Virus record (IMG/VR): IMGVR_UViG_3300044530_001651
Location: 1-46,543 of that record
Reading direction: 5' to 3' (one strand)
Length of the DNA: 46,543 nucleotides
From: a virus
Shown here: positions 1 through 46,543 of the stretch, piece after piece
Position numbering within the stretch: position 1 is the first letter of the stretch
Layout: the number at the start of each line of letters is the position of its first letter
The notes under the pieces: model-generated
Database searches by the model: none
Told to the model about the DNA's origin: nothing
The model's input: only the letters and a program-made list of their open reading frames with translations
Program-made: the position numbers and the translations under genes

Positions 1-741
1 AACTACATCAATAGATGCCTGTGCTACATCATCTCCAAATACAAAATCTCTTTTTGATGAACCATCACCCCAACATACCATTTCCTCACCTTCTACATTA
101 AATAATTTCCAAATGTTAGAGGATATTACCGTTGCATCTTGCGCAAAATTATCGTTTGTTCCATAGATGTTAGAAGGTCTAATTACAGTCCAATTATCCC
201 AACCATACTGAACTCTTAATGAATCCAATGTAAGTTCTCCCATTCTCTTTGTCCAACCTGGATGCCAATCTAAACGAGATGGGGTTGATGCCCAAGTTTC
301 TTCTTGATTCCAAGTATCTTCTTCATTCATTACATCTGCTGGCTTATAAACTCCAACCGATGAAAGATAAACGAACCAATCAACCTTTGCATCAAACGAT
401 GCTTTAATCATATTGGTATTAAACATCAACATTGGGAATAGATAATCAGCAGGACAAGTTGATGACCTTGCTGGTGAGCCTTTTACTCCTGCTATATGTA
501 ATACAATATTAATATCATCTAACTTAAACAAATCCTCACAATGTGAAAGATATGTTAAATCGGTTTTTACCAATTCCAATCTATCTTGATATTGTCCCTT
601 TAAGAAATTTAAATTTTCACTAAATCTTAAATCTACTGCATATACTTTTGCAGCATCTTCTTCTAAACATTTTTTAACTGCTGGTAATCCTACCAATCCA
701 TTTGCTCCCGTAACCAGAACGGTTTTTCCTTTTAATTCCAT
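1..741 (-). CDS. Extended SDR, NAD(P)-dependent sugar epimerase/dehydratase-like, C-terminus cut off by the window edge
   Basis: The reading frame starts at the ATG at 741 and is open to base 1, so only the first 247 residues are present. The N-terminus carries a Rossmann nucleotide-binding motif (VLVTGANGLVG, residues 8-18), followed by a typical extended-SDR layout: acidic residue after beta-2, HIAG, YLSSVGVY, and later RPSNIYG and a conserved RDFVFGDD segment. Extended SDRs epimerise, dehydrate or reduce nucleotide sugars. The lysine of the YxxxK motif is present (GWTKRMGE), but the position normally holding the catalytic Tyr is Pro (PGWTK), so the chemistry may be altered. It is the last visible gene of the glycan island and begins 7 nt after the preceding gene's end. 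The leader AAAATAAAAATAAA upstream of the ATG has no Shine-Dalgarno sequence. The fold is secure; the substrate is not known. Confidence 0.85.
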   Translation of the reverse strand, partial: MELKGKTVLVTGANGLVGLPAVKKCLEEDAAKVYAVDLRFSENLNFLKGQYQDRLELVKTDLTYLSHCEDLFKLDDINIVLHIAGVKGSPARSSTCPADYLFPMLMFNTNMIKASFDAKVDWFVYLSSVGVYKPADVMNEEDTWNQEETWASTPSRLDWHPGWTKRMGELTLDSLRVQYGWDNWTVIRPSNIYGTNDNFAQDATVISSNIWKLFNVEGEEMVCWGDGSSKRDFVFGDDVAQASIDVV

Positions 742-748
742 TTTATTT

Positions 749-2152
749 TTATTTTGTTGTGTAATCTATTTTTATTTTTTCAAATATCTCATCAAAACAC
801 TCATAGTTTTCAAATGAGTATATATGCTTTTGGTTATATAATAATATATCAATTATTGAATAATACCAATTATGTAATTCCTCAATTGGTATATTTTTTA
901 ATTTAAGTAATTCTTTTTCTAAAAGTAATATTCTTTTTTTAGGGTCTATTTCTGAATCGTAACTCTCATCTATAAATGGTTCAAATGTTTTAAAGCCCAG
1001 CCTCTTTAATTCTGCTAATGTTAGATAATCACCAAACACCAAAAATGGTTGTAGATTTGAAATTGGTTTAAATATTTTTTCTGAAAGGAAAACATTTGGT
1101 CCAAAAAATGTTTCAGTTACTAAATGAAAATATGAATCCGCATACCATTCTTTTTTATTATTTCTAACTCCAAATGCCTGTTTCTTATCAGATGGAACTT
1201 CTTTTGTATCATCTTCATACGGTAATAATGATTCTAATTGTGTTGTATATTTTTCAATATTTTCAAAGGTGTCATCATATACATTTGTTACGATACTTTT
1301 TAATTTATCTTTTTCTAATTGTTGTATAAATGTAAATAACCCATCTTTTAACAAATCATATTTTAATGCAAAATACCCCATCATAGTTCTTTGTGGTTTT
1401 TGCATTGTTCTATTTGGGGATAAAAATTTATGTTTTCTAATTTTAGTAGAATCCAAATCTTTTTCTTCAAATAATTCACACAAATACCCCAAATTACCAA
1501 TCATTGGAAATGAATTTATTTCATCTGCGTATCCTCTTATAAATAAGTGTCCATTGTATATTTTTATTTTACTATCAGAATACATTTGATAATATTCAGA
1601 AAATTTACTTCCTCCTAAAATTATAATATTGGAACTATCAACTCCTAACTCATTTAATTGAAGTTCAAATTTTCGTATATTATTTGAATCATATAACGGG
1701 TCGTGTATCATATTTACCAATATCTTCACTTTACCCAATTTAATTAAATCAAATAATTCAGGTTTTATAATATCTTTTAAAAACCAACTATATTTTGTAT
1801 CATTTAGTAAAAAATTGTTTTCACAATGTAGTGCAGAAAGTGTATCTTTTATTTCCAATGGATACACATATACAAAATCATCATCTTTAATTTGATTAAA
1901 TGATACTATATTTTTAGGAAAATTTCTAGAAAAATAATTAAACAATTCCGAATGGTCAAATTTAATACTCTTTTCTTCCGATTGATATTGGAGCACCTGA
2001 TACCAATCTAGTTTTAAATTATTTTTTAAAATATGTTGAATAAATTCCATAATAACAGGATGCATCCCATTACCAAATGGTTTTAATTGTCCTTGTTCAA
2101 TATACCAATCGGTATATATTATTTTAAAATTTGAACCATGTATTGCATTCAT
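749..2152 (-). CDS. Glycosyltransferase-like protein with GT10/exostosin-type C-terminal motif
   Basis: This 467-aa protein has no signal peptide. Its C-terminal third (about residues 340-400) carries ETFFGPNVFLSEKIFKPI followed by QPFLVFG, LKRLGFKTF and an acidic DESYD stretch. This resembles the donor-binding 'TEK..kP...g..P' segment of GT10 fucosyltransferases and related GT-B enzymes, so transfer from a nucleotide sugar is the likely role. Two other proteins in the window (16347-17669 and 18913-20010) share the same C-terminal pattern. The start is set at the ATG at 2152, the tenth codon of the longest frame, because it lies one base after the stop of the upstream gene; the longer frame would overlap that gene by 26 nt. 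The N-terminal part is not recognised. Donor and acceptor are unknown. Confidence 0.6.
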   Translation of the reverse strand: MNAIHGSNFKIIYTDWYIEQGQLKPFGNGMHPVIMEFIQHILKNNLKLDWYQVLQYQSEEKSIKFDHSELFNYFSRNFPKNIVSFNQIKDDDFVYVYPLEIKDTLSALHCENNFLLNDTKYSWFLKDIIKPELFDLIKLGKVKILVNMIHDPLYDSNNIRKFELQLNELGVDSSNIIILGGSKFSEYYQMYSDSKIKIYNGHLFIRGYADEINSFPMIGNLGYLCELFEEKDLDSTKIRKHKFLSPNRTMQKPQRTMMGYFALKYDLLKDGLFTFIQQLEKDKLKSIVTNVYDDTFENIEKYTTQLESLLPYEDDTKEVPSDKKQAFGVRNNKKEWYADSYFHLVTETFFGPNVFLSEKIFKPISNLQPFLVFGDYLTLAELKRLGFKTFEPFIDESYDSEIDPKKRILLLEKELLKLKNIPIEELHNWYYSIIDILLYNQKHIYSFENYECFDEIFEKIKIDYTTK

Positions 2153-2153
2153 A

Positions 2154-3113
2154 TTAATATCTGTATATTTTTTTAACACTATTCCCTACATAATTGTTAT
2201 CGTGAAAGAAACTTTCAAATAACAATTCATTTTTTATATAATCTTTAGTACACATTAAATTAAAAATATTATCTGAACTTTCTGGTGATATATTGTAATT
2301 TATATCGTTATTTATCATATCATTTACAAAATTTTTAATTCCATCTACTATTTTTATTTTATCACTAAAATATTTCTGATTGTGTGTATCTGCTTCGTTT
2401 ACAAACTCATCATTAACAATATCGATATATGTTCCAACTTTATCTGTAAATACTGATTCAAAAAATATAATATTGTTTTTAAAATTACATTTTTCAAAAT
2501 CATAAAAACCTTTTGTATTTTTCAAATCTATATTTCCTTTATAAGTCATATATCTACCTTTTAAATCTAAATCAAATGTTTTTTGTAAATAGTATTGAGT
2601 AGTTCCCTGATACCCACTATCAATCATATATACATTTTTACATTCTCCAATCGTATTATTAATATATTTTTTATATGAATCTCTTAATAGTTTGGCTTTG
2701 CCTAATATATCCGGAATACATAAATTTAAATTTGGTAATCTATTTAAAGTATCAATTTGAATATTAGTTTCTGTAACATAATTTAATCCAAATCTATCTT
2801 TAATCAATTCAGATAAAGTGCCTTGATATCTATGTAAATTAAATGATTCGTAGATATCATCTTCAGATACAAATGAAGATAGTGATGATAATTTTCTTGA
2901 TGTTTTAAAATAAATTGAATTTGGTAAATTATATTTTATTTTAAAATCTTGATATAATTGATTAAGAAAATATCCTTCTCGTGAGTTAAATAAAATCAAA
3001 TCACCATCTTTTATTTCATCTTTCAACCAATTAAAATAGTTAAATAATAATGGTCCAAAAAAGATGTAACCAAGTTCTTCTAATGATTCTGGATTTTTAA
3101 CAATATGACCCAT
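2154..3113 (-). CDS. HAD-superfamily-related glycan-cluster protein (COG5610-like)
   Basis: This 319-aa protein contains LGYIFFGPLLFNYFNWL near the N-terminus (residues 14-30), then ILFNSREGYFLNQLY and later YMIDSGYQGTTQYYL. That pattern is remembered from predicted HAD-like hydrolases in surface polysaccharide clusters (COG5610 type), where a 'GP...W...F.SREG' segment is followed by 'GY.GT'. The canonical HAD DxDxT motif is not visible, so catalytic activity is uncertain. The ATG overlaps the preceding gene's stop by one base (TAATG), which suggests translational coupling with the HAD phosphatase upstream. Function in the island is unknown; the family call is from recalled similarity only. 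Confidence 0.45.
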   Translation of the reverse strand: MGHIVKNPESLEELGYIFFGPLLFNYFNWLKDEIKDGDLILFNSREGYFLNQLYQDFKIKYNLPNSIYFKTSRKLSSLSSFVSEDDIYESFNLHRYQGTLSELIKDRFGLNYVTETNIQIDTLNRLPNLNLCIPDILGKAKLLRDSYKKYINNTIGECKNVYMIDSGYQGTTQYYLQKTFDLDLKGRYMTYKGNIDLKNTKGFYDFEKCNFKNNIIFFESVFTDKVGTYIDIVNDEFVNEADTHNQKYFSDKIKIVDGIKNFVNDMINNDINYNISPESSDNIFNLMCTKDYIKNELLFESFFHDNNYVGNSVKKIYRY

Positions 3114-3544
3114 TATAAGTAAACTTTAAATGAAGGTATGCCAAGTGAAATCCACAAATCAATTATTTCTTGTTTATCATCAAACGCACAATACACATCA
3201 TCTTTGATAAAATCATTGTACATTTTTCGTTTTAACTCTACATCTTTAATATAATGATTTTCTTCACCTCGCATGAACAATCCATCATATTTAACTCCAT
3301 GCATTTCTAACCAATCCTGTGTAGAATTAAGTATCATTCGTGGTCTACTAGTTAGTATATAAATTCCATAATCATTATATAGGTGATTTATAATATCAAT
3401 CATAGGTAAGTTAGGCCTATCTGATATTACATTTTTATAATCATATAAAACATCCCAATCGATACTATTATCAGATTTGGTTGCAAGTGCATACCTTTTT
3501 TTATTTATTGAAAGAGTATTATCTATATCGACTATAACAATCAT
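3113..3544 (-). CDS. HAD phosphatase resembling the 3'-phosphatase domain of T4 polynucleotide kinase
   Basis: This 143-aa single-domain protein shows all HAD motifs: DIDNT (D6, D8) for phosphoryl transfer, TSR (65-67), a lysine in ELKRK (near 105) and FDDKQE (121-126) for Mg2+ binding. The order and flanking residues (WL, LFMRGEEN, LWISLGIPSFKV) match the C-terminal phosphatase half of T4 PseT rather than a sugar phosphatase. The N-terminal kinase half of PseT is absent; the protein starts directly with the HAD motif. It overlaps the upstream radical SAM gene by ATGA and the downstream gene by TAATG. Sitting inside a sugar-enzyme operon, it could remove phosphate from a sugar instead of from RNA or DNA 3' ends. 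The HAD call is firm, the substrate is open. Confidence 0.75.
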   Translation of the reverse strand: MIVIVDIDNTLSINKKRYALATKSDNSIDWDVLYDYKNVISDRPNLPMIDIINHLYNDYGIYILTSRPRMILNSTQDWLEMHGVKYDGLFMRGEENHYIKDVELKRKMYNDFIKDDVYCAFDDKQEIIDLWISLGIPSFKVYL

Positions 3545-4743
3545 TTTCGTAAACCTTGTTCTTCATAACTTACAGGTACTTTTATTCCTGTATTACACCC
3601 ATTACAATTATCGCAAAATGTGATATATCCTAAATTTGTATATCCCAAATCGAATTTTATAAAATCTTCTTTTGATATTGTTTTTAAATCGACATAATCA
3701 TTTTCATTTAATGGAAATAATTTTGTAAGTACTGCTGATGTATTCAAATGACAATAATAAAACTTACCATCGTTTAAACCTCTAAATGGTGCCGTACAAC
3801 TATCAAAATGTTTAATTAATTCATCCGTTGGTAAATTGTTTTTAATTCTTAAATCACCAAAATCATACCATTCAATTTCAGTTCTAACATAGTGATTTAT
3901 ATCCCATTCTTTTAAAGTATTAATAACTCTTAATACTTTCTTTTGAATATTTTCTAATTTATCAGTATAATCACTAACACTTAAAATAACATCATTATTT
4001 TTTAATAACTCTAATGTGCTTTCTTTAGGTGAAATTGTACCATTTGTTGTAATTATAAATTTATCTATTTTATCTATATGTTTAGATAAAACATGCTTTA
4101 TAATATCCTCAATTTGTGGATGTAAAAATGGTTCACCACCAACTAAATGAAACACACTAATATAATCAGTAATATTAAAAAATAAATCTATATCAGATTT
4201 AATTATTTCAATATCTCTGTGATTTGGTGAAACATAATGTGGCATAAACATATTACAATATGAGCATGCTAATGTACATTTTTCGGTAACTAAAACATCC
4301 GTTTGAAATATATGAACCATATTCTTATACTGTAATGGCCATATAGATGCAATGTGTTTATATGTAGTATAATCTACTTTGTTTTCTTCCAAATAATTTT
4401 TATAGTAATTTTTATAAACATCAGATGTTATAATTACTTTTTCATTTTTATTTAAATCAAAATCATCAATGTGAATTAATGGAATACCGCTTCTATCTAT
4501 TTTAATATTTTTTGATTTTCTAAAAAACTTACTTATTTCATCAATATTATTTAATATAAATTTATCTTTAATATTATGGTCTACAATATATTTTATTTTT
4601 AATCTATCATTCCCCAATAAAAAATCCATAGTTCTAATGAATTGGACACACTCTTTACTTGCACCAAATAGTACATATTCCTTTTCAGTATCCCATTCAG
4701 ATATGAAGTTATTAAAATCGTGTAAATTAGGATTGTATAACAT
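3541..4743 (-). CDS. Radical SAM enzyme with N-terminal Rossmann-like domain and C-terminal Cys cluster
   Basis: The 400-aa protein has the radical SAM [4Fe-4S] motif CTLACSYC (C156, C160, C163) and the SAM-binding GGEP at 202-205. About 130 residues precede this and look like a small Rossmann-type domain (YVLFGASKECVQF), as in some sugar-modifying proteins. The C-terminal end has extra cysteines (DSCTAPF, YYCHLN, FCDNCNGC) that could hold an auxiliary cluster as in SPASM/twitch enzymes. Such enzymes start radical chemistry on peptides, sugars or RNA. The gene sits between a ThDP enzyme and a HAD phosphatase, with an ATGA overlap downstream. Class assignment is firm; the reaction is unknown. 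Confidence 0.85.
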   Translation of the reverse strand: MLYNPNLHDFNNFISEWDTEKEYVLFGASKECVQFIRTMDFLLGNDRLKIKYIVDHNIKDKFILNNIDEISKFFRKSKNIKIDRSGIPLIHIDDFDLNKNEKVIITSDVYKNYYKNYLEENKVDYTTYKHIASIWPLQYKNMVHIFQTDVLVTEKCTLACSYCNMFMPHYVSPNHRDIEIIKSDIDLFFNITDYISVFHLVGGEPFLHPQIEDIIKHVLSKHIDKIDKFIITTNGTISPKESTLELLKNNDVILSVSDYTDKLENIQKKVLRVINTLKEWDINHYVRTEIEWYDFGDLRIKNNLPTDELIKHFDSCTAPFRGLNDGKFYYCHLNTSAVLTKLFPLNENDYVDLKTISKEDFIKFDLGYTNLGYITFCDNCNGCNTGIKVPVSYEEQGLRK

Positions 4744-4744
4744 A

Positions 4745-5380
4745 TTAAAATACTACCCATTTACCACTTCCGTAGTGTGGATATTTTGATTTATATTCAT
4801 AATGAATTACATCGGATGGAATATCTTTCTTTGTATTCCAAGTTGCTTCCGTTGGAGTGTAGGTTGAAACCGCATTATCTTCTACTATAAAATATACGGG
4901 TAAATCAAAGTTTCTAGCATATTTATGAACTTCATAAAATATACCACTTTCAAAACTCATATCTCCAACAAATACCCAAACCTTTTCATCACCACCTTTT
5001 TCTTTGATTCCCATCGCTACACCTAACGCAATCGATAAAGTACCTCCAACAATAGCAGATGCATAAAATTTCTCATCTATTTTACATAAAGTAATTGATT
5101 TACCATTCAATATTTCATTTTTAATCCATTCAGGTGAAATACCATGTAATAGTGCGTGATAGTGAGACCTCCAAGTTGAAAATACCCAATCATTAGCAGA
5201 TATTCTTTTAAATATTTCTATGAGTTGTTCTTCATTACCATTTGATAGATGTATAGGTCCTCTGATTTTACCGTTTTCCCACTCTTCCACTATATCATTT
5301 TCAAAGTCAATTAAATCCTGTGGTGTGAGTGTAGTATCTACCTCATTTAAAGTTTTATATTGTTCTAAATTTTGTATCAT
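4745..5380 (-). CDS. ThDP-dependent dehydrogenase E1-alpha-like protein, short form
   Basis: The 211 residues match the core of the thiamine-diphosphate-binding E1 alpha fold: WRSHYHALLHG (70-80), a Gly/Ala-rich helix GGTLSIALGVAMG (112-124), and the ThDP/Mg2+ motif GDM (139-141, usually GDG) with N169 in VEDN about 29 residues on. Family members are normally over 300 residues and work with a beta subunit; here the C-terminal third is absent and no E1-beta-like gene is seen in the window. The RmlC-like gene upstream overlaps it by one base (TAATG). It may take part in making an unusual sugar or acyl donor, or work with a host subunit. Fold confidence is good, function is uncertain. Confidence 0.7.
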   Translation of the reverse strand: MIQNLEQYKTLNEVDTTLTPQDLIDFENDIVEEWENGKIRGPIHLSNGNEEQLIEIFKRISANDWVFSTWRSHYHALLHGISPEWIKNEILNGKSITLCKIDEKFYASAIVGGTLSIALGVAMGIKEKGGDEKVWVFVGDMSFESGIFYEVHKYARNFDLPVYFIVEDNAVSTYTPTEATWNTKKDIPSDVIHYEYKSKYPHYGSGKWVVF

Positions 5381-5916
5381 TATCTATCTCTTTTTTGTAA
5401 TATTGGATTATTTGTTGGCCATTCCATCTGATATTCGGGGTCGTTCCATTTAACAACACCTTGTTCGTCAGCATCGACATAACCGTCTTTATAAAATAAA
5501 TTATAGTGAAACATACAATCGGTTAATGCATAATGACCATTTGCAAAACCTGGTGGAACTAATACTTGATTTCGCAATCTTTCTGAAATAATATACGATT
5601 CCCAATCTCCATAAGTAGGTGAATCTTTTCTCATATCTAATACAACTAAATAGATATCACCAACTGCTGCTTGAACTAATTTCCAAGTCTTATTATCCCA
5701 ATGCAATCCTCTCAATACTCCTTTATAAGAACGAGAAAATCTTCCATGTACTTCACATTTACTATCGATATAATCGACTATTGGGTGTTCAATTGAATGA
5801 AATGTTGTCCATATTTCACCTCTATATTCTCTAAATACAGATGGTTGGAATGTTGGAACTTCATAACCAAATTTTTTCGATGGAGTAATTTGAAACTCAT
5901 CCCATTTACTACTCAT
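5380..5916 (-). CDS. RmlC-like dTDP-4-dehydrorhamnose 3,5-epimerase family cupin
   Basis: The 178-aa protein follows the RmlC pattern throughout: GVLRGLHWD with catalytic His72, KLVQAAVGDIYLVVLDMR, DSPTYGDW, VLVPPGFANGHYAL (119-131), FHYNLFY with the conserved Tyr138, and WNDPEYQMEWP near the C-terminus. Length is normal for the family (about 180). RmlC enzymes epimerise C3 and/or C5 of 4-keto nucleotide sugars on the way to rhamnose and other deoxysugars. No complete rhamnose set (RmlA, RmlB, RmlD) is recognised next to it, so the product may be another sugar or the substrate may come from the host. It lies between an SDR epimerase and the ThDP enzyme in a tightly spaced run. Confidence 0.9.
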   Translation of the reverse strand: MSSKWDEFQITPSKKFGYEVPTFQPSVFREYRGEIWTTFHSIEHPIVDYIDSKCEVHGRFSRSYKGVLRGLHWDNKTWKLVQAAVGDIYLVVLDMRKDSPTYGDWESYIISERLRNQVLVPPGFANGHYALTDCMFHYNLFYKDGYVDADEQGVVKWNDPEYQMEWPTNNPILQKRDR

Positions 5917-5917
5917 A

Positions 5918-6883
5918 TTATGTATTGTTTGCGTACCCTAATGGAAACCCATTTCTAAACTCTGCTCCCATTTTTGGAACAATCATTTGATATGCTTGAA
6001 TTAATTCTTCAATACCTCTATCCAACCCCCACTCTGGCACCCATCCAGTTTCCTCTAGCTTTGCGTTAGAAACTATGTAATCTCTCTTATCGGGGTCTTC
6101 GTAATAATCGTTGTATGCTACGGCAAAATCCTTTACGTGGGATTGAATCTTTTCTAATAATTCTTGCTTTGAAAGATTAGCATTACTCAACCCTACATTA
6201 AATACTTGACCTTTATATTTTTCGTAGTTTATAATCATAAATAAAAATGTAAATGCAACATCTTGAATGTGAATAAAATTTCTCTTAAAGTTTTTTTCAA
6301 ATACTACGATATATTTATCTGTAATTGCTTTATAAACAAAATCGTTTACCAATAAATCGGTTCTCATTCTAGGTGATACACCAAATACAGTTGCCAATCG
6401 GAAAGTGATTGCCGATGTGGTTGCTCTTAAAAAAGTTTCAGCATCACACTTTGTTTGCCCATACACTGATATAGGTGTTAGTGGTGAATCTTCCGTACAT
6501 TCAGTTTGCCCAACCCCAACACCGTAACCACTATTTGTGTTTGGATATAAAATCTTTTTATCCTTTGCAAATTTTACTATGTTACAAATTTGGTCAAAAT
6601 TGATTTCCCTTGCCAGCTTTGGGTCTGCTGCACACGCAGGAAACCCAACAATTGCAGCTAATGGGATTATCACATCGGCTTCATTACACAATTTTTGTAA
6701 AAGAAATTCATTACGAACATCTCCATATATAAATTTGAATTTAGGATTTGAAGTATATTGTAATAATGACGTTTGGTTAAATAATAGTTTATCCAATACC
6801 ACTACCTCATAGTTTTGTTCCAATAACATATTAACTAATACAGTACCTAAATAACCTGCACCACCTGTAACTAATATTTTCAT
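5918..6883 (-). CDS. NAD-dependent sugar epimerase/dehydratase (extended SDR)
   Basis: This 321-aa protein is a complete extended SDR. It has the glycine-rich NAD motif GGAGYLG at 7-13, D31 after beta-2, DVR near 55, PLAAIVG, and the catalytic pair Y141-x3-K145 (YGQTK) with a preceding NTNSGYG. NFIHIQDVA and FNVG later in the chain are typical of GalE/RmlB-type enzymes. It likely converts a nucleotide sugar (epimerisation or 4,6-dehydration) for the neighbouring glycosyltransferases. Unlike the SDR at the left edge, its catalytic Tyr is intact. It starts 4 nt after the LamG gene ends and is followed 1 nt later by the RmlC-like gene, so the three are probably co-translated. The exact sugar cannot be read from sequence. 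Confidence 0.9.
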   Translation of the reverse strand: MKILVTGGAGYLGTVLVNMLLEQNYEVVVLDKLLFNQTSLLQYTSNPKFKFIYGDVRNEFLLQKLCNEADVIIPLAAIVGFPACAADPKLAREINFDQICNIVKFAKDKKILYPNTNSGYGVGVGQTECTEDSPLTPISVYGQTKCDAETFLRATTSAITFRLATVFGVSPRMRTDLLVNDFVYKAITDKYIVVFEKNFKRNFIHIQDVAFTFLFMIINYEKYKGQVFNVGLSNANLSKQELLEKIQSHVKDFAVAYNDYYEDPDKRDYIVSNAKLEETGWVPEWGLDRGIEELIQAYQMIVPKMGAEFRNGFPLGYANNT

Positions 6884-6887
6884 AATT

Positions 6888-7652
6888 TTAGAAATAAATG
6901 TTCTTTTCTATATAAAATTGAGGATAATTTCCACTAAAACTAACATCCCACACTTTATATCTATTGTAATGATTAAAATCACATAAAAATGCAAAATTAT
7001 TTCTATATGGATAATCGTAATTTAATTTTCGTAAATCATTATAAACTATATGTGAATAATCCGTTGCGTAGTTATCGATAAAATCTTGAATTTCTTCAAT
7101 TTTTAATTTTTTGTTTAACACAAATGCCATTTCAAACTCAAAATCTCCAATACATTGATGTTCTTCTGGACCAATCATACTCCCACACCCAAACCAATAG
7201 AAAGAATGTTCGTATTTCATCTTTTCACCATCTTCAAATGCAATAGTTCCTACTAATTTTCCATTTTTATAACATTTGATAGTTCTTTCCAAAAAATGGT
7301 CACAAATCATAGCGTACTCATTGAATTCGTTAATTTCTTCTGGTAATAATCCAGTAAAAATTTGTTTTGCGTACATTTCAGTTCTGCCATCTTCAGTTTT
7401 TTTTGAAAACCAATATGTAAATCCAATCGAAATAACTCCCAAATTATCTTTATAAGCAGAAATACCTGAATGCATTCCATTTCTGGCAATTGCAAATGAT
7501 TCTTTATTTGTAATTACGGTATCAGGAAATACTTTAAACTTTACGAATAAAGAAAAATCCTCATCCATATCTTTATCAATTCTTCTTGACACCGCATATC
7601 TACTTTCCGGCAAAACGAAAAATATACTATCTTTGTTTACTCTTAAACTCAT
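6888..7652 (-). CDS. Stand-alone LamG/concanavalin A-like domain protein
   Basis: The 254-aa protein is beta-rich with LamG hallmarks: SLFVKFKVFPD, IKCYKNGKLVGTIAF, a YWFGCGSM strand, and GDFEFEMAFVLNKKLKIEEIQDF, which mirrors the usual LamG ending in which a 'G.i.e..i....L...ei..' segment follows the jelly roll. No glycosyltransferase motif, signal peptide or membrane segment is present. The start is set at the ATG at 7652 because it gives an ATGA overlap with the upstream radical SAM gene; the longer frame would overlap by 22 nt. The protein resembles the LamG inserts of the three GT7 proteins upstream, including a late NFAFLCDFNHYNRYKVWD segment. A glycan- or protein-binding role is likely but unproven. 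Confidence 0.65.
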   Translation of the reverse strand: MSLRVNKDSIFFVLPESRYAVSRRIDKDMDEDFSLFVKFKVFPDTVITNKESFAIARNGMHSGISAYKDNLGVISIGFTYWFSKKTEDGRTEMYAKQIFTGLLPEEINEFNEYAMICDHFLERTIKCYKNGKLVGTIAFEDGEKMKYEHSFYWFGCGSMIGPEEHQCIGDFEFEMAFVLNKKLKIEEIQDFIDNYATDYSHIVYNDLRKLNYDYPYRNNFAFLCDFNHYNRYKVWDVSFSGNYPQFYIEKNIYF

Positions 7653-9064
7653 ATTTTTATTGTTGAACAAAAGTGATAAAATTCTTCTAATTCAGGGAAT
7701 GTTTTACAAAAATCAGTTCCTCTACGTTTATCATGATTTGAGAAATATTGATAAAAACTATATCTATTTTTCATTTGTTGTGTTGCATCCTGCGGAGAAA
7801 CCATCCAATCATAAATTCTTTTTACTTTTTGAACCTCAACATCAGAATATCCAATATGTTTTGGGTCAAATGATGGTGCCGCATAATATGTAATTAGTTT
7901 GGCTTGGTCCGTAATATGTTTAGCGTAATCAAAAGGAAGTACCTGAACCGTCTGATGTAGCGGGTATCGTAAATATGATGAATCTAAAAACACTGCAGAA
8001 TTCCAATATCTATCGGTAGATGCGTATACATCTTTTAATGTGTAAATATTATGAATTAATTGTTCATAATTAAAAACACTTAACGCATTGTATGTAGACA
8101 TGAATGTTATAATAGTTCTTGGACATTGTGTAAGAATTTTATTTACGTTATCCCAAAATTTATTGAATTCTAATCCAGTACGAATGTATTCTGCTTGCTC
8201 ACCCCACGTATCCGTAGATGTAAATATTACAATTTCTTTTACCCTACCTTCATCCTCTATTTTTTTTATTTTTTCAATTAGTTTATCTATTAATTTATCA
8301 GGAACTCCTAAATTTGAATTAATTGCTAATTTTAATTCAGTATTTGGGTTTGGATGATTTAGAATGTAATCTAATACACCCCAAGTATCCTTTGACATTA
8401 ACGGTTCACCACCAGTAATTCTAAAAGTGTGTAAATCTTTGTATAAATCAGGCCACCATTTCCAAAATGCTTCAACATAAGGATTATATTCTTTGTTTGG
8501 GATGGGTAATTTATCTTCATTTTTCATCCAATCAACTGAATTGAAATTGTCTAATGTTGGATACGCTCCAAATTCTTCAATTTCTTCCATCCATTTTGAA
8601 CTGTATGCAGGACCACAATAGGAACATTTAAAATTACACGCATTTGAGAATGCAACTTCTACATACTTTGGATTAAAATCTTCTCTCCAATCAGATTGGA
8701 TGATATCATTTATAAATGGATAAGACCAACTTTCACCTGATTTAAAAACTCTATCCGAAAAACGGTCTGAATTATCTTCCACTTTCCAACAATAATCACA
8801 TTCGGTTGGTCTTGCTCCTTGTAACATTTCTTTTCTACGAAGTTTTTTGTATCTCGTATTGTGAAGTGCAGATGGATTTCGTGCAATTTCCGTTTCTGAA
8901 ATTTTATGTGTTTGAGGGTGGTGACATGAGTGGTTATGCCCACTTTGTAATTGCAATGTTACCTGCGTCCATTTAGCGGCACACATACCTGGACCAACTG
9001 CATCTAACTCATCTTTAACTCTTAAATATATCGGATTTTCCGAATAACTTTTATCTTCTGCCAT
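7649..9064 (-). CDS. Radical SAM enzyme with extra N-terminal cysteines (twitch/SPASM-like)
   Basis: The 471-aa protein has the cluster motif CNFKCSYC (C143, C147, C150) and GGEP at 218-221. Before the core are further Cys/His residues: MCAAKW (C28), SCHH (C47), and CDYCW (C89, C92). This N-terminal pattern is remembered from 'twitch domain' radical SAM proteins that recur in marine phages. They are expected to bind an additional Fe-S cluster. The protein is the second radical SAM enzyme of the island but differs from 3541-4743 in length and domain order, so the two are unlikely to be recent duplicates. The stop overlaps the downstream LamG gene by ATGA. The substrate is unknown. Confidence 0.85.
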   Translation of the reverse strand: MAEDKSYSENPIYLRVKDELDAVGPGMCAAKWTQVTLQLQSGHNHSCHHPQTHKISETEIARNPSALHNTRYKKLRRKEMLQGARPTECDYCWKVEDNSDRFSDRVFKSGESWSYPFINDIIQSDWREDFNPKYVEVAFSNACNFKCSYCGPAYSSKWMEEIEEFGAYPTLDNFNSVDWMKNEDKLPIPNKEYNPYVEAFWKWWPDLYKDLHTFRITGGEPLMSKDTWGVLDYILNHPNPNTELKLAINSNLGVPDKLIDKLIEKIKKIEDEGRVKEIVIFTSTDTWGEQAEYIRTGLEFNKFWDNVNKILTQCPRTIITFMSTYNALSVFNYEQLIHNIYTLKDVYASTDRYWNSAVFLDSSYLRYPLHQTVQVLPFDYAKHITDQAKLITYYAAPSFDPKHIGYSDVEVQKVKRIYDWMVSPQDATQQMKNRYSFYQYFSNHDKRRGTDFCKTFPELEEFYHFCSTIKI

Positions 9065-9068
9065 ATTT

Positions 9069-10535
9069 TTATTTTAAACAATGAACATTTATTAATTTAT
9101 GTTTATCGGAAATGATTTTAGTGCTAATATGTTTATACTTCATATTATTTATACCATCTTTTTTATAATCAATCTTACCCTGTTGCATTTCTAATACATA
9201 TCTTCTTTCATTTCTAGCCGTTGTTTCTCCTTTAGCCCATTTATCAACACCTCCAACTTTAATTAACCCCTCGGTTTCATGTGGTAGACAGAAAAATTTA
9301 CCATCTCTTCTATGCGGTAATATTACATGAGGTATTTGTATTTCTCTTTCCTCAATACTAACATTATACATTACACCATCATTTACTTCAGCCTGGTCTA
9401 TTACAAATTTACCATCAGTTATTTCATCAAAATTATAATGTAATATTAAACCATCCGTTGAATATTCTTTATGTAATTTTGAAACATCTTCACTTGATAA
9501 TGCTCTATTCCATAATTTAATATCGGCAATTTCACCTTTAAAAAAGGCGTGTGGTTCAAATGGTTCTACGGTAGATGTGTGTCCTATGTAAAATGGCTCT
9601 GTACCATATCTTTTTAAATTATAGTTGTATTCAACTGGAGATTGTGTGCCAGTTCCGTTTCTAGCATCACTTTCATTTCCATTCAAATAAAAATGCATTT
9701 TCTTTTCTAAATCATCAACTACCATTGTTACCCAAGTCCACTCACCTTCATAACGCTTGAACCATTGATATATGTGTTCTCTGTGTGAGTTCCACATCAT
9801 ACCAGTATATGCTCTACTGTTATTAAAGGATAATCCCCAATCATAACCTGGTTTTCTGAATATAGGATATTCAACAAATTTTCTTTCAGTATCACCAATT
9901 AACCAAATAGGAACTTTTTCTATTTGTTGTTCTGCTTTTACTAATACTGAAATCGTATGTGAATTAGATATTGCCATTCTAGTTTGTTCTGTGGATGGTA
10001 TTTTAATATAAGATTGCTTACCATCAAATAGTGCCACATTTTTTACTTTAGCAAAATCAATAGTTTGTTTATCCACATATCCTTCCATAACACATCTCCA
10101 AAAAAGGTCATCATCTTCCATACCCCAATCCCAATAGTCATTTGAATAACCATTAGTTGCTAAAACTTGTTCTTTTGTAAAAACAACCGCACCACCAAAG
10201 TATTCCTGATATTTTAATTGATAATCAGATTGTGAAATACGAACTGCAATGTGTTGTGGATTTTCTTCTGGATATGAATAATCACAACTATCATCTTCAG
10301 GCACCATATCAATATCATGCCAAACAATATAATCACATCCATCATCAATTGCGTGCTTTGCAGCAATATTTTTCATCAATCCTCTGTTGAATAAATATTC
10401 ATCACATTGATGTGCAATATAAATGGTATGGTCAATTCCTTTCTTTGTTAAGAAATTAGTAACCCAAGGAACAAATTTATTCATGTGTTCCTCTCTGTTT
10501 CTATATGGTACGCAAACACCTAACTTATGTCCCAT
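9069..10535 (-). CDS. GT7-type glycosyltransferase with an inserted LamG domain (paralogue A)
   Basis: The 488-aa protein begins as a beta-1,4-galactosyltransferase-like GT-A enzyme: PYRNR (10-14), FNRG (49-52), the metal-binding HDIDMVP (73-79), FGG (113-115), NGYSNDYWDWGMEDDD (128-143). A LamG-like block follows at about 167-390 (SYIKIP, FYLNGNESD, FFKGEIADIKLWNRALS, ILHYNFDE). The GT7 pattern then resumes with LPHETEG (His419, probable third metal ligand) and DGINNMKY (460-467), the usual C-terminal GT7 signature. So the LamG domain is inserted in the catalytic domain, not appended. All GT7 catalytic motifs are intact, making activity likely. It is the downstream-most of three paralogues. 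Donor (UDP-Gal/GalNAc/Xyl type) is an inference from the family. Confidence 0.85.
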   Translation of the reverse strand: MGHKLGVCVPYRNREEHMNKFVPWVTNFLTKKGIDHTIYIAHQCDEYLFNRGLMKNIAAKHAIDDGCDYIVWHDIDMVPEDDSCDYSYPEENPQHIAVRISQSDYQLKYQEYFGGAVVFTKEQVLATNGYSNDYWDWGMEDDDLFWRCVMEGYVDKQTIDFAKVKNVALFDGKQSYIKIPSTEQTRMAISNSHTISVLVKAEQQIEKVPIWLIGDTERKFVEYPIFRKPGYDWGLSFNNSRAYTGMMWNSHREHIYQWFKRYEGEWTWVTMVVDDLEKKMHFYLNGNESDARNGTGTQSPVEYNYNLKRYGTEPFYIGHTSTVEPFEPHAFFKGEIADIKLWNRALSSEDVSKLHKEYSTDGLILHYNFDEITDGKFVIDQAEVNDGVMYNVSIEEREIQIPHVILPHRRDGKFFCLPHETEGLIKVGGVDKWAKGETTARNERRYVLEMQQGKIDYKKDGINNMKYKHISTKIISDKHKLINVHCLK

Positions 10536-10536
10536 T

Positions 10537-11967
10537 CTACAATAATACCGATAGATGATGATAGTTATTCATTGTTACATCATTTAATACTTGATATAAA
10601 CAACTATTTAAACCATCTTTATCTGTGTTATATAATTTAGTTTTAACTTGATTTAAAAATCTTAATTGGTTTATACGAGTTTCTCTGTGAACCCAGTTTT
10701 TCTCATTCCAACTATTTGTTTTATGAGATAATAATTTAAATAAAGATTTTCTTCTATATGGAACTGCCATTTCTCTACCCAATGATTCATGTGATTTTAT
10801 GAAATGGCAATTGTGTATTTCTCCGTTATTATTATTAAATGATAAATCTAATAAAGTATCTTCTTTATAGAATTTAAAATCATAATATAATTGTAAATGT
10901 TGTGCGGATTTATAACCTCTAAAATTTTCTAATAAAGAATTTTCTAAAACATTGTCAGATAATATTTCAATTTCTTTATCTTTTAATTTACAATCATATA
11001 TTGCAAATTCGGAAATCATTCCATAAAAAAAGTTTTGATTAGAATCTCTTTCTGGTGAACCAACTCCTAAATAAAAATATTCTTCATTTGAATAATCTTT
11101 AGGTGCATGTTTTACTTTTTCAGTATTAACTAACGTACCATCTTTATAAAAAGAAATTTGGTTTTTTTCATAATCAAAAGTTAAACAGATTTGAGTAAAA
11201 TGATTAGTTAATATTTCTGAATTAATAGAAGTGCAGTTATCAGTATTATCCCAAAAATCTATTTTATATCTTCTAAATGAATTATAACTTATATTTGTAT
11301 CATAACCAGGTATAGAAAATACAGTATACTCATCATAATCATTATTTGGGTTAGATGTTATTTCATCTGGCTTAAATGTTATTAATATTGTAGTATCCTT
11401 TTCAAAATCTAATAATTCTTTTTTTGGTATTTTTATATAAGAATCGTTTCCACTAAATGATAATCCGTATAATTTTTTGGTTTCATTTTTACCAATTATT
11501 TTAGAATCTAATGGAATTTTTTTCTGATTTACTCTAAATAAAAGGTCGTCATCTTCAAATCCCCATCCCCAATATAAATTGGAATACCCGTTTATTCGTT
11601 CAAATGTATCGGAACTAAACATAGTTACACCACCAAAATAGTCATCAAATGATAAGTTTTTAGATTTATCATATTCTAATTCAAAATTAGTTGCAAGATG
11701 CATAGGTAATTCAGAATAAGAATAATCAACCTCAATTGGTAACATATCCACATCATGAAATACAACATAACCACATCCTAATTCTTTTGCTTTAATATAT
11801 CCAATATTTAATAACTTTCCTCTATTAAACGGTTTATCATCAGTTTGTTCAACTACAATAATTTCGTGTTTAATTTTTTTGGATTTTAAATATGAAGATG
11901 TTATTTCACCGAATCGGGTGAGATGTGATTCTCTATCTCTATATGGTACAATTATTCCTAATTTCAT
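10537..11967 (-). CDS. GT7-type glycosyltransferase with an inserted LamG domain (paralogue B)
   Basis: The 476-aa protein has the best-preserved GT7 motifs of the three: PYRDR (8-12), FNRGKLLNIG (47-56), HDVDMLP (71-77), FGGV (111-114), NGYSNLYWGWGFEDDD (126-141). The LamG-like insert runs from about 165 to 388 (SYIKIP, ISFYKDGTLV, FYGMISEFAIYDCKL, LYYDFKF). The GT7 tail follows with LLSHKTN (His415) and DGLNSCLY (451-458). Family knowledge says the DxD and His ligands bind Mn2+ and the EDDD segment contacts the acceptor and contains the catalytic residue. It ends 1 nt before paralogue A begins and starts 5 nt after the small 113-aa gene ends. Likely an active sugar transferase whose LamG part may hold the acceptor. 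Confidence 0.85.
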   Translation of the reverse strand: MKLGIIVPYRDRESHLTRFGEITSSYLKSKKIKHEIIVVEQTDDKPFNRGKLLNIGYIKAKELGCGYVVFHDVDMLPIEVDYSYSELPMHLATNFELEYDKSKNLSFDDYFGGVTMFSSDTFERINGYSNLYWGWGFEDDDLLFRVNQKKIPLDSKIIGKNETKKLYGLSFSGNDSYIKIPKKELLDFEKDTTILITFKPDEITSNPNNDYDEYTVFSIPGYDTNISYNSFRRYKIDFWDNTDNCTSINSEILTNHFTQICLTFDYEKNQISFYKDGTLVNTEKVKHAPKDYSNEEYFYLGVGSPERDSNQNFFYGMISEFAIYDCKLKDKEIEILSDNVLENSLLENFRGYKSAQHLQLYYDFKFYKEDTLLDLSFNNNNGEIHNCHFIKSHESLGREMAVPYRRKSLFKLLSHKTNSWNEKNWVHRETRINQLRFLNQVKTKLYNTDKDGLNSCLYQVLNDVTMNNYHHLSVLL

Positions 11968-11972
11968 TTAGA

Positions 11973-12314
11973 TTATACTTTTTCGATATCTTTTTTAGGT
12001 CTTGCTCTACGAGGTGGTGGTAATTCTGCCCCTTCTTCGGTTTGGGCAGGTTCTGTTGGAACATTTCCAGCAAAAGGTTTTTCTGAATTTGATGATGCAC
12101 CATTTTCTTTTGCAATATTATAGAATTCATACAGATAATACGCAACTCTATCACTCCACTCTGATTTGTTAATTTCTTCAAACCAAATAGTAAGTGCATC
12201 TAATGAGTTTGCAATTTTTTCTAATGCTTTTACTTTTCTAGTTTCTAACACAACTGATTCTAAATTTTCGTTTGTAGAAGGTGTTGTATCAGACTGTAAC
12301 TTAATTTTTGCCAT
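11973..12314 (-). CDS. Small protein of unknown function between GT7-LamG paralogues
   Basis: The 113-aa product is not recognised. The first 85 residues are probably helical and contain KVKALEKIANSLDAL and WSDRVAYYLYEFYNIAKE; the C-terminal part is low complexity and Pro/Glu/Arg-rich (AELPPPRRARPKKDIEKV), so probably disordered. No membrane span or signal is seen. The start is preceded by AATATAAAAATAAA, the same A-rich leader as other genes here, and the gene is spaced 5-7 nt from both neighbours, so it is a real member of the operon. It might be an adaptor or assembly factor for the transferases, but nothing in the sequence shows this. Confidence 0.6.
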   Translation of the reverse strand: MAKIKLQSDTTPSTNENLESVVLETRKVKALEKIANSLDALTIWFEEINKSEWSDRVAYYLYEFYNIAKENGASSNSEKPFAGNVPTEPAQTEEGAELPPPRRARPKKDIEKV

Positions 12315-12321
12315 TTTATTT

Positions 12322-13779
12322 TTATATTTTAATTTGATGCTTATAAACTCCTGTTTTAATTTCTTCGGTTGATATTAAATCGTATGATAATGTATTCAAA
12401 CCAAATTTATCAGTATCTAATATATCAGTTGCAATTTCATAAAAGAAAATATTTTCATTTTCTTCAAATATTTCATTTTTTTCTGTCCAATTATAGTTCT
12501 CTAATTTAGTAAATTTTTTTGAATTTTCCAAGATTTGAAACCGTCCATTTGATTGTTCTGGCATATCAAATTCATAAGATAAATTCAATTCTTCGGAATA
12601 TGTTTCCTGATGTATTCCAGTTGATACTATTCTTGGATTTGAAAATGTTTTAGAATCATCTACATAAAAATCTCCAAATTTTTTATCAAATGGTACATTT
12701 ATAACCGCTTCAAAATTTGTAGTTATTGTATTGTTTGTTGTTTTGTATCCGTCTGTATATAATTTTATTATTTCAGAATCTGCTAACGCGTAATCAAATA
12801 ATAATAAGTTGGATATTTTGCCACTAAATGAATTTTTAAATGCTAAACTACCAATCCATAAATCTTTTCCTTTAAAATCCATTAAATGTTTTGGTAATTT
12901 ATCTAATGTTTGCACAATTTTACCATCAACATATAAACTGGCTTTTTTCTTATCCATATCAACCTTTAATGATAGGTTTATCCATTGATTGGCATGAGAT
13001 TTATGTGGATACCACATTTGATGTAAATTATTATCATCACTCCACAATTGAACTACAATTGCTTCATTTTTCATAATAAAAATTCCCATATCATATCCTT
13101 GTTTTCCAATAATACACCCATTATTTGATTGGTTGTTATTGATAAAAACATTCATTGATATTGTAAATGAATCTTCAAAAATATAATCGGTTGTTTTATT
13201 TGCTCTTACAAATACACAATTATTTTCATTTGATTCAAACGGATATATTGTTTTTTTAATGTATTTATTTACCTCTTTTACATCTGTTAAAACATGCGGT
13301 TTATATATATTTTTAGTAAAAAATCTTTTTGCAGATAATAATTTGTGTTTTTTTAATCTATACAAAAAATCTATCCAATGAAAAGAACCTCCCCAATAAT
13401 CATTACTAAATCCGTTTGCTTCGAAGAAATTTTCTTTTGTAATTTTAAAAGCACCACCTACCCAATGTGGATATGGTTTTAAATTTGGACAAAGGTGAGT
13501 TGGATAGTATTCAAAATCGTAATTGCACGATTCCTGTTTAGGTAAAATATCTATATCATGGAATACATAATAATCTGAACGATTTTGTGTTATGGATGCA
13601 CCAATATTGCATAACTTTCCATAATTGAAATAAACATCTGCATCAATTTGTTCTATGAAATGAATTTCGTAATCCGTTTTATCTTTTAAAAAGTATTCCA
13701 TGTGACCCACAAAGGTATATAGGTCTTGTAAACGATTGGAGTACGGTACTATAATTGATAACTTTTTATTGTTCATCAT
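12322..13779 (-). CDS. GT7-LamG paralogue C with degraded catalytic motifs
   Basis: The 485-aa protein has the same plan as paralogues A and B: GT7 start (VPYSNR, 11-16), HDIDILP (74-80), NGFSNDYWGG, a LamG-like insert from about residue 185 to 400 (ASLYVDGKIVQTL, FSGKISNLLLFDYAL), and a GT7-like tail (FGLNTLSYD). The acidic GWGxEDDD motif is replaced by GGSFHWIDF (130-138), FNRG by FNYG (51-54), and the metal-ligand His of the tail motif is absent (ILENSKKF in its place). The DxD is kept. It may be a binding or regulatory pseudo-enzyme or use another acceptor. The start could be either of two adjacent ATGs. Confidence 0.75.
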   Translation of the reverse strand: MMNNKKLSIIVPYSNRLQDLYTFVGHMEYFLKDKTDYEIHFIEQIDADVYFNYGKLCNIGASITQNRSDYYVFHDIDILPKQESCNYDFEYYPTHLCPNLKPYPHWVGGAFKITKENFFEANGFSNDYWGGSFHWIDFLYRLKKHKLLSAKRFFTKNIYKPHVLTDVKEVNKYIKKTIYPFESNENNCVFVRANKTTDYIFEDSFTISMNVFINNNQSNNGCIIGKQGYDMGIFIMKNEAIVVQLWSDDNNLHQMWYPHKSHANQWINLSLKVDMDKKKASLYVDGKIVQTLDKLPKHLMDFKGKDLWIGSLAFKNSFSGKISNLLLFDYALADSEIIKLYTDGYKTTNNTITTNFEAVINVPFDKKFGDFYVDDSKTFSNPRIVSTGIHQETYSEELNLSYEFDMPEQSNGRFQILENSKKFTKLENYNWTEKNEIFEENENIFFYEIATDILDTDKFGLNTLSYDLISTEEIKTGVYKHQIKI

Positions 13780-13793
13780 TTTAATAACCTATT

Positions 13794-14645
13794 TTATATA
13801 GATATAATTTTTTTAAATAATTTATCCCAATTTTTATAATTTTCATAGTTCGCAGTTGGGCAATATTCAAACATATATGTTACATCATCATCAATTGGCA
13901 TTTGAAAGTTTTCTCTCCGAAGTGCTTGGTACATTTTTAAATATTCATCTGAAAATGCATAATCTTTTCTAATATCTGCTACTGATTTAATTCTATCTAT
14001 ACAAGTAGAATCCCATTTAAAATGATGAACCTGAACATTATACTCATCAACGGGTGCAATTAATGGGTGATTCCATCCCATCCATTTCCAAGTTGTTTGT
14101 CCATCAATTTTAGCATAATGTTGTCCTGATGTTAATTCAATATTTCCTTTTACTATACAAATTTTGTTTGGACATGCTCCACTCATTGGGTATCTGAAAA
14201 ATCCAGCATACGGAAATTGCTCAAATATATTATCAGTTTGATTTATTTTACTAAATTCACCATCTTCCCCAATTCTATCTATAAATCCACCTCTTACTAA
14301 TTCCCACCCGTTATTATTACAATCCGCTATTATTTCTGATAATGGTTTTGAATATAAATGAAACTCATCATCATCCGATATTACCCACCAATCATTAGGA
14401 TATTTTGATTTTTCTTCGTTGTATAATTTGGTAACTAATTCCCAATTATATTTTTCTCCAATTGCTCTTCTTACTATTTTCGCATTTGAAAATTGTGAAA
14501 CAATATCGGATACATCATTGTATGTACTAACACCTTCCCATTCATATACAACCACCCACATCTCATCTACTAAATCGGCATAATGCTTTAGCATGTGATA
14601 TAAAGTGTTTGTTCTACTACCTGTTACTGTAACTAATCTAATCAT
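13794..14645 (-). CDS. GT-A family glycosyltransferase (GT2/GT92-like)
   Basis: The 283-aa protein starts with a short GT-A-like strand (IRLVTVTGSRTN), has WWVISDDDEFHLY with the acidic cluster at 91-94 as the likely metal/nucleotide-sugar site, and VQVHHFKWDST further on. The 'DDDEF...HFKWD' combination is typical of glycosyltransferases annotated as GT2-4 or GT92-like. No membrane segment is present, so it is cytoplasmic. It overlaps the upstream methyltransferase gene by ATGA and is followed by GT7-LamG paralogue C. Donor and acceptor are not identifiable. Confidence 0.65.
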   Translation of the reverse strand: MIRLVTVTGSRTNTLYHMLKHYADLVDEMWVVVYEWEGVSTYNDVSDIVSQFSNAKIVRRAIGEKYNWELVTKLYNEEKSKYPNDWWVISDDDEFHLYSKPLSEIIADCNNNGWELVRGGFIDRIGEDGEFSKINQTDNIFEQFPYAGFFRYPMSGACPNKICIVKGNIELTSGQHYAKIDGQTTWKWMGWNHPLIAPVDEYNVQVHHFKWDSTCIDRIKSVADIRKDYAFSDEYLKMYQALRRENFQMPIDDDVTYMFEYCPTANYENYKNWDKLFKKIISI

Positions 14646-15400
14646 TTTCTTTTAACTAATGTTAATCCAGTTGATGCTGGTTTATTTTTTTGAATACCAA
14701 AATTAAAAAGGTCAAATACTTCCCAATTTGGATTATCCTTTAATTCTTTTGCAAATACAATTGGTCCGTGCCAATCATCAAAATCACCTCTATCTTTTAC
14801 TTCGTTTGTAACGATGTAACTATCTGCATAGTTAGGGTCGGTATCGTGGATTGAAATGATTCCATTTGGAGAAAGTAATTGTGAGTATAACTCAAAATCT
14901 TCTTTAACATTTTCATAACTATGCCCTGCATCAATATGCAAATAATCTATCTGAATATCATTGAGAACAAAATAATTATGAAATGCTTCTTCTGTTGTTT
15001 TATTAATAATTCGTGGATGAAATGTTCTTCTAAAAAAAGATTCTTCTCTGAACCAATTTACATTACCCCCAATACCATTCATCGCATCAACTACATAAGT
15101 AACTCCAATATCTCCCCAATTTAAATCAGGATTTCCTTCAAATATTTTCTGATTATATAAATCATATCTAGCCTGTGTCATTAATCTTGGAATAAATCCA
15201 CCACCACTTCCCAAACATACACAAGTTTTTGCTCTCATATACTGGATGATGGAATACACAATTAATCCATCACCTAAATGTAAATCAGTTGCACCATGAG
15301 ACCATCTATAAGGAACTGGAGAATCTTCTTGTTCCTGATACTCATTGAATTCGATATTATTTGTTATAGTATTTTTTATGTATTGTAAATCTTGTAGCAT
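14642..15400 (-). CDS. Class I SAM-dependent methyltransferase (Methyltransf_24-like)
   Basis: The 252-aa protein has the SAM-binding glycine-rich motif CVCLGSGGGF (60-69) and the later YLHIDAGHSYENVKEDF (153-169) followed by LSPNGIISIHDT, the arrangement of small-molecule or glycan methyltransferases of the Methyltransf_24 group. It probably methylates a sugar or glycan made by the island. The start is the ATG at 15400; the 62-nt gap before it holds a possible host-type promoter. The stop overlaps the next glycosyltransferase by ATGA. The class is secure, the acceptor is not. Confidence 0.8.
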   Translation of the reverse strand: MLQDLQYIKNTITNNIEFNEYQEQEDSPVPYRWSHGATDLHLGDGLIVYSIIQYMRAKTCVCLGSGGGFIPRLMTQARYDLYNQKIFEGNPDLNWGDIGVTYVVDAMNGIGGNVNWFREESFFRRTFHPRIINKTTEEAFHNYFVLNDIQIDYLHIDAGHSYENVKEDFELYSQLLSPNGIISIHDTDPNYADSYIVTNEVKDRGDFDDWHGPIVFAKELKDNPNWEVFDLFNFGIQKNKPASTGLTLVKRK

Positions 15401-15428
15401 TAGATTAGTTGATAAAGTAAAGTGATTA

Positions 15429-15459
15429 CAATATACTAAAAAAAATTCACATTTACAAA
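15429..15459 (-). promoter_or_regulatory. Possible Bacteroidota-type promoter upstream of the methyltransferase gene
   Basis: Reading on the minus strand, TTTG (15459-15456) is followed after 20 nt by TATATTG (15435-15429), close to the Bacteroidota -33 TTTG / -7 TAnnTTTG consensus. It lies 28 nt before the ATG in one of two gaps over 25 nt that lack the TATTTATA element. The match is imperfect and the region is A/T-rich, so this is a weak call. Confidence 0.25.
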
Positions 15460-15462
15460 ACT

Positions 15463-16350
15463 TTATTCAGTTATTTTAGTATAATATTTTTCAACTTCAT
15501 CTTTAATTTTTGGCCATAGAAAATTTGTAAAGAAATCGATTGATTGTTCTTTTGATGGATGATTTTTACCACCCAACATTGGTTCGTTTTTGTTGACAAA
15601 GTATTCTAGCATACCACCACCAAATCCATTTACCCTAACATCATCTGTAAATATAAATTTACTAAAATCAATTTTTTCTAATAGTTCTGATATTATATTT
15701 GCTTCGAACCATGAATCGTCAAATGGTTCTAATTTATCAAACAAACTTTCTGTTTTTAGTATAGAATAATTTCCTGCGTCTGAATCTGTTTTTTTTTGAA
15801 GAATCTGTAACTTGTTTACTGCAACATCCATTTGAAATAAATTACCTATACAAAACATTTTATATGGTATATTTTTTTCTTTAAAATACTGTTGAGTATG
15901 ATATATACTTTCTAATGTTTGCAATATAGCACCATGTATTGAATAATATTTTTCAAAGAATTCTTTTCCATATCCTGATATATCAGTTCCGTTTAACATA
16001 TAGTTTATTTTACCAATTCTTTCAGGATGCATATTCATTCTTGGAAAGTTTTTTGCTCTATCCTCATCTACAAATACAGGATAATCCCATCTATCGATTG
16101 TAGACCATTGAACTATTGCATAATCCACTTTCCAATGTGGTTTTAGTGCGTTATTATACTGTAATGAATTTAAAAACTTAAATACTTTTCTCCTCATTAT
16201 GTCATTTCCAGAACCACCACAACCTGCATTATATACATCAAATGGTTCCGCTGATTTTTTATTATCAAATAAAGAATATCCTTCCGTTTCAAACCCAATA
16301 GGCCAGTTTTCATCTCCAGCAGAAAACGAGCATCCGTTTATTAATATCAT
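15463..16350 (-). CDS. SGNH/GDSL-like hydrolase
   Basis: The 295-aa protein begins ILINGCSFSAGDE, where Ser8 fits the block I nucleophile of SGNH hydrolases. AGCGGSGND (42-50) supplies the block II/III Gly and Asn49, and NHPSKEQ (His264) fits block V. The Asp normally three residues before that His is not seen (GGKNH), so the catalytic triad is incomplete or uses another acid. In glycan clusters, such proteins usually remove or transfer O-acetyl groups. The gene overlaps the upstream glycosyltransferase by ATGA. Fold likely, activity plausible. Confidence 0.65.
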   Translation of the reverse strand: MILINGCSFSAGDENWPIGFETEGYSLFDNKKSAEPFDVYNAGCGGSGNDIMRRKVFKFLNSLQYNNALKPHWKVDYAIVQWSTIDRWDYPVFVDEDRAKNFPRMNMHPERIGKINYMLNGTDISGYGKEFFEKYYSIHGAILQTLESIYHTQQYFKEKNIPYKMFCIGNLFQMDVAVNKLQILQKKTDSDAGNYSILKTESLFDKLEPFDDSWFEANIISELLEKIDFSKFIFTDDVRVNGFGGGMLEYFVNKNEPMLGGKNHPSKEQSIDFFTNFLWPKIKDEVEKYYTKITE

Positions 16351-17669
16351 AATAATTTATTTATATTATTCATTATATTGCAATAATGTGTTATCAATTT
16401 TTGTTTATTTTCTTTTAATATAGGTGTTTTTTGAATAAATGTATTTTTAGCATCGTTTATATTTTTATTTTTTAAAAAATCTACTATCATATCAATTTGT
16501 TCTAATTCATTTTTTGTTTGAATTCCTTGTAAACCAAAATCATCTAAAAACAAATCTATACCAATTCTTTTATATTCACTATATACTTTATTGGAACCAA
16601 ATATCAATGGAAGTTTTTCCGATAATATTGGTTTTATAGATTTTTCTGTAAAAAATCCATATTTTAAATTAAAAATACAATGTGTTTCACCAACTACTTC
16701 AAAATATGATAAATCGTATTCTTTTTCTCTAAAATAATAAAGTAAATGGTCAAACTCAAATGGAGCATTCAAAGGTGTAATATTTATTTCATTTCTTATA
16801 GATTGTAATTTATTAAAATTTTCTTTTGTAAAATATTTTATATGATTATCGGTATGCGTGTTAGTATGGTCTGTATATATGTATCCTTCTCTAACTGCTT
16901 GTAAATATTCTATTAAAAATTTTTCATTTATACAATTTAAACCTGTTTTTAATATATCCGATTCTTTTGCTTTTAATAAAAACTGAACTCTATGAAATCT
17001 TGGTTTTAATGCCTGACTACTATACACATATAGTTTTTCAGTATTATGTGATATATTTAGATTTTTAAATATATTATAAAAATTATCATTATATGCTAAT
17101 TTACCAGTAGTATGATTTGGAAATAAAAAATTTGTAAATTGTCCTTCGGCCATCAAATGAAACATACAATAGAATGAATCGTAGTGAAAGTTTTTATCTC
17201 CATCAAACAATTCATAATCTGTCATTTTAATATGATTAAATTTAAAATCATATCTAAAATATTGTTCATCTTTTTCGTACTCAACTGCTTCTAAAAATGC
17301 AAAATTAAATAAAACTTTTGCATTACGTTCAACATACAGCTGTTCCAATTTATTAAATTCAATTGGATTTTTTTTCATTAATGGTAAATAAAATTCACTC
17401 CATATTTTTCTATCAATAACAATTATTAAATTATCAATTGGGTTTGAATACATTAAATCAAAAGTTGTTATACCATCAAATGATTTTAATTTATTTAATA
17501 CATTATATGGGTTTTGTATATAGTGATGTATTTTAATTTTTTCACCAGCATTATCTATAACAATTTCATGATGTTTTTCTATTTTTATTGGGGTTACGGA
17601 AATCAAATTTGCTTCTGGAAACAAATTCTGTAACTCATTATATGTTGCTAATATATTTAATGACCTCAT
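16347..17669 (-). CDS. Glycosyltransferase-like protein with GT10-type C-terminal motif
   Basis: The 440-aa protein is mostly unrecognised, but residues 335-365 read GFFTEKSIKPILSEKLPLIFGS followed by YSEYKRIGIDLF, the same 'TEK..KP....P...G......IG' segment seen in 749-2152 and 18913-20010, matching the donor-binding part of GT10-like GT-B enzymes. A sugar transferase role is likely. The start at 17669 overlaps the end of the upstream GT4-like gene by 32 nt; no nearer in-frame ATG was found that removes the overlap. The stop overlaps the SGNH gene by ATGA. The N-terminal domain has many Asn, Tyr and Phe and no membrane span. Confidence 0.55.
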   Translation of the reverse strand: MRSLNILATYNELQNLFPEANLISVTPIKIEKHHEIVIDNAGEKIKIHHYIQNPYNVLNKLKSFDGITTFDLMYSNPIDNLIIVIDRKIWSEFYLPLMKKNPIEFNKLEQLYVERNAKVLFNFAFLEAVEYEKDEQYFRYDFKFNHIKMTDYELFDGDKNFHYDSFYCMFHLMAEGQFTNFLFPNHTTGKLAYNDNFYNIFKNLNISHNTEKLYVYSSQALKPRFHRVQFLLKAKESDILKTGLNCINEKFLIEYLQAVREGYIYTDHTNTHTDNHIKYFTKENFNKLQSIRNEINITPLNAPFEFDHLLYYFREKEYDLSYFEVVGETHCIFNLKYGFFTEKSIKPILSEKLPLIFGSNKVYSEYKRIGIDLFLDDFGLQGIQTKNELEQIDMIVDFLKNKNINDAKNTFIQKTPILKENKQKLITHYCNIMNNINKLL

Positions 17670-18621
17670 TTATCCAATTTTGTTTGTTTGTATAGAAATA
17701 TAATCTTGTTGATAGTTTATGAAATTCAGCATTAACTATATCCATATCATTTTCTAAAATTTCTAAATATTTTTGATGAAATTCTCCTTTACTACTTGCT
17801 CTATATTTGTAATCAATATGTGGCATCCAATCGGTATGTATAATTGGAATTTTACCATTATCAATTGCATCAAAAATTGCGTATCCAAACGGTTCTTTAG
17901 TATAACATCCGTGAAATATTTGAAAATTACTTTCAAAAAACTTTTGATGGAACCGATAATCAAATTCTATAAATCTATGGTATTCGGAATTTATTTTAGA
18001 ACCTTCCAACATTCGTTTGTAATCATATTTGTTTGAAAATATAATTGATGGAATGTAATCTAAATAATGTGCGTTTTTTCGGGTTTCACATCTAGCAGCA
18101 TACCCAATTTTGTTAGATATAACTCCTGTAAATGGTTTTTTATTTTTCCATTCGTAATAATTTGTGATTGTAATAGTATTTGGATACATTTTATGTATAG
18201 TATCAGATTCATATCCAATCCAAACTATATTATCAGAGTTATCTAATATTTCTTTTTGCCATTCCCAATCAATACGAGTCATTAGATTTTCGTACTCATC
18301 GTTTAATCCCAACATATCAGGAATAAATGCATGAACAAAGGTTGTGTGGGTTTTGTGAAGATATTTTTTGATTATAAGATTTGGTTTGTATGAGTGGTGG
18401 AGAAAAATTATTTTATCACACTCATCTAATATCTTATCTATTTCCTCATCGTTTTGGAAAGTGTAAATTGCACCTTCTTCTGGTAACAAAGGTCTACCAT
18501 CAACTACAATTTTGTAATCGTCTTTTACTAATGGTAATATATTTTCGAAAAAGTTATTACACCATAAATCAGCTCCGCCAATAACATTTTTTCCATAACC
18601 TGTTGTGATAAATACTATCAT
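17638..18621 (-). CDS. GT-B glycosyltransferase, GT4-like
   Basis: The 327-aa protein has the layout of a GT4 enzyme. N-terminally VIGGADLWCNNFF (13-25) forms the acceptor-side loop, FVHAFIPDMLG (95-105) follows, KIGYAARCETRKN (171-183) begins the donor domain, and EPFGYAIFDAIDNGKIPI (243-260) is the conserved E(x7)E-like donor-binding segment. It is slightly shorter than typical GT4 enzymes (350-400). It is the first large gene of the island after the small 60-aa gene. It likely transfers a sugar from a nucleotide donor with retention. Specificity is unknown. Confidence 0.75.
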   Translation of the reverse strand: MIVFITTGYGKNVIGGADLWCNNFFENILPLVKDDYKIVVDGRPLLPEEGAIYTFQNDEEIDKILDECDKIIFLHHSYKPNLIIKKYLHKTHTTFVHAFIPDMLGLNDEYENLMTRIDWEWQKEILDNSDNIVWIGYESDTIHKMYPNTITITNYYEWKNKKPFTGVISNKIGYAARCETRKNAHYLDYIPSIIFSNKYDYKRMLEGSKINSEYHRFIEFDYRFHQKFFESNFQIFHGCYTKEPFGYAIFDAIDNGKIPIIHTDWMPHIDYKYRASSKGEFHQKYLEILENDMDIVNAEFHKLSTRLYFYTNKQNWINEVIKYISNI

Positions 18622-18680
18622 ATAGAACCACTAATCAATAACTTATTTATTTTAAACTTATAGATGCCTACCTTATATGA

Positions 18681-18863
18681 TTATTCGGCAGATTCTACAG
18701 GAATTAAAATGTATTTTTGCGTATCACCACACTCATTTGGCTCATCGGTATAAATTTCTTGATTTGTACCAAGCCATTCCATTGCTTGTTCAATAGTTAA
18801 TGATTCACATCCTTCAACTGCTGTATCTGTGCCAGATATTACTATTTTCCAAATTTGTTCCAT
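18681..18863 (-). CDS. Small acidic protein of unknown function, first gene of the island
   Basis: This 60-aa protein starts MEQIWKIVISGTD and contains IEQAMEWLGTNQE and QKYILIPVESAE. It looks like a compact alpha/beta fold with acidic character and three-strand potential; no family is recognised. It has its own upstream TATTTATA-type element 19 nt before the ATG, so it leads a transcription unit rather than being a chance frame. A 59-nt gap separates it from the GT4-like gene. Small acidic early genes of phages can be host-takeover factors, but that is only a possibility. Confidence 0.6.
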   Translation of the reverse strand: MEQIWKIVISGTDTAVEGCESLTIEQAMEWLGTNQEIYTDEPNECGDTQKYILIPVESAE

Positions 18864-18882
18864 AATTGTGAGGTTTATTTAC

Positions 18883-18892
18883 TATAAATATA
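18883..18892 (-). promoter_or_regulatory. TATTTATA-type putative phage promoter before the glycan island
   Basis: The minus strand reads TATATTTATA here, ending 19 nt before the ATG at 18863. It is one of nine gap-located copies in this window that all read TATTTATA (or one mismatch) in the direction of the following gene. Confidence 0.5.
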
Positions 18893-18912
18893 ATATTTTT
18901 AACAAAACAGTA

Positions 18913-20010
18913 TTAGTTTAATAGTTTTTGAAATATGGTTTCCATTTCTGAATAATCATTTAAGTATTCCATCAGTTTATATCTATTTTGTATAGATTTT
19001 TCTAAAGATTTATTATATTGTTCTTCTATTTCATTATCAGATGTATTATATAACCATTCTGAAAATAAATTTATACTTTTTTCCACATCTTCAAATGTAT
19101 TTATATTTTCTATAAAATCAAAATTTAATAAATAAAATCCCATATTTTTAAGTTCATTTAATGTATCAGAACAAGCTACCAATAATATAGGTTTACCAAA
19201 AAACAATCCTTTAAATGTTTTCTCCGTAATAAATCTTTCACTATTATTTCTATAATCTAATGTTTCAAATATTAAATTGTAATTACAATAAAGATAATCG
19301 TTTATTGCTTCAAAGTGTTTATATTTGGGATACAATAAATCGTATGCATCATTAGCAGAATCCTTTGGATTTAACATTTTTTGAATTAAAGGATTTGAAT
19401 TTAATAATTCAGTTCTCCAACTTCCAGTTTTATATGCTCTTACATAAGAAAATAATTTTGATTTAGATGTATCATATTTGGGTAATGGCATATTATTTAT
19501 TAACTCTTCCAAGTAATAATATCCTATATAGTATTTAAAATACCTAAATGGAAATAGTAAATCAAAATAAAAATTAGGTTCTTTTTCTAATAAAGGTCTT
19601 TTGGAACCTGAAAGTATTAAATCATATTCAATTTCTTGTATTTTTTTCACAAACTCCATCTCAAACACCTCACCATAATGCCATATAAATACCTTTTTTA
19701 TATTGGGGCAATCTATGTTTAATTGAAATATTTTATCATCAATCAATTTACTTTCTAAATTTTCTACAAATATCACACATCTGTTAAAACTTTTAAAAAA
19801 TTGATTTGATTCTTTTAAAAAATCAGTCATGCGATTGTAAAAATATATTTTACTATTTAATCCTCTATGATAATATATTTGTTTATCGGAATTGTCAAAC
19901 TCTTTTGCATCAAATTCAGATAAATATTCTAAATTTTCTTTACCAAACATACCAAGCATTATTGGTATTTGATTTGAGTAATGTATAAATACTATTAGAT
20001 TTTCCTTCAT
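18913..20010 (-). CDS. Glycosyltransferase-like protein following the tail-fibre genes
   Basis: The 365-aa protein carries SERFITEKTFKGLFFGKPI (about 253-270) followed by LNELKNMGFYLLNFDF, the C-terminal GT10-like pattern shared with 749-2152 and 16347-17669. The N-terminal half (VFIHYSNQIPIMLGMFGKE) is not recognised. It belongs to the tail-fibre unit: its ATG overlaps the stop of the 242-aa gene by one base (TAATG), and the next promoter element lies after its stop. Being co-expressed with the fibre makes the fibre or its cap a candidate acceptor, but this is only inferred from position. Confidence 0.55.
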   Translation of the reverse strand: MKENLIVFIHYSNQIPIMLGMFGKENLEYLSEFDAKEFDNSDKQIYYHRGLNSKIYFYNRMTDFLKESNQFFKSFNRCVIFVENLESKLIDDKIFQLNIDCPNIKKVFIWHYGEVFEMEFVKKIQEIEYDLILSGSKRPLLEKEPNFYFDLLFPFRYFKYYIGYYYLEELINNMPLPKYDTSKSKLFSYVRAYKTGSWRTELLNSNPLIQKMLNPKDSANDAYDLLYPKYKHFEAINDYLYCNYNLIFETLDYRNNSERFITEKTFKGLFFGKPILLVACSDTLNELKNMGFYLLNFDFIENINTFEDVEKSINLFSEWLYNTSDNEIEEQYNKSLEKSIQNRYKLMEYLNDYSEMETIFQKLLN

Positions 20011-20738
20011 TATATTCCTCCGCCTCCTCCCGAATCCGCTTCAATAAAATGTACAAATATCGCTTGTACATTATTAATATCGTTCCAAGGTATAGTTATT
20101 GTTAAATCAGAAACAGTTCCACCATCGGAAAAATAAGTATTAAAACTATTAACCGGGGTTCCATCTGGTCCGTTTCCATTGATACTACAATTTTCTATTG
20201 TTGGAGATACACCACATTGGTCGGATATTCCTCTATATCTTCCACTAGATTTACTATTAACTACAATTTCAAAACCACTTGAATAATTATTTAGGTAATC
20301 CCAATAGATATCAAACCTACCACATCCTCCCAATCCAGTATTACCAAGAACCCCTGCTAACGAACGAGGATTGAATGAACCACAATTGGAAACATAAATT
20401 GATGTGTAATTGTTATGAATTTTACTTCTTGGGATTTTTATTTCACCATAAGTATAAGCAAGACTGTCTACCATAAAAGCCTGAATTCCACCTGCTAATC
20501 CAATATTGGTTTCAAAATCAAAAAATAAAGAATCACCAAATCCACTTACATTTTGTGTTTGGTCATTTGAACCACCCAAAGTTAAATCAGGAATATATTG
20601 ATTTTCTGCTATATTAGGCCAACGAATTTCAATTGGAAAAAACGCGTAAGGAGTTGATGAGCCAGCTAAAACGGCACCAGTGCCTGATAAGTGATTACCC
20701 AATGCTATTTTTGAAGTTGGTATTGTTATAATTGACAT
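20010..20738 (-). CDS. Probable tail-fibre-associated protein with Gly-rich end
   Basis: The 242-aa protein is Gly/Ser/Asn-rich and predicted mostly beta: SGTGAVLAGSSTPYAFFP, GDSLFFDFETNIGLAGG, NGNGPDGTPVNSF. It ends in EADSGGGGGI, so five consecutive Gly codons precede the last residue. It lies 1 nt downstream of the tail-fibre gene, the position held by gp38-type adhesins or fibre assembly factors after gp37 in T4-like phages. Some gp38 adhesins have poly-Gly motifs. No homology is claimed; the virion role comes from context and composition. Confidence 0.45.
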   Translation of the reverse strand: MSIITIPTSKIALGNHLSGTGAVLAGSSTPYAFFPIEIRWPNIAENQYIPDLTLGGSNDQTQNVSGFGDSLFFDFETNIGLAGGIQAFMVDSLAYTYGEIKIPRSKIHNNYTSIYVSNCGSFNPRSLAGVLGNTGLGGCGRFDIYWDYLNNYSSGFEIVVNSKSSGRYRGISDQCGVSPTIENCSINGNGPDGTPVNSFNTYFSDGGTVSDLTITIPWNDINNVQAIFVHFIEADSGGGGGI

Positions 20739-20739
20739 A

Positions 20740-23700
20740 CTACTTATTTAATAACTTTTTAATTGATGTTATTTCATTTTTTAATTCAGTAATTTCACCA
20801 TTTTGTTCTTTTATTCCTTCAATCAATAAGGCAATTATCTTTTCGTAATCAACTCCTAAATATCCATCACCCTTTTCCTTTACAACTTCTGGTAATACTT
20901 CTTGAATTTCTTGTGCTAAAACTCCTACTTCTTGAACATTTTTTGGTTTGTTAGAAATACCGTTCCAATTAAATGTATATCCTCCAATTTTTTTAATTTT
21001 ATCCATTGGATTTGAAATAGGAATAATATTTTCTTTTAATCTCTTATCGGAACTAGCTAATGCGTAAACATCACCAGTTGCTCTTATATCACCATTTATA
21101 GTTAGAACACCACTAGATACTGAAAATTCACCAACTGATAAATTTGTTATTGAACCATTGGTTGCACTTAAAGTAGAAAATGTACTTAATCCAGAAAAGT
21201 TTGATGAACCCTTTACGGTTAAAAAATTAGTGGCAGATAAACTTGTATCAACTTTAAATTGATTTGAACCATATAGTGATTGTAATCCTGCTTGGCAAAT
21301 TTCAACACTTCTAGGTGCACTACCAACTACGGCATTTACCCCACTAAAATTTGGAGTTTTTAAAGTAATACTTTCACCACCAACTAAATAATTTACTCCA
21401 ATTTGATGTTTTATTCTAACATTATATGTTCCACCTGAAGGTATTACTATAGAACCACCTCCAGTAGATGTTATACCTCGTTCATAATTAGGAGCATTAT
21501 AAAATACATAACCCGATGCAATAAGTGCTTCGCCCACTCCCACAACTTCTAAACTTACCCAATGGTAAGTTTGAACATAAGTTGCAGTAGATATTTGCAT
21601 CCAATATGAAGTACCTGCCGAATTGGAAATCATTGATGCTATCTCCGCATCTGTTATTGAAACCTCTGTTCCAGCTGCAACAACACCCGTTGATACATTG
21701 TTTGAATAGAATGTAGTACTTGCTTCAGACTGTAAGTTTTGTCCAAAAATTGCACCATTTCTTACTACTGAATCTGTACCACTAAAATCAGATAAAGCGG
21801 ATGTAGAACTTCCTATTCTAAATGAAGTATCATCCGTCATAATTACTGCATTTCTAGAACCATCTTTTATAAAGAATCCTAAATCATTTGAGTTAATTTC
21901 TATTGTACCAGTACTCGTTTTACTTATTTTATCGGTAGAAATTGACCAACCTCCAATTGTAGCACCTAACGCGGATAATTCACTTACTGTTATTTTATCT
22001 GCCGTTACAGAACCAGCTGCAATCTTACCCGCAGTTATGGCATTTGTAGCAATTTTATCTGCAACTATTGCGTTCGCTGCTATTTTATCGGCAATTATTG
22101 CATTCGCTGCTATTTTACCAGAAGTAACTGCATCTGTTGCAATATTTCCCGCTTGTACTGCATTAGCAGCTAATTCTGTATTTGTTACGGTACTTAATGT
22201 TGCCAAACCACCCAATCCTGTAACTTGTCCAGTTGATACGGTGTTTTGAGTTGCCAAAGTCCCCAATCCTGTAACTTGTCCAGTTGATACGGTGTTTTGA
22301 GTTGCAAGGCCTCCTAATCCTGTAACTTGTCCAGTTGATACGGTGTTTTGAGTTGCAAGGCCTCCCAATCCACTCACCGTTCCAACTGGAACACTACTAC
22401 CAACAGCTATGTTACCAACTATATTTAGAGTAGTTCCATCCCATGTTAATGAATTTGATGCAGATTTTAAAGATAACCTTCCAGTTGTTCCATTACTACC
22501 TATAAATGCACCAATTTGGTCATATCCTTTCGTTGCTTGTCCAATTGAAATAAACGGAGATGTTGTGCCACCTGCAATTGTAATATTAGCATTACCTGAT
22601 GAATTTGTTCCAACATTTATTGTGTTTTGTACAAATGATTCTTTAGATATAAACATTTCAGCAGCTACAAAAAATGAATCTGTTCCGAGTGATTGCCAAA
22701 ATGTGGTTTGAGTATCCGGTTGTTTATTTAAATTTGCAGATGCATTTGTTTTTGTAGCATAATAAGTTCCACTATACAACACCACATCTTTACGTGTTGG
22801 GTCTTGACTAACACTATTGTAAGTTGTAGTAGAATTCCAAGGACCTCTAAACACTACACCTGGCCCGTCTCCCCCAGTCGCTCCGGGTGCACCATCTGCT
22901 CCGTTCGTTCCATTGGTTCCGTTCGTTCCATTGGTTCCATTAGCCCCTGCTGCTCCAGTAGGAACTTTTGTTGCTCTAACAATTATCGTTTGAGTTTGTC
23001 CAGTCGTACCTTCACTATCAGTATGTGTTACTGTTAATGTTACCGATGCTTCTGCTGCATTCATTACCGCAGATGTCATTGTTAATGTTGCACTACTAAC
23101 AGTTGGTGGAGTTGAGAATCCTGAAGTAGATGCAATGGTCATAGAAGTAAATCTACTAGTTGTTCCTTCTAATGCACTTATAGTTACATTTGATAAAGTT
23201 CCAGTTTGCGTTCCTGCTGCATTAGCCAATACAGATTGCGCTTGAGGTGAAGCAGAAATTAATACCAATGGAACTGCTTTTTTAACTTTTGATAAACTTA
23301 ATGTATCGGTTACAGTTCTACTTGTTCCTTCAGAATCAGTTACAATTGCACTTATATTTACAGTTGTGGAATTTATTCCATCCGCTAAAGTTTGATTACT
23401 CAAAGTTACTACTCCAGTTGTATTATTTACTGTTAAACTCCCACCAGTATCTACTCTAGTTGCAGTTAATGTTGCTGGTAAAGTGATAGTAGAACCATTG
23501 TAAGTTTCTTTTACAACTATCGTTGAATCTAAAAATGAATCAATTTGTGCACCTGTTGATTTAGCAGTTACACTTTGGTCTTTTGGTGTTGATGATATAG
23601 CTAAAACAGGTGCTGCTTTTTTATTTTTAGTATAAGTTACGTTTTTTATAATAGAAGTTGTATCACCTGCTCCATCCTTATAACTAATTGTTATATCCAA

Positions 23701-26001
23701 TGAACCCGAATCTTGAGTAAGATTTGTAATACTGTATGAGTTTGTTGTTGGATTACTATTATTTCCACCATTTGGAGTACATCCAATTCCACTTAAATTT
23801 GTTATAGCAAACGTATTATTTGCTCTAATACTATCATTATCATCATCAAATGAAATACTCTCATTACCCACTTTAACAGTCACCGAACCACTTGTCAATA
23901 TGAATGAACCACTTGCTATAAATCCATTTGAAAGTGATGGAAGTGATGCGTTATCATTTGTGAGAGTTGCGGATAATCCATCTAATATTTTTACAGGAGT
24001 TATTTTTATTGCATCAGAAAATTGATTACCAAATTGGTCTGAACCTGAAATGAAGTATGTAGTCTCTCCCGTTCCAAAGGAATAATCAGTTCCAGCTATT
24101 GTATAGGTATCTACGCCGTTTGTTGAGTTAGTAGATACCAATGTCAATGGTGGTTTACCACTTCCTGAATTTACAGTTAATGGAGTTGTTGCCGATGCTA
24201 AATTCTTACGTTTAGCTTCGATTGTTATTGTTTGACCCGATGGGTTTATTGATAAATCTGTTGCTTTATAAATAAATTGATTTGTATTAGATGTTACAAA
24301 AACACCAGGTGCATTATCACCATCTTCAAATCTGTATACAGTTTCAAATTGTTCTAATCCTTCACACGATGCAGTATATGTAATTGAACCAACTAATACA
24401 GATGCTACACTACCAGTAAAATTTGCAATAGTTAATGTTGCACCCGCATCACTTACATTTGTTAATGTTCCAGGATAAGTTCCTGCATAGGATGCGGGTA
24501 CTATATAATTACCGCCAATATCAAATGCAGATGATGCGTATGTAACTGAACCTGTTAAATTTGATTTTGAAACTTTAAATCCTAATTGTTGAAATGCAGG
24601 ATTACCAAATGAACCAGTAGAAAATCTAAATGCAGTTCTATCTGAATCAAATGTTAACAATTTAGTGGCTACTCCACTTGTCCCACCCGTAAAATTTGCA
24701 CTCTGTGTTACTGCAACTGGAACAAAATTGTTATTTACATCATAAAATTCAAATTTAAAATTATAAGTTTCATTACCAATGACTGTGGGCATTGTAGTAA
24801 TAAAGGAGATTTCATCAGGTGAAAATGCCGTATCTTCGGAAAGTCTTAAACTTATATTTCCAACATGCCATTCACCTTGCGATTGTGAAAAATATAAAGA
24901 ACCACTTTGAAAATCGGAATCTAATTTAAATGGAATAACCGTATCTGATAGATTTTTTGTGGGGGTTATTCCATTTAATGTACCAATTAAAACATCACCA
25001 CCATCCGAGCCACTTATGTATATTCCTAAATTACTTGCGGTAGATGATGAGTAAAACGCATCTAAATTTAACTCATACGTGTTTGATGCTTTTATGTCCA
25101 ACGATTGTGAGTAAGTTAATAATCCACTTCCGTTTAATTTTAATCCACTTTCAACTCTACTAGATGTTAATTGGGCAGTTAATGAACCAGTATTCCAAAA
25201 TAAAGGTAATACTTCCGATGTAAATGTTCCAGTATTTCCTATAACACTTCCTGTTAATTGGGTAGTTGTTAATAATTCTTTTGATTCTACTAATATATCT
25301 TGTATTAAATTAAAATCAGAAATATCTCCTTCAGAAGTTCTGAATACTTTTACTCGTTTTACATCACCTGCAAATGTTTCTAATTGTGAAAGTTTAATTT
25401 CTGCAAAAGATTGATTTATACCAGAATCAACCTTTGAACCACTTTCTATTCTGTATATTGGGGATAGTATTTCTGTAATAGTAGCAGTTGGTCTACGATA
25501 AAAACGAATTTTAGTAGTATTTGCCAATGTAGGATTTACATTAACACTTCTCTGCCACTTTACATTGTAAGTACCTTGCCAATCAATTGGTATTGGTGTT
25601 AATAAACCATTACCATCATAGTATGAGCTTAATTCACCTAATATTGTAATTGTACACGGACCATACGCAGTTGTATCTGGATAAACATATACCGCTACAA
25701 CTTTTGATACCCCTTCATAGTATTCACTAATAAACGATTCTCCGTTTATAGATGACGATACTATACCTTCACCAGGTTCATGATATATAGTATTTCCTGC
25801 AGCATCTTTAATTTCAATTTTAACTAAAGTATCGGCTACTAATTCCTTTGAACCTGCTATTAAAAATGCGTTCTTACCACCAGTAAATGCATCTGGTATT
25901 TCTGTTACATTGAAGTAGGTACTATTTGGAGCAGTATCTACTACAAATGTATTATACTTATCTAAATTTTCAGCAAAAAGCGTTTTCTTTATTACGGCCA
26001 T
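20740..26001 (-). CDS. Long tail fibre with collagen-like stretch and C-terminal S74 chaperone domain
   Basis: The 1753-aa protein is a trimeric-fibre-like chain. Residues 1-790 are beta-rich. Two tandem Ig-like repeats follow (about 790-1015; both contain P...ISSTP/ISASP and SEGT). A collagen-like GXY stretch (about 1015-1045, GANGTNGTNGTNGTNGADG) is next. A short carbohydrate-binding-like module (WNSTTTY...LYSGTYYAT, about 1050-1105) follows. Then come 17-residue tandem repeats (GLGGLATQNTVSTGQVT, about 1207-1262) and 10-residue KIAANAI repeats (1287-1337). The last 110 residues are a peptidase S74 chaperone (SSDKRLKENI with the Ser/Lys dyad, VGVLAQEIQEVLPEVV) and a short coiled coil. S74 domains trimerise the fibre and cleave themselves off. 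It is the probable host-recognition protein. Confidence 0.85.
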   Translation of the reverse strand: MAVIKKTLFAENLDKYNTFVVDTAPNSTYFNVTEIPDAFTGGKNAFLIAGSKELVADTLVKIEIKDAAGNTIYHEPGEGIVSSSINGESFISEYYEGVSKVVAVYVYPDTTAYGPCTITILGELSSYYDGNGLLTPIPIDWQGTYNVKWQRSVNVNPTLANTTKIRFYRRPTATITEILSPIYRIESGSKVDSGINQSFAEIKLSQLETFAGDVKRVKVFRTSEGDISDFNLIQDILVESKELLTTTQLTGSVIGNTGTFTSEVLPLFWNTGSLTAQLTSSRVESGLKLNGSGLLTYSQSLDIKASNTYELNLDAFYSSSTASNLGIYISGSDGGDVLIGTLNGITPTKNLSDTVIPFKLDSDFQSGSLYFSQSQGEWHVGNISLRLSEDTAFSPDEISFITTMPTVIGNETYNFKFEFYDVNNNFVPVAVTQSANFTGGTSGVATKLLTFDSDRTAFRFSTGSFGNPAFQQLGFKVSKSNLTGSVTYASSAFDIGGNYIVPASYAGTYPGTLTNVSDAGATLTIANFTGSVASVLVGSITYTASCEGLEQFETVYRFEDGDNAPGVFVTSNTNQFIYKATDLSINPSGQTITIEAKRKNLASATTPLTVNSGSGKPPLTLVSTNSTNGVDTYTIAGTDYSFGTGETTYFISGSDQFGNQFSDAIKITPVKILDGLSATLTNDNASLPSLSNGFIASGSFILTSGSVTVKVGNESISFDDDNDSIRANNTFAITNLSGIGCTPNGGNNSNPTTNSYSITNLTQDSGSLDITISYKDGAGDTTSIIKNVTYTKNKKAAPVLAISSTPKDQSVTAKSTGAQIDSFLDSTIVVKETYNGSTITLPATLTATRVDTGGSLTVNNTTGVVTLSNQTLADGINSTTVNISAIVTDSEGTSRTVTDTLSLSKVKKAVPLVLISASPQAQSVLANAAGTQTGTLSNVTISALEGTTSRFTSMTIASTSGFSTPPTVSSATLTMTSAVMNAAEASVTLTVTHTDSEGTTGQTQTIIVRATKVPTGAAGANGTNGTNGTNGTNGADGAPGATGGDGPGVVFRGPWNSTTTYNSVSQDPTRKDVVLYSGTYYATKTNASANLNKQPDTQTTFWQSLGTDSFFVAAEMFISKESFVQNTINVGTNSSGNANITIAGGTTSPFISIGQATKGYDQIGAFIGSNGTTGRLSLKSASNSLTWDGTTLNIVGNIAVGSSVPVGTVSGLGGLATQNTVSTGQVTGLGGLATQNTVSTGQVTGLGTLATQNTVSTGQVTGLGGLATLSTVTNTELAANAVQAGNIATDAVTSGKIAANAIIADKIAANAIVADKIATNAITAGKIAAGSVTADKITVSELSALGATIGGWSISTDKISKTSTGTIEINSNDLGFFIKDGSRNAVIMTDDTSFRIGSSTSALSDFSGTDSVVRNGAIFGQNLQSEASTTFYSNNVSTGVVAAGTEVSITDAEIASMISNSAGTSYWMQISTATYVQTYHWVSLEVVGVGEALIASGYVFYNAPNYERGITSTGGGSIVIPSGGTYNVRIKHQIGVNYLVGGESITLKTPNFSGVNAVVGSAPRSVEICQAGLQSLYGSNQFKVDTSLSATNFLTVKGSSNFSGLSTFSTLSATNGSITNLSVGEFSVSSGVLTINGDIRATGDVYALASSDKRLKENIIPISNPMDKIKKIGGYTFNWNGISNKPKNVQEVGVLAQEIQEVLPEVVKEKGDGYLGVDYEKIIALLIEGIKEQNGEITELKNEITSIKKLLNK
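21990..22140 (-). repeat. Degenerate 30-bp repeats encoding KIAANAI-type units
   Basis: About five imperfect 10-residue units of the form (A)DKIAANAIV lie within the tail fibre. Such short Ala/Ile repeats are common in phage fibre shafts and form regular beta or coiled structure. Confidence 0.7.
22214..22380 (-). repeat. 51-bp tandem repeats in the tail-fibre gene
   Basis: Three nearly identical 51-bp units start at 22214, 22265 and 22316, with a diverged fourth from 22367. Each encodes GLGGLATQNTVSTGQVT. The DNA identity is much higher than needed to conserve the protein, which suggests recent expansion. Confidence 0.85.
22870..22960 (-). repeat. Collagen-like Gly-X-Y coding repeat
   Basis: The stretch encodes consecutive Gly-X-Y triplets, with a core of four GTN triplets from near-identical 9- and 18-bp DNA units, flanked by GANG, GADG and GAPG triplets. 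It probably forms a short collagen triple helix in the fibre trimer. Confidence 0.8.
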
Positions 26002-26017
26002 TATAAAATATCTTTAC

Positions 26018-26025
26018 TATAAATA
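26018..26025 (-). promoter_or_regulatory. TATTTATA-type putative phage promoter before the tail fibre
   Basis: The minus strand reads GAATATTTATAG here, 16 nt before the ATG at 26001. A plus-oriented copy lies 22 bp away, so the gap is a divergent promoter region. Confidence 0.5.
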
Positions 26026-26047
26026 TTCTTAAAAAATAAATCTAACA

Positions 26048-26055
26048 TATTTATA
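26048..26055 (+). promoter_or_regulatory. Plus-oriented TATTTATA-type putative promoter for the RHH gene
   Basis: The plus strand reads ACATATTTATATAAAG, 49 nt before the ATG at 26105. This is the only gap copy oriented to the plus strand and it precedes the only clear plus-strand gene, which supports the motif being directional. Confidence 0.45.
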
Positions 26056-26104
26056 TAAAGAAAACTAATAAATACTTTATTAAACTAAAGATAACTAAAG
26101 AGTT

Positions 26105-26278
26105 ATGAAATACGCGATGTTACAAATAAAAAAAGAAACCCACGAACTTCTCAAAAATTATTGTGAAGAACATGGGTTTAAAATGGGAAGTTTAGTAGAA
26201 AACTTAATTAAAAAACATATTGGAGTTCCTAAAATTCAAAACGGTGTGTTAAAAGCAGATAAAATTAAATCTTTCTAA
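26105..26278 (+). CDS. Ribbon-helix-helix (CopG/Arc-like) small protein
   Basis: The 57-aa protein starts MKYAMLQIKKETHELLKNY, continues CEEHGFKMGSLVENLIKKHI and ends KADKIKSF. A short beta strand (YAMLQIK) followed by two helices with the turn HGFKMG is the RHH fold that dimerises and binds DNA through the strand. It is the only clear plus-strand gene in the window. It is divergent from the tail fibre (103-nt gap) and convergent with the 2OG oxygenase, whose stop overlaps its stop by 4 nt (26275-26278). The upstream AACTAAAGAGTT has a weak purine run. A phage transcription regulator, perhaps acting on the divergent promoters, is plausible. Alternative: an antitoxin-like protein, but no toxin is adjacent. 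Confidence 0.75.
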   Translation: MKYAMLQIKKETHELLKNYCEEHGFKMGSLVENLIKKHIGVPKIQNGVLKADKIKSF

Positions 26279-26988
26279 TCTTCATGTGAGTAGAATGATA
26301 CTATATTATATTTAATATCATTCTGTACTTTTTCAACTTCATGAAATAAATTTTTATCAGAATCCAATACTACAAAATTAGGAAAAATTGGATTTACTTT
26401 AATATCATTTCCATTTAAATCATGTAATATCAAATGTCCACCATTTGATTCACTCCATTCGTTATTTAAAAAATATAAAAATACACATATTCTGTTATGA
26501 GGTTTTCCATCATCATGTAATTTTATCTCACATCCATTATCGTAAAATTGTAATTTTGTATTTCCAGTAAATTTATTAAATAATTTTTCAGGATAATATT
26601 TTCTTACAAAGTTTTTTTGAAAATCTCTTAATACTTCATTGTTTATTCTATTAGTTATTTCAGAATCCATAGAAGTACCAAATACCCAAGTTGGATAGAA
26701 TCCACATTCTTCAATTTTTTTCAATTGATATTGGTGTGCTTTATTATAAACATAATCGGCAGTATCTAAATCGTTATCTCTTGCTAAATAATTATCATAA
26801 ACCAATTCTTCCATATAAGATTGGTCATTATATTTAAACCAATAATCATATCTAGAATATCTTACAAAATTTGTATTATCTATATAATTTTTTATTTGTT
26901 TAAAACCATCTAAATCAATTAGTTCGGAATAATCTTCCAACTTACCGTAAATGTATCCACTATTTCTGTAATTTTCTATACTTTCCAT
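26275..26988 (-). CDS. 2-oxoglutarate/Fe(II)-dependent oxygenase, prolyl-hydroxylase-like
   Basis: The 237-aa protein has a C-terminal double-stranded beta-helix: KLHDDGKPHNR with H158 and D160, FLYFLNNEWSESNGGHLILHD, PNFVVLDSD, LFHEV with H216, and IKYNIVSF. H158/D160/H216 form the Fe(II) triad; the residue expected to bind the 2OG carboxylate is Lys226 rather than the usual Arg. The N-terminal half (DYWFKYNDQSY) is lineage-specific. It hydroxylates a protein, nucleotide or small molecule. Its TAATG overlap with the recombination nuclease places it in the replication unit, yet it sits directly beside the collagen-like tail fibre. The fold is secure, the substrate open. Confidence 0.8.
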   Translation of the reverse strand: MESIENYRNSGYIYGKLEDYSELIDLDGFKQIKNYIDNTNFVRYSRYDYWFKYNDQSYMEELVYDNYLARDNDLDTADYVYNKAHQYQLKKIEECGFYPTWVFGTSMDSEITNRINNEVLRDFQKNFVRKYYPEKLFNKFTGNTKLQFYDNGCEIKLHDDGKPHNRICVFLYFLNNEWSESNGGHLILHDLNGNDIKVNPIFPNFVVLDSDKNLFHEVEKVQNDIKYNIVSFYSHED

Positions 26989-29900
26989 TAAAAATTAATT
27001 TTACTATATCCATTTTCTTTTTTAATTTCTATTAATCCATCTACTATATCTCTCATTTGTTCTAAATGTGAAATTATCCATATAAAATCAAATTGAGTTT
27101 TAAGATACTGCATCATCATAAATAGGGATGATAAGTTATCCGAATCCAATGTACCAAATCCTTCATCTATTACTAAAAAGTTTGGACGAGGTAAGTTACA
27201 TACATTAATGAGTGCTACTCTAATTGCTAATCCACTAACAAATTTTTCCATACCACTACACATTTCTAGTCCCCACTCCTGGTCATCATATACAATTTTA
27301 GCATTAATTGATTTACCATCCATCTCCATCGTAACTCCAAAATCAACTACTTGTGCTAAAATATTATTTACTTCGTTTTCTATTACTGGCAATGCCTTTG
27401 AAATTAATTCATAAGGTATTCCATCTCTCTTCACTGCATCCAAATAATAGGTGTACAGGCGGTTCTTTTCTTCCAATACCTTAACATCATTCATCTTCTG
27501 TTTTATGTCCTCTATAAACGAAGATATGGATGAAATAGAACCATTTAAATTTGTTATATCTTTATTTAATTTATTAATTTCAATTCCAATATTATTTTTT
27601 GTTTTATTTAGTTCAGAAATTACACTTTCTATTTGTTTATTTTTAGAAATTGTATCTTCATTTTCATAATACTTATTTATATTTTCATTAATAGTATTTA
27701 ATTGGTTTTCTAATAATTGTTCTTTAGTTTTTAAAGCATCTAATTCAACTTCTGTTTTTTCTAAAACAATTTTACTTTTAGAATATGTGTTTTTTAATTC
27801 ATTATACTCACTATATTGTGTATCTACACCATCTAATGTATTTAATTTAAATTGAATAGAATTAACAATATTTTTGGAGGTATTTAATTTGTTTTTTAAA
27901 ATTACCAACTCATCTTTTGCGTTAATTGCATCTTTTACAAAAACATTATCACAACAAAATTCACAATTAGGGTCATATTTATGTTCTTCTAAATGTAAAA
28001 TCTTTTCATTCAATGTTTCTTCTATATATTTTAGTTTTTGATAAGAATTTTCCGCTTCTAAAACTTCATTTTTAATACTAATATACTTTGAGTAGACAGT
28101 TTCGATATCAACATCAACTTCTTCTACTTTAAAAGTTTTATTGTTTACCAAAGAATGTGAAACTTCGGTTAGAATTGTACTACATTCTATAATTTTATTT
28201 TCTTTCGTATTGTATTCTTTATATAAATTTTCTATTTGAGTTTTTAAATTCGTTTTACTTAATTCTAACTTTGGCAAATCTAAATTGGAATCTATAGGAG
28301 TTAATTCTCTGCTTAATCCAACAATTTTATCATTCAAATCAGTTACTTCTATATTTTTATTGTTTAGTAATGTTTCTAATGATTTTAATTGTGATTTTTT
28401 TTCAATTAATTCCTTACCTTTTTCGGCAAGTTCGGTTGTAAAATCCGTTTTCTTAAAGTTTTTAATCAATACTGAAACTTCTCTAATATCTTCGGTTGCA
28501 GTATCATACAATTTATCAAAAATAGTTAACCCCATAAATTGAGCAAGAAGGTCTTTCCTTTCCGATTGTGATTTATCAATGAATAGAGCGTTATTACCTT
28601 GCAGTGATAGTGCAGTTAGTACAAAATCTTCATATTTTCCAACATATTGTTCAATAATTTGGTTTGTATCTCTTCTTTCGGTTCCATTTAATGAGGTTTT
28701 AGTATCACCATCTTGTCTCCAAAATTGAACATCTACTTTTACATTTTTACCTTTGTTAATTGTTTTAGCAGTTCTCTGAATACCATAATCTACACCATCT
28801 ATTTGAAAATATAATGTACAATCAAATTCTGTTTTACGATTATTTAAAATATTAGATGCTTTATATGCTCTACTGCTTTTATCATATAAACAAAATGATA
28901 CCGCATCAAATAAAGAAGATTTACCTGCCGCGTTTGGAGCAAATAATCCAACTAATCCGTTTAATTTTGTAAAATCAATTTTATTCTTTTCACCATAACT
29001 AAACATATTTGAAAATTCAAAACGAATTGGTTTCCATTGTATATTACGTTGGATATCATCTTGAACTATTCTACTATTTATATCTCTATTAATCAGTTCT
29101 AGCCCTTTCAAATCTTCAGGAACTACAAATGGCATCATTCTTTCAATATACTCATTTATAAGTGAGTTTTGATAATTGATATCCGAAATATCTTCAAAGT
29201 CTAATTTATTTAATCTATCACCTGTTTTAGATTTAGAAAGAGAATCGGTTCTGATAATTGTGAAATCCTCAATACCATACCTCATCTTAATTTCAGCCAT
29301 TACTTTTTTAGTATCGGCAGAATCGGTATTAGATAAACGAACTCTTAAACGAGGTTTTTTTGGCATATCCGTTACAATAGGAACTTTACCATTATCAACA
29401 TCCATAGTATAATATCCATAATCATTTTGAATATCAACTTCTTCGTATTTCATACTATCTAAATCCCAAACAAGGAATCCGTGCTTATCCAGCGTTTCAC
29501 CGAAGTTTTGTTGAATCAATGAACCCGCATAAACTATCTTACATCCACTTGGTGAAATCATAGTTTGTCTTTTATGAATATCACCTAATAGAGCTAAATC
29601 GTATCCATCAAACATTTCGGTTGTGAAATGACGAGATGAAACTGTGTATCCAATATCCGTTTGAGAGTTATCCACTGGCCCGTGAAATAGAGCAATCTTT
29701 TTATTAGAAGATAATGTATTTCCTTTTGGCCAATTTTCTTTTCTATCAAAAATACTAAATACTCCAAAATCTACCCCACCAATTCCATACACTTGAGTAT
29801 CTTTGAGATATGTGAAGTTTGGTAAATTTAGAGCCTCTACAATTGGTGTAAGTACATCCAATCTATCAGAATTATTCATATTACAATCGTGATTACCTGT

Positions 29901-30146
29901 AATAAGAATTGTTTCACAATGTTTAGAACATTCGGTAAATAACCAACTTATTTCTCTAACCAATTCAGGAGATAATTCCAATTTAGCATGAGCAATATCT
30001 CCTGCTAAATAAATGATTGAATCTTCCGTACCTCTTTTACGAATCTCCTCAAACATTTTTTCAAACACTTGCCGATACTCATTGTGTCTTTTCACATTAC
30101 GGATGTGTATATCTGCAATATGATAAATCTTTTTTAATCTACTCAT
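26988..30146 (-). CDS. Single-chain Mre11-Rad50 (gp47-gp46-like) recombination nuclease/ATPase
   Basis: The 1052-aa protein joins two proteins that are separate in T4. Residues 1-350 are the calcineurin-like nuclease: ADIHIR (D12, H14), AGDIAH (D50), TGNHD (83-87), LLGDIHKR and YAGSLIQQNFGE. From about 370 the SMC-like ATPase begins: Walker A FAPNAAGKSS (402-411; the first Gly of GxxxxGKS is Ala), long coiled coils around a zinc hook (NCEFC, Cys728 and Cys731), the ABC signature CSGMEKF (963-969), and Walker B FLVIDEGFGTLD (about 988-1000). It processes DNA ends for recombination-dependent replication. The primase upstream overlaps by ATGA and the oxygenase downstream by TAATG. No stop or frameshift separates the halves. 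Confidence 0.9.
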   Translation of the reverse strand: MSRLKKIYHIADIHIRNVKRHNEYRQVFEKMFEEIRKRGTEDSIIYLAGDIAHAKLELSPELVREISWLFTECSKHCETILITGNHDCNMNNSDRLDVLTPIVEALNLPNFTYLKDTQVYGIGGVDFGVFSIFDRKENWPKGNTLSSNKKIALFHGPVDNSQTDIGYTVSSRHFTTEMFDGYDLALLGDIHKRQTMISPSGCKIVYAGSLIQQNFGETLDKHGFLVWDLDSMKYEEVDIQNDYGYYTMDVDNGKVPIVTDMPKKPRLRVRLSNTDSADTKKVMAEIKMRYGIEDFTIIRTDSLSKSKTGDRLNKLDFEDISDINYQNSLINEYIERMMPFVVPEDLKGLELINRDINSRIVQDDIQRNIQWKPIRFEFSNMFSYGEKNKIDFTKLNGLVGLFAPNAAGKSSLFDAVSFCLYDKSSRAYKASNILNNRKTEFDCTLYFQIDGVDYGIQRTAKTINKGKNVKVDVQFWRQDGDTKTSLNGTERRDTNQIIEQYVGKYEDFVLTALSLQGNNALFIDKSQSERKDLLAQFMGLTIFDKLYDTATEDIREVSVLIKNFKKTDFTTELAEKGKELIEKKSQLKSLETLLNNKNIEVTDLNDKIVGLSRELTPIDSNLDLPKLELSKTNLKTQIENLYKEYNTKENKIIECSTILTEVSHSLVNNKTFKVEEVDVDIETVYSKYISIKNEVLEAENSYQKLKYIEETLNEKILHLEEHKYDPNCEFCCDNVFVKDAINAKDELVILKNKLNTSKNIVNSIQFKLNTLDGVDTQYSEYNELKNTYSKSKIVLEKTEVELDALKTKEQLLENQLNTINENINKYYENEDTISKNKQIESVISELNKTKNNIGIEINKLNKDITNLNGSISSISSFIEDIKQKMNDVKVLEEKNRLYTYYLDAVKRDGIPYELISKALPVIENEVNNILAQVVDFGVTMEMDGKSINAKIVYDDQEWGLEMCSGMEKFVSGLAIRVALINVCNLPRPNFLVIDEGFGTLDSDNLSSLFMMMQYLKTQFDFIWIISHLEQMRDIVDGLIEIKKENGYSKINF

Positions 30147-31084
30147 AAACTATTTATTTTATTTAATAGTAATTCTTCCGAAGTAAATTCTTTAGTTTTA
30201 TTTAGTTCTTCGTAGAATTTTTCATACCCCATATCTGCGGCATCTTTATCTTTCAAATACATCATTTTAACTTGAATCCCATTTTTTCTAAAGTATTCTG
30301 CAGCTTTTAATGCGTCAGTCATTGCATCGTTATCTAATGATATAATAATGTTGCTTACTCCACTCATAAAGATTTTTTCAACCAATTGTTTTGATGGAAA
30401 CTTACCTAAAAGTGGAATTGCATTTCTTTTAATTGTAATTGCATCAAATACACCTTCACATAATATAATTGGCTCATCCCAATTTATCTGTGATTCTAAA
30501 CAAATTATATTTTTACTGATTGGTGGGTTTTTATATTTCATCTTCTCATCTGTATAATAAGAACGAGAAACAAAATAGTTTAGTGAACCTTCTAAACTAT
30601 AAGATGGTATAATTATTCTTCTACTATACAATCCATCTTTACAATAACCAATATTGTATTTAACAATTTCCTTCATACCAATTCCTCTTTGAGAAAGATA
30701 GAACATAGCATGTTTATATTCTGGATTGAATCCTTTTGGTTCTTCTGCTAATGAAATAAATTCTTTTGGAAGTTGTATAAATACTCGAGTTTCTGCATCT
30801 TCTTGTTGTGGTGTCCAATTACTATCTCCGTATATTTCTCTAATTATTGATATGGTTTTTCTATCCACATCCAATTTACGAAGTAATGATGTTAATTTTT
30901 TACCACCACTATTACAAGTCCAACAATGCCACTTTTGAGTTTCAGTATTTACTTGTAATTTGGGTTTATGGTGGTTACAAAAAGGGCAATAAAAGGCCAA
31001 TTCATTACCTTTCAAATAATTATATGTACCCAACACATTCGATAGTGTGGTTGTAACGAGATTTTTATCAGTTTGATTCAACAC
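30143..31084 (-). CDS. DnaG/gp61-type primase
   Basis: The 313-aa protein has an N-terminal zinc ribbon (C33, C36, C54, C57: FYCPFC and WHCWTC), then a core with NYFVSRSYY, and a TOPRIM domain (ILCEGVFDAI, ISLDNDA) with the metal-binding Glu and DxD residues. It synthesises RNA primers for lagging-strand replication. The start appears to be GTG at 31084, followed by TTG; no ATG precedes the zinc ribbon, and the TATTTATA element lies 13 nt upstream. Length is close to T4 gp61. It leads the replication/recombination unit and overlaps the Mre11-Rad50 gene by ATGA. Confidence 0.88.
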   Translation of the reverse strand: MLNQTDKNLVTTTLSNVLGTYNYLKGNELAFYCPFCNHHKPKLQVNTETQKWHCWTCNSGGKKLTSLLRKLDVDRKTISIIREIYGDSNWTPQQEDAETRVFIQLPKEFISLAEEPKGFNPEYKHAMFYLSQRGIGMKEIVKYNIGYCKDGLYSRRIIIPSYSLEGSLNYFVSRSYYTDEKMKYKNPPISKNIICLESQINWDEPIILCEGVFDAITIKRNAIPLLGKFPSKQLVEKIFMSGVSNIIISLDNDAMTDALKAAEYFRKNGIQVKMMYLKDKDAADMGYEKFYEELNKTKEFTSEELLLNKINSL

Positions 31085-31097
31085 AAATCAAAGATAG

Positions 31098-31105
31098 TAT
31101 AAATA
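31098..31105 (-). promoter_or_regulatory. TATTTATA-type putative phage promoter before the primase
   Basis: The minus strand reads AAATATTTATACTATC, ending 13 nt before the GTG start at 31084, in a 40-nt gap after the resolvase gene's stop. Confidence 0.5.
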
Positions 31106-31124
31106 TTTTATATTTCCAAGTCTT

Positions 31125-31529
31125 TTAAAACCAATCTTCTGGAATGATTTTATCCGCGTATTTGTACCCATTTTTTACACACCAATCTGCGTATGTAGTT
31201 TTAGAGTTTTTTGTGATTTTGTTATTTGAGTTGGAAAATACGAATCTTATATCCAAATTTGGATTTTGAGCCTTAACTAATAGATGTTTTTTCCTATCAG
31301 CTGCAACAAATCTACCTTTAGTTTCTACAAAAATGCCATTAGGTAATTTGAAATCAGGATTATAAGTGTGGTTTGAAGCGGGTACGATGTAAGGAATCTT
31401 TTCAGATTCATATTTAACATCGATACCCTTTTCTTTAATTTGACTTGAAATAGTTTCTTCAAGACCAGATTTAAATCCGTGTTTTCTACCAACCCAACTT
31501 TTAGATTTTTTTATAACTTTTTTAGCCAT
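31125..31529 (-). CDS. T7 endonuclease I-like Holliday-junction resolvase
   Basis: The 134-aa protein matches the T7 gp3 nuclease fold. The active-site residues E24 (SGLEE), D59 (NPDF), E69 and K71 (VETKG) have exactly the spacing of T7 Glu20, Asp55, Glu65 and Lys67. Other conserved parts are YESEKIPYIVP, DRKKHLLVKAQNP, IRFVFSN and YADWC. It resolves branched DNA before packaging, the job endonuclease VII does in T4. A lysine-rich N-terminus could bind DNA. It is in a two-gene unit with the 69-aa protein, and ends 40 nt before the primase. Confidence 0.9.
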   Translation of the reverse strand: MAKKVIKKSKSWVGRKHGFKSGLEETISSQIKEKGIDVKYESEKIPYIVPASNHTYNPDFKLPNGIFVETKGRFVAADRKKHLLVKAQNPNLDIRFVFSNSNNKITKNSKTTYADWCVKNGYKYADKIIPEDWF

Positions 31530-31535
31530 TAAAAA

Positions 31536-31745
31536 TTATCGTTTTACTGAATCCGAATACTTTGCAAAGGTTTTTTCACCACCTCTACCTGTTTTGAATT
31601 TTGCAGCAGTTAAAACTTGCTCATCTGCTTTTTGCAAATCATTTGTAGAATATGGAGTGTTTGCAGCCTTTCCAGCTTCAAATGAAATTTTATCAACACC
31701 TAGTGCCGATTGTTGGGTTTTGTATAATTCTTCTAATGTTGCCAT
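31536..31745 (-). CDS. Small protein of unknown function (69 aa), unit leader
   Basis: The product MATLEELYKTQQSALGVDKI...KYSDSVKR is hydrophilic, helical at the start and Gly/Lys-rich at the end (FKTGRGGEKTFAKY). No family is recognised. It has its own TATTTATA element 17 nt upstream and is followed 6 nt later by the resolvase gene, so it is a real gene. A virion or DNA-associated role cannot be told apart. Confidence 0.6.
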   Translation of the reverse strand: MATLEELYKTQQSALGVDKISFEAGKAANTPYSTNDLQKADEQVLTAAKFKTGRGGEKTFAKYSDSVKR

Positions 31746-31762
31746 TTGTTTTGTATTTTAAG

Positions 31763-31772
31763 TATAAATATA
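31763..31772 (-). promoter_or_regulatory. TATTTATA-type putative phage promoter before the 69-aa gene
   Basis: The minus strand reads TTATATTTATACTT, 17 nt before the ATG at 31745. It fills most of the 30-nt gap after the preceding gene's stop. Confidence 0.5.
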
Positions 31773-31775
31773 AGA

Positions 31776-32942
31776 TTATGTGTCAAATCGTATAATAAAG
31801 TTTACAGGAATATCTCTTTCCGATTTAATTGGTTGAGGAAGTTTAGCTACCGCAACTAAATCACAATTATCATCGTATAAACCAATTGTTGTGATGAATG
31901 GTGTTAAGAAAGAACCAGTTGAATCGATAGAACTACTTAAATCATAATGTTCAAATCCTGCAAAGTGAGTAGAAGAACTTACAGATGATGTATAACGATA
32001 ATCCAAAGTATTTCCATTTTCTAATATAGATTTTTTACGAATGTACTTAACAGGTTGTTTAGAGTATACTCTATGTGTATTTCCAGAAGAATCTACAAAT
32101 GATGTATATTCACCACCTTCCGTTACAACGGCGGATGGGTTTTGTGAAACATTAAATTCATCTTCATTAACAATCAATAGATATTCGTGCTCATAAATTG
32201 TTTTGGTGGATTTGAATGATAAGTCCCAATTAGATATCAATACATCATTGAGTGCTCGGGTGATTACAATCAACCCTTGGGTATAGAATATATTACCAAT
32301 TGAATTTGTTCCTGCTGCGCCTGATAAAAATGGTATATTTTCTACTATCATTACACCACTTTCAATATTAAAACTAACAATATTCATATCATAACTTATA
32401 CCGTTATATGTTAGATTAAATATACTGTCTTCTATATCAAACCCCATAAATTGAAAAGAAGCAGTATACGCAGCAGATGCTAAATCTGTAAATATAATTT
32501 CATTATCTTGAATATCTATAGATACTACAGTAATAGTATCTCCCGCAGAATCTATTAAATTTCCAAAGGTATCATCTATATATGTTTTACCATTATCTAA
32601 TAAATTGATTGAACCTTTTTTGATTCCTTCTCCAACATATATTTGTGGAATAGATATTACTTTTGCGGAACCACTTAAAAATCTATCTCTACCCGAATTA
32701 GAGATTTCGTATGTATTATTTTTGGAGCCAAATCTTAAAAATGGGTTATCTTCATTTCCATTATAAAATTGTGCTCTTAATTGACCGTATATAGAATTTT
32801 GTGGATATAATCCAGATAATGTAGATGAATTTTCATTAGCTTCTAATAAATCTATTTCATTAGAACCACTAGAAAAGTTCCATTCTTTGTAGGCTTTGAA
32901 AGGCCTAATACTAATATCGGATTTGGGTATTCTTTTTAACAT
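31776..32942 (-). CDS. Virion structural protein, paralogue of the 33027-34262 product
   Basis: The 388-aa protein starts at the ATG at 32942 (MLKRIPKSDISIRPF); a longer frame would begin inside the terminator/promoter gap and encodes an unlikely FYFFIFIY leader. It is beta-rich with many Ser/Gly/Thr/Asn. Its C-terminus, FITTIGLYDDNCDLVAVAKL followed by PIKSERDIPVNFIIRFD, matches the end of the 411-aa protein upstream (TTVGLYNDANELLAVAK, KVKLDF). This tail is remembered from structural proteins of marine myoviruses. Likely a tail, baseplate or decoration protein. The element at 32949-32958 is only 6 nt from this ATG. Confidence 0.65.
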   Translation of the reverse strand: MLKRIPKSDISIRPFKAYKEWNFSSGSNEIDLLEANENSSTLSGLYPQNSIYGQLRAQFYNGNEDNPFLRFGSKNNTYEISNSGRDRFLSGSAKVISIPQIYVGEGIKKGSINLLDNGKTYIDDTFGNLIDSAGDTITVVSIDIQDNEIIFTDLASAAYTASFQFMGFDIEDSIFNLTYNGISYDMNIVSFNIESGVMIVENIPFLSGAAGTNSIGNIFYTQGLIVITRALNDVLISNWDLSFKSTKTIYEHEYLLIVNEDEFNVSQNPSAVVTEGGEYTSFVDSSGNTHRVYSKQPVKYIRKKSILENGNTLDYRYTSSVSSSTHFAGFEHYDLSSSIDSTGSFLTPFITTIGLYDDNCDLVAVAKLPQPIKSERDIPVNFIIRFDT

Positions 32943-32948
32943 ATCATA

Positions 32949-32958
32949 TATAAATATA
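32949..32958 (-). promoter_or_regulatory. TATTTATA-type putative phage promoter after the terminator
   Basis: The minus strand reads TATATTTATA, 6 nt before the ATG at 32942 and directly after the terminator T-run. The short distance would give a nearly leaderless transcript if this is a -10-type element. Confidence 0.45.
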
Positions 32959-32961
32959 AAG

Positions 32962-32998
32962 AAATAAAAAACCCCCACCATTTCTGACGGGGGTGTCC
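32962..32998 (-). terminator. Rho-independent terminator after the 411-aa virion gene
   Basis: On the minus strand ACCCCC (32994-32989) pairs with GGGGGT (32976-32971) across a 12-nt loop, followed at once by a T run (TTTTTTATTTC). It starts about 33 nt after the stop at 33027. In a window this A/T-rich, six C-G/A-T pairs followed by Ts is distinctive. Confidence 0.85.
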
Positions 32999-33026
32999 TT
33001 CGGTAGCATCCGTAAGGAATATGTTA

Positions 33027-34262
33027 TTAGAAATCAAGTTTTACTTTTATAGCTACTTCTTTATCAAATGATTTAGCAATTGGTTTAGAAGTTTTAGCTA
33101 CCGCTAATAATTCGTTTGCGTCATTGTACAAACCAACAGTTGTAATATACACATGCGGGTCTCTTTCGAACAACGGTTGTACAAATGCACCTACTGAACC
33201 AGTTACGAATGTTGGGTTGTTAGAGAAGTTAAATTCTCTATTGTTTGCTCTTACAAAGTAATGCGATGTAGAAACATTTTCAGTTCTACGAGCTTGGAAA
33301 TCACCACCTCTTTTTAGTGCATCGTACAATTTCAATGAACCAGATACCGAACCTGATTGATGATATTTTAATGTAGTTGAACCAGCAGCTGCTGATAATT
33401 CACCACCAACTGATGCTGAAAGTGCAGTTGGGTTTAATAAGATAATACCCATATCAGGATAGAATAAACCATATCCTTGTTGTGTGTAAGTATCTGATAC
33501 TTGTGCTACTGATGCAGTTAAGGATGTTCCAATATTCAATGCACCACTAACCATATTATAAACTCTACCAGCAGTTGTTACATTTTCGCCAGTTCCACCT
33601 GAATCATCAATTAATGAAATATATCCAGCTGAACCTGATAGTGCGATTTGTATATTTCCTGGATCTAATTTTTCTTTATATCTAGCTCTATTAATGTTAA
33701 GTACATAGAATGATGATAAATCATGTCCTCCTGCGGTTGACCCAGTGTAAACACTAAAATATGCATCAGCTGCATCCAATAATACATTTTTAAATTGATT
33801 ATAAACTGCAGTAGTTTGCAAATTGGAATCATCATCTTGAGATAATGTAGGTGCTCCGTTTCCGTTTACATCTCCATACGCGATGGAAAATTGAACCTCT
33901 GCAGAAGTTGATGAGGTTGCAACATTATATACATCCAAATAATACTTACCACTTACAGAGTTCAACTGTGTAGATGATGTGAAAAAATTAGTCAATGAAC
34001 CTTCATCACCACTCCATATTCCAGAAGTTACAATTTCTGTTCTGTTTGTTACTTTATCAATTGCTCCAAATTTCTTATATATACCATTTGTAATAGTGGT
34101 TATATCCGAACTAATTTGCTCACCCTGTCCTAAAAATTGGTTTACAATACTAACTAATTCATTTGTATCGATAGGAGTACCTGCTACATTTGATTGTCCT
34201 GCCAAGTATTGAGCTATATTACTTGCTAAAAGGGCTCCTCTATTGTCTCTAATTAATGCCAT
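33027..34262 (-). CDS. Virion structural protein, probably abundant
   Basis: The 411-aa protein begins MALIRDNRGALLASNIAQYL and has a Ser/Thr/Gly/Ala-rich middle, typical of tail or decoration proteins. It ends with HVYITTVGLYNDANELLAVAKT and KVKLDF, shared with the downstream 388-aa protein. Its codons are followed by the only strong terminator in the window, which suggests a highly expressed transcript end. It lies 8 nt after the 207-aa gene, without a promoter between. It is not assigned to a T4 protein; possible roles are tail fibre adaptor, head or tail decoration, or part of the baseplate periphery. Confidence 0.7.
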   Translation of the reverse strand: MALIRDNRGALLASNIAQYLAGQSNVAGTPIDTNELVSIVNQFLGQGEQISSDITTITNGIYKKFGAIDKVTNRTEIVTSGIWSGDEGSLTNFFTSSTQLNSVSGKYYLDVYNVATSSTSAEVQFSIAYGDVNGNGAPTLSQDDDSNLQTTAVYNQFKNVLLDAADAYFSVYTGSTAGGHDLSSFYVLNINRARYKEKLDPGNIQIALSGSAGYISLIDDSGGTGENVTTAGRVYNMVSGALNIGTSLTASVAQVSDTYTQQGYGLFYPDMGIILLNPTALSASVGGELSAAAGSTTLKYHQSGSVSGSLKLYDALKRGGDFQARRTENVSTSHYFVRANNREFNFSNNPTFVTGSVGAFVQPLFERDPHVYITTVGLYNDANELLAVAKTSKPIAKSFDKEVAIKVKLDF

Positions 34263-34270
34263 AGTTTATT

Positions 34271-34894
34271 TTATTGAACGTAAGTTATCGTTACAGGTAT
34301 TGTTTGTGAACCACCAGTTTCGTTACCATAAACCGTAATTGTAGTTTTGATAGTTGAAGTTAAAGATGGGTTTGGAATAAATTTAAATGTTAATCCTTTA
34401 GCAATTGCTGCGGTTGCAGATATATCATCACCAATAAAAATAGGCACTGAACCTACATCAGATGTTACTCCTTCTCCTACAATATCACCTGCGTTTTTGT
34501 TTGATAATACAATTGTGTATCCCAAACTTCTATTTCCAGCTGGAGATGTTGTTGGTGATAATGAAACTTCACCACTTCTTTGATTAACTGAAATGGTTGG
34601 TATACCAAATTCTACAACAGGAATACGAGTTGTATTTTTAGGTAGTGTTACCAATTTATATTTCATTACTTGCGTTTCATCAGGATTGGCTTCCAATACT
34701 GGCATATTCTTAATTGCCGCATCATAATATGCAGAACCAAGTGGATGTGCCGGTTCGTAAAGTGTGTAATCAATCTCATCATCTGCTAACGCAAATTGAG
34801 TAATGTTTAATCCTTGTCCTGATGCTAATTTTTCTCTACCTTTTTTAGTAAGAATTGCATCAACAGTTAATTCACTATTACTTAAATATCCCAT
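34271..34894 (-). CDS. Virion structural protein with conserved 'ILTKKGREKLA' N-terminus
   Basis: The 207-aa protein begins MGYLSNSELTVDAILTKKG, then ITQFALADDEIDYTLY, AHPLGSAYYDAAIKNMPVLEA and MKYKLVTLPK. This N-terminal block is remembered from a family of marine T4-like phage structural proteins; the C-terminal half is a Gly/Thr/Ser-rich beta domain (about 100-207). It begins a transcription unit with the 411-aa protein and has the element at 34917-34926 upstream. Likely baseplate- or tail-associated; the exact role is unknown. Confidence 0.7.
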   Translation of the reverse strand: MGYLSNSELTVDAILTKKGREKLASGQGLNITQFALADDEIDYTLYEPAHPLGSAYYDAAIKNMPVLEANPDETQVMKYKLVTLPKNTTRIPVVEFGIPTISVNQRSGEVSLSPTTSPAGNRSLGYTIVLSNKNAGDIVGEGVTSDVGSVPIFIGDDISATAAIAKGLTFKFIPNPSLTSTIKTTITVYGNETGGSQTIPVTITYVQ

Positions 34895-34916
34895 AATATT
34901 TTTATTATTCTTTGTT

Positions 34917-34926
34917 TATAAATATA
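34917..34926 (-). promoter_or_regulatory. TATTTATA-type putative phage promoter before the 207-aa virion gene
   Basis: The minus strand reads TTATATTTATAAAC, 22 nt before the ATG at 34894, in the 49-nt gap after the 1658-aa gene. Confidence 0.5.
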
Positions 34927-34943
34927 ATAATTTTTAAATTTCG

Positions 34944-37900
34944 TTATTCTACTTCCAAAATAGGTTCGGAAGAATCTCTACCAGTTTTATTTACTTTTAA
35001 TGTATTCGGATTAGATATAAATGTTTCAATCGGAGAACTACCATCTAGTGTAGTTGCCGCAGTATTTTTAGAACCCTTAAAGAAACTATTTTGTAATCCC
35101 CTAGTTAAATCGGAAGTAAATTTATTATGCGTTGGTAAATATCCATTTACATTTGTTACTTCTATTACATTGCCCCCAACTGTTGGACTATTTGGTGCAC
35201 CGAATGGTTGAATATTTAATCGTGTTTCAGTATAAGTTTGAATATCCGAAACATATCCACCACGTGGGTCTCCCAATCCGTTTGCAGATGCGGTAATTGC
35301 AAATTTTTGTATAATTCTTTCTTTTTCTTCCGTAACTAATTGTACTTTAATTCGTTCTTTAACAACTCTATTATCTTTATTAAAATAAGTTCTAATCGCG
35401 GAACCGTTTTGTGCGTATATACCAAACCCAATTGTTTCAAATTCAGTTTGTCCTATAACTTGATTGGAATTTATAATATCAATTTCAGTTACAATTGTAG
35501 GGGTTCCTAAATCTGCATCTATAGTTATTTCTTTTTGATAATAATCCGAATTAAAAACAAAATTAGAATTCATATCAATAGTAGAATCCTGTTGATAATT
35601 TTCAGCCAATAAATTATTTACCGATGCAGTTGAAATCAATGCTTCATACTGATTGTTTTCTACCGTTAAATTTTCTGATAAATTGGCATCTATTAATGTT
35701 TCTTTTTGAATATTTTCAAATGAAATAACACTAGTATCAGATAATTTTATTTCAGTTTCTTTCTGATAATCATCTGCAGTAGGTTTTTTGTGAACAACTT
35801 TACTTCTTTCTAAAAAGTGTGGTTCTATTAATAAACCAGTAGTTGCTTTAACCCTCGCAGGCAACATCTTTTTTAAATCTTCAAACATAGATTTCTCATA
35901 TAGTTTGATTAGATTTATGTAAGCATATATATCTCTATTATCAAATCTTTGGAAATAATAATTTCTTAAATTATCCAATGATTTATAATTTGGTTTATAA
36001 TCATCCGATGGGTCACCAATGTAGTTATCAATATTTAACCCACCAAAAGTTTTAGCAATATCCATATTCAACTCTTTTGTAGGAGAGAAGAATAAACCAA
36101 CTCTGTTAGAATCAGTTGGAGATTGGTCAAATGCTTTTTTAGTTGCTCTACTTTTTGAAGATAAATCTACACCAACACTTCCAGATATTTTTTGATTAGT
36201 TAAAGTATATTGGTCTTCGAATCTAACTTTATTAGTTGAAAATCTACTCGCTCCACCATCTGGATAATCCATTACAATTGTTCTATCGATTACTTCAAAT
36301 TGAAATGGATATTCACTTATAGATGGGAAATTAAATGCCGATGCTGATAATAATGGTGTAGTGTTTACCGAATACAATGAAGCAGTAGTTCCATTTTCAT
36401 AATCATTTCTAGTCAATCCATTTTCAAAATAAATGTTAGTATCAACATTTATTAACGAAGATGTTTGTGCTAAATTTTTAGGATATTCAAAATCTAAACG
36501 GAAATATAAATCATCGGTTGAAGATGAAACACTATTTCCATTAATCATTTCAGGAAATGAAACGTGTTCATAAAATCTTTCAGTATCCAATACTTCAGAC
36601 CATAAACGGAATTCATCCACACTACCAATATAGTTTCCACCCAATCTAATTGTAGAACCATTATTCCAATTTGTATAATTAGAAGATGATATTGATTCTT
36701 GGAATATAGTTCTTTCTTTATCGGCTTGTCTTACATCCAATTTTAATCCAGCAGAACCACTACTTACAGATATACCAAAAAATTTACCATTAAATATTGG
36801 TAATGTTGAGGTTTCTATTGATAGTGACCCACTATAATTAAATTTAACTTTACCATAATCACTATTTGTAGAACCACTTAAATTTACATTCCAGCCACTA
36901 CCACTTATTAAAGTATATTGGGATGATTCTAATGGTTTTACAAATAATTCAATCGTATTTGGTTTAAGACTAGAAGTATTATTTGTTTGTTTCCACTCCA
37001 TCTGTATTGATGAAGTTAATGCCATGTTAAGACCCGTAGTAATATTATCTATTACCAACTTACTTTTAGATGTATCGTTTATTTCAGGACCTCCAAATTC
37101 TAAAATTGAAAGATTAGATGATGGAATACCATAACATGCCATCAATGCGTGAATACCTCTCCTAGTACCTTTATGTTTTAGTAGATATGGTAAGTTATTT
37201 ACAATTCTTCTCCAAACTTCGTTAGTTCTTTGTTTGGCCGGATTTGATTCTTTATCATTACCTTCTTTATCCTTGCCAAATACATAACTCCACAAATCGG
37301 CATCAGCTGCTAAATTTTTAGCATCCCAACTAAATGATTTTAATGTATCAAAAAGTAATTTGTCAGAAATGCCATCTTTTGCTTTATATCCTAAACCTCT
37401 ACTTTTTTCAATTGATTTTGTATGGAAATAGATATTATCAAAATGATGTCCAATCATTGAGAAGAATAATAATAAACTTTCGTTTTCATCATTATTAACA
37501 ATGAATTGAGGTATATTGTTTAATACATAATTTGAATTATTGGCATCATATATATTTGCAAGTTCTTCTATATTATTGTACCAATTTTTAACTTCGTTAG
37601 ATGTACTCAATCTTCGATTAGCACCATTGTAGGGCCAACTTAAAGAAGATGATGTGTATAAGAATTTTTCAAATCCATCAAATCCGTTTATTAATTGATT
37701 TTTCTTTAATTGTTGTCTTTCTGCTTCTTGTATAGATGGTAACGAACCACTATGTGCCTGTGATGCGTTAGCTGCTGATAGAGCAGTTTCATATAATTCA
37801 ATTAGTTGTATTTTATATACAAAGTTATCAATACGTTCATTTGCAGAACTGAAATGAACAAAATTCTCCCATAAATAAGTAGAACCAGACGAGTATTCGA

Positions 37901-39920
37901 TATTTAATTCATCCGTAGTTATTAACGATGAACTTAAATATAGTGATACTAACTCATTAGAAGATGTGGAACCACTTAATATTATATTATCTAATGATTC
38001 GTAATTAGTAGATTGTCCTTTTACAAAGTCTACATCAATTGTAAAATTTGGTCCTTTTATTGGTGGACAACTTACATCATTATTTTCTGTTAATACAACC
38101 GTTTCAATTAAAGGATTACTCATTAATTTTGTAATCCAGAATGTTGAATTATTCTGTATATTAGCAGGTAATGGTGAATATAGTTTTAATATAATTGAAT
38201 TAACAACATCATTTGGAGCAACAAATGTATTACCTAAATTATCTGTAGACTTTTTAGATAATGTAAAATCATCAGTTTCCCAAGATGAAATTATAATTTG
38301 CTCATCGTTTCCAAAATTAGCAAGGTGTGTTAGATACTTACTTTCTTTTGAAGGTTCATCGATTTTTAATTTTTCAGAAAAAGCATTAAATAAAGCGTTA
38401 GTAATTATATCTTCATTTAATGAAAGTGTTGGTAGTGTTAATTTTGTCAACACTTCGTATTCATTACCAATTAACTCCTCTGCTCCACTTCGATTATATG
38501 GTTTTAGTATTAATGTTATATTAGTACTACCAACCCAGTTAGGATAATTTTCTCTTAATTTTTTAAGATTAATTTTTATAGAACCGTTTGGTGGTTGATT
38601 ACTTAATAATCCAATTTTACTACCATCTTTTTGTTTTAACCAAACATCAACTGATGAAACTGCAAAAGAGGAATATGAAACTTCATAATCAATATTATAA
38701 TCAGAAAACGATGGTACATCGATTGATTCTGCATATATGACTTCCGTAATAGCAGGGAAATCATTTATAGCAGTAAATGTTAAAATCACCTCAACTCTAG
38801 TTCCTGTTCCAAATTTTTTACTGGTTGGAACAAAAAATATTTTTTTAGAACCGTAAACCTCATTAAAATCTTTTTGAAAGAATATAGTTACTTCTTTGTC
38901 ACTAGCTGGAATTTCTAAAACTTTATCAGCCGAAAGATATACTAAAACGGAATCTGCGAATTCAGTATTAAATGGAATTACTATACTTTTTTCTGTATCC
39001 GAATCTTTTACATTAACATTATATTGTATTTGATTTAATACTACTGTAGGTGATTCGGATTTAATTTCTCTTTCAGCTTCAATTACAACACCTAAACCTG
39101 AATTTAATAATGATGCTGGTACTCTAAATGCATAATTTTGTTTTGTTAACCTATCGTAGTTAACAGAATCTGAACCAAATTGTTGAGCAATTCCAGAATA
39201 TATGTTTTTGATAAAAATACCATCTGGTACATTACCTTTAATTTCAAAGTTAACAAACCCCCCATCTAAAATATTTTTGGGTATTGTAGAAATTCTGTTA
39301 TCATATAATTGCAATTCTCCATCTACAACTATATTATCTTCAAATACAATTTGATATTTTAAACTTAAAGTAGTTAATTCCTTTATATTAGAATTAAACA
39401 AAACTTCATAACCAACCATTGGATTATCAACGGTTACCACGTCTGCAGGTGGTGTTGGAAGTGTTTGAGTTCGTTGTAATACCTCTGTTTTAAATCTTAA
39501 AGTTATTGTTCCGAAATTGAAGTTTTGGGTTTGTTGTTCTTCCCATACATCATCTATTAATGAATATTCTGTAACACCGATTCCCTCAACTATTTCATTC
39601 GCAAATTGTAGTTGTTTAGTATTAATTATAAATTTTGATAATACTTTTCCATTATCTAAATTTGCAGTATAAGTTTTAGGACCATTAAATTGTAAAGATG
39701 AATTATATACAATATCAACGGATTTACCATATCCAGCAGATACACCTTCTTCAAAAAATTCTAAATCATTAGTTTCACTTACTAAATAAATTTTTAACGA
39801 AGATGGTGGGTTAGTTGGTCTATACGTGGGGGCATTGTAAGGACCAGTTTGACCTGTATTCCTAGTACTTCCGTTATTATTAAAATCCGGATAAGCGTAA
39901 AGGCTTTCTTGTTCTGCCAT
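34944..39920 (-). CDS. Giant baseplate/tail structural protein with LamG-like domain
   Basis: The 1658-aa protein has a long beta-rich N-terminal half. A central segment (about 910-945) reads LPYLLKHKGTRRGIHALMACYG, which recalls gpI/TIGR02242-type phage tail proteins ('KGT..gI..L...yGi'). A LamG-like domain follows (about 965-1110: NTIELFVKPLES, GSVDEFRLWSEVLDTERF). The C-terminal part has five spaced repeats around YQKETEI/YQQDSTI (about 1380-1480). It is preceded by its own promoter element and sits after the baseplate operon. It is most likely a baseplate wedge or pin-associated protein. No direct equivalent to a T4 protein is claimed. Confidence 0.7.
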   Translation of the reverse strand: MAEQESLYAYPDFNNNGSTRNTGQTGPYNAPTYRPTNPPSSLKIYLVSETNDLEFFEEGVSAGYGKSVDIVYNSSLQFNGPKTYTANLDNGKVLSKFIINTKQLQFANEIVEGIGVTEYSLIDDVWEEQQTQNFNFGTITLRFKTEVLQRTQTLPTPPADVVTVDNPMVGYEVLFNSNIKELTTLSLKYQIVFEDNIVVDGELQLYDNRISTIPKNILDGGFVNFEIKGNVPDGIFIKNIYSGIAQQFGSDSVNYDRLTKQNYAFRVPASLLNSGLGVVIEAEREIKSESPTVVLNQIQYNVNVKDSDTEKSIVIPFNTEFADSVLVYLSADKVLEIPASDKEVTIFFQKDFNEVYGSKKIFFVPTSKKFGTGTRVEVILTFTAINDFPAITEVIYAESIDVPSFSDYNIDYEVSYSSFAVSSVDVWLKQKDGSKIGLLSNQPPNGSIKINLKKLRENYPNWVGSTNITLILKPYNRSGAEELIGNEYEVLTKLTLPTLSLNEDIITNALFNAFSEKLKIDEPSKESKYLTHLANFGNDEQIIISSWETDDFTLSKKSTDNLGNTFVAPNDVVNSIILKLYSPLPANIQNNSTFWITKLMSNPLIETVVLTENNDVSCPPIKGPNFTIDVDFVKGQSTNYESLDNIILSGSTSSNELVSLYLSSSLITTDELNIEYSSGSTYLWENFVHFSSANERIDNFVYKIQLIELYETALSAANASQAHSGSLPSIQEAERQQLKKNQLINGFDGFEKFLYTSSSLSWPYNGANRRLSTSNEVKNWYNNIEELANIYDANNSNYVLNNIPQFIVNNDENESLLLFFSMIGHHFDNIYFHTKSIEKSRGLGYKAKDGISDKLLFDTLKSFSWDAKNLAADADLWSYVFGKDKEGNDKESNPAKQRTNEVWRRIVNNLPYLLKHKGTRRGIHALMACYGIPSSNLSILEFGGPEINDTSKSKLVIDNITTGLNMALTSSIQMEWKQTNNTSSLKPNTIELFVKPLESSQYTLISGSGWNVNLSGSTNSDYGKVKFNYSGSLSIETSTLPIFNGKFFGISVSSGSAGLKLDVRQADKERTIFQESISSSNYTNWNNGSTIRLGGNYIGSVDEFRLWSEVLDTERFYEHVSFPEMINGNSVSSSTDDLYFRLDFEYPKNLAQTSSLINVDTNIYFENGLTRNDYENGTTASLYSVNTTPLLSASAFNFPSISEYPFQFEVIDRTIVMDYPDGGASRFSTNKVRFEDQYTLTNQKISGSVGVDLSSKSRATKKAFDQSPTDSNRVGLFFSPTKELNMDIAKTFGGLNIDNYIGDPSDDYKPNYKSLDNLRNYYFQRFDNRDIYAYINLIKLYEKSMFEDLKKMLPARVKATTGLLIEPHFLERSKVVHKKPTADDYQKETEIKLSDTSVISFENIQKETLIDANLSENLTVENNQYEALISTASVNNLLAENYQQDSTIDMNSNFVFNSDYYQKEITIDADLGTPTIVTEIDIINSNQVIGQTEFETIGFGIYAQNGSAIRTYFNKDNRVVKERIKVQLVTEEKERIIQKFAITASANGLGDPRGGYVSDIQTYTETRLNIQPFGAPNSPTVGGNVIEVTNVNGYLPTHNKFTSDLTRGLQNSFFKGSKNTAATTLDGSSPIETFISNPNTLKVNKTGRDSSEPILEVE

Positions 39921-39937
39921 TATTTGTTTTTATTTTA

Positions 39938-39945
39938 TATAAATA
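39938..39945 (-). promoter_or_regulatory. TATTTATA-type putative phage promoter before the giant virion gene
   Basis: The minus strand reads AAGTATTTATATAAAA, 17 nt before the ATG at 39920, in the 38-nt gap after the proline-rich-tailed gene. Confidence 0.5.
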
Positions 39946-39958
39946 CTTTAATATTATT

Positions 39959-41260
39959 TTATTTGATTGCACCTCTTGGTCTCGGTGTAGGAGAAATTCC
40001 AGGATTAAATTGTCCAGTTTGTCCTCTAGTATCTTCAACTAAACCTGTTTCAGATGGTATAGTTTGTTCACCAGTTCCTCCTCCTGTTGAAGTTGGAGTA
40101 GTATCCGTTGGTGGATTATATTCTGGTACTGTTACAGGAGCCTTCTCTTCTACTACAGGTATTTTTGGAGGAGGTTGTAATGCAGGTGGTTGTGGTGGTA
40201 TAACTTCAACTGGAGTAGGTGGAGTTACATTTGGAATACCTTCAAATGATACTGCCACTAATTCTGGAGAATACACATTTCTTACAATTTCTACTTTAGT
40301 ATCGTACGCTTGAACTAAATTTTCAATCTGTTTTTTAACTTCCTCTACCCCAAATTCAACAGGTAACTTTTCATATTTTACAACTCTTCTATTTAATGTT
40401 TTTATATTAAATGTTATAGAATTATTTAAAATGTTTTTTATTTCATTTAATAAATAATTAAAATCATATTGGTCACAATCATCAAATCTTTTTTCAGATG
40501 GAGACCCGAATGTGGATTGAGCAATATCATAGTTTTTATTGTTTAACCAATATACAACACTATCTCTAAAATCTGTAAATATTTTAGTCTTAAATGCATT
40601 AAAATTACTTAATCCAAAATCTTTTTTAAGAACTGATTGAAAATCATTTCCAAATTTTGCTACCAATGCATCATCTATAGATTGTAAAGATGTTCTTTCA
40701 AACGCATCCAACCCATCTAATATATTTTTTTTATAATATTTAAAATCTCTATTTAGATTGTTTAAGTTTAAAAATTGTTTAGTATTAGTTGCGTTTATTT
40801 CAGAACTATTGGTTTTTAATGGTATAATACGAACCTCTTCTCTTGATGGAGATATTTCATGTATCCAAACTCTTTCTAATTCATTTTCACTACCAACTCT
40901 ACTACGAACGAAATTAATATTAACTTTAAGAATACCGTTTGTAAACCCTAAATCATTTAATAATTTTTCAATATTAATAGCAAGTTCTTTTTTCCCCAAT
41001 GTATTAGTAAGTGAATACATATATGAACCTATGCTATTTTTTTTTATGTATGCAACATTTTTTCCTGATTTTTGGGGTAAAAGTATATTATTAATATCGT
41101 ATACAGATACTTCCATCACATCATACTTACACTCACCAAATTCGGTTTCTTGTTTTTCGTTTTTTGTAACAATAAACAAATCTTCTGCAAGGAGAAACTG
41201 CCCTTCATTGGTTGAATTTGAATTTATGCTATCAAAATTTGTATATTTTCTAATACTCAT
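39959..41260 (-). CDS. Baseplate-operon protein with proline-rich tail
   Basis: The 433-aa protein has an N-terminal beta domain (DLFIVTKNE to NINFVRSRVGSE), a conserved IHEISPSREEVRIIPL (about 128-143), a helical middle (DAFERTSLQSIDDALVAKFG), and a 90-residue Pro/Thr/Gly-rich tail (PPTPVEVIPPQPPALQPPPK) that is probably disordered. The IHEISPSR segment is remembered from uncharacterised virion proteins of marine myoviruses. It closes the baseplate operon, with a promoter element just after its stop. Function is unknown, virion role likely. Confidence 0.6.
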   Translation of the reverse strand: MSIRKYTNFDSINSNSTNEGQFLLAEDLFIVTKNEKQETEFGECKYDVMEVSVYDINNILLPQKSGKNVAYIKKNSIGSYMYSLTNTLGKKELAINIEKLLNDLGFTNGILKVNINFVRSRVGSENELERVWIHEISPSREEVRIIPLKTNSSEINATNTKQFLNLNNLNRDFKYYKKNILDGLDAFERTSLQSIDDALVAKFGNDFQSVLKKDFGLSNFNAFKTKIFTDFRDSVVYWLNNKNYDIAQSTFGSPSEKRFDDCDQYDFNYLLNEIKNILNNSITFNIKTLNRRVVKYEKLPVEFGVEEVKKQIENLVQAYDTKVEIVRNVYSPELVAVSFEGIPNVTPPTPVEVIPPQPPALQPPPKIPVVEEKAPVTVPEYNPPTDTTPTSTGGGTGEQTIPSETGLVEDTRGQTGQFNPGISPTPRPRGAIK

Positions 41261-41271
41261 AGTTTAATATA

Positions 41272-42423
41272 TTAATATGAACCTGGATTTGCTTTTACAA
41301 TATTACATGGATATTCTTTAAATTCAGTTGTACCATCTTTTTTAGTTGCAATAACTTTTATAGTTCCTTTATATTCCGTTGTATTACCCCATCCCCATGG
41401 CCATTTTTCTTCTGATTCAGCCCTTTTTGGTACTGCGTTTGCATTTATTTTAAAGTCAATAGTTTCATTTCCACCACCAGCTAAATCAAAATTATTCTTC
41501 GGCACGGTTACCCAATTCCAATTATTGGCTAATTTAAGTTGAAATGTTATATTTACAGGTTGAGTATCGTTGTTTGTTATAGCCAACTGACCACCTGCCT
41601 CCCATTTGGTTGAGTTATAATCCTTCGCATTAATTTTACCAGCCAATCCTTTTGTTATATCGGTTCTAGTTGTTGCACCTGACCACTTAATGATTGTGGT
41701 TTTAACTAAAATATCACCACCACTTGCTAACGCAGTATTAGATGCCGATTGTTGAATAGCCTGTTGTTGTTGAACTGCGCCTAATTGAGATTGTAAACCT
41801 TCTATAATTGAATTTAATGAATCAATCTGTTTAATCAATGCTTCAATTTGTGCTTTAAATCCTGCGTTTTGAGATTGTAAAGATGCTCTTAAAATAGATT
41901 CATCTACTGATTTTTGCACTGCAGATTGTATCTGTGTTGCAAATTGCTCAATCACTTTTGATAACGCATCCAGTTGATTAGCCAATACATCATTGGTTTG
42001 CTCTATTGATAATCGTTTATTAGTTTCAGATAGTACTTTAGATGTTAACGTATTGATTTCAGAATTTAAAACTTCAATATCTGTTGTTAATTTTTCGACT
42101 TGTTTTCTTAAATCTCTATTAGCAACAACCTCATCATCATATAGTGGTTTAGGTACTAAATTAAGGTTTACTTCAGGAATATTTGGCTTTAATTCCTTAA
42201 CTTCAGTATCAATTGCTTTTAAAAGTTCAACATTATCTAGTTTGGATATAACTAAAGGTTTAAACACTAAAGATGATGCTACATTATCTTCATTAACTAC
42301 GGTTACACCATATTCATTTTTAGAAACTGCGGCAGAACCTGATACTTTTAGAATATTTTCTAAATCAGTATTTCTTTTTTCTTCCAATTTTAATGCAATT
42401 GCTTCTAATGATGTTAATGCCAT
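41272..42423 (-). CDS. Coiled-coil baseplate-operon protein with C-terminal beta domain
   Basis: The 383-aa protein has a long predicted coiled coil at about 102-225 (LRKQVEKLTTDIEVLNSEI, then IEGLQSQLGAVQQQQAIQQ), followed by a compact beta domain (about 235-383: KTTIIKWSGATTRTD, PVNITFQLKLANNWNWVTV, EEKWPWGWGNTTEY) with Ig/carbohydrate-binding-like composition. It is 11 nt upstream of the proline-rich gene and 2 nt downstream of the DNRLRE-like gene, in the same unit as gp6 and gp25. A trimeric baseplate spike or fibre connector is plausible from shape only. Confidence 0.6.
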   Translation of the reverse strand: MALTSLEAIALKLEEKRNTDLENILKVSGSAAVSKNEYGVTVVNEDNVASSLVFKPLVISKLDNVELLKAIDTEVKELKPNIPEVNLNLVPKPLYDDEVVANRDLRKQVEKLTTDIEVLNSEINTLTSKVLSETNKRLSIEQTNDVLANQLDALSKVIEQFATQIQSAVQKSVDESILRASLQSQNAGFKAQIEALIKQIDSLNSIIEGLQSQLGAVQQQQAIQQSASNTALASGGDILVKTTIIKWSGATTRTDITKGLAGKINAKDYNSTKWEAGGQLAITNNDTQPVNITFQLKLANNWNWVTVPKNNFDLAGGGNETIDFKINANAVPKRAESEEKWPWGWGNTTEYKGTIKVIATKKDGTTEFKEYPCNIVKANPGSY

Positions 42424-42425
42424 TA

Positions 42426-43487
42426 TTATACTATTTGAAATGTTAATTTATCATCAATTATAGTAGATATTTCACCATCAATTATTTTTAATTTTAATCT
42501 ATATGTTCTATACAATGGTAGTGTATTTAAATCTAAAATAAAATAATTGGATGTATTATCACATGAAATTTTAGTATATTCTCCAAATGGATATATAACA
42601 TCATCTGTTACATAATCTTCCAATTGATAATATGATGTTGTAGGTAAATATTTTGATTGGTCATATTCAAATGTTGTTGAAAATGACTTTAAAGGAAACA
42701 TATCTCTACCTTTAATTCTAATTTTTATCTTACTATCTTTACTATATTCCGTTTTTAAATTGGTAATAATTACTTTATAATCATCTTGAGCAGAACCAGT
42801 AACTGGTAATAAACTGCCTGTTACAAATGATACATCATTCCAAACTACTTCTAATTTTGGCTCATATATAGTAGTAGTTTCTTTAGAAAAGAATTTCAAT
42901 ACACCATAATCTAATGCATTTTCTTCGTTTTCTAATCCATGATGTACAATAAATCCATTATTTGGTATAGAACCACTTAACCAGCTATTAACTATACCTG
43001 TCACATTAATTCTGATATCAGCATCTTCATAGTTATAAGATTGAGATGCTTGAGATGCAGTATACCACGTTCCCCCTTCCGCGTTTGCAGAACCAGTTGT
43101 TCCTGGCGTAAATACCGCAGTTCCTGCAGTAACATTATCTTGCCAAGTATCAACACCATTTCGGTATTTCCAACTTACACCATCCGATGTAATATTATCA
43201 AATTTAGTACCCGTTCCCATTGTCCAACTTTGCGAAACTGCGTTCGCGTGTATTGTATATTCTAAAGGAATTTCTTCTGCTTGAGAAGATTTTAGATTTA
43301 AATAAACAATAGAACCACTTGGGATTCCCATATTAGCTACATCAAATTTTATTAAGGTTCTAGCTATATCTTTAGCGGAACCATAATATAATTTACCAAC
43401 CTCTAATATCTCATCTCTACCTGCATTTTGGTCTGGTTGTTGTAAGTAGATACTGGCATCGAACGATGATGTGAATAATTTATGCAT
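42426..43487 (-). CDS. DNRLRE-like beta-sandwich protein in the baseplate operon
   Basis: The 353-aa protein opens with FTSSFDASIYLQQPDQNAGRD, then IARTLIKFDV, YLNLKSS, SQSWTMGTGTKF, DIRINVTGIVNSWL and GFIVHHGLENEE. That order matches DNRLRE/CBM96-type beta-sandwich domains of secreted bacterial proteins ('...aRtLikFDv...W..Gt...d.t..v..W'). The second half (ITNLKTEYSKDSKIKIRIKG) is a separate beta domain. It lies 1 nt after gp6 and before the coiled-coil gene, where T4 gp7/gp8 would be, so a wedge or peripheral baseplate role fits. The domain match is by eye. Confidence 0.6.
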   Translation of the reverse strand: MHKLFTSSFDASIYLQQPDQNAGRDEILEVGKLYYGSAKDIARTLIKFDVANMGIPSGSIVYLNLKSSQAEEIPLEYTIHANAVSQSWTMGTGTKFDNITSDGVSWKYRNGVDTWQDNVTAGTAVFTPGTTGSANAEGGTWYTASQASQSYNYEDADIRINVTGIVNSWLSGSIPNNGFIVHHGLENEENALDYGVLKFFSKETTTIYEPKLEVVWNDVSFVTGSLLPVTGSAQDDYKVIITNLKTEYSKDSKIKIRIKGRDMFPLKSFSTTFEYDQSKYLPTTSYYQLEDYVTDDVIYPFGEYTKISCDNTSNYFILDLNTLPLYRTYRLKLKIIDGEISTIIDDKLTFQIV

Positions 43488-43488
43488 A

Positions 43489-45519
43489 TTATAAAGCTCT
43501 TCCTTTTATATCTTTGTTAGGGTATTTTACTTCGAAAATGCAAGGGTCTAAAGATGGATATACTATCTTACCTCGAGTTGCTTCATCGATGTTGTATTTA
43601 TTTGGTGAATAATTTCCATCTCCACCACATAAATTTGATATCTTTACGGATGGTACACTCATTACTCCTTCCACGTTTGCAAGTATTAACTCTAATTCAG
43701 AAATGTTTATTGGTTTATTAAATGTCCAATTATCAATGTTAAAATAATCTTGCACTTTAACTAAACAATTGGTAACAACTTCTCTTTTATTGTAGTTTGA
43801 ATAACATATTACATCAAAGTCAACACCTATATTTACAACAAATCCATCAATCATATTCACCGCATCTGTAATCATTCGATACTCTCCTAAATATGTTTTT
43901 AGGTTCTGTTTAACTGCCTGATTTATTGGAGTTAAATGTTTATTAACATCATACCCTAAAACATACATATTAATTGCAAATGGGTTATTTACTTCATTTA
44001 ATGATGATTTTTTAGTTGAAAGATACTTAATCAATTCACCTTGGATGTCCGATTTACTCATACCTTTAAATCCATCTACTAAATTAGTAAATTCTGCAAT
44101 AGATGCCGGACTAGATAAAATTGAAGCAGGTGAATTATTATCTATCTCTCCATCTTGAGATACATATACTTTCGCAACTGAACCATATCTTTCTGGTAGT
44201 GATAATGCCCTTACTATATAATCCTGTTTAGTTACTGCTCTGTTTTGTGAACCAAATGTTGCTAAAGCATTTTGTCTAATTTCTTCAATAGATTCGGCTC
44301 CTCTACCACCTATTGCAGGTTCTAAATTTTCTACTGCAATCGATGATTTAAATGAATTATACATTCCAACAATTCCAGTTGGTATGGCCAATAAATCATC
44401 ATCAAATTCAATTTTTTGAATTTTCGTTAAATCACCAACATTCACATTTGATGCAATTCCACCACCTGTTAAATATTTTATAGTTAATACTTGTCCAGCA
44501 GGAGCTATACCAAATGTATTTGTTTTTAAAAAATTGGATGGGTCAATTCCTTGATTTAATCTATTAATAGAATTTGCCAAACCTAATCCTATATTTTTTG
44601 TATTAGGTAAAATTTGCTCATCTCTTAAATTAACATCACCACTACCAAATTGTATTTCGGTTGTATTATCTGAATTAATTTTTACAGAAAATCTACGAGG
44701 TACTTTTTGTACTTCTAAAATATATGGTACTGAACCAGAATAATATGATAATTCATTCACATTAGGTTGTTCTACAAATATACTTTCTTGAGCCAAATAT
44801 GGAACTTCGTAATATTTGTTATTATTAGAATCTGCTATTGATACTATTTGTATAATGTTAGTTTCGGATAATTGGATAGTTGGATAATCCGTATCACTAC
44901 CCAATGTAATACCAGTAGTATTTTCTCTAGCTGATATGGCTTTAATTTTTTTAGATACTAAATATTGAGTAGGAGTACCTGTTATAGCATCCCTTTCATA
45001 TACTTCAATTGTCCTATCAGTTGGGTTTGCAAAATCAATTGCATCAGTTGTTATAAACGATACATTACTATTTGTGGATGATTGTACCTCAAATCCAGCT
45101 TTTATTTTAAAGTAGAATCTAGAATCAGCTTCATAATTTGTACCACTGTTATTTTGTGCATTATACACCGATGGTATTAATTGATAAACGGTTAATGTAG
45201 TTATAGCAGGTGAAGTTACTTTGGGCTTATACCCCATAGATTGTGCCAATGATACCACATTTTTACGTTCCGTAGCGTGTGATAACATTGATTCTTTTAA
45301 TTGAGTATCTTGGTAAAATGAAAGAACATCTCCAATTGCTGCAGCTTGTTCAATAAACACCATACCAGGTGATGCTTCATTAAAATCTGAATATGTATTT
45401 GGGAAATAGGTTTTAGTAAAATCTATCAAATTTTGCTTAAACGTAGCAAAATCTTTACCAATGTAATTGATGTTTTTTGTATCACTACCCCAACTTGTAT
45501 TTGATGGATTAATTGCCAT
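43489..45519 (-). CDS. gp6/J-like baseplate wedge protein
   Basis: The 676-aa protein has the features of baseplate J/gp6: DFATFKQNLIDFTKTYFPN and SPGMVFIEQAAAIGDVLSFY near the N-terminus, then GGRGAESIEEIRQNALATFG and RAVTKQDYIVRAL (about 410-440), and a mixed C-terminal domain. In T4, gp6 dimers form the inner wedge ring with gp25 and gp53. It follows the gp25-like gene after 2 nt, the T4 order. There are no signs of truncation; T4 gp6 is of similar length (about 660). Confidence 0.88.
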   Translation of the reverse strand: MAINPSNTSWGSDTKNINYIGKDFATFKQNLIDFTKTYFPNTYSDFNEASPGMVFIEQAAAIGDVLSFYQDTQLKESMLSHATERKNVVSLAQSMGYKPKVTSPAITTLTVYQLIPSVYNAQNNSGTNYEADSRFYFKIKAGFEVQSSTNSNVSFITTDAIDFANPTDRTIEVYERDAITGTPTQYLVSKKIKAISARENTTGITLGSDTDYPTIQLSETNIIQIVSIADSNNNKYYEVPYLAQESIFVEQPNVNELSYYSGSVPYILEVQKVPRRFSVKINSDNTTEIQFGSGDVNLRDEQILPNTKNIGLGLANSINRLNQGIDPSNFLKTNTFGIAPAGQVLTIKYLTGGGIASNVNVGDLTKIQKIEFDDDLLAIPTGIVGMYNSFKSSIAVENLEPAIGGRGAESIEEIRQNALATFGSQNRAVTKQDYIVRALSLPERYGSVAKVYVSQDGEIDNNSPASILSSPASIAEFTNLVDGFKGMSKSDIQGELIKYLSTKKSSLNEVNNPFAINMYVLGYDVNKHLTPINQAVKQNLKTYLGEYRMITDAVNMIDGFVVNIGVDFDVICYSNYNKREVVTNCLVKVQDYFNIDNWTFNKPINISELELILANVEGVMSVPSVKISNLCGGDGNYSPNKYNIDEATRGKIVYPSLDPCIFEVKYPNKDIKGRAL

Positions 45520-45521
45520 TA

Positions 45522-45959
45522 CTAATTATTTATATTTATTTGTACTGATTCTGTTAAATTTGGATTTGATGCTAACGCAAATTGAATGTCTAACGATATT
45601 CTGTTTGTATCAATATCATTATCATCGTAATCAAATACTATTGAAGTTAAACTTAAATATGGTAACCAAGTATCAACTGCATCTACAATAGATGTTTCAA
45701 TTCTTGATTCAATTGTAGCACCATCCATCTGTTCAAATAACACCAACCAAACATCACACCCAAATTCAGGATTCATTAATCTTTCTCCCTTTTTTGTTAG
45801 TATTAGGTTTTTTAAATTATCTTTTGCTTGAGTTAGAGTAGTGTAGTTTGTAGAAAATACGCCATTAGAATTTGAAGATTTATTTATCCCAATTCCTAAT
45901 ATTTTATAATCATTTTCCGCTAAATCTGCTACTTTTACGTTACCTAACTCTATTGCCAT
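45522..45959 (-). CDS. gp25-like baseplate wedge protein
   Basis: The 145-aa protein is a small wedge protein: ALTQAK-like TTLTQAKDNLKNLILTKKG, then GERLMNPEFGCDVWLVLFE (58-76), the conserved segment of the gp25/TssE family, and a C-terminal beta strand pair (ISLDIQFALAS). In T4, gp25 joins gp6 and gp53 in the inner baseplate. It is directly before the gp6-like gene and overlaps the 175-aa gene by one base (TAATG). Confidence 0.88.
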   Translation of the reverse strand: MAIELGNVKVADLAENDYKILGIGINKSSNSNGVFSTNYTTLTQAKDNLKNLILTKKGERLMNPEFGCDVWLVLFEQMDGATIESRIETSIVDAVDTWLPYLSLTSIVFDYDDNDIDTNRISLDIQFALASNPNLTESVQININN

Positions 45960-46486
45960 TATTTAAATCGTTTTACTAATTCTGAATAATCTCTTGTTAA
46001 TGCTTTTATTGTAGCATCCTGTAATCCATCACCAGTTGATTCCAATTGTTGTGGAATGTTTTGAGGAATATTTGATTCTCTAAAATCCATAGTTTCCCAA
46101 TCACTTTCATCAACCCTTAATTCTGGTTTAATCATATCTAATACACTTCCAACTGATTGGGCTCCCTCTTTACGTTGCTCTGCTGAAAATGGTTGAGTCA
46201 TATTAAGAATCTCATTAATCATCGGGTCTTTGGAAAATTCCTTTTTGATTTGAGGTTTTGGTTGAGGTTGCACTACTTTTCTACTTTGTTGTAACGCGGA
46301 AGTTGCAGCCTCAAATGGGTCTACCGATTTAATTGCTTCCTTTAGAGTAGGAGCGGTTGATTTTTTTGGTAAATTTAAAGTAACCGCACCAGATTTGATA
46401 AGTTTAGCAACTTCTTCTTTCACTTGTGCTTTTACTTCATTCTTAACCACTTCTTTAATTAGTGATAATAAAATGTCTGATTTCAT
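45959..46486 (-). CDS. Baseplate-operon protein of unknown function (175 aa)
   Basis: The 175-aa protein has an amphipathic, helical N-terminus (LIKEVVKNEVKAQVKEEVAK), a Pro/Gln/Lys-rich middle, a short MINEILNMTQPF segment and a conserved-looking C-terminus ALTRDYSELVKRFK. Similar C-termini are remembered from uncharacterised proteins encoded just before gp25 in marine T4-like phages. The helical, charged composition fits a scaffolding or assembly factor, but nothing shows the role. It is the first gene of the unit, with a promoter-like element in the gap before it. Confidence 0.6.
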   Translation of the reverse strand: MKSDILLSLIKEVVKNEVKAQVKEEVAKLIKSGAVTLNLPKKSTAPTLKEAIKSVDPFEAATSALQQSRKVVQPQPKPQIKKEFSKDPMINEILNMTQPFSAEQRKEGAQSVGSVLDMIKPELRVDESDWETMDFRESNIPQNIPQQLESTGDGLQDATIKALTRDYSELVKRFK

Positions 46487-46508
46487 AAAAATTATTGTTC
46501 TATTTGTT

Positions 46509-46518
46509 AATAAATATA
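46509..46518 (-). promoter_or_regulatory. TATTTATA-like element before the baseplate operon (one mismatch)
   Basis: The minus strand reads TATATTTATT, 22 nt before the ATG at 46486. The last base differs from the other copies, so support is weaker. Confidence 0.4.
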
Positions 46519-46543
46519 ATAAGTTAAAATTTACACCGATTTA

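Follow-up and report, generated by a model that had tools for sequence, protein, structure and literature searches.

LamG domains inserted within GT7-type glycosyltransferases of uncultured T4-like phages

The window analysed here is a stretch of 46,543 nucleotides that covers positions 1 to 46,543 of the IMG/VR virus record IMGVR_UViG_3300044530_001651, and its relevant features are collected in Table 1. The preliminary description placed three tandem glycosyltransferase genes, here called A, B, and C, at this locus; their coordinates proved exact, and the arrangement is not strictly tandem, as a small gene separates C from B. The cassette to which they belong runs in the order methyltransferase, DDD-motif protein, C (where present), B, A, radical SAM protein, and free LamG protein, and lies near tail-fibre genes.

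Table 1. Genes and gene parts of the cassette and its surroundings (window positions).
Feature	Position	Strand	Remarks
Sugar-nucleotide genes	5380..6883	-	dTDP-4-dehydrorhamnose 3,5-epimerase-like and NAD epimerase/dehydratase; present less constantly than the other cassette genes
Free LamG-like protein	6888..7670	-	260 aa; assigned by profile-profile match of the slot family
Radical SAM protein	7649..9064	-	NCBIfam N_Twi_rSAM (twitch domain); downstream of A
Gene A	9069..10535	-	488 aa; GT7 with LamG insert, catalytic residues intact
Gene A, segments	about 9318-10076 (insert)	-	GT7, residues 1-153 and 407-488; insert, residues 154-406
Gene B	10537..11967	-	476 aa; GT7 with LamG insert, catalytic residues intact
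113-aa protein	11973..12314	-	between C and B; relatives at 59/160 A- and B-query loci
Gene C	12322..13779	-	485 aa; architecture as in A and B, most catalytic motifs gone, probable pseudoenzyme
DDD-motif partner protein	13794..14645	-	conserved; probably another glycosyltransferase
Methyltransferase	14642..15400	-	Methyltransf_24; conserved cassette member
Tail fibre	20740..26001	-	1753 aa; Peptidase_S74 chaperone; upstream of the cassette

A, B, and C were confirmed to be GT7 (beta-1,4-galactosyltransferase-type) domains, each split by a LamG beta-sandwich. The Pfam models Glyco_transf_7N, Glyco_transf_7C, and Laminin_G_3 were each found in all three proteins (E-values from 1e-18 to 5e-5), with every bit score above the curated cut-off (Glyco_transf_7N/7C: 66.9/65.8 for A, 67.6/63.1 for B, and 51.2/23.3 for C, cut-offs 27/23; Laminin_G_3: 52.4, 59.5, and 45.6, cut-off 27.6). 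The Glyco_transf_7C match stops at position 59 (A), 60 (B), or 43 (C) of the 78 positions of that profile. Among 86 representative relatives, at E <= 0.001, both GT7 models matched all 86 and Laminin_G_3 matched 79. Searching the PDB with profile A2 returned B4GalT1 at an E-value of 4e-52, carried by residues 3-152, and a second segment (427-476) that aligns to the DGLNSLTY region of B4GalT1 and is not significant alone (7.5 bits, i-Evalue 16). The resumed part was also recovered by a tail HMM built exclusively from 61 insert-free bacterial GT7 tails and thus independent of A, B, and C, which matched A at 409-484 (4.6e-12), B at 404-474 (1e-7), and C at 409-477 (7e-4). With a threshold of 1e-3, this HMM matched 98/98 A, 93/96 B, and 19/30 C proteins among 224 full-length relatives, none of the 224 reversed proteins, and none of 112 proteins from the free-LamG slot.

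AlphaFold models of A (pLDDT 94) and C (pLDDT 92) align with beta-1,4-galactosyltransferases from the first residue to the last, across the insert. The closest comparisons were between A and B4GalT1 1tvy_A (VIA Z 28.6, rmsd 1.7, 216 aligned residues, model range 1..488), with B4GalT7 at Z 27.4, and between C and B4GalT7 4irq_B (Z 26.5, rmsd 2.5, 210 aligned, range 1..485), with B4GalT1 tied. The models of A and C and the independent tail profile together rule out a chance match or a plain C-terminal LamG domain, and the plan proposed beforehand, in which GT7 resumes after LamG, was borne out. The middle regions of both models match LamG/pentraxin folds, with that of A aligning to 4dqa (Z 22.0, rmsd 2.5, 203 aligned over 162..402) and that of C matching PAPP-A 8d8o_B (Z 22.9 over 176..402).

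An insert was correctly anticipated and its length of about 220 residues was too short, the whole insert comprising about 253 residues of A and the sandwich proper spanning about residues 162-402. The insertion point lies directly before P407 of A, with the metal-ligand positions following 9-12 residues later, and, as proposed, is common to A, B, and C. It could be pinned to a few residues because the two GT7 halves are almost adjacent in insert-free bacterial relatives. Of 60 such proteins in which both halves were found, 56 have a gap of -2 to 9 residues (0-4 in 47 of these 56), and in the other four the match covered just a later part of the second half; the gap is 221-244 residues in 10 insert-bearing proteins. 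On bovine B4GalT1 the site would fall roughly between Gly329 and Pro335, a numbering that fits the mutant names R228K, W314A, C342T, and M344H. The LamG region is shorter in six B proteins of 430-434 aa. Leaving aside a 396-aa A-like frame (L109), no insert-free GT7 copy was seen in the GT7-like frames at loci L001-L163; the short frames are open at contig ends, and one A protein (438 aa) is without its start. One extra PF02709 match occurs in a long relative, in a protein that, by our reading, resembles a GT2-type transferase.

The insert appears to be older than the gene duplications, as the preliminary description had held, since a tree of LamG alone and a tree of the GT portion give the same clades A, B, and C (supports 80, 99, and 99 for LamG; 99, 98, and 96 for GT). 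Separate insertions into A, B, and C are not supported, both trees recovering these clades. A single origin of the insert was not rejected, the tree with the inserted proteins held together being 13.3 log units better than the free tree (p-AU 0.743). Later loss of the insert or misplacement is possible, because the free quick tree puts an insert-free long branch (L172, from Simkania) beside the inserted proteins. Conservation is lower for LamG than for the N-terminal GT portion in every pair compared (465/465 for A, 946/946 for B, and 55/55 for C), as expected of a specificity module; this faster change may also reflect nothing more than weaker constraint.

The catalytic residues were counted in 224 full-length relatives sorted by profile class (98 A, 96 B, and 30 C). 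D74, D76, E140, D141, and H419 are all present in 98/98 A and 96/96 B proteins and in only 3/30 C proteins, in agreement with the earlier observation that the motifs are intact in A and B and not in C. Singly, the 30 C proteins retain D74 in 28, D76 in 26, E140 in 8, D141 in 17, and H419 in 15, and the window's own C reads D, D, H, W, and N at these positions, having kept the DxD and lost the E-D and the His. As the full set is complete in so few copies, C is probably a pseudoenzyme, a degenerate copy. The DxD, E-D, and His of A and B correspond to catalytic and metal residues of B4GalT1. Y112 occurs in 194/194 A and B proteins and R51 in 193/194, the sole exception being a gap, with Tyr at the latter position in 30/30 C proteins; these are the positions of Tyr289 and Arg228, whose roles are tied to the UDP-galactose donor. 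The position of Met344, the third metal ligand of B4GalT1, is Cys in 98/98 A proteins and variable in the 96 B proteins (Leu 38, Ser 28, Thr 10, Lys 8, Val 7, Met 4); Met is found in just 4/224 relatives, and Cys also in two relatives that lack the insert, L173 and L175. In 13/96 B proteins, EDDD does not have Asp at its third Asp position; this and the state of the Met344 position count against the main reading given below.

More than 170 viral stretches carry this architecture, and the partner gene is almost always there too. At 80 loci identified with A as the query, the arrangement was BA in 40, CBA in 39, and A alone in one, and in 128 of 156 BA pairs the stop of B lies -4 to 1 nt from the start of A, the genes mostly overlapping or abutting. 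Of 80 loci retrieved with the DDD-motif gene, 75 contain a GT7-LamG gene and the other five end within 0.5 kb of the DDD-motif gene, whose product has no Pfam or PHROG match. Radical SAM relatives were encoded at 152 of the 160 A- and B-query loci. Tail-fibre matches occurred at 60/80 DDD-gene loci and, within the locus limits, at only 8/41 loci found through the radical SAM gene, a low share that counts against a link with the tail fibre. The slot after the radical SAM gene is that of the free LamG protein, and the LamG nature of the window's copy follows from the profile-profile comparison of the slot family with the inserted LamG (hhalign 99.4%, E 8.7e-22). By itself this copy has no Pfam match at E 1 and is missed by the inserted-LamG HMMER profile at E 10, and Laminin_G_3 reaches just 2 of 33 family members. 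A promoter scan showed no excess over shuffles (98 vs 110.5).

The carriers are large uncultured T4-like phages, and gp23 was found in 6/6 long relatives. Neither A nor B as a query retrieved a relative from 50,697 phage records, and a GT7-LamG protein is named in no title among the matches listed from the open-access full-text literature, which agrees with the earlier impression that no phage family of this plan has been described. The view that GT7 is mostly an animal family did not stand, since insert-free bacterial GT7s are common: 73/80 loci in a scan of bacterial and archaeal genomes have GT7 relatives, some of them cut or short frames, with no LamG found. These insert-free bacterial proteins (e.g., L171, L173, L175, and L218) are the closest relatives of the catalytic part, with up to about 50% identity, and share an RRxGxFxxLxH-like segment with the phage proteins, whereas their halves are contiguous. 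B4GalT1 and B4GalT7 share with A the whole catalytic fold and the motifs FNR, DxD, YFGG, W.W..EDDD, the His ligand, and DG(L/I)N; in the phage proteins, however, a LamG domain is spliced in, no membrane anchor is seen, and Met344 is rarely Met. Giant-virus GT7 proteins (Megaviridae sample A0A5J6VLB6 and Mimivirus LCMiAC01) have the same type of catalytic fold, but among the matches listed they are 258-315 aa long, match about 160 columns, and give no sign of a LamG insert. Among the best 50 of 316 matches (E <= 0.001) in a viral structure search, no TM-score by query length exceeded 0.38, so none of those covers the whole protein well. PHROG 1721, 'galactosyl transferase', matches B at 2-77 (1.4e-4). 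Animal GalNAc-Ts (ricin-type lectin) and B4GALNT3/4 (PA14) likewise join a transferase to a binding module, but there it flanks the catalytic domain and here it is inserted. In lactose synthase, non-catalytic alpha-lactalbumin alters the acceptor choice of B4GalT1 near the lid; that is a separate partner, whereas the candidate module in the phage is LamG within the same chain.

This architecture suggests a sugar-adding enzyme with its own docking module. A and B would be active, soluble, metal-dependent GT7 transferases that work in the host cytoplasm during infection as coupled partners, with galactose from UDP-Gal as the likeliest sugar transferred. LamG sits where the catalytic domain runs on into the metal-ligand strand and then the mobile lid, and would be a built-in acceptor-binding module that holds a glycan or protein beside the lid, a role we liken to that of alpha-lactalbumin; the degenerate C may still bind the acceptor or a partner. 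Together with A and B, the methyltransferase, DDD-motif protein, radical SAM enzyme, and free LamG protein may build the constant core of a glycan whose other sugars would come from the more variable neighbour genes, and a protein of the virion would be the likeliest acceptor, the nearby tail fibre in particular. We put close to even odds on the view that A and B are soluble transferases of the phage that make the constant core of a glycan it encodes, probably on the virion, with LamG holding the acceptor. A fuller proposal is rather improbable as a whole. It envisages a hitherto undescribed glycosylation system of large T4-like phages, with LamG as a docking domain beside the lid of both GT7 enzymes, C as an inactive third member, a twitch radical SAM enzyme, and the free LamG protein as a carrier or substrate shared within the system; on the tail fibre they would assemble a constant core that bears variable sugars on its outside.

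Nearness to tail-fibre genes may simply mark a general host-interaction region, and, since lipid-linked envelope glycans are likewise products of soluble enzymes of the cytoplasm, a host-surface target is possible. The cassette could then remodel the O-antigen or capsule and exclude other phages, with A and B as ordinary transferases and LamG binding the host glycan, a doubtful reading to which we nonetheless give real weight. It draws on the window's SbcCD-like protein, whose nearest named phage is the cyanobacterial Microcystis phage Mel-JY01, and on sugar genes of similar kinds to those of jumbo cyanophages such as P-SSM2, where an epimerase, a cupin isomerase, and several, including paralogous, glycosyltransferases in one cluster are interpreted in this way (PMC7824862); section 3.4.10 of that paper does not describe a GT7-LamG pair with a twitch radical SAM enzyme and free LamG protein. 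The frequency of tail-fibre matches at the DDD-gene loci speaks against it, as does the finding of Photo_RC (photosystem reaction centre) in 0/6 long relatives, whose records may be fragments. Nor were a flippase, polymerase, or lipid-anchored priming transferase seen in the window, since its minus-strand proteins longer than 100 aa hold no convincing membrane segment (19-residue hydropathy exceeds 1.6 only in a TPP-enzyme-like ORF at 4745-5380, at 1.83, and at the Rossmann start of 5918-6883, at 1.68), which also fits soluble transferases; the host's own machinery could, however, stand in.

Protein binding and oligomerisation are also functions of LamG domains, which counts against the acceptor-module reading. 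It is nevertheless unlikely that LamG merely joins A, B, C, and the free LamG protein in one complex without acceptor binding: the near-constant pairing of A and B, the matching profiles of inserted and free LamG, the slot of the latter after the radical SAM gene, and the oligomerising pentraxins among the closest folds would fit, but a conserved interface would be expected to diverge less between relatives than LamG does. Very improbable, finally, is a role for the GT7-LamG proteins as virion components whose GT folds serve as binding domains, because binding alone would not need the five catalytic residues that are invariant in 194/194 A and B proteins; the loss of most of these in C, a match of part of the LamG of B to a PHROG called tail terminator (E 7.5e-7), and the occurrence of LamG on phage virions (PMC7824862) point the other way.

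With a lectin-like module set within the glycosyltransferase domain and not at its side, these proteins amount to a natural experiment on the making of acceptor specificity, and they offer a tractable test of whether acceptor choice is governed by a domain inserted alongside the B4GalT lid. The cassette also suggests that uncultured T4-like phages have a glycan pathway of their own.

The preliminary description had placed three GT7 (beta-1,4-galactosyltransferase-type) genes, A, B, and C, each with a LamG domain inside the catalytic domain, in one block of the window, and all three were indeed found there on the minus strand. In each protein, Pfam recognized Glyco_transf_7N, an early-stopping Glyco_transf_7C match, and Laminin_G_3, and identity to A is 29% for B and 26% for C. 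A profile of 86 relatives searched against the PDB matched B4GalT1 at 4e-52 via residues 3–152; the segment following LamG was aligned on the DGLNSLTY region of that enzyme, a match that was not significant alone (7.5 bits, i-Evalue 16). Modeled with AlphaFold from an 86-row alignment (pLDDT 94.0, pTM 0.88), A matched B4GalT1 with Z 28.6 and rmsd 1.7 over 216 residues, spanning model residues 1 to 488, and LamG/pentraxin folds were separately matched by residues 162..402 (4dqa, Z 22.0). For C, a model from 50 rows (pLDDT 92.4, pTM 0.85) matched B4GalT7 with Z 26.5 over 1..485, with B4GalT1 tied. A profile built only from 61 insert-free bacterial tails matched near the protein ends of A (4.6e-12), B (1e-7), and C (7e-4). 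Among 224 full-length relatives, this profile matched at ≤1e-3 within the last quarter of 98/98 A, 93/96 B, and 19/30 C proteins; it gave no match at 1e-3 among 224 reversed proteins or among 112 from the neighboring free LamG slot. The models of A and C and the tail profile thus bear out the earlier proposal that the GT7 catalytic domain continues after LamG in all three proteins.

Features of the window (all listed genes lie on the minus strand)
Feature	Position	Strand	Length	Remark
A	9069-10535	-	488 aa	
B	10537-11967	-	476 aa	
C	12322-13779	-	485 aa	
113-aa protein	11973-12314	-	113 aa	between C and B; relatives in 59/160 loci
Free LamG-like protein	6888-7670	-		fixed slot beside GT7-LamG pair; same slot after radical SAM gene elsewhere
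Radical SAM protein	7649-9064	-		NCBIfam N_Twi_rSAM, 348.6 bits
Radical SAM protein	3541-4743	-		
E1-like protein	4745-5380	-	211 aa	matches only part of the thiamine-dependent E1 dehydrogenase alpha family; also encoded in some related cassettes (13/160 loci, 4-kb flanks)
Two-stretch protein	749-2179	-		
Two-stretch protein	16347-17669	-		
Two-stretch protein	18913-20010	-		
Tail fiber with Peptidase_S74			1753 aa	upstream of cassette
Tandem repeats (30- and 51-base units)	22052-22371	-		within tail-fiber gene
SbcD-like/SbcC-like fusion	26988-30146	-	1052 aa	single protein; nearest named phage record Microcystis phage Mel-JY01, 41% identity

One scan of bacterial and archaeal genome contigs yielded 80 loci with relatives, seven of which (10 proteins) carry the LamG insert; none was found in the other 73, where a few frames are cut or short. 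Where both GT7 halves were found, they are -2 to 9 residues apart in 56 of 60 insert-free proteins (in the remaining four, the match is limited to the later part of the second half) and 221–244 residues apart in the 10 proteins with the insert. Without its insert, A reads ...CVMEGY / PHRRDGKFFCLPHE..., which aligns with bacterial ...CIKQGLTFKRRLGRYRCLDHK.... P407, C416, and H419 of A correspond to Pro335, Met344, and His347 of bovine B4GalT1, a numbering with which the names of structure mutants agree; this correspondence puts the joint 9–12 residues before the metal-ligand positions and just before the mobile lid. The lowest confidence in the model of A falls in this lid stretch (residues 421–440, block means 73 and 76). 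Four insert-bearing genome loci (L164, L165, L168, L169) contain other phage-cassette genes and resemble phage contigs placed in bacterial bins, and two (L166, L177) are 3-kb contigs. The GT7-LamG gene of the last, L167 (65957-base contig), is 39% identical to A, and no other cassette gene was found within the 13.4 kb examined there.

Trees were built from 58 of 95 inserted proteins, with the A and B rows halved and L177 omitted. A, B, and C separate in both the GT-part tree (supports 99, 98, and 96) and the LamG-part tree (80, 99, and 99); because 11 of the 58 rows had been labeled or relabeled after an earlier GT tree, this agreement tests the LamG tree only. The shared clades indicate that the insert was present before the duplications, as the preliminary description had held. 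A single clade of all inserted proteins was not rejected (p-AU 0.743), and a free quick tree placed the insert-free L172 beside them.

By profile class, D74 and D76 (DxD), E140 and D141 (EDDD), and the metal-ligand H419 are all kept in 98/98 A, 96/96 B, and 3/30 C proteins; the C of the window keeps both DxD Asp residues and has lost the equivalents of E140, D141, and H419. In 98/98 A proteins, Cys stands at the Met344 position, which varies in B; 13/96 B proteins lack the third Asp of EDDD. Tyr112 and Arg51 occupy positions favoring UDP-Gal in B4GalT1. No membrane segment was seen in A, B, or C, and residue 4 of A already lies within the first strand of the model, so all three should be soluble.

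The core recurring around A and B comprises a methyltransferase, a DDD-motif protein (probably another glycosyltransferase), sometimes C, then B, A, a twitch radical SAM protein, and a free LamG; an epimerase, a cupin isomerase, and further genes vary among contigs. With counts of neighboring genes being lower bounds (flanks of 4 or 10 kb), GT7-LamG occurs in at least 75 of 80 loci with the DDD-motif gene, the other five ending ≤0.5 kb from that gene, and a tail-fiber match in at least 60. The corresponding minima among 41 radical-SAM-gene loci are 30 and 8, and the 11 loci without GT7-LamG encode radical SAM proteins 42–55% identical, so this family is wider than the system described here. 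Some relatives (L288, L361–L363) have several radical SAM proteins in tandem. Three other proteins of the window, none with a convincing Pfam match, have in common an EK.(F/I)K-like stretch with a P.L-like one after it, a pattern reminiscent of C-terminal parts of GT-B fucosyltransferase-like enzymes.

The free LamG slot was sampled as the next plus-strand frame of >150 aa after the radical SAM gene following A or B (225 cases, from overlapping loci). By BLAST against the free LamG of the window, 120 matched, 104 did not, and one was another radical SAM protein; 111 of 112 distinct complete slot proteins have 160–279 aa. An alignment of 33 slot proteins, both BLAST-matching and non-matching, matched inserted LamG in hhalign (99.4%, E 8.7e-22), Pfam recognizes two of the 33, and a HMMER profile of inserted LamG did not match the free LamG of the window. 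These comparisons suggest that the slot holds a strongly diverged family of free LamG-like proteins, most of which escape Pfam.

Of 173 viral-contig loci found with A, the best 80 had the gene order BA in 40, CBA in 39, and A in one; of 176 found with B, the best 80 had BA in 44, CBA in 32, B in two, CB in one, and BAA in one. The two sets share contigs. With starts assigned mechanically, the B stop lies -4 to 1 nt from the A start in 128 of 156 BA pairs. All six long relatives (145–289 kb) encode gp23 of T4-like phages, and no photosystem reaction-centre gene was found in any of them. Among 50,697 GenBank phage records, from which those closest to the window are possibly excluded, A and B had no match at E 1e-3, a divergent B had only one at E 0.8, and the radical SAM protein had none at 1e-5. 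GT7-like proteins of other viruses include PHROG 1721, which matches B weakly, and giant-virus GT7 models among the matches listed in the viral structure comparison. GT7 and LamG are each already known; no GT7 domain with LamG inserted in it, as a gene pair in this cassette, was named among the matches listed in full-text searches of the open-access literature. That literature and the phage records agree with the earlier statement that no described phage family of this plan was known.

Median identities in the N-terminal GT part and LamG are 0.71 and 0.43 for A, 0.59 and 0.32 for B, and 0.49 and 0.25 for C; LamG has the lower value in all 465 A, 946 B, and 55 C pairs. Slowly changing catalytic parts joined to a fast LamG are consistent with a reaction that stays constant and a recognition module that changes; weaker constraint alone could also account for fast LamG change. 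The main rival at the level of function is that the cassette may remodel the host surface, as is proposed for jumbo cyanophages in section 3.4.10 of PMC7824862. Most likely, A and B would assemble a phage glycan's constant core, with a virion protein as the putative acceptor that LamG would hold beside the lid.
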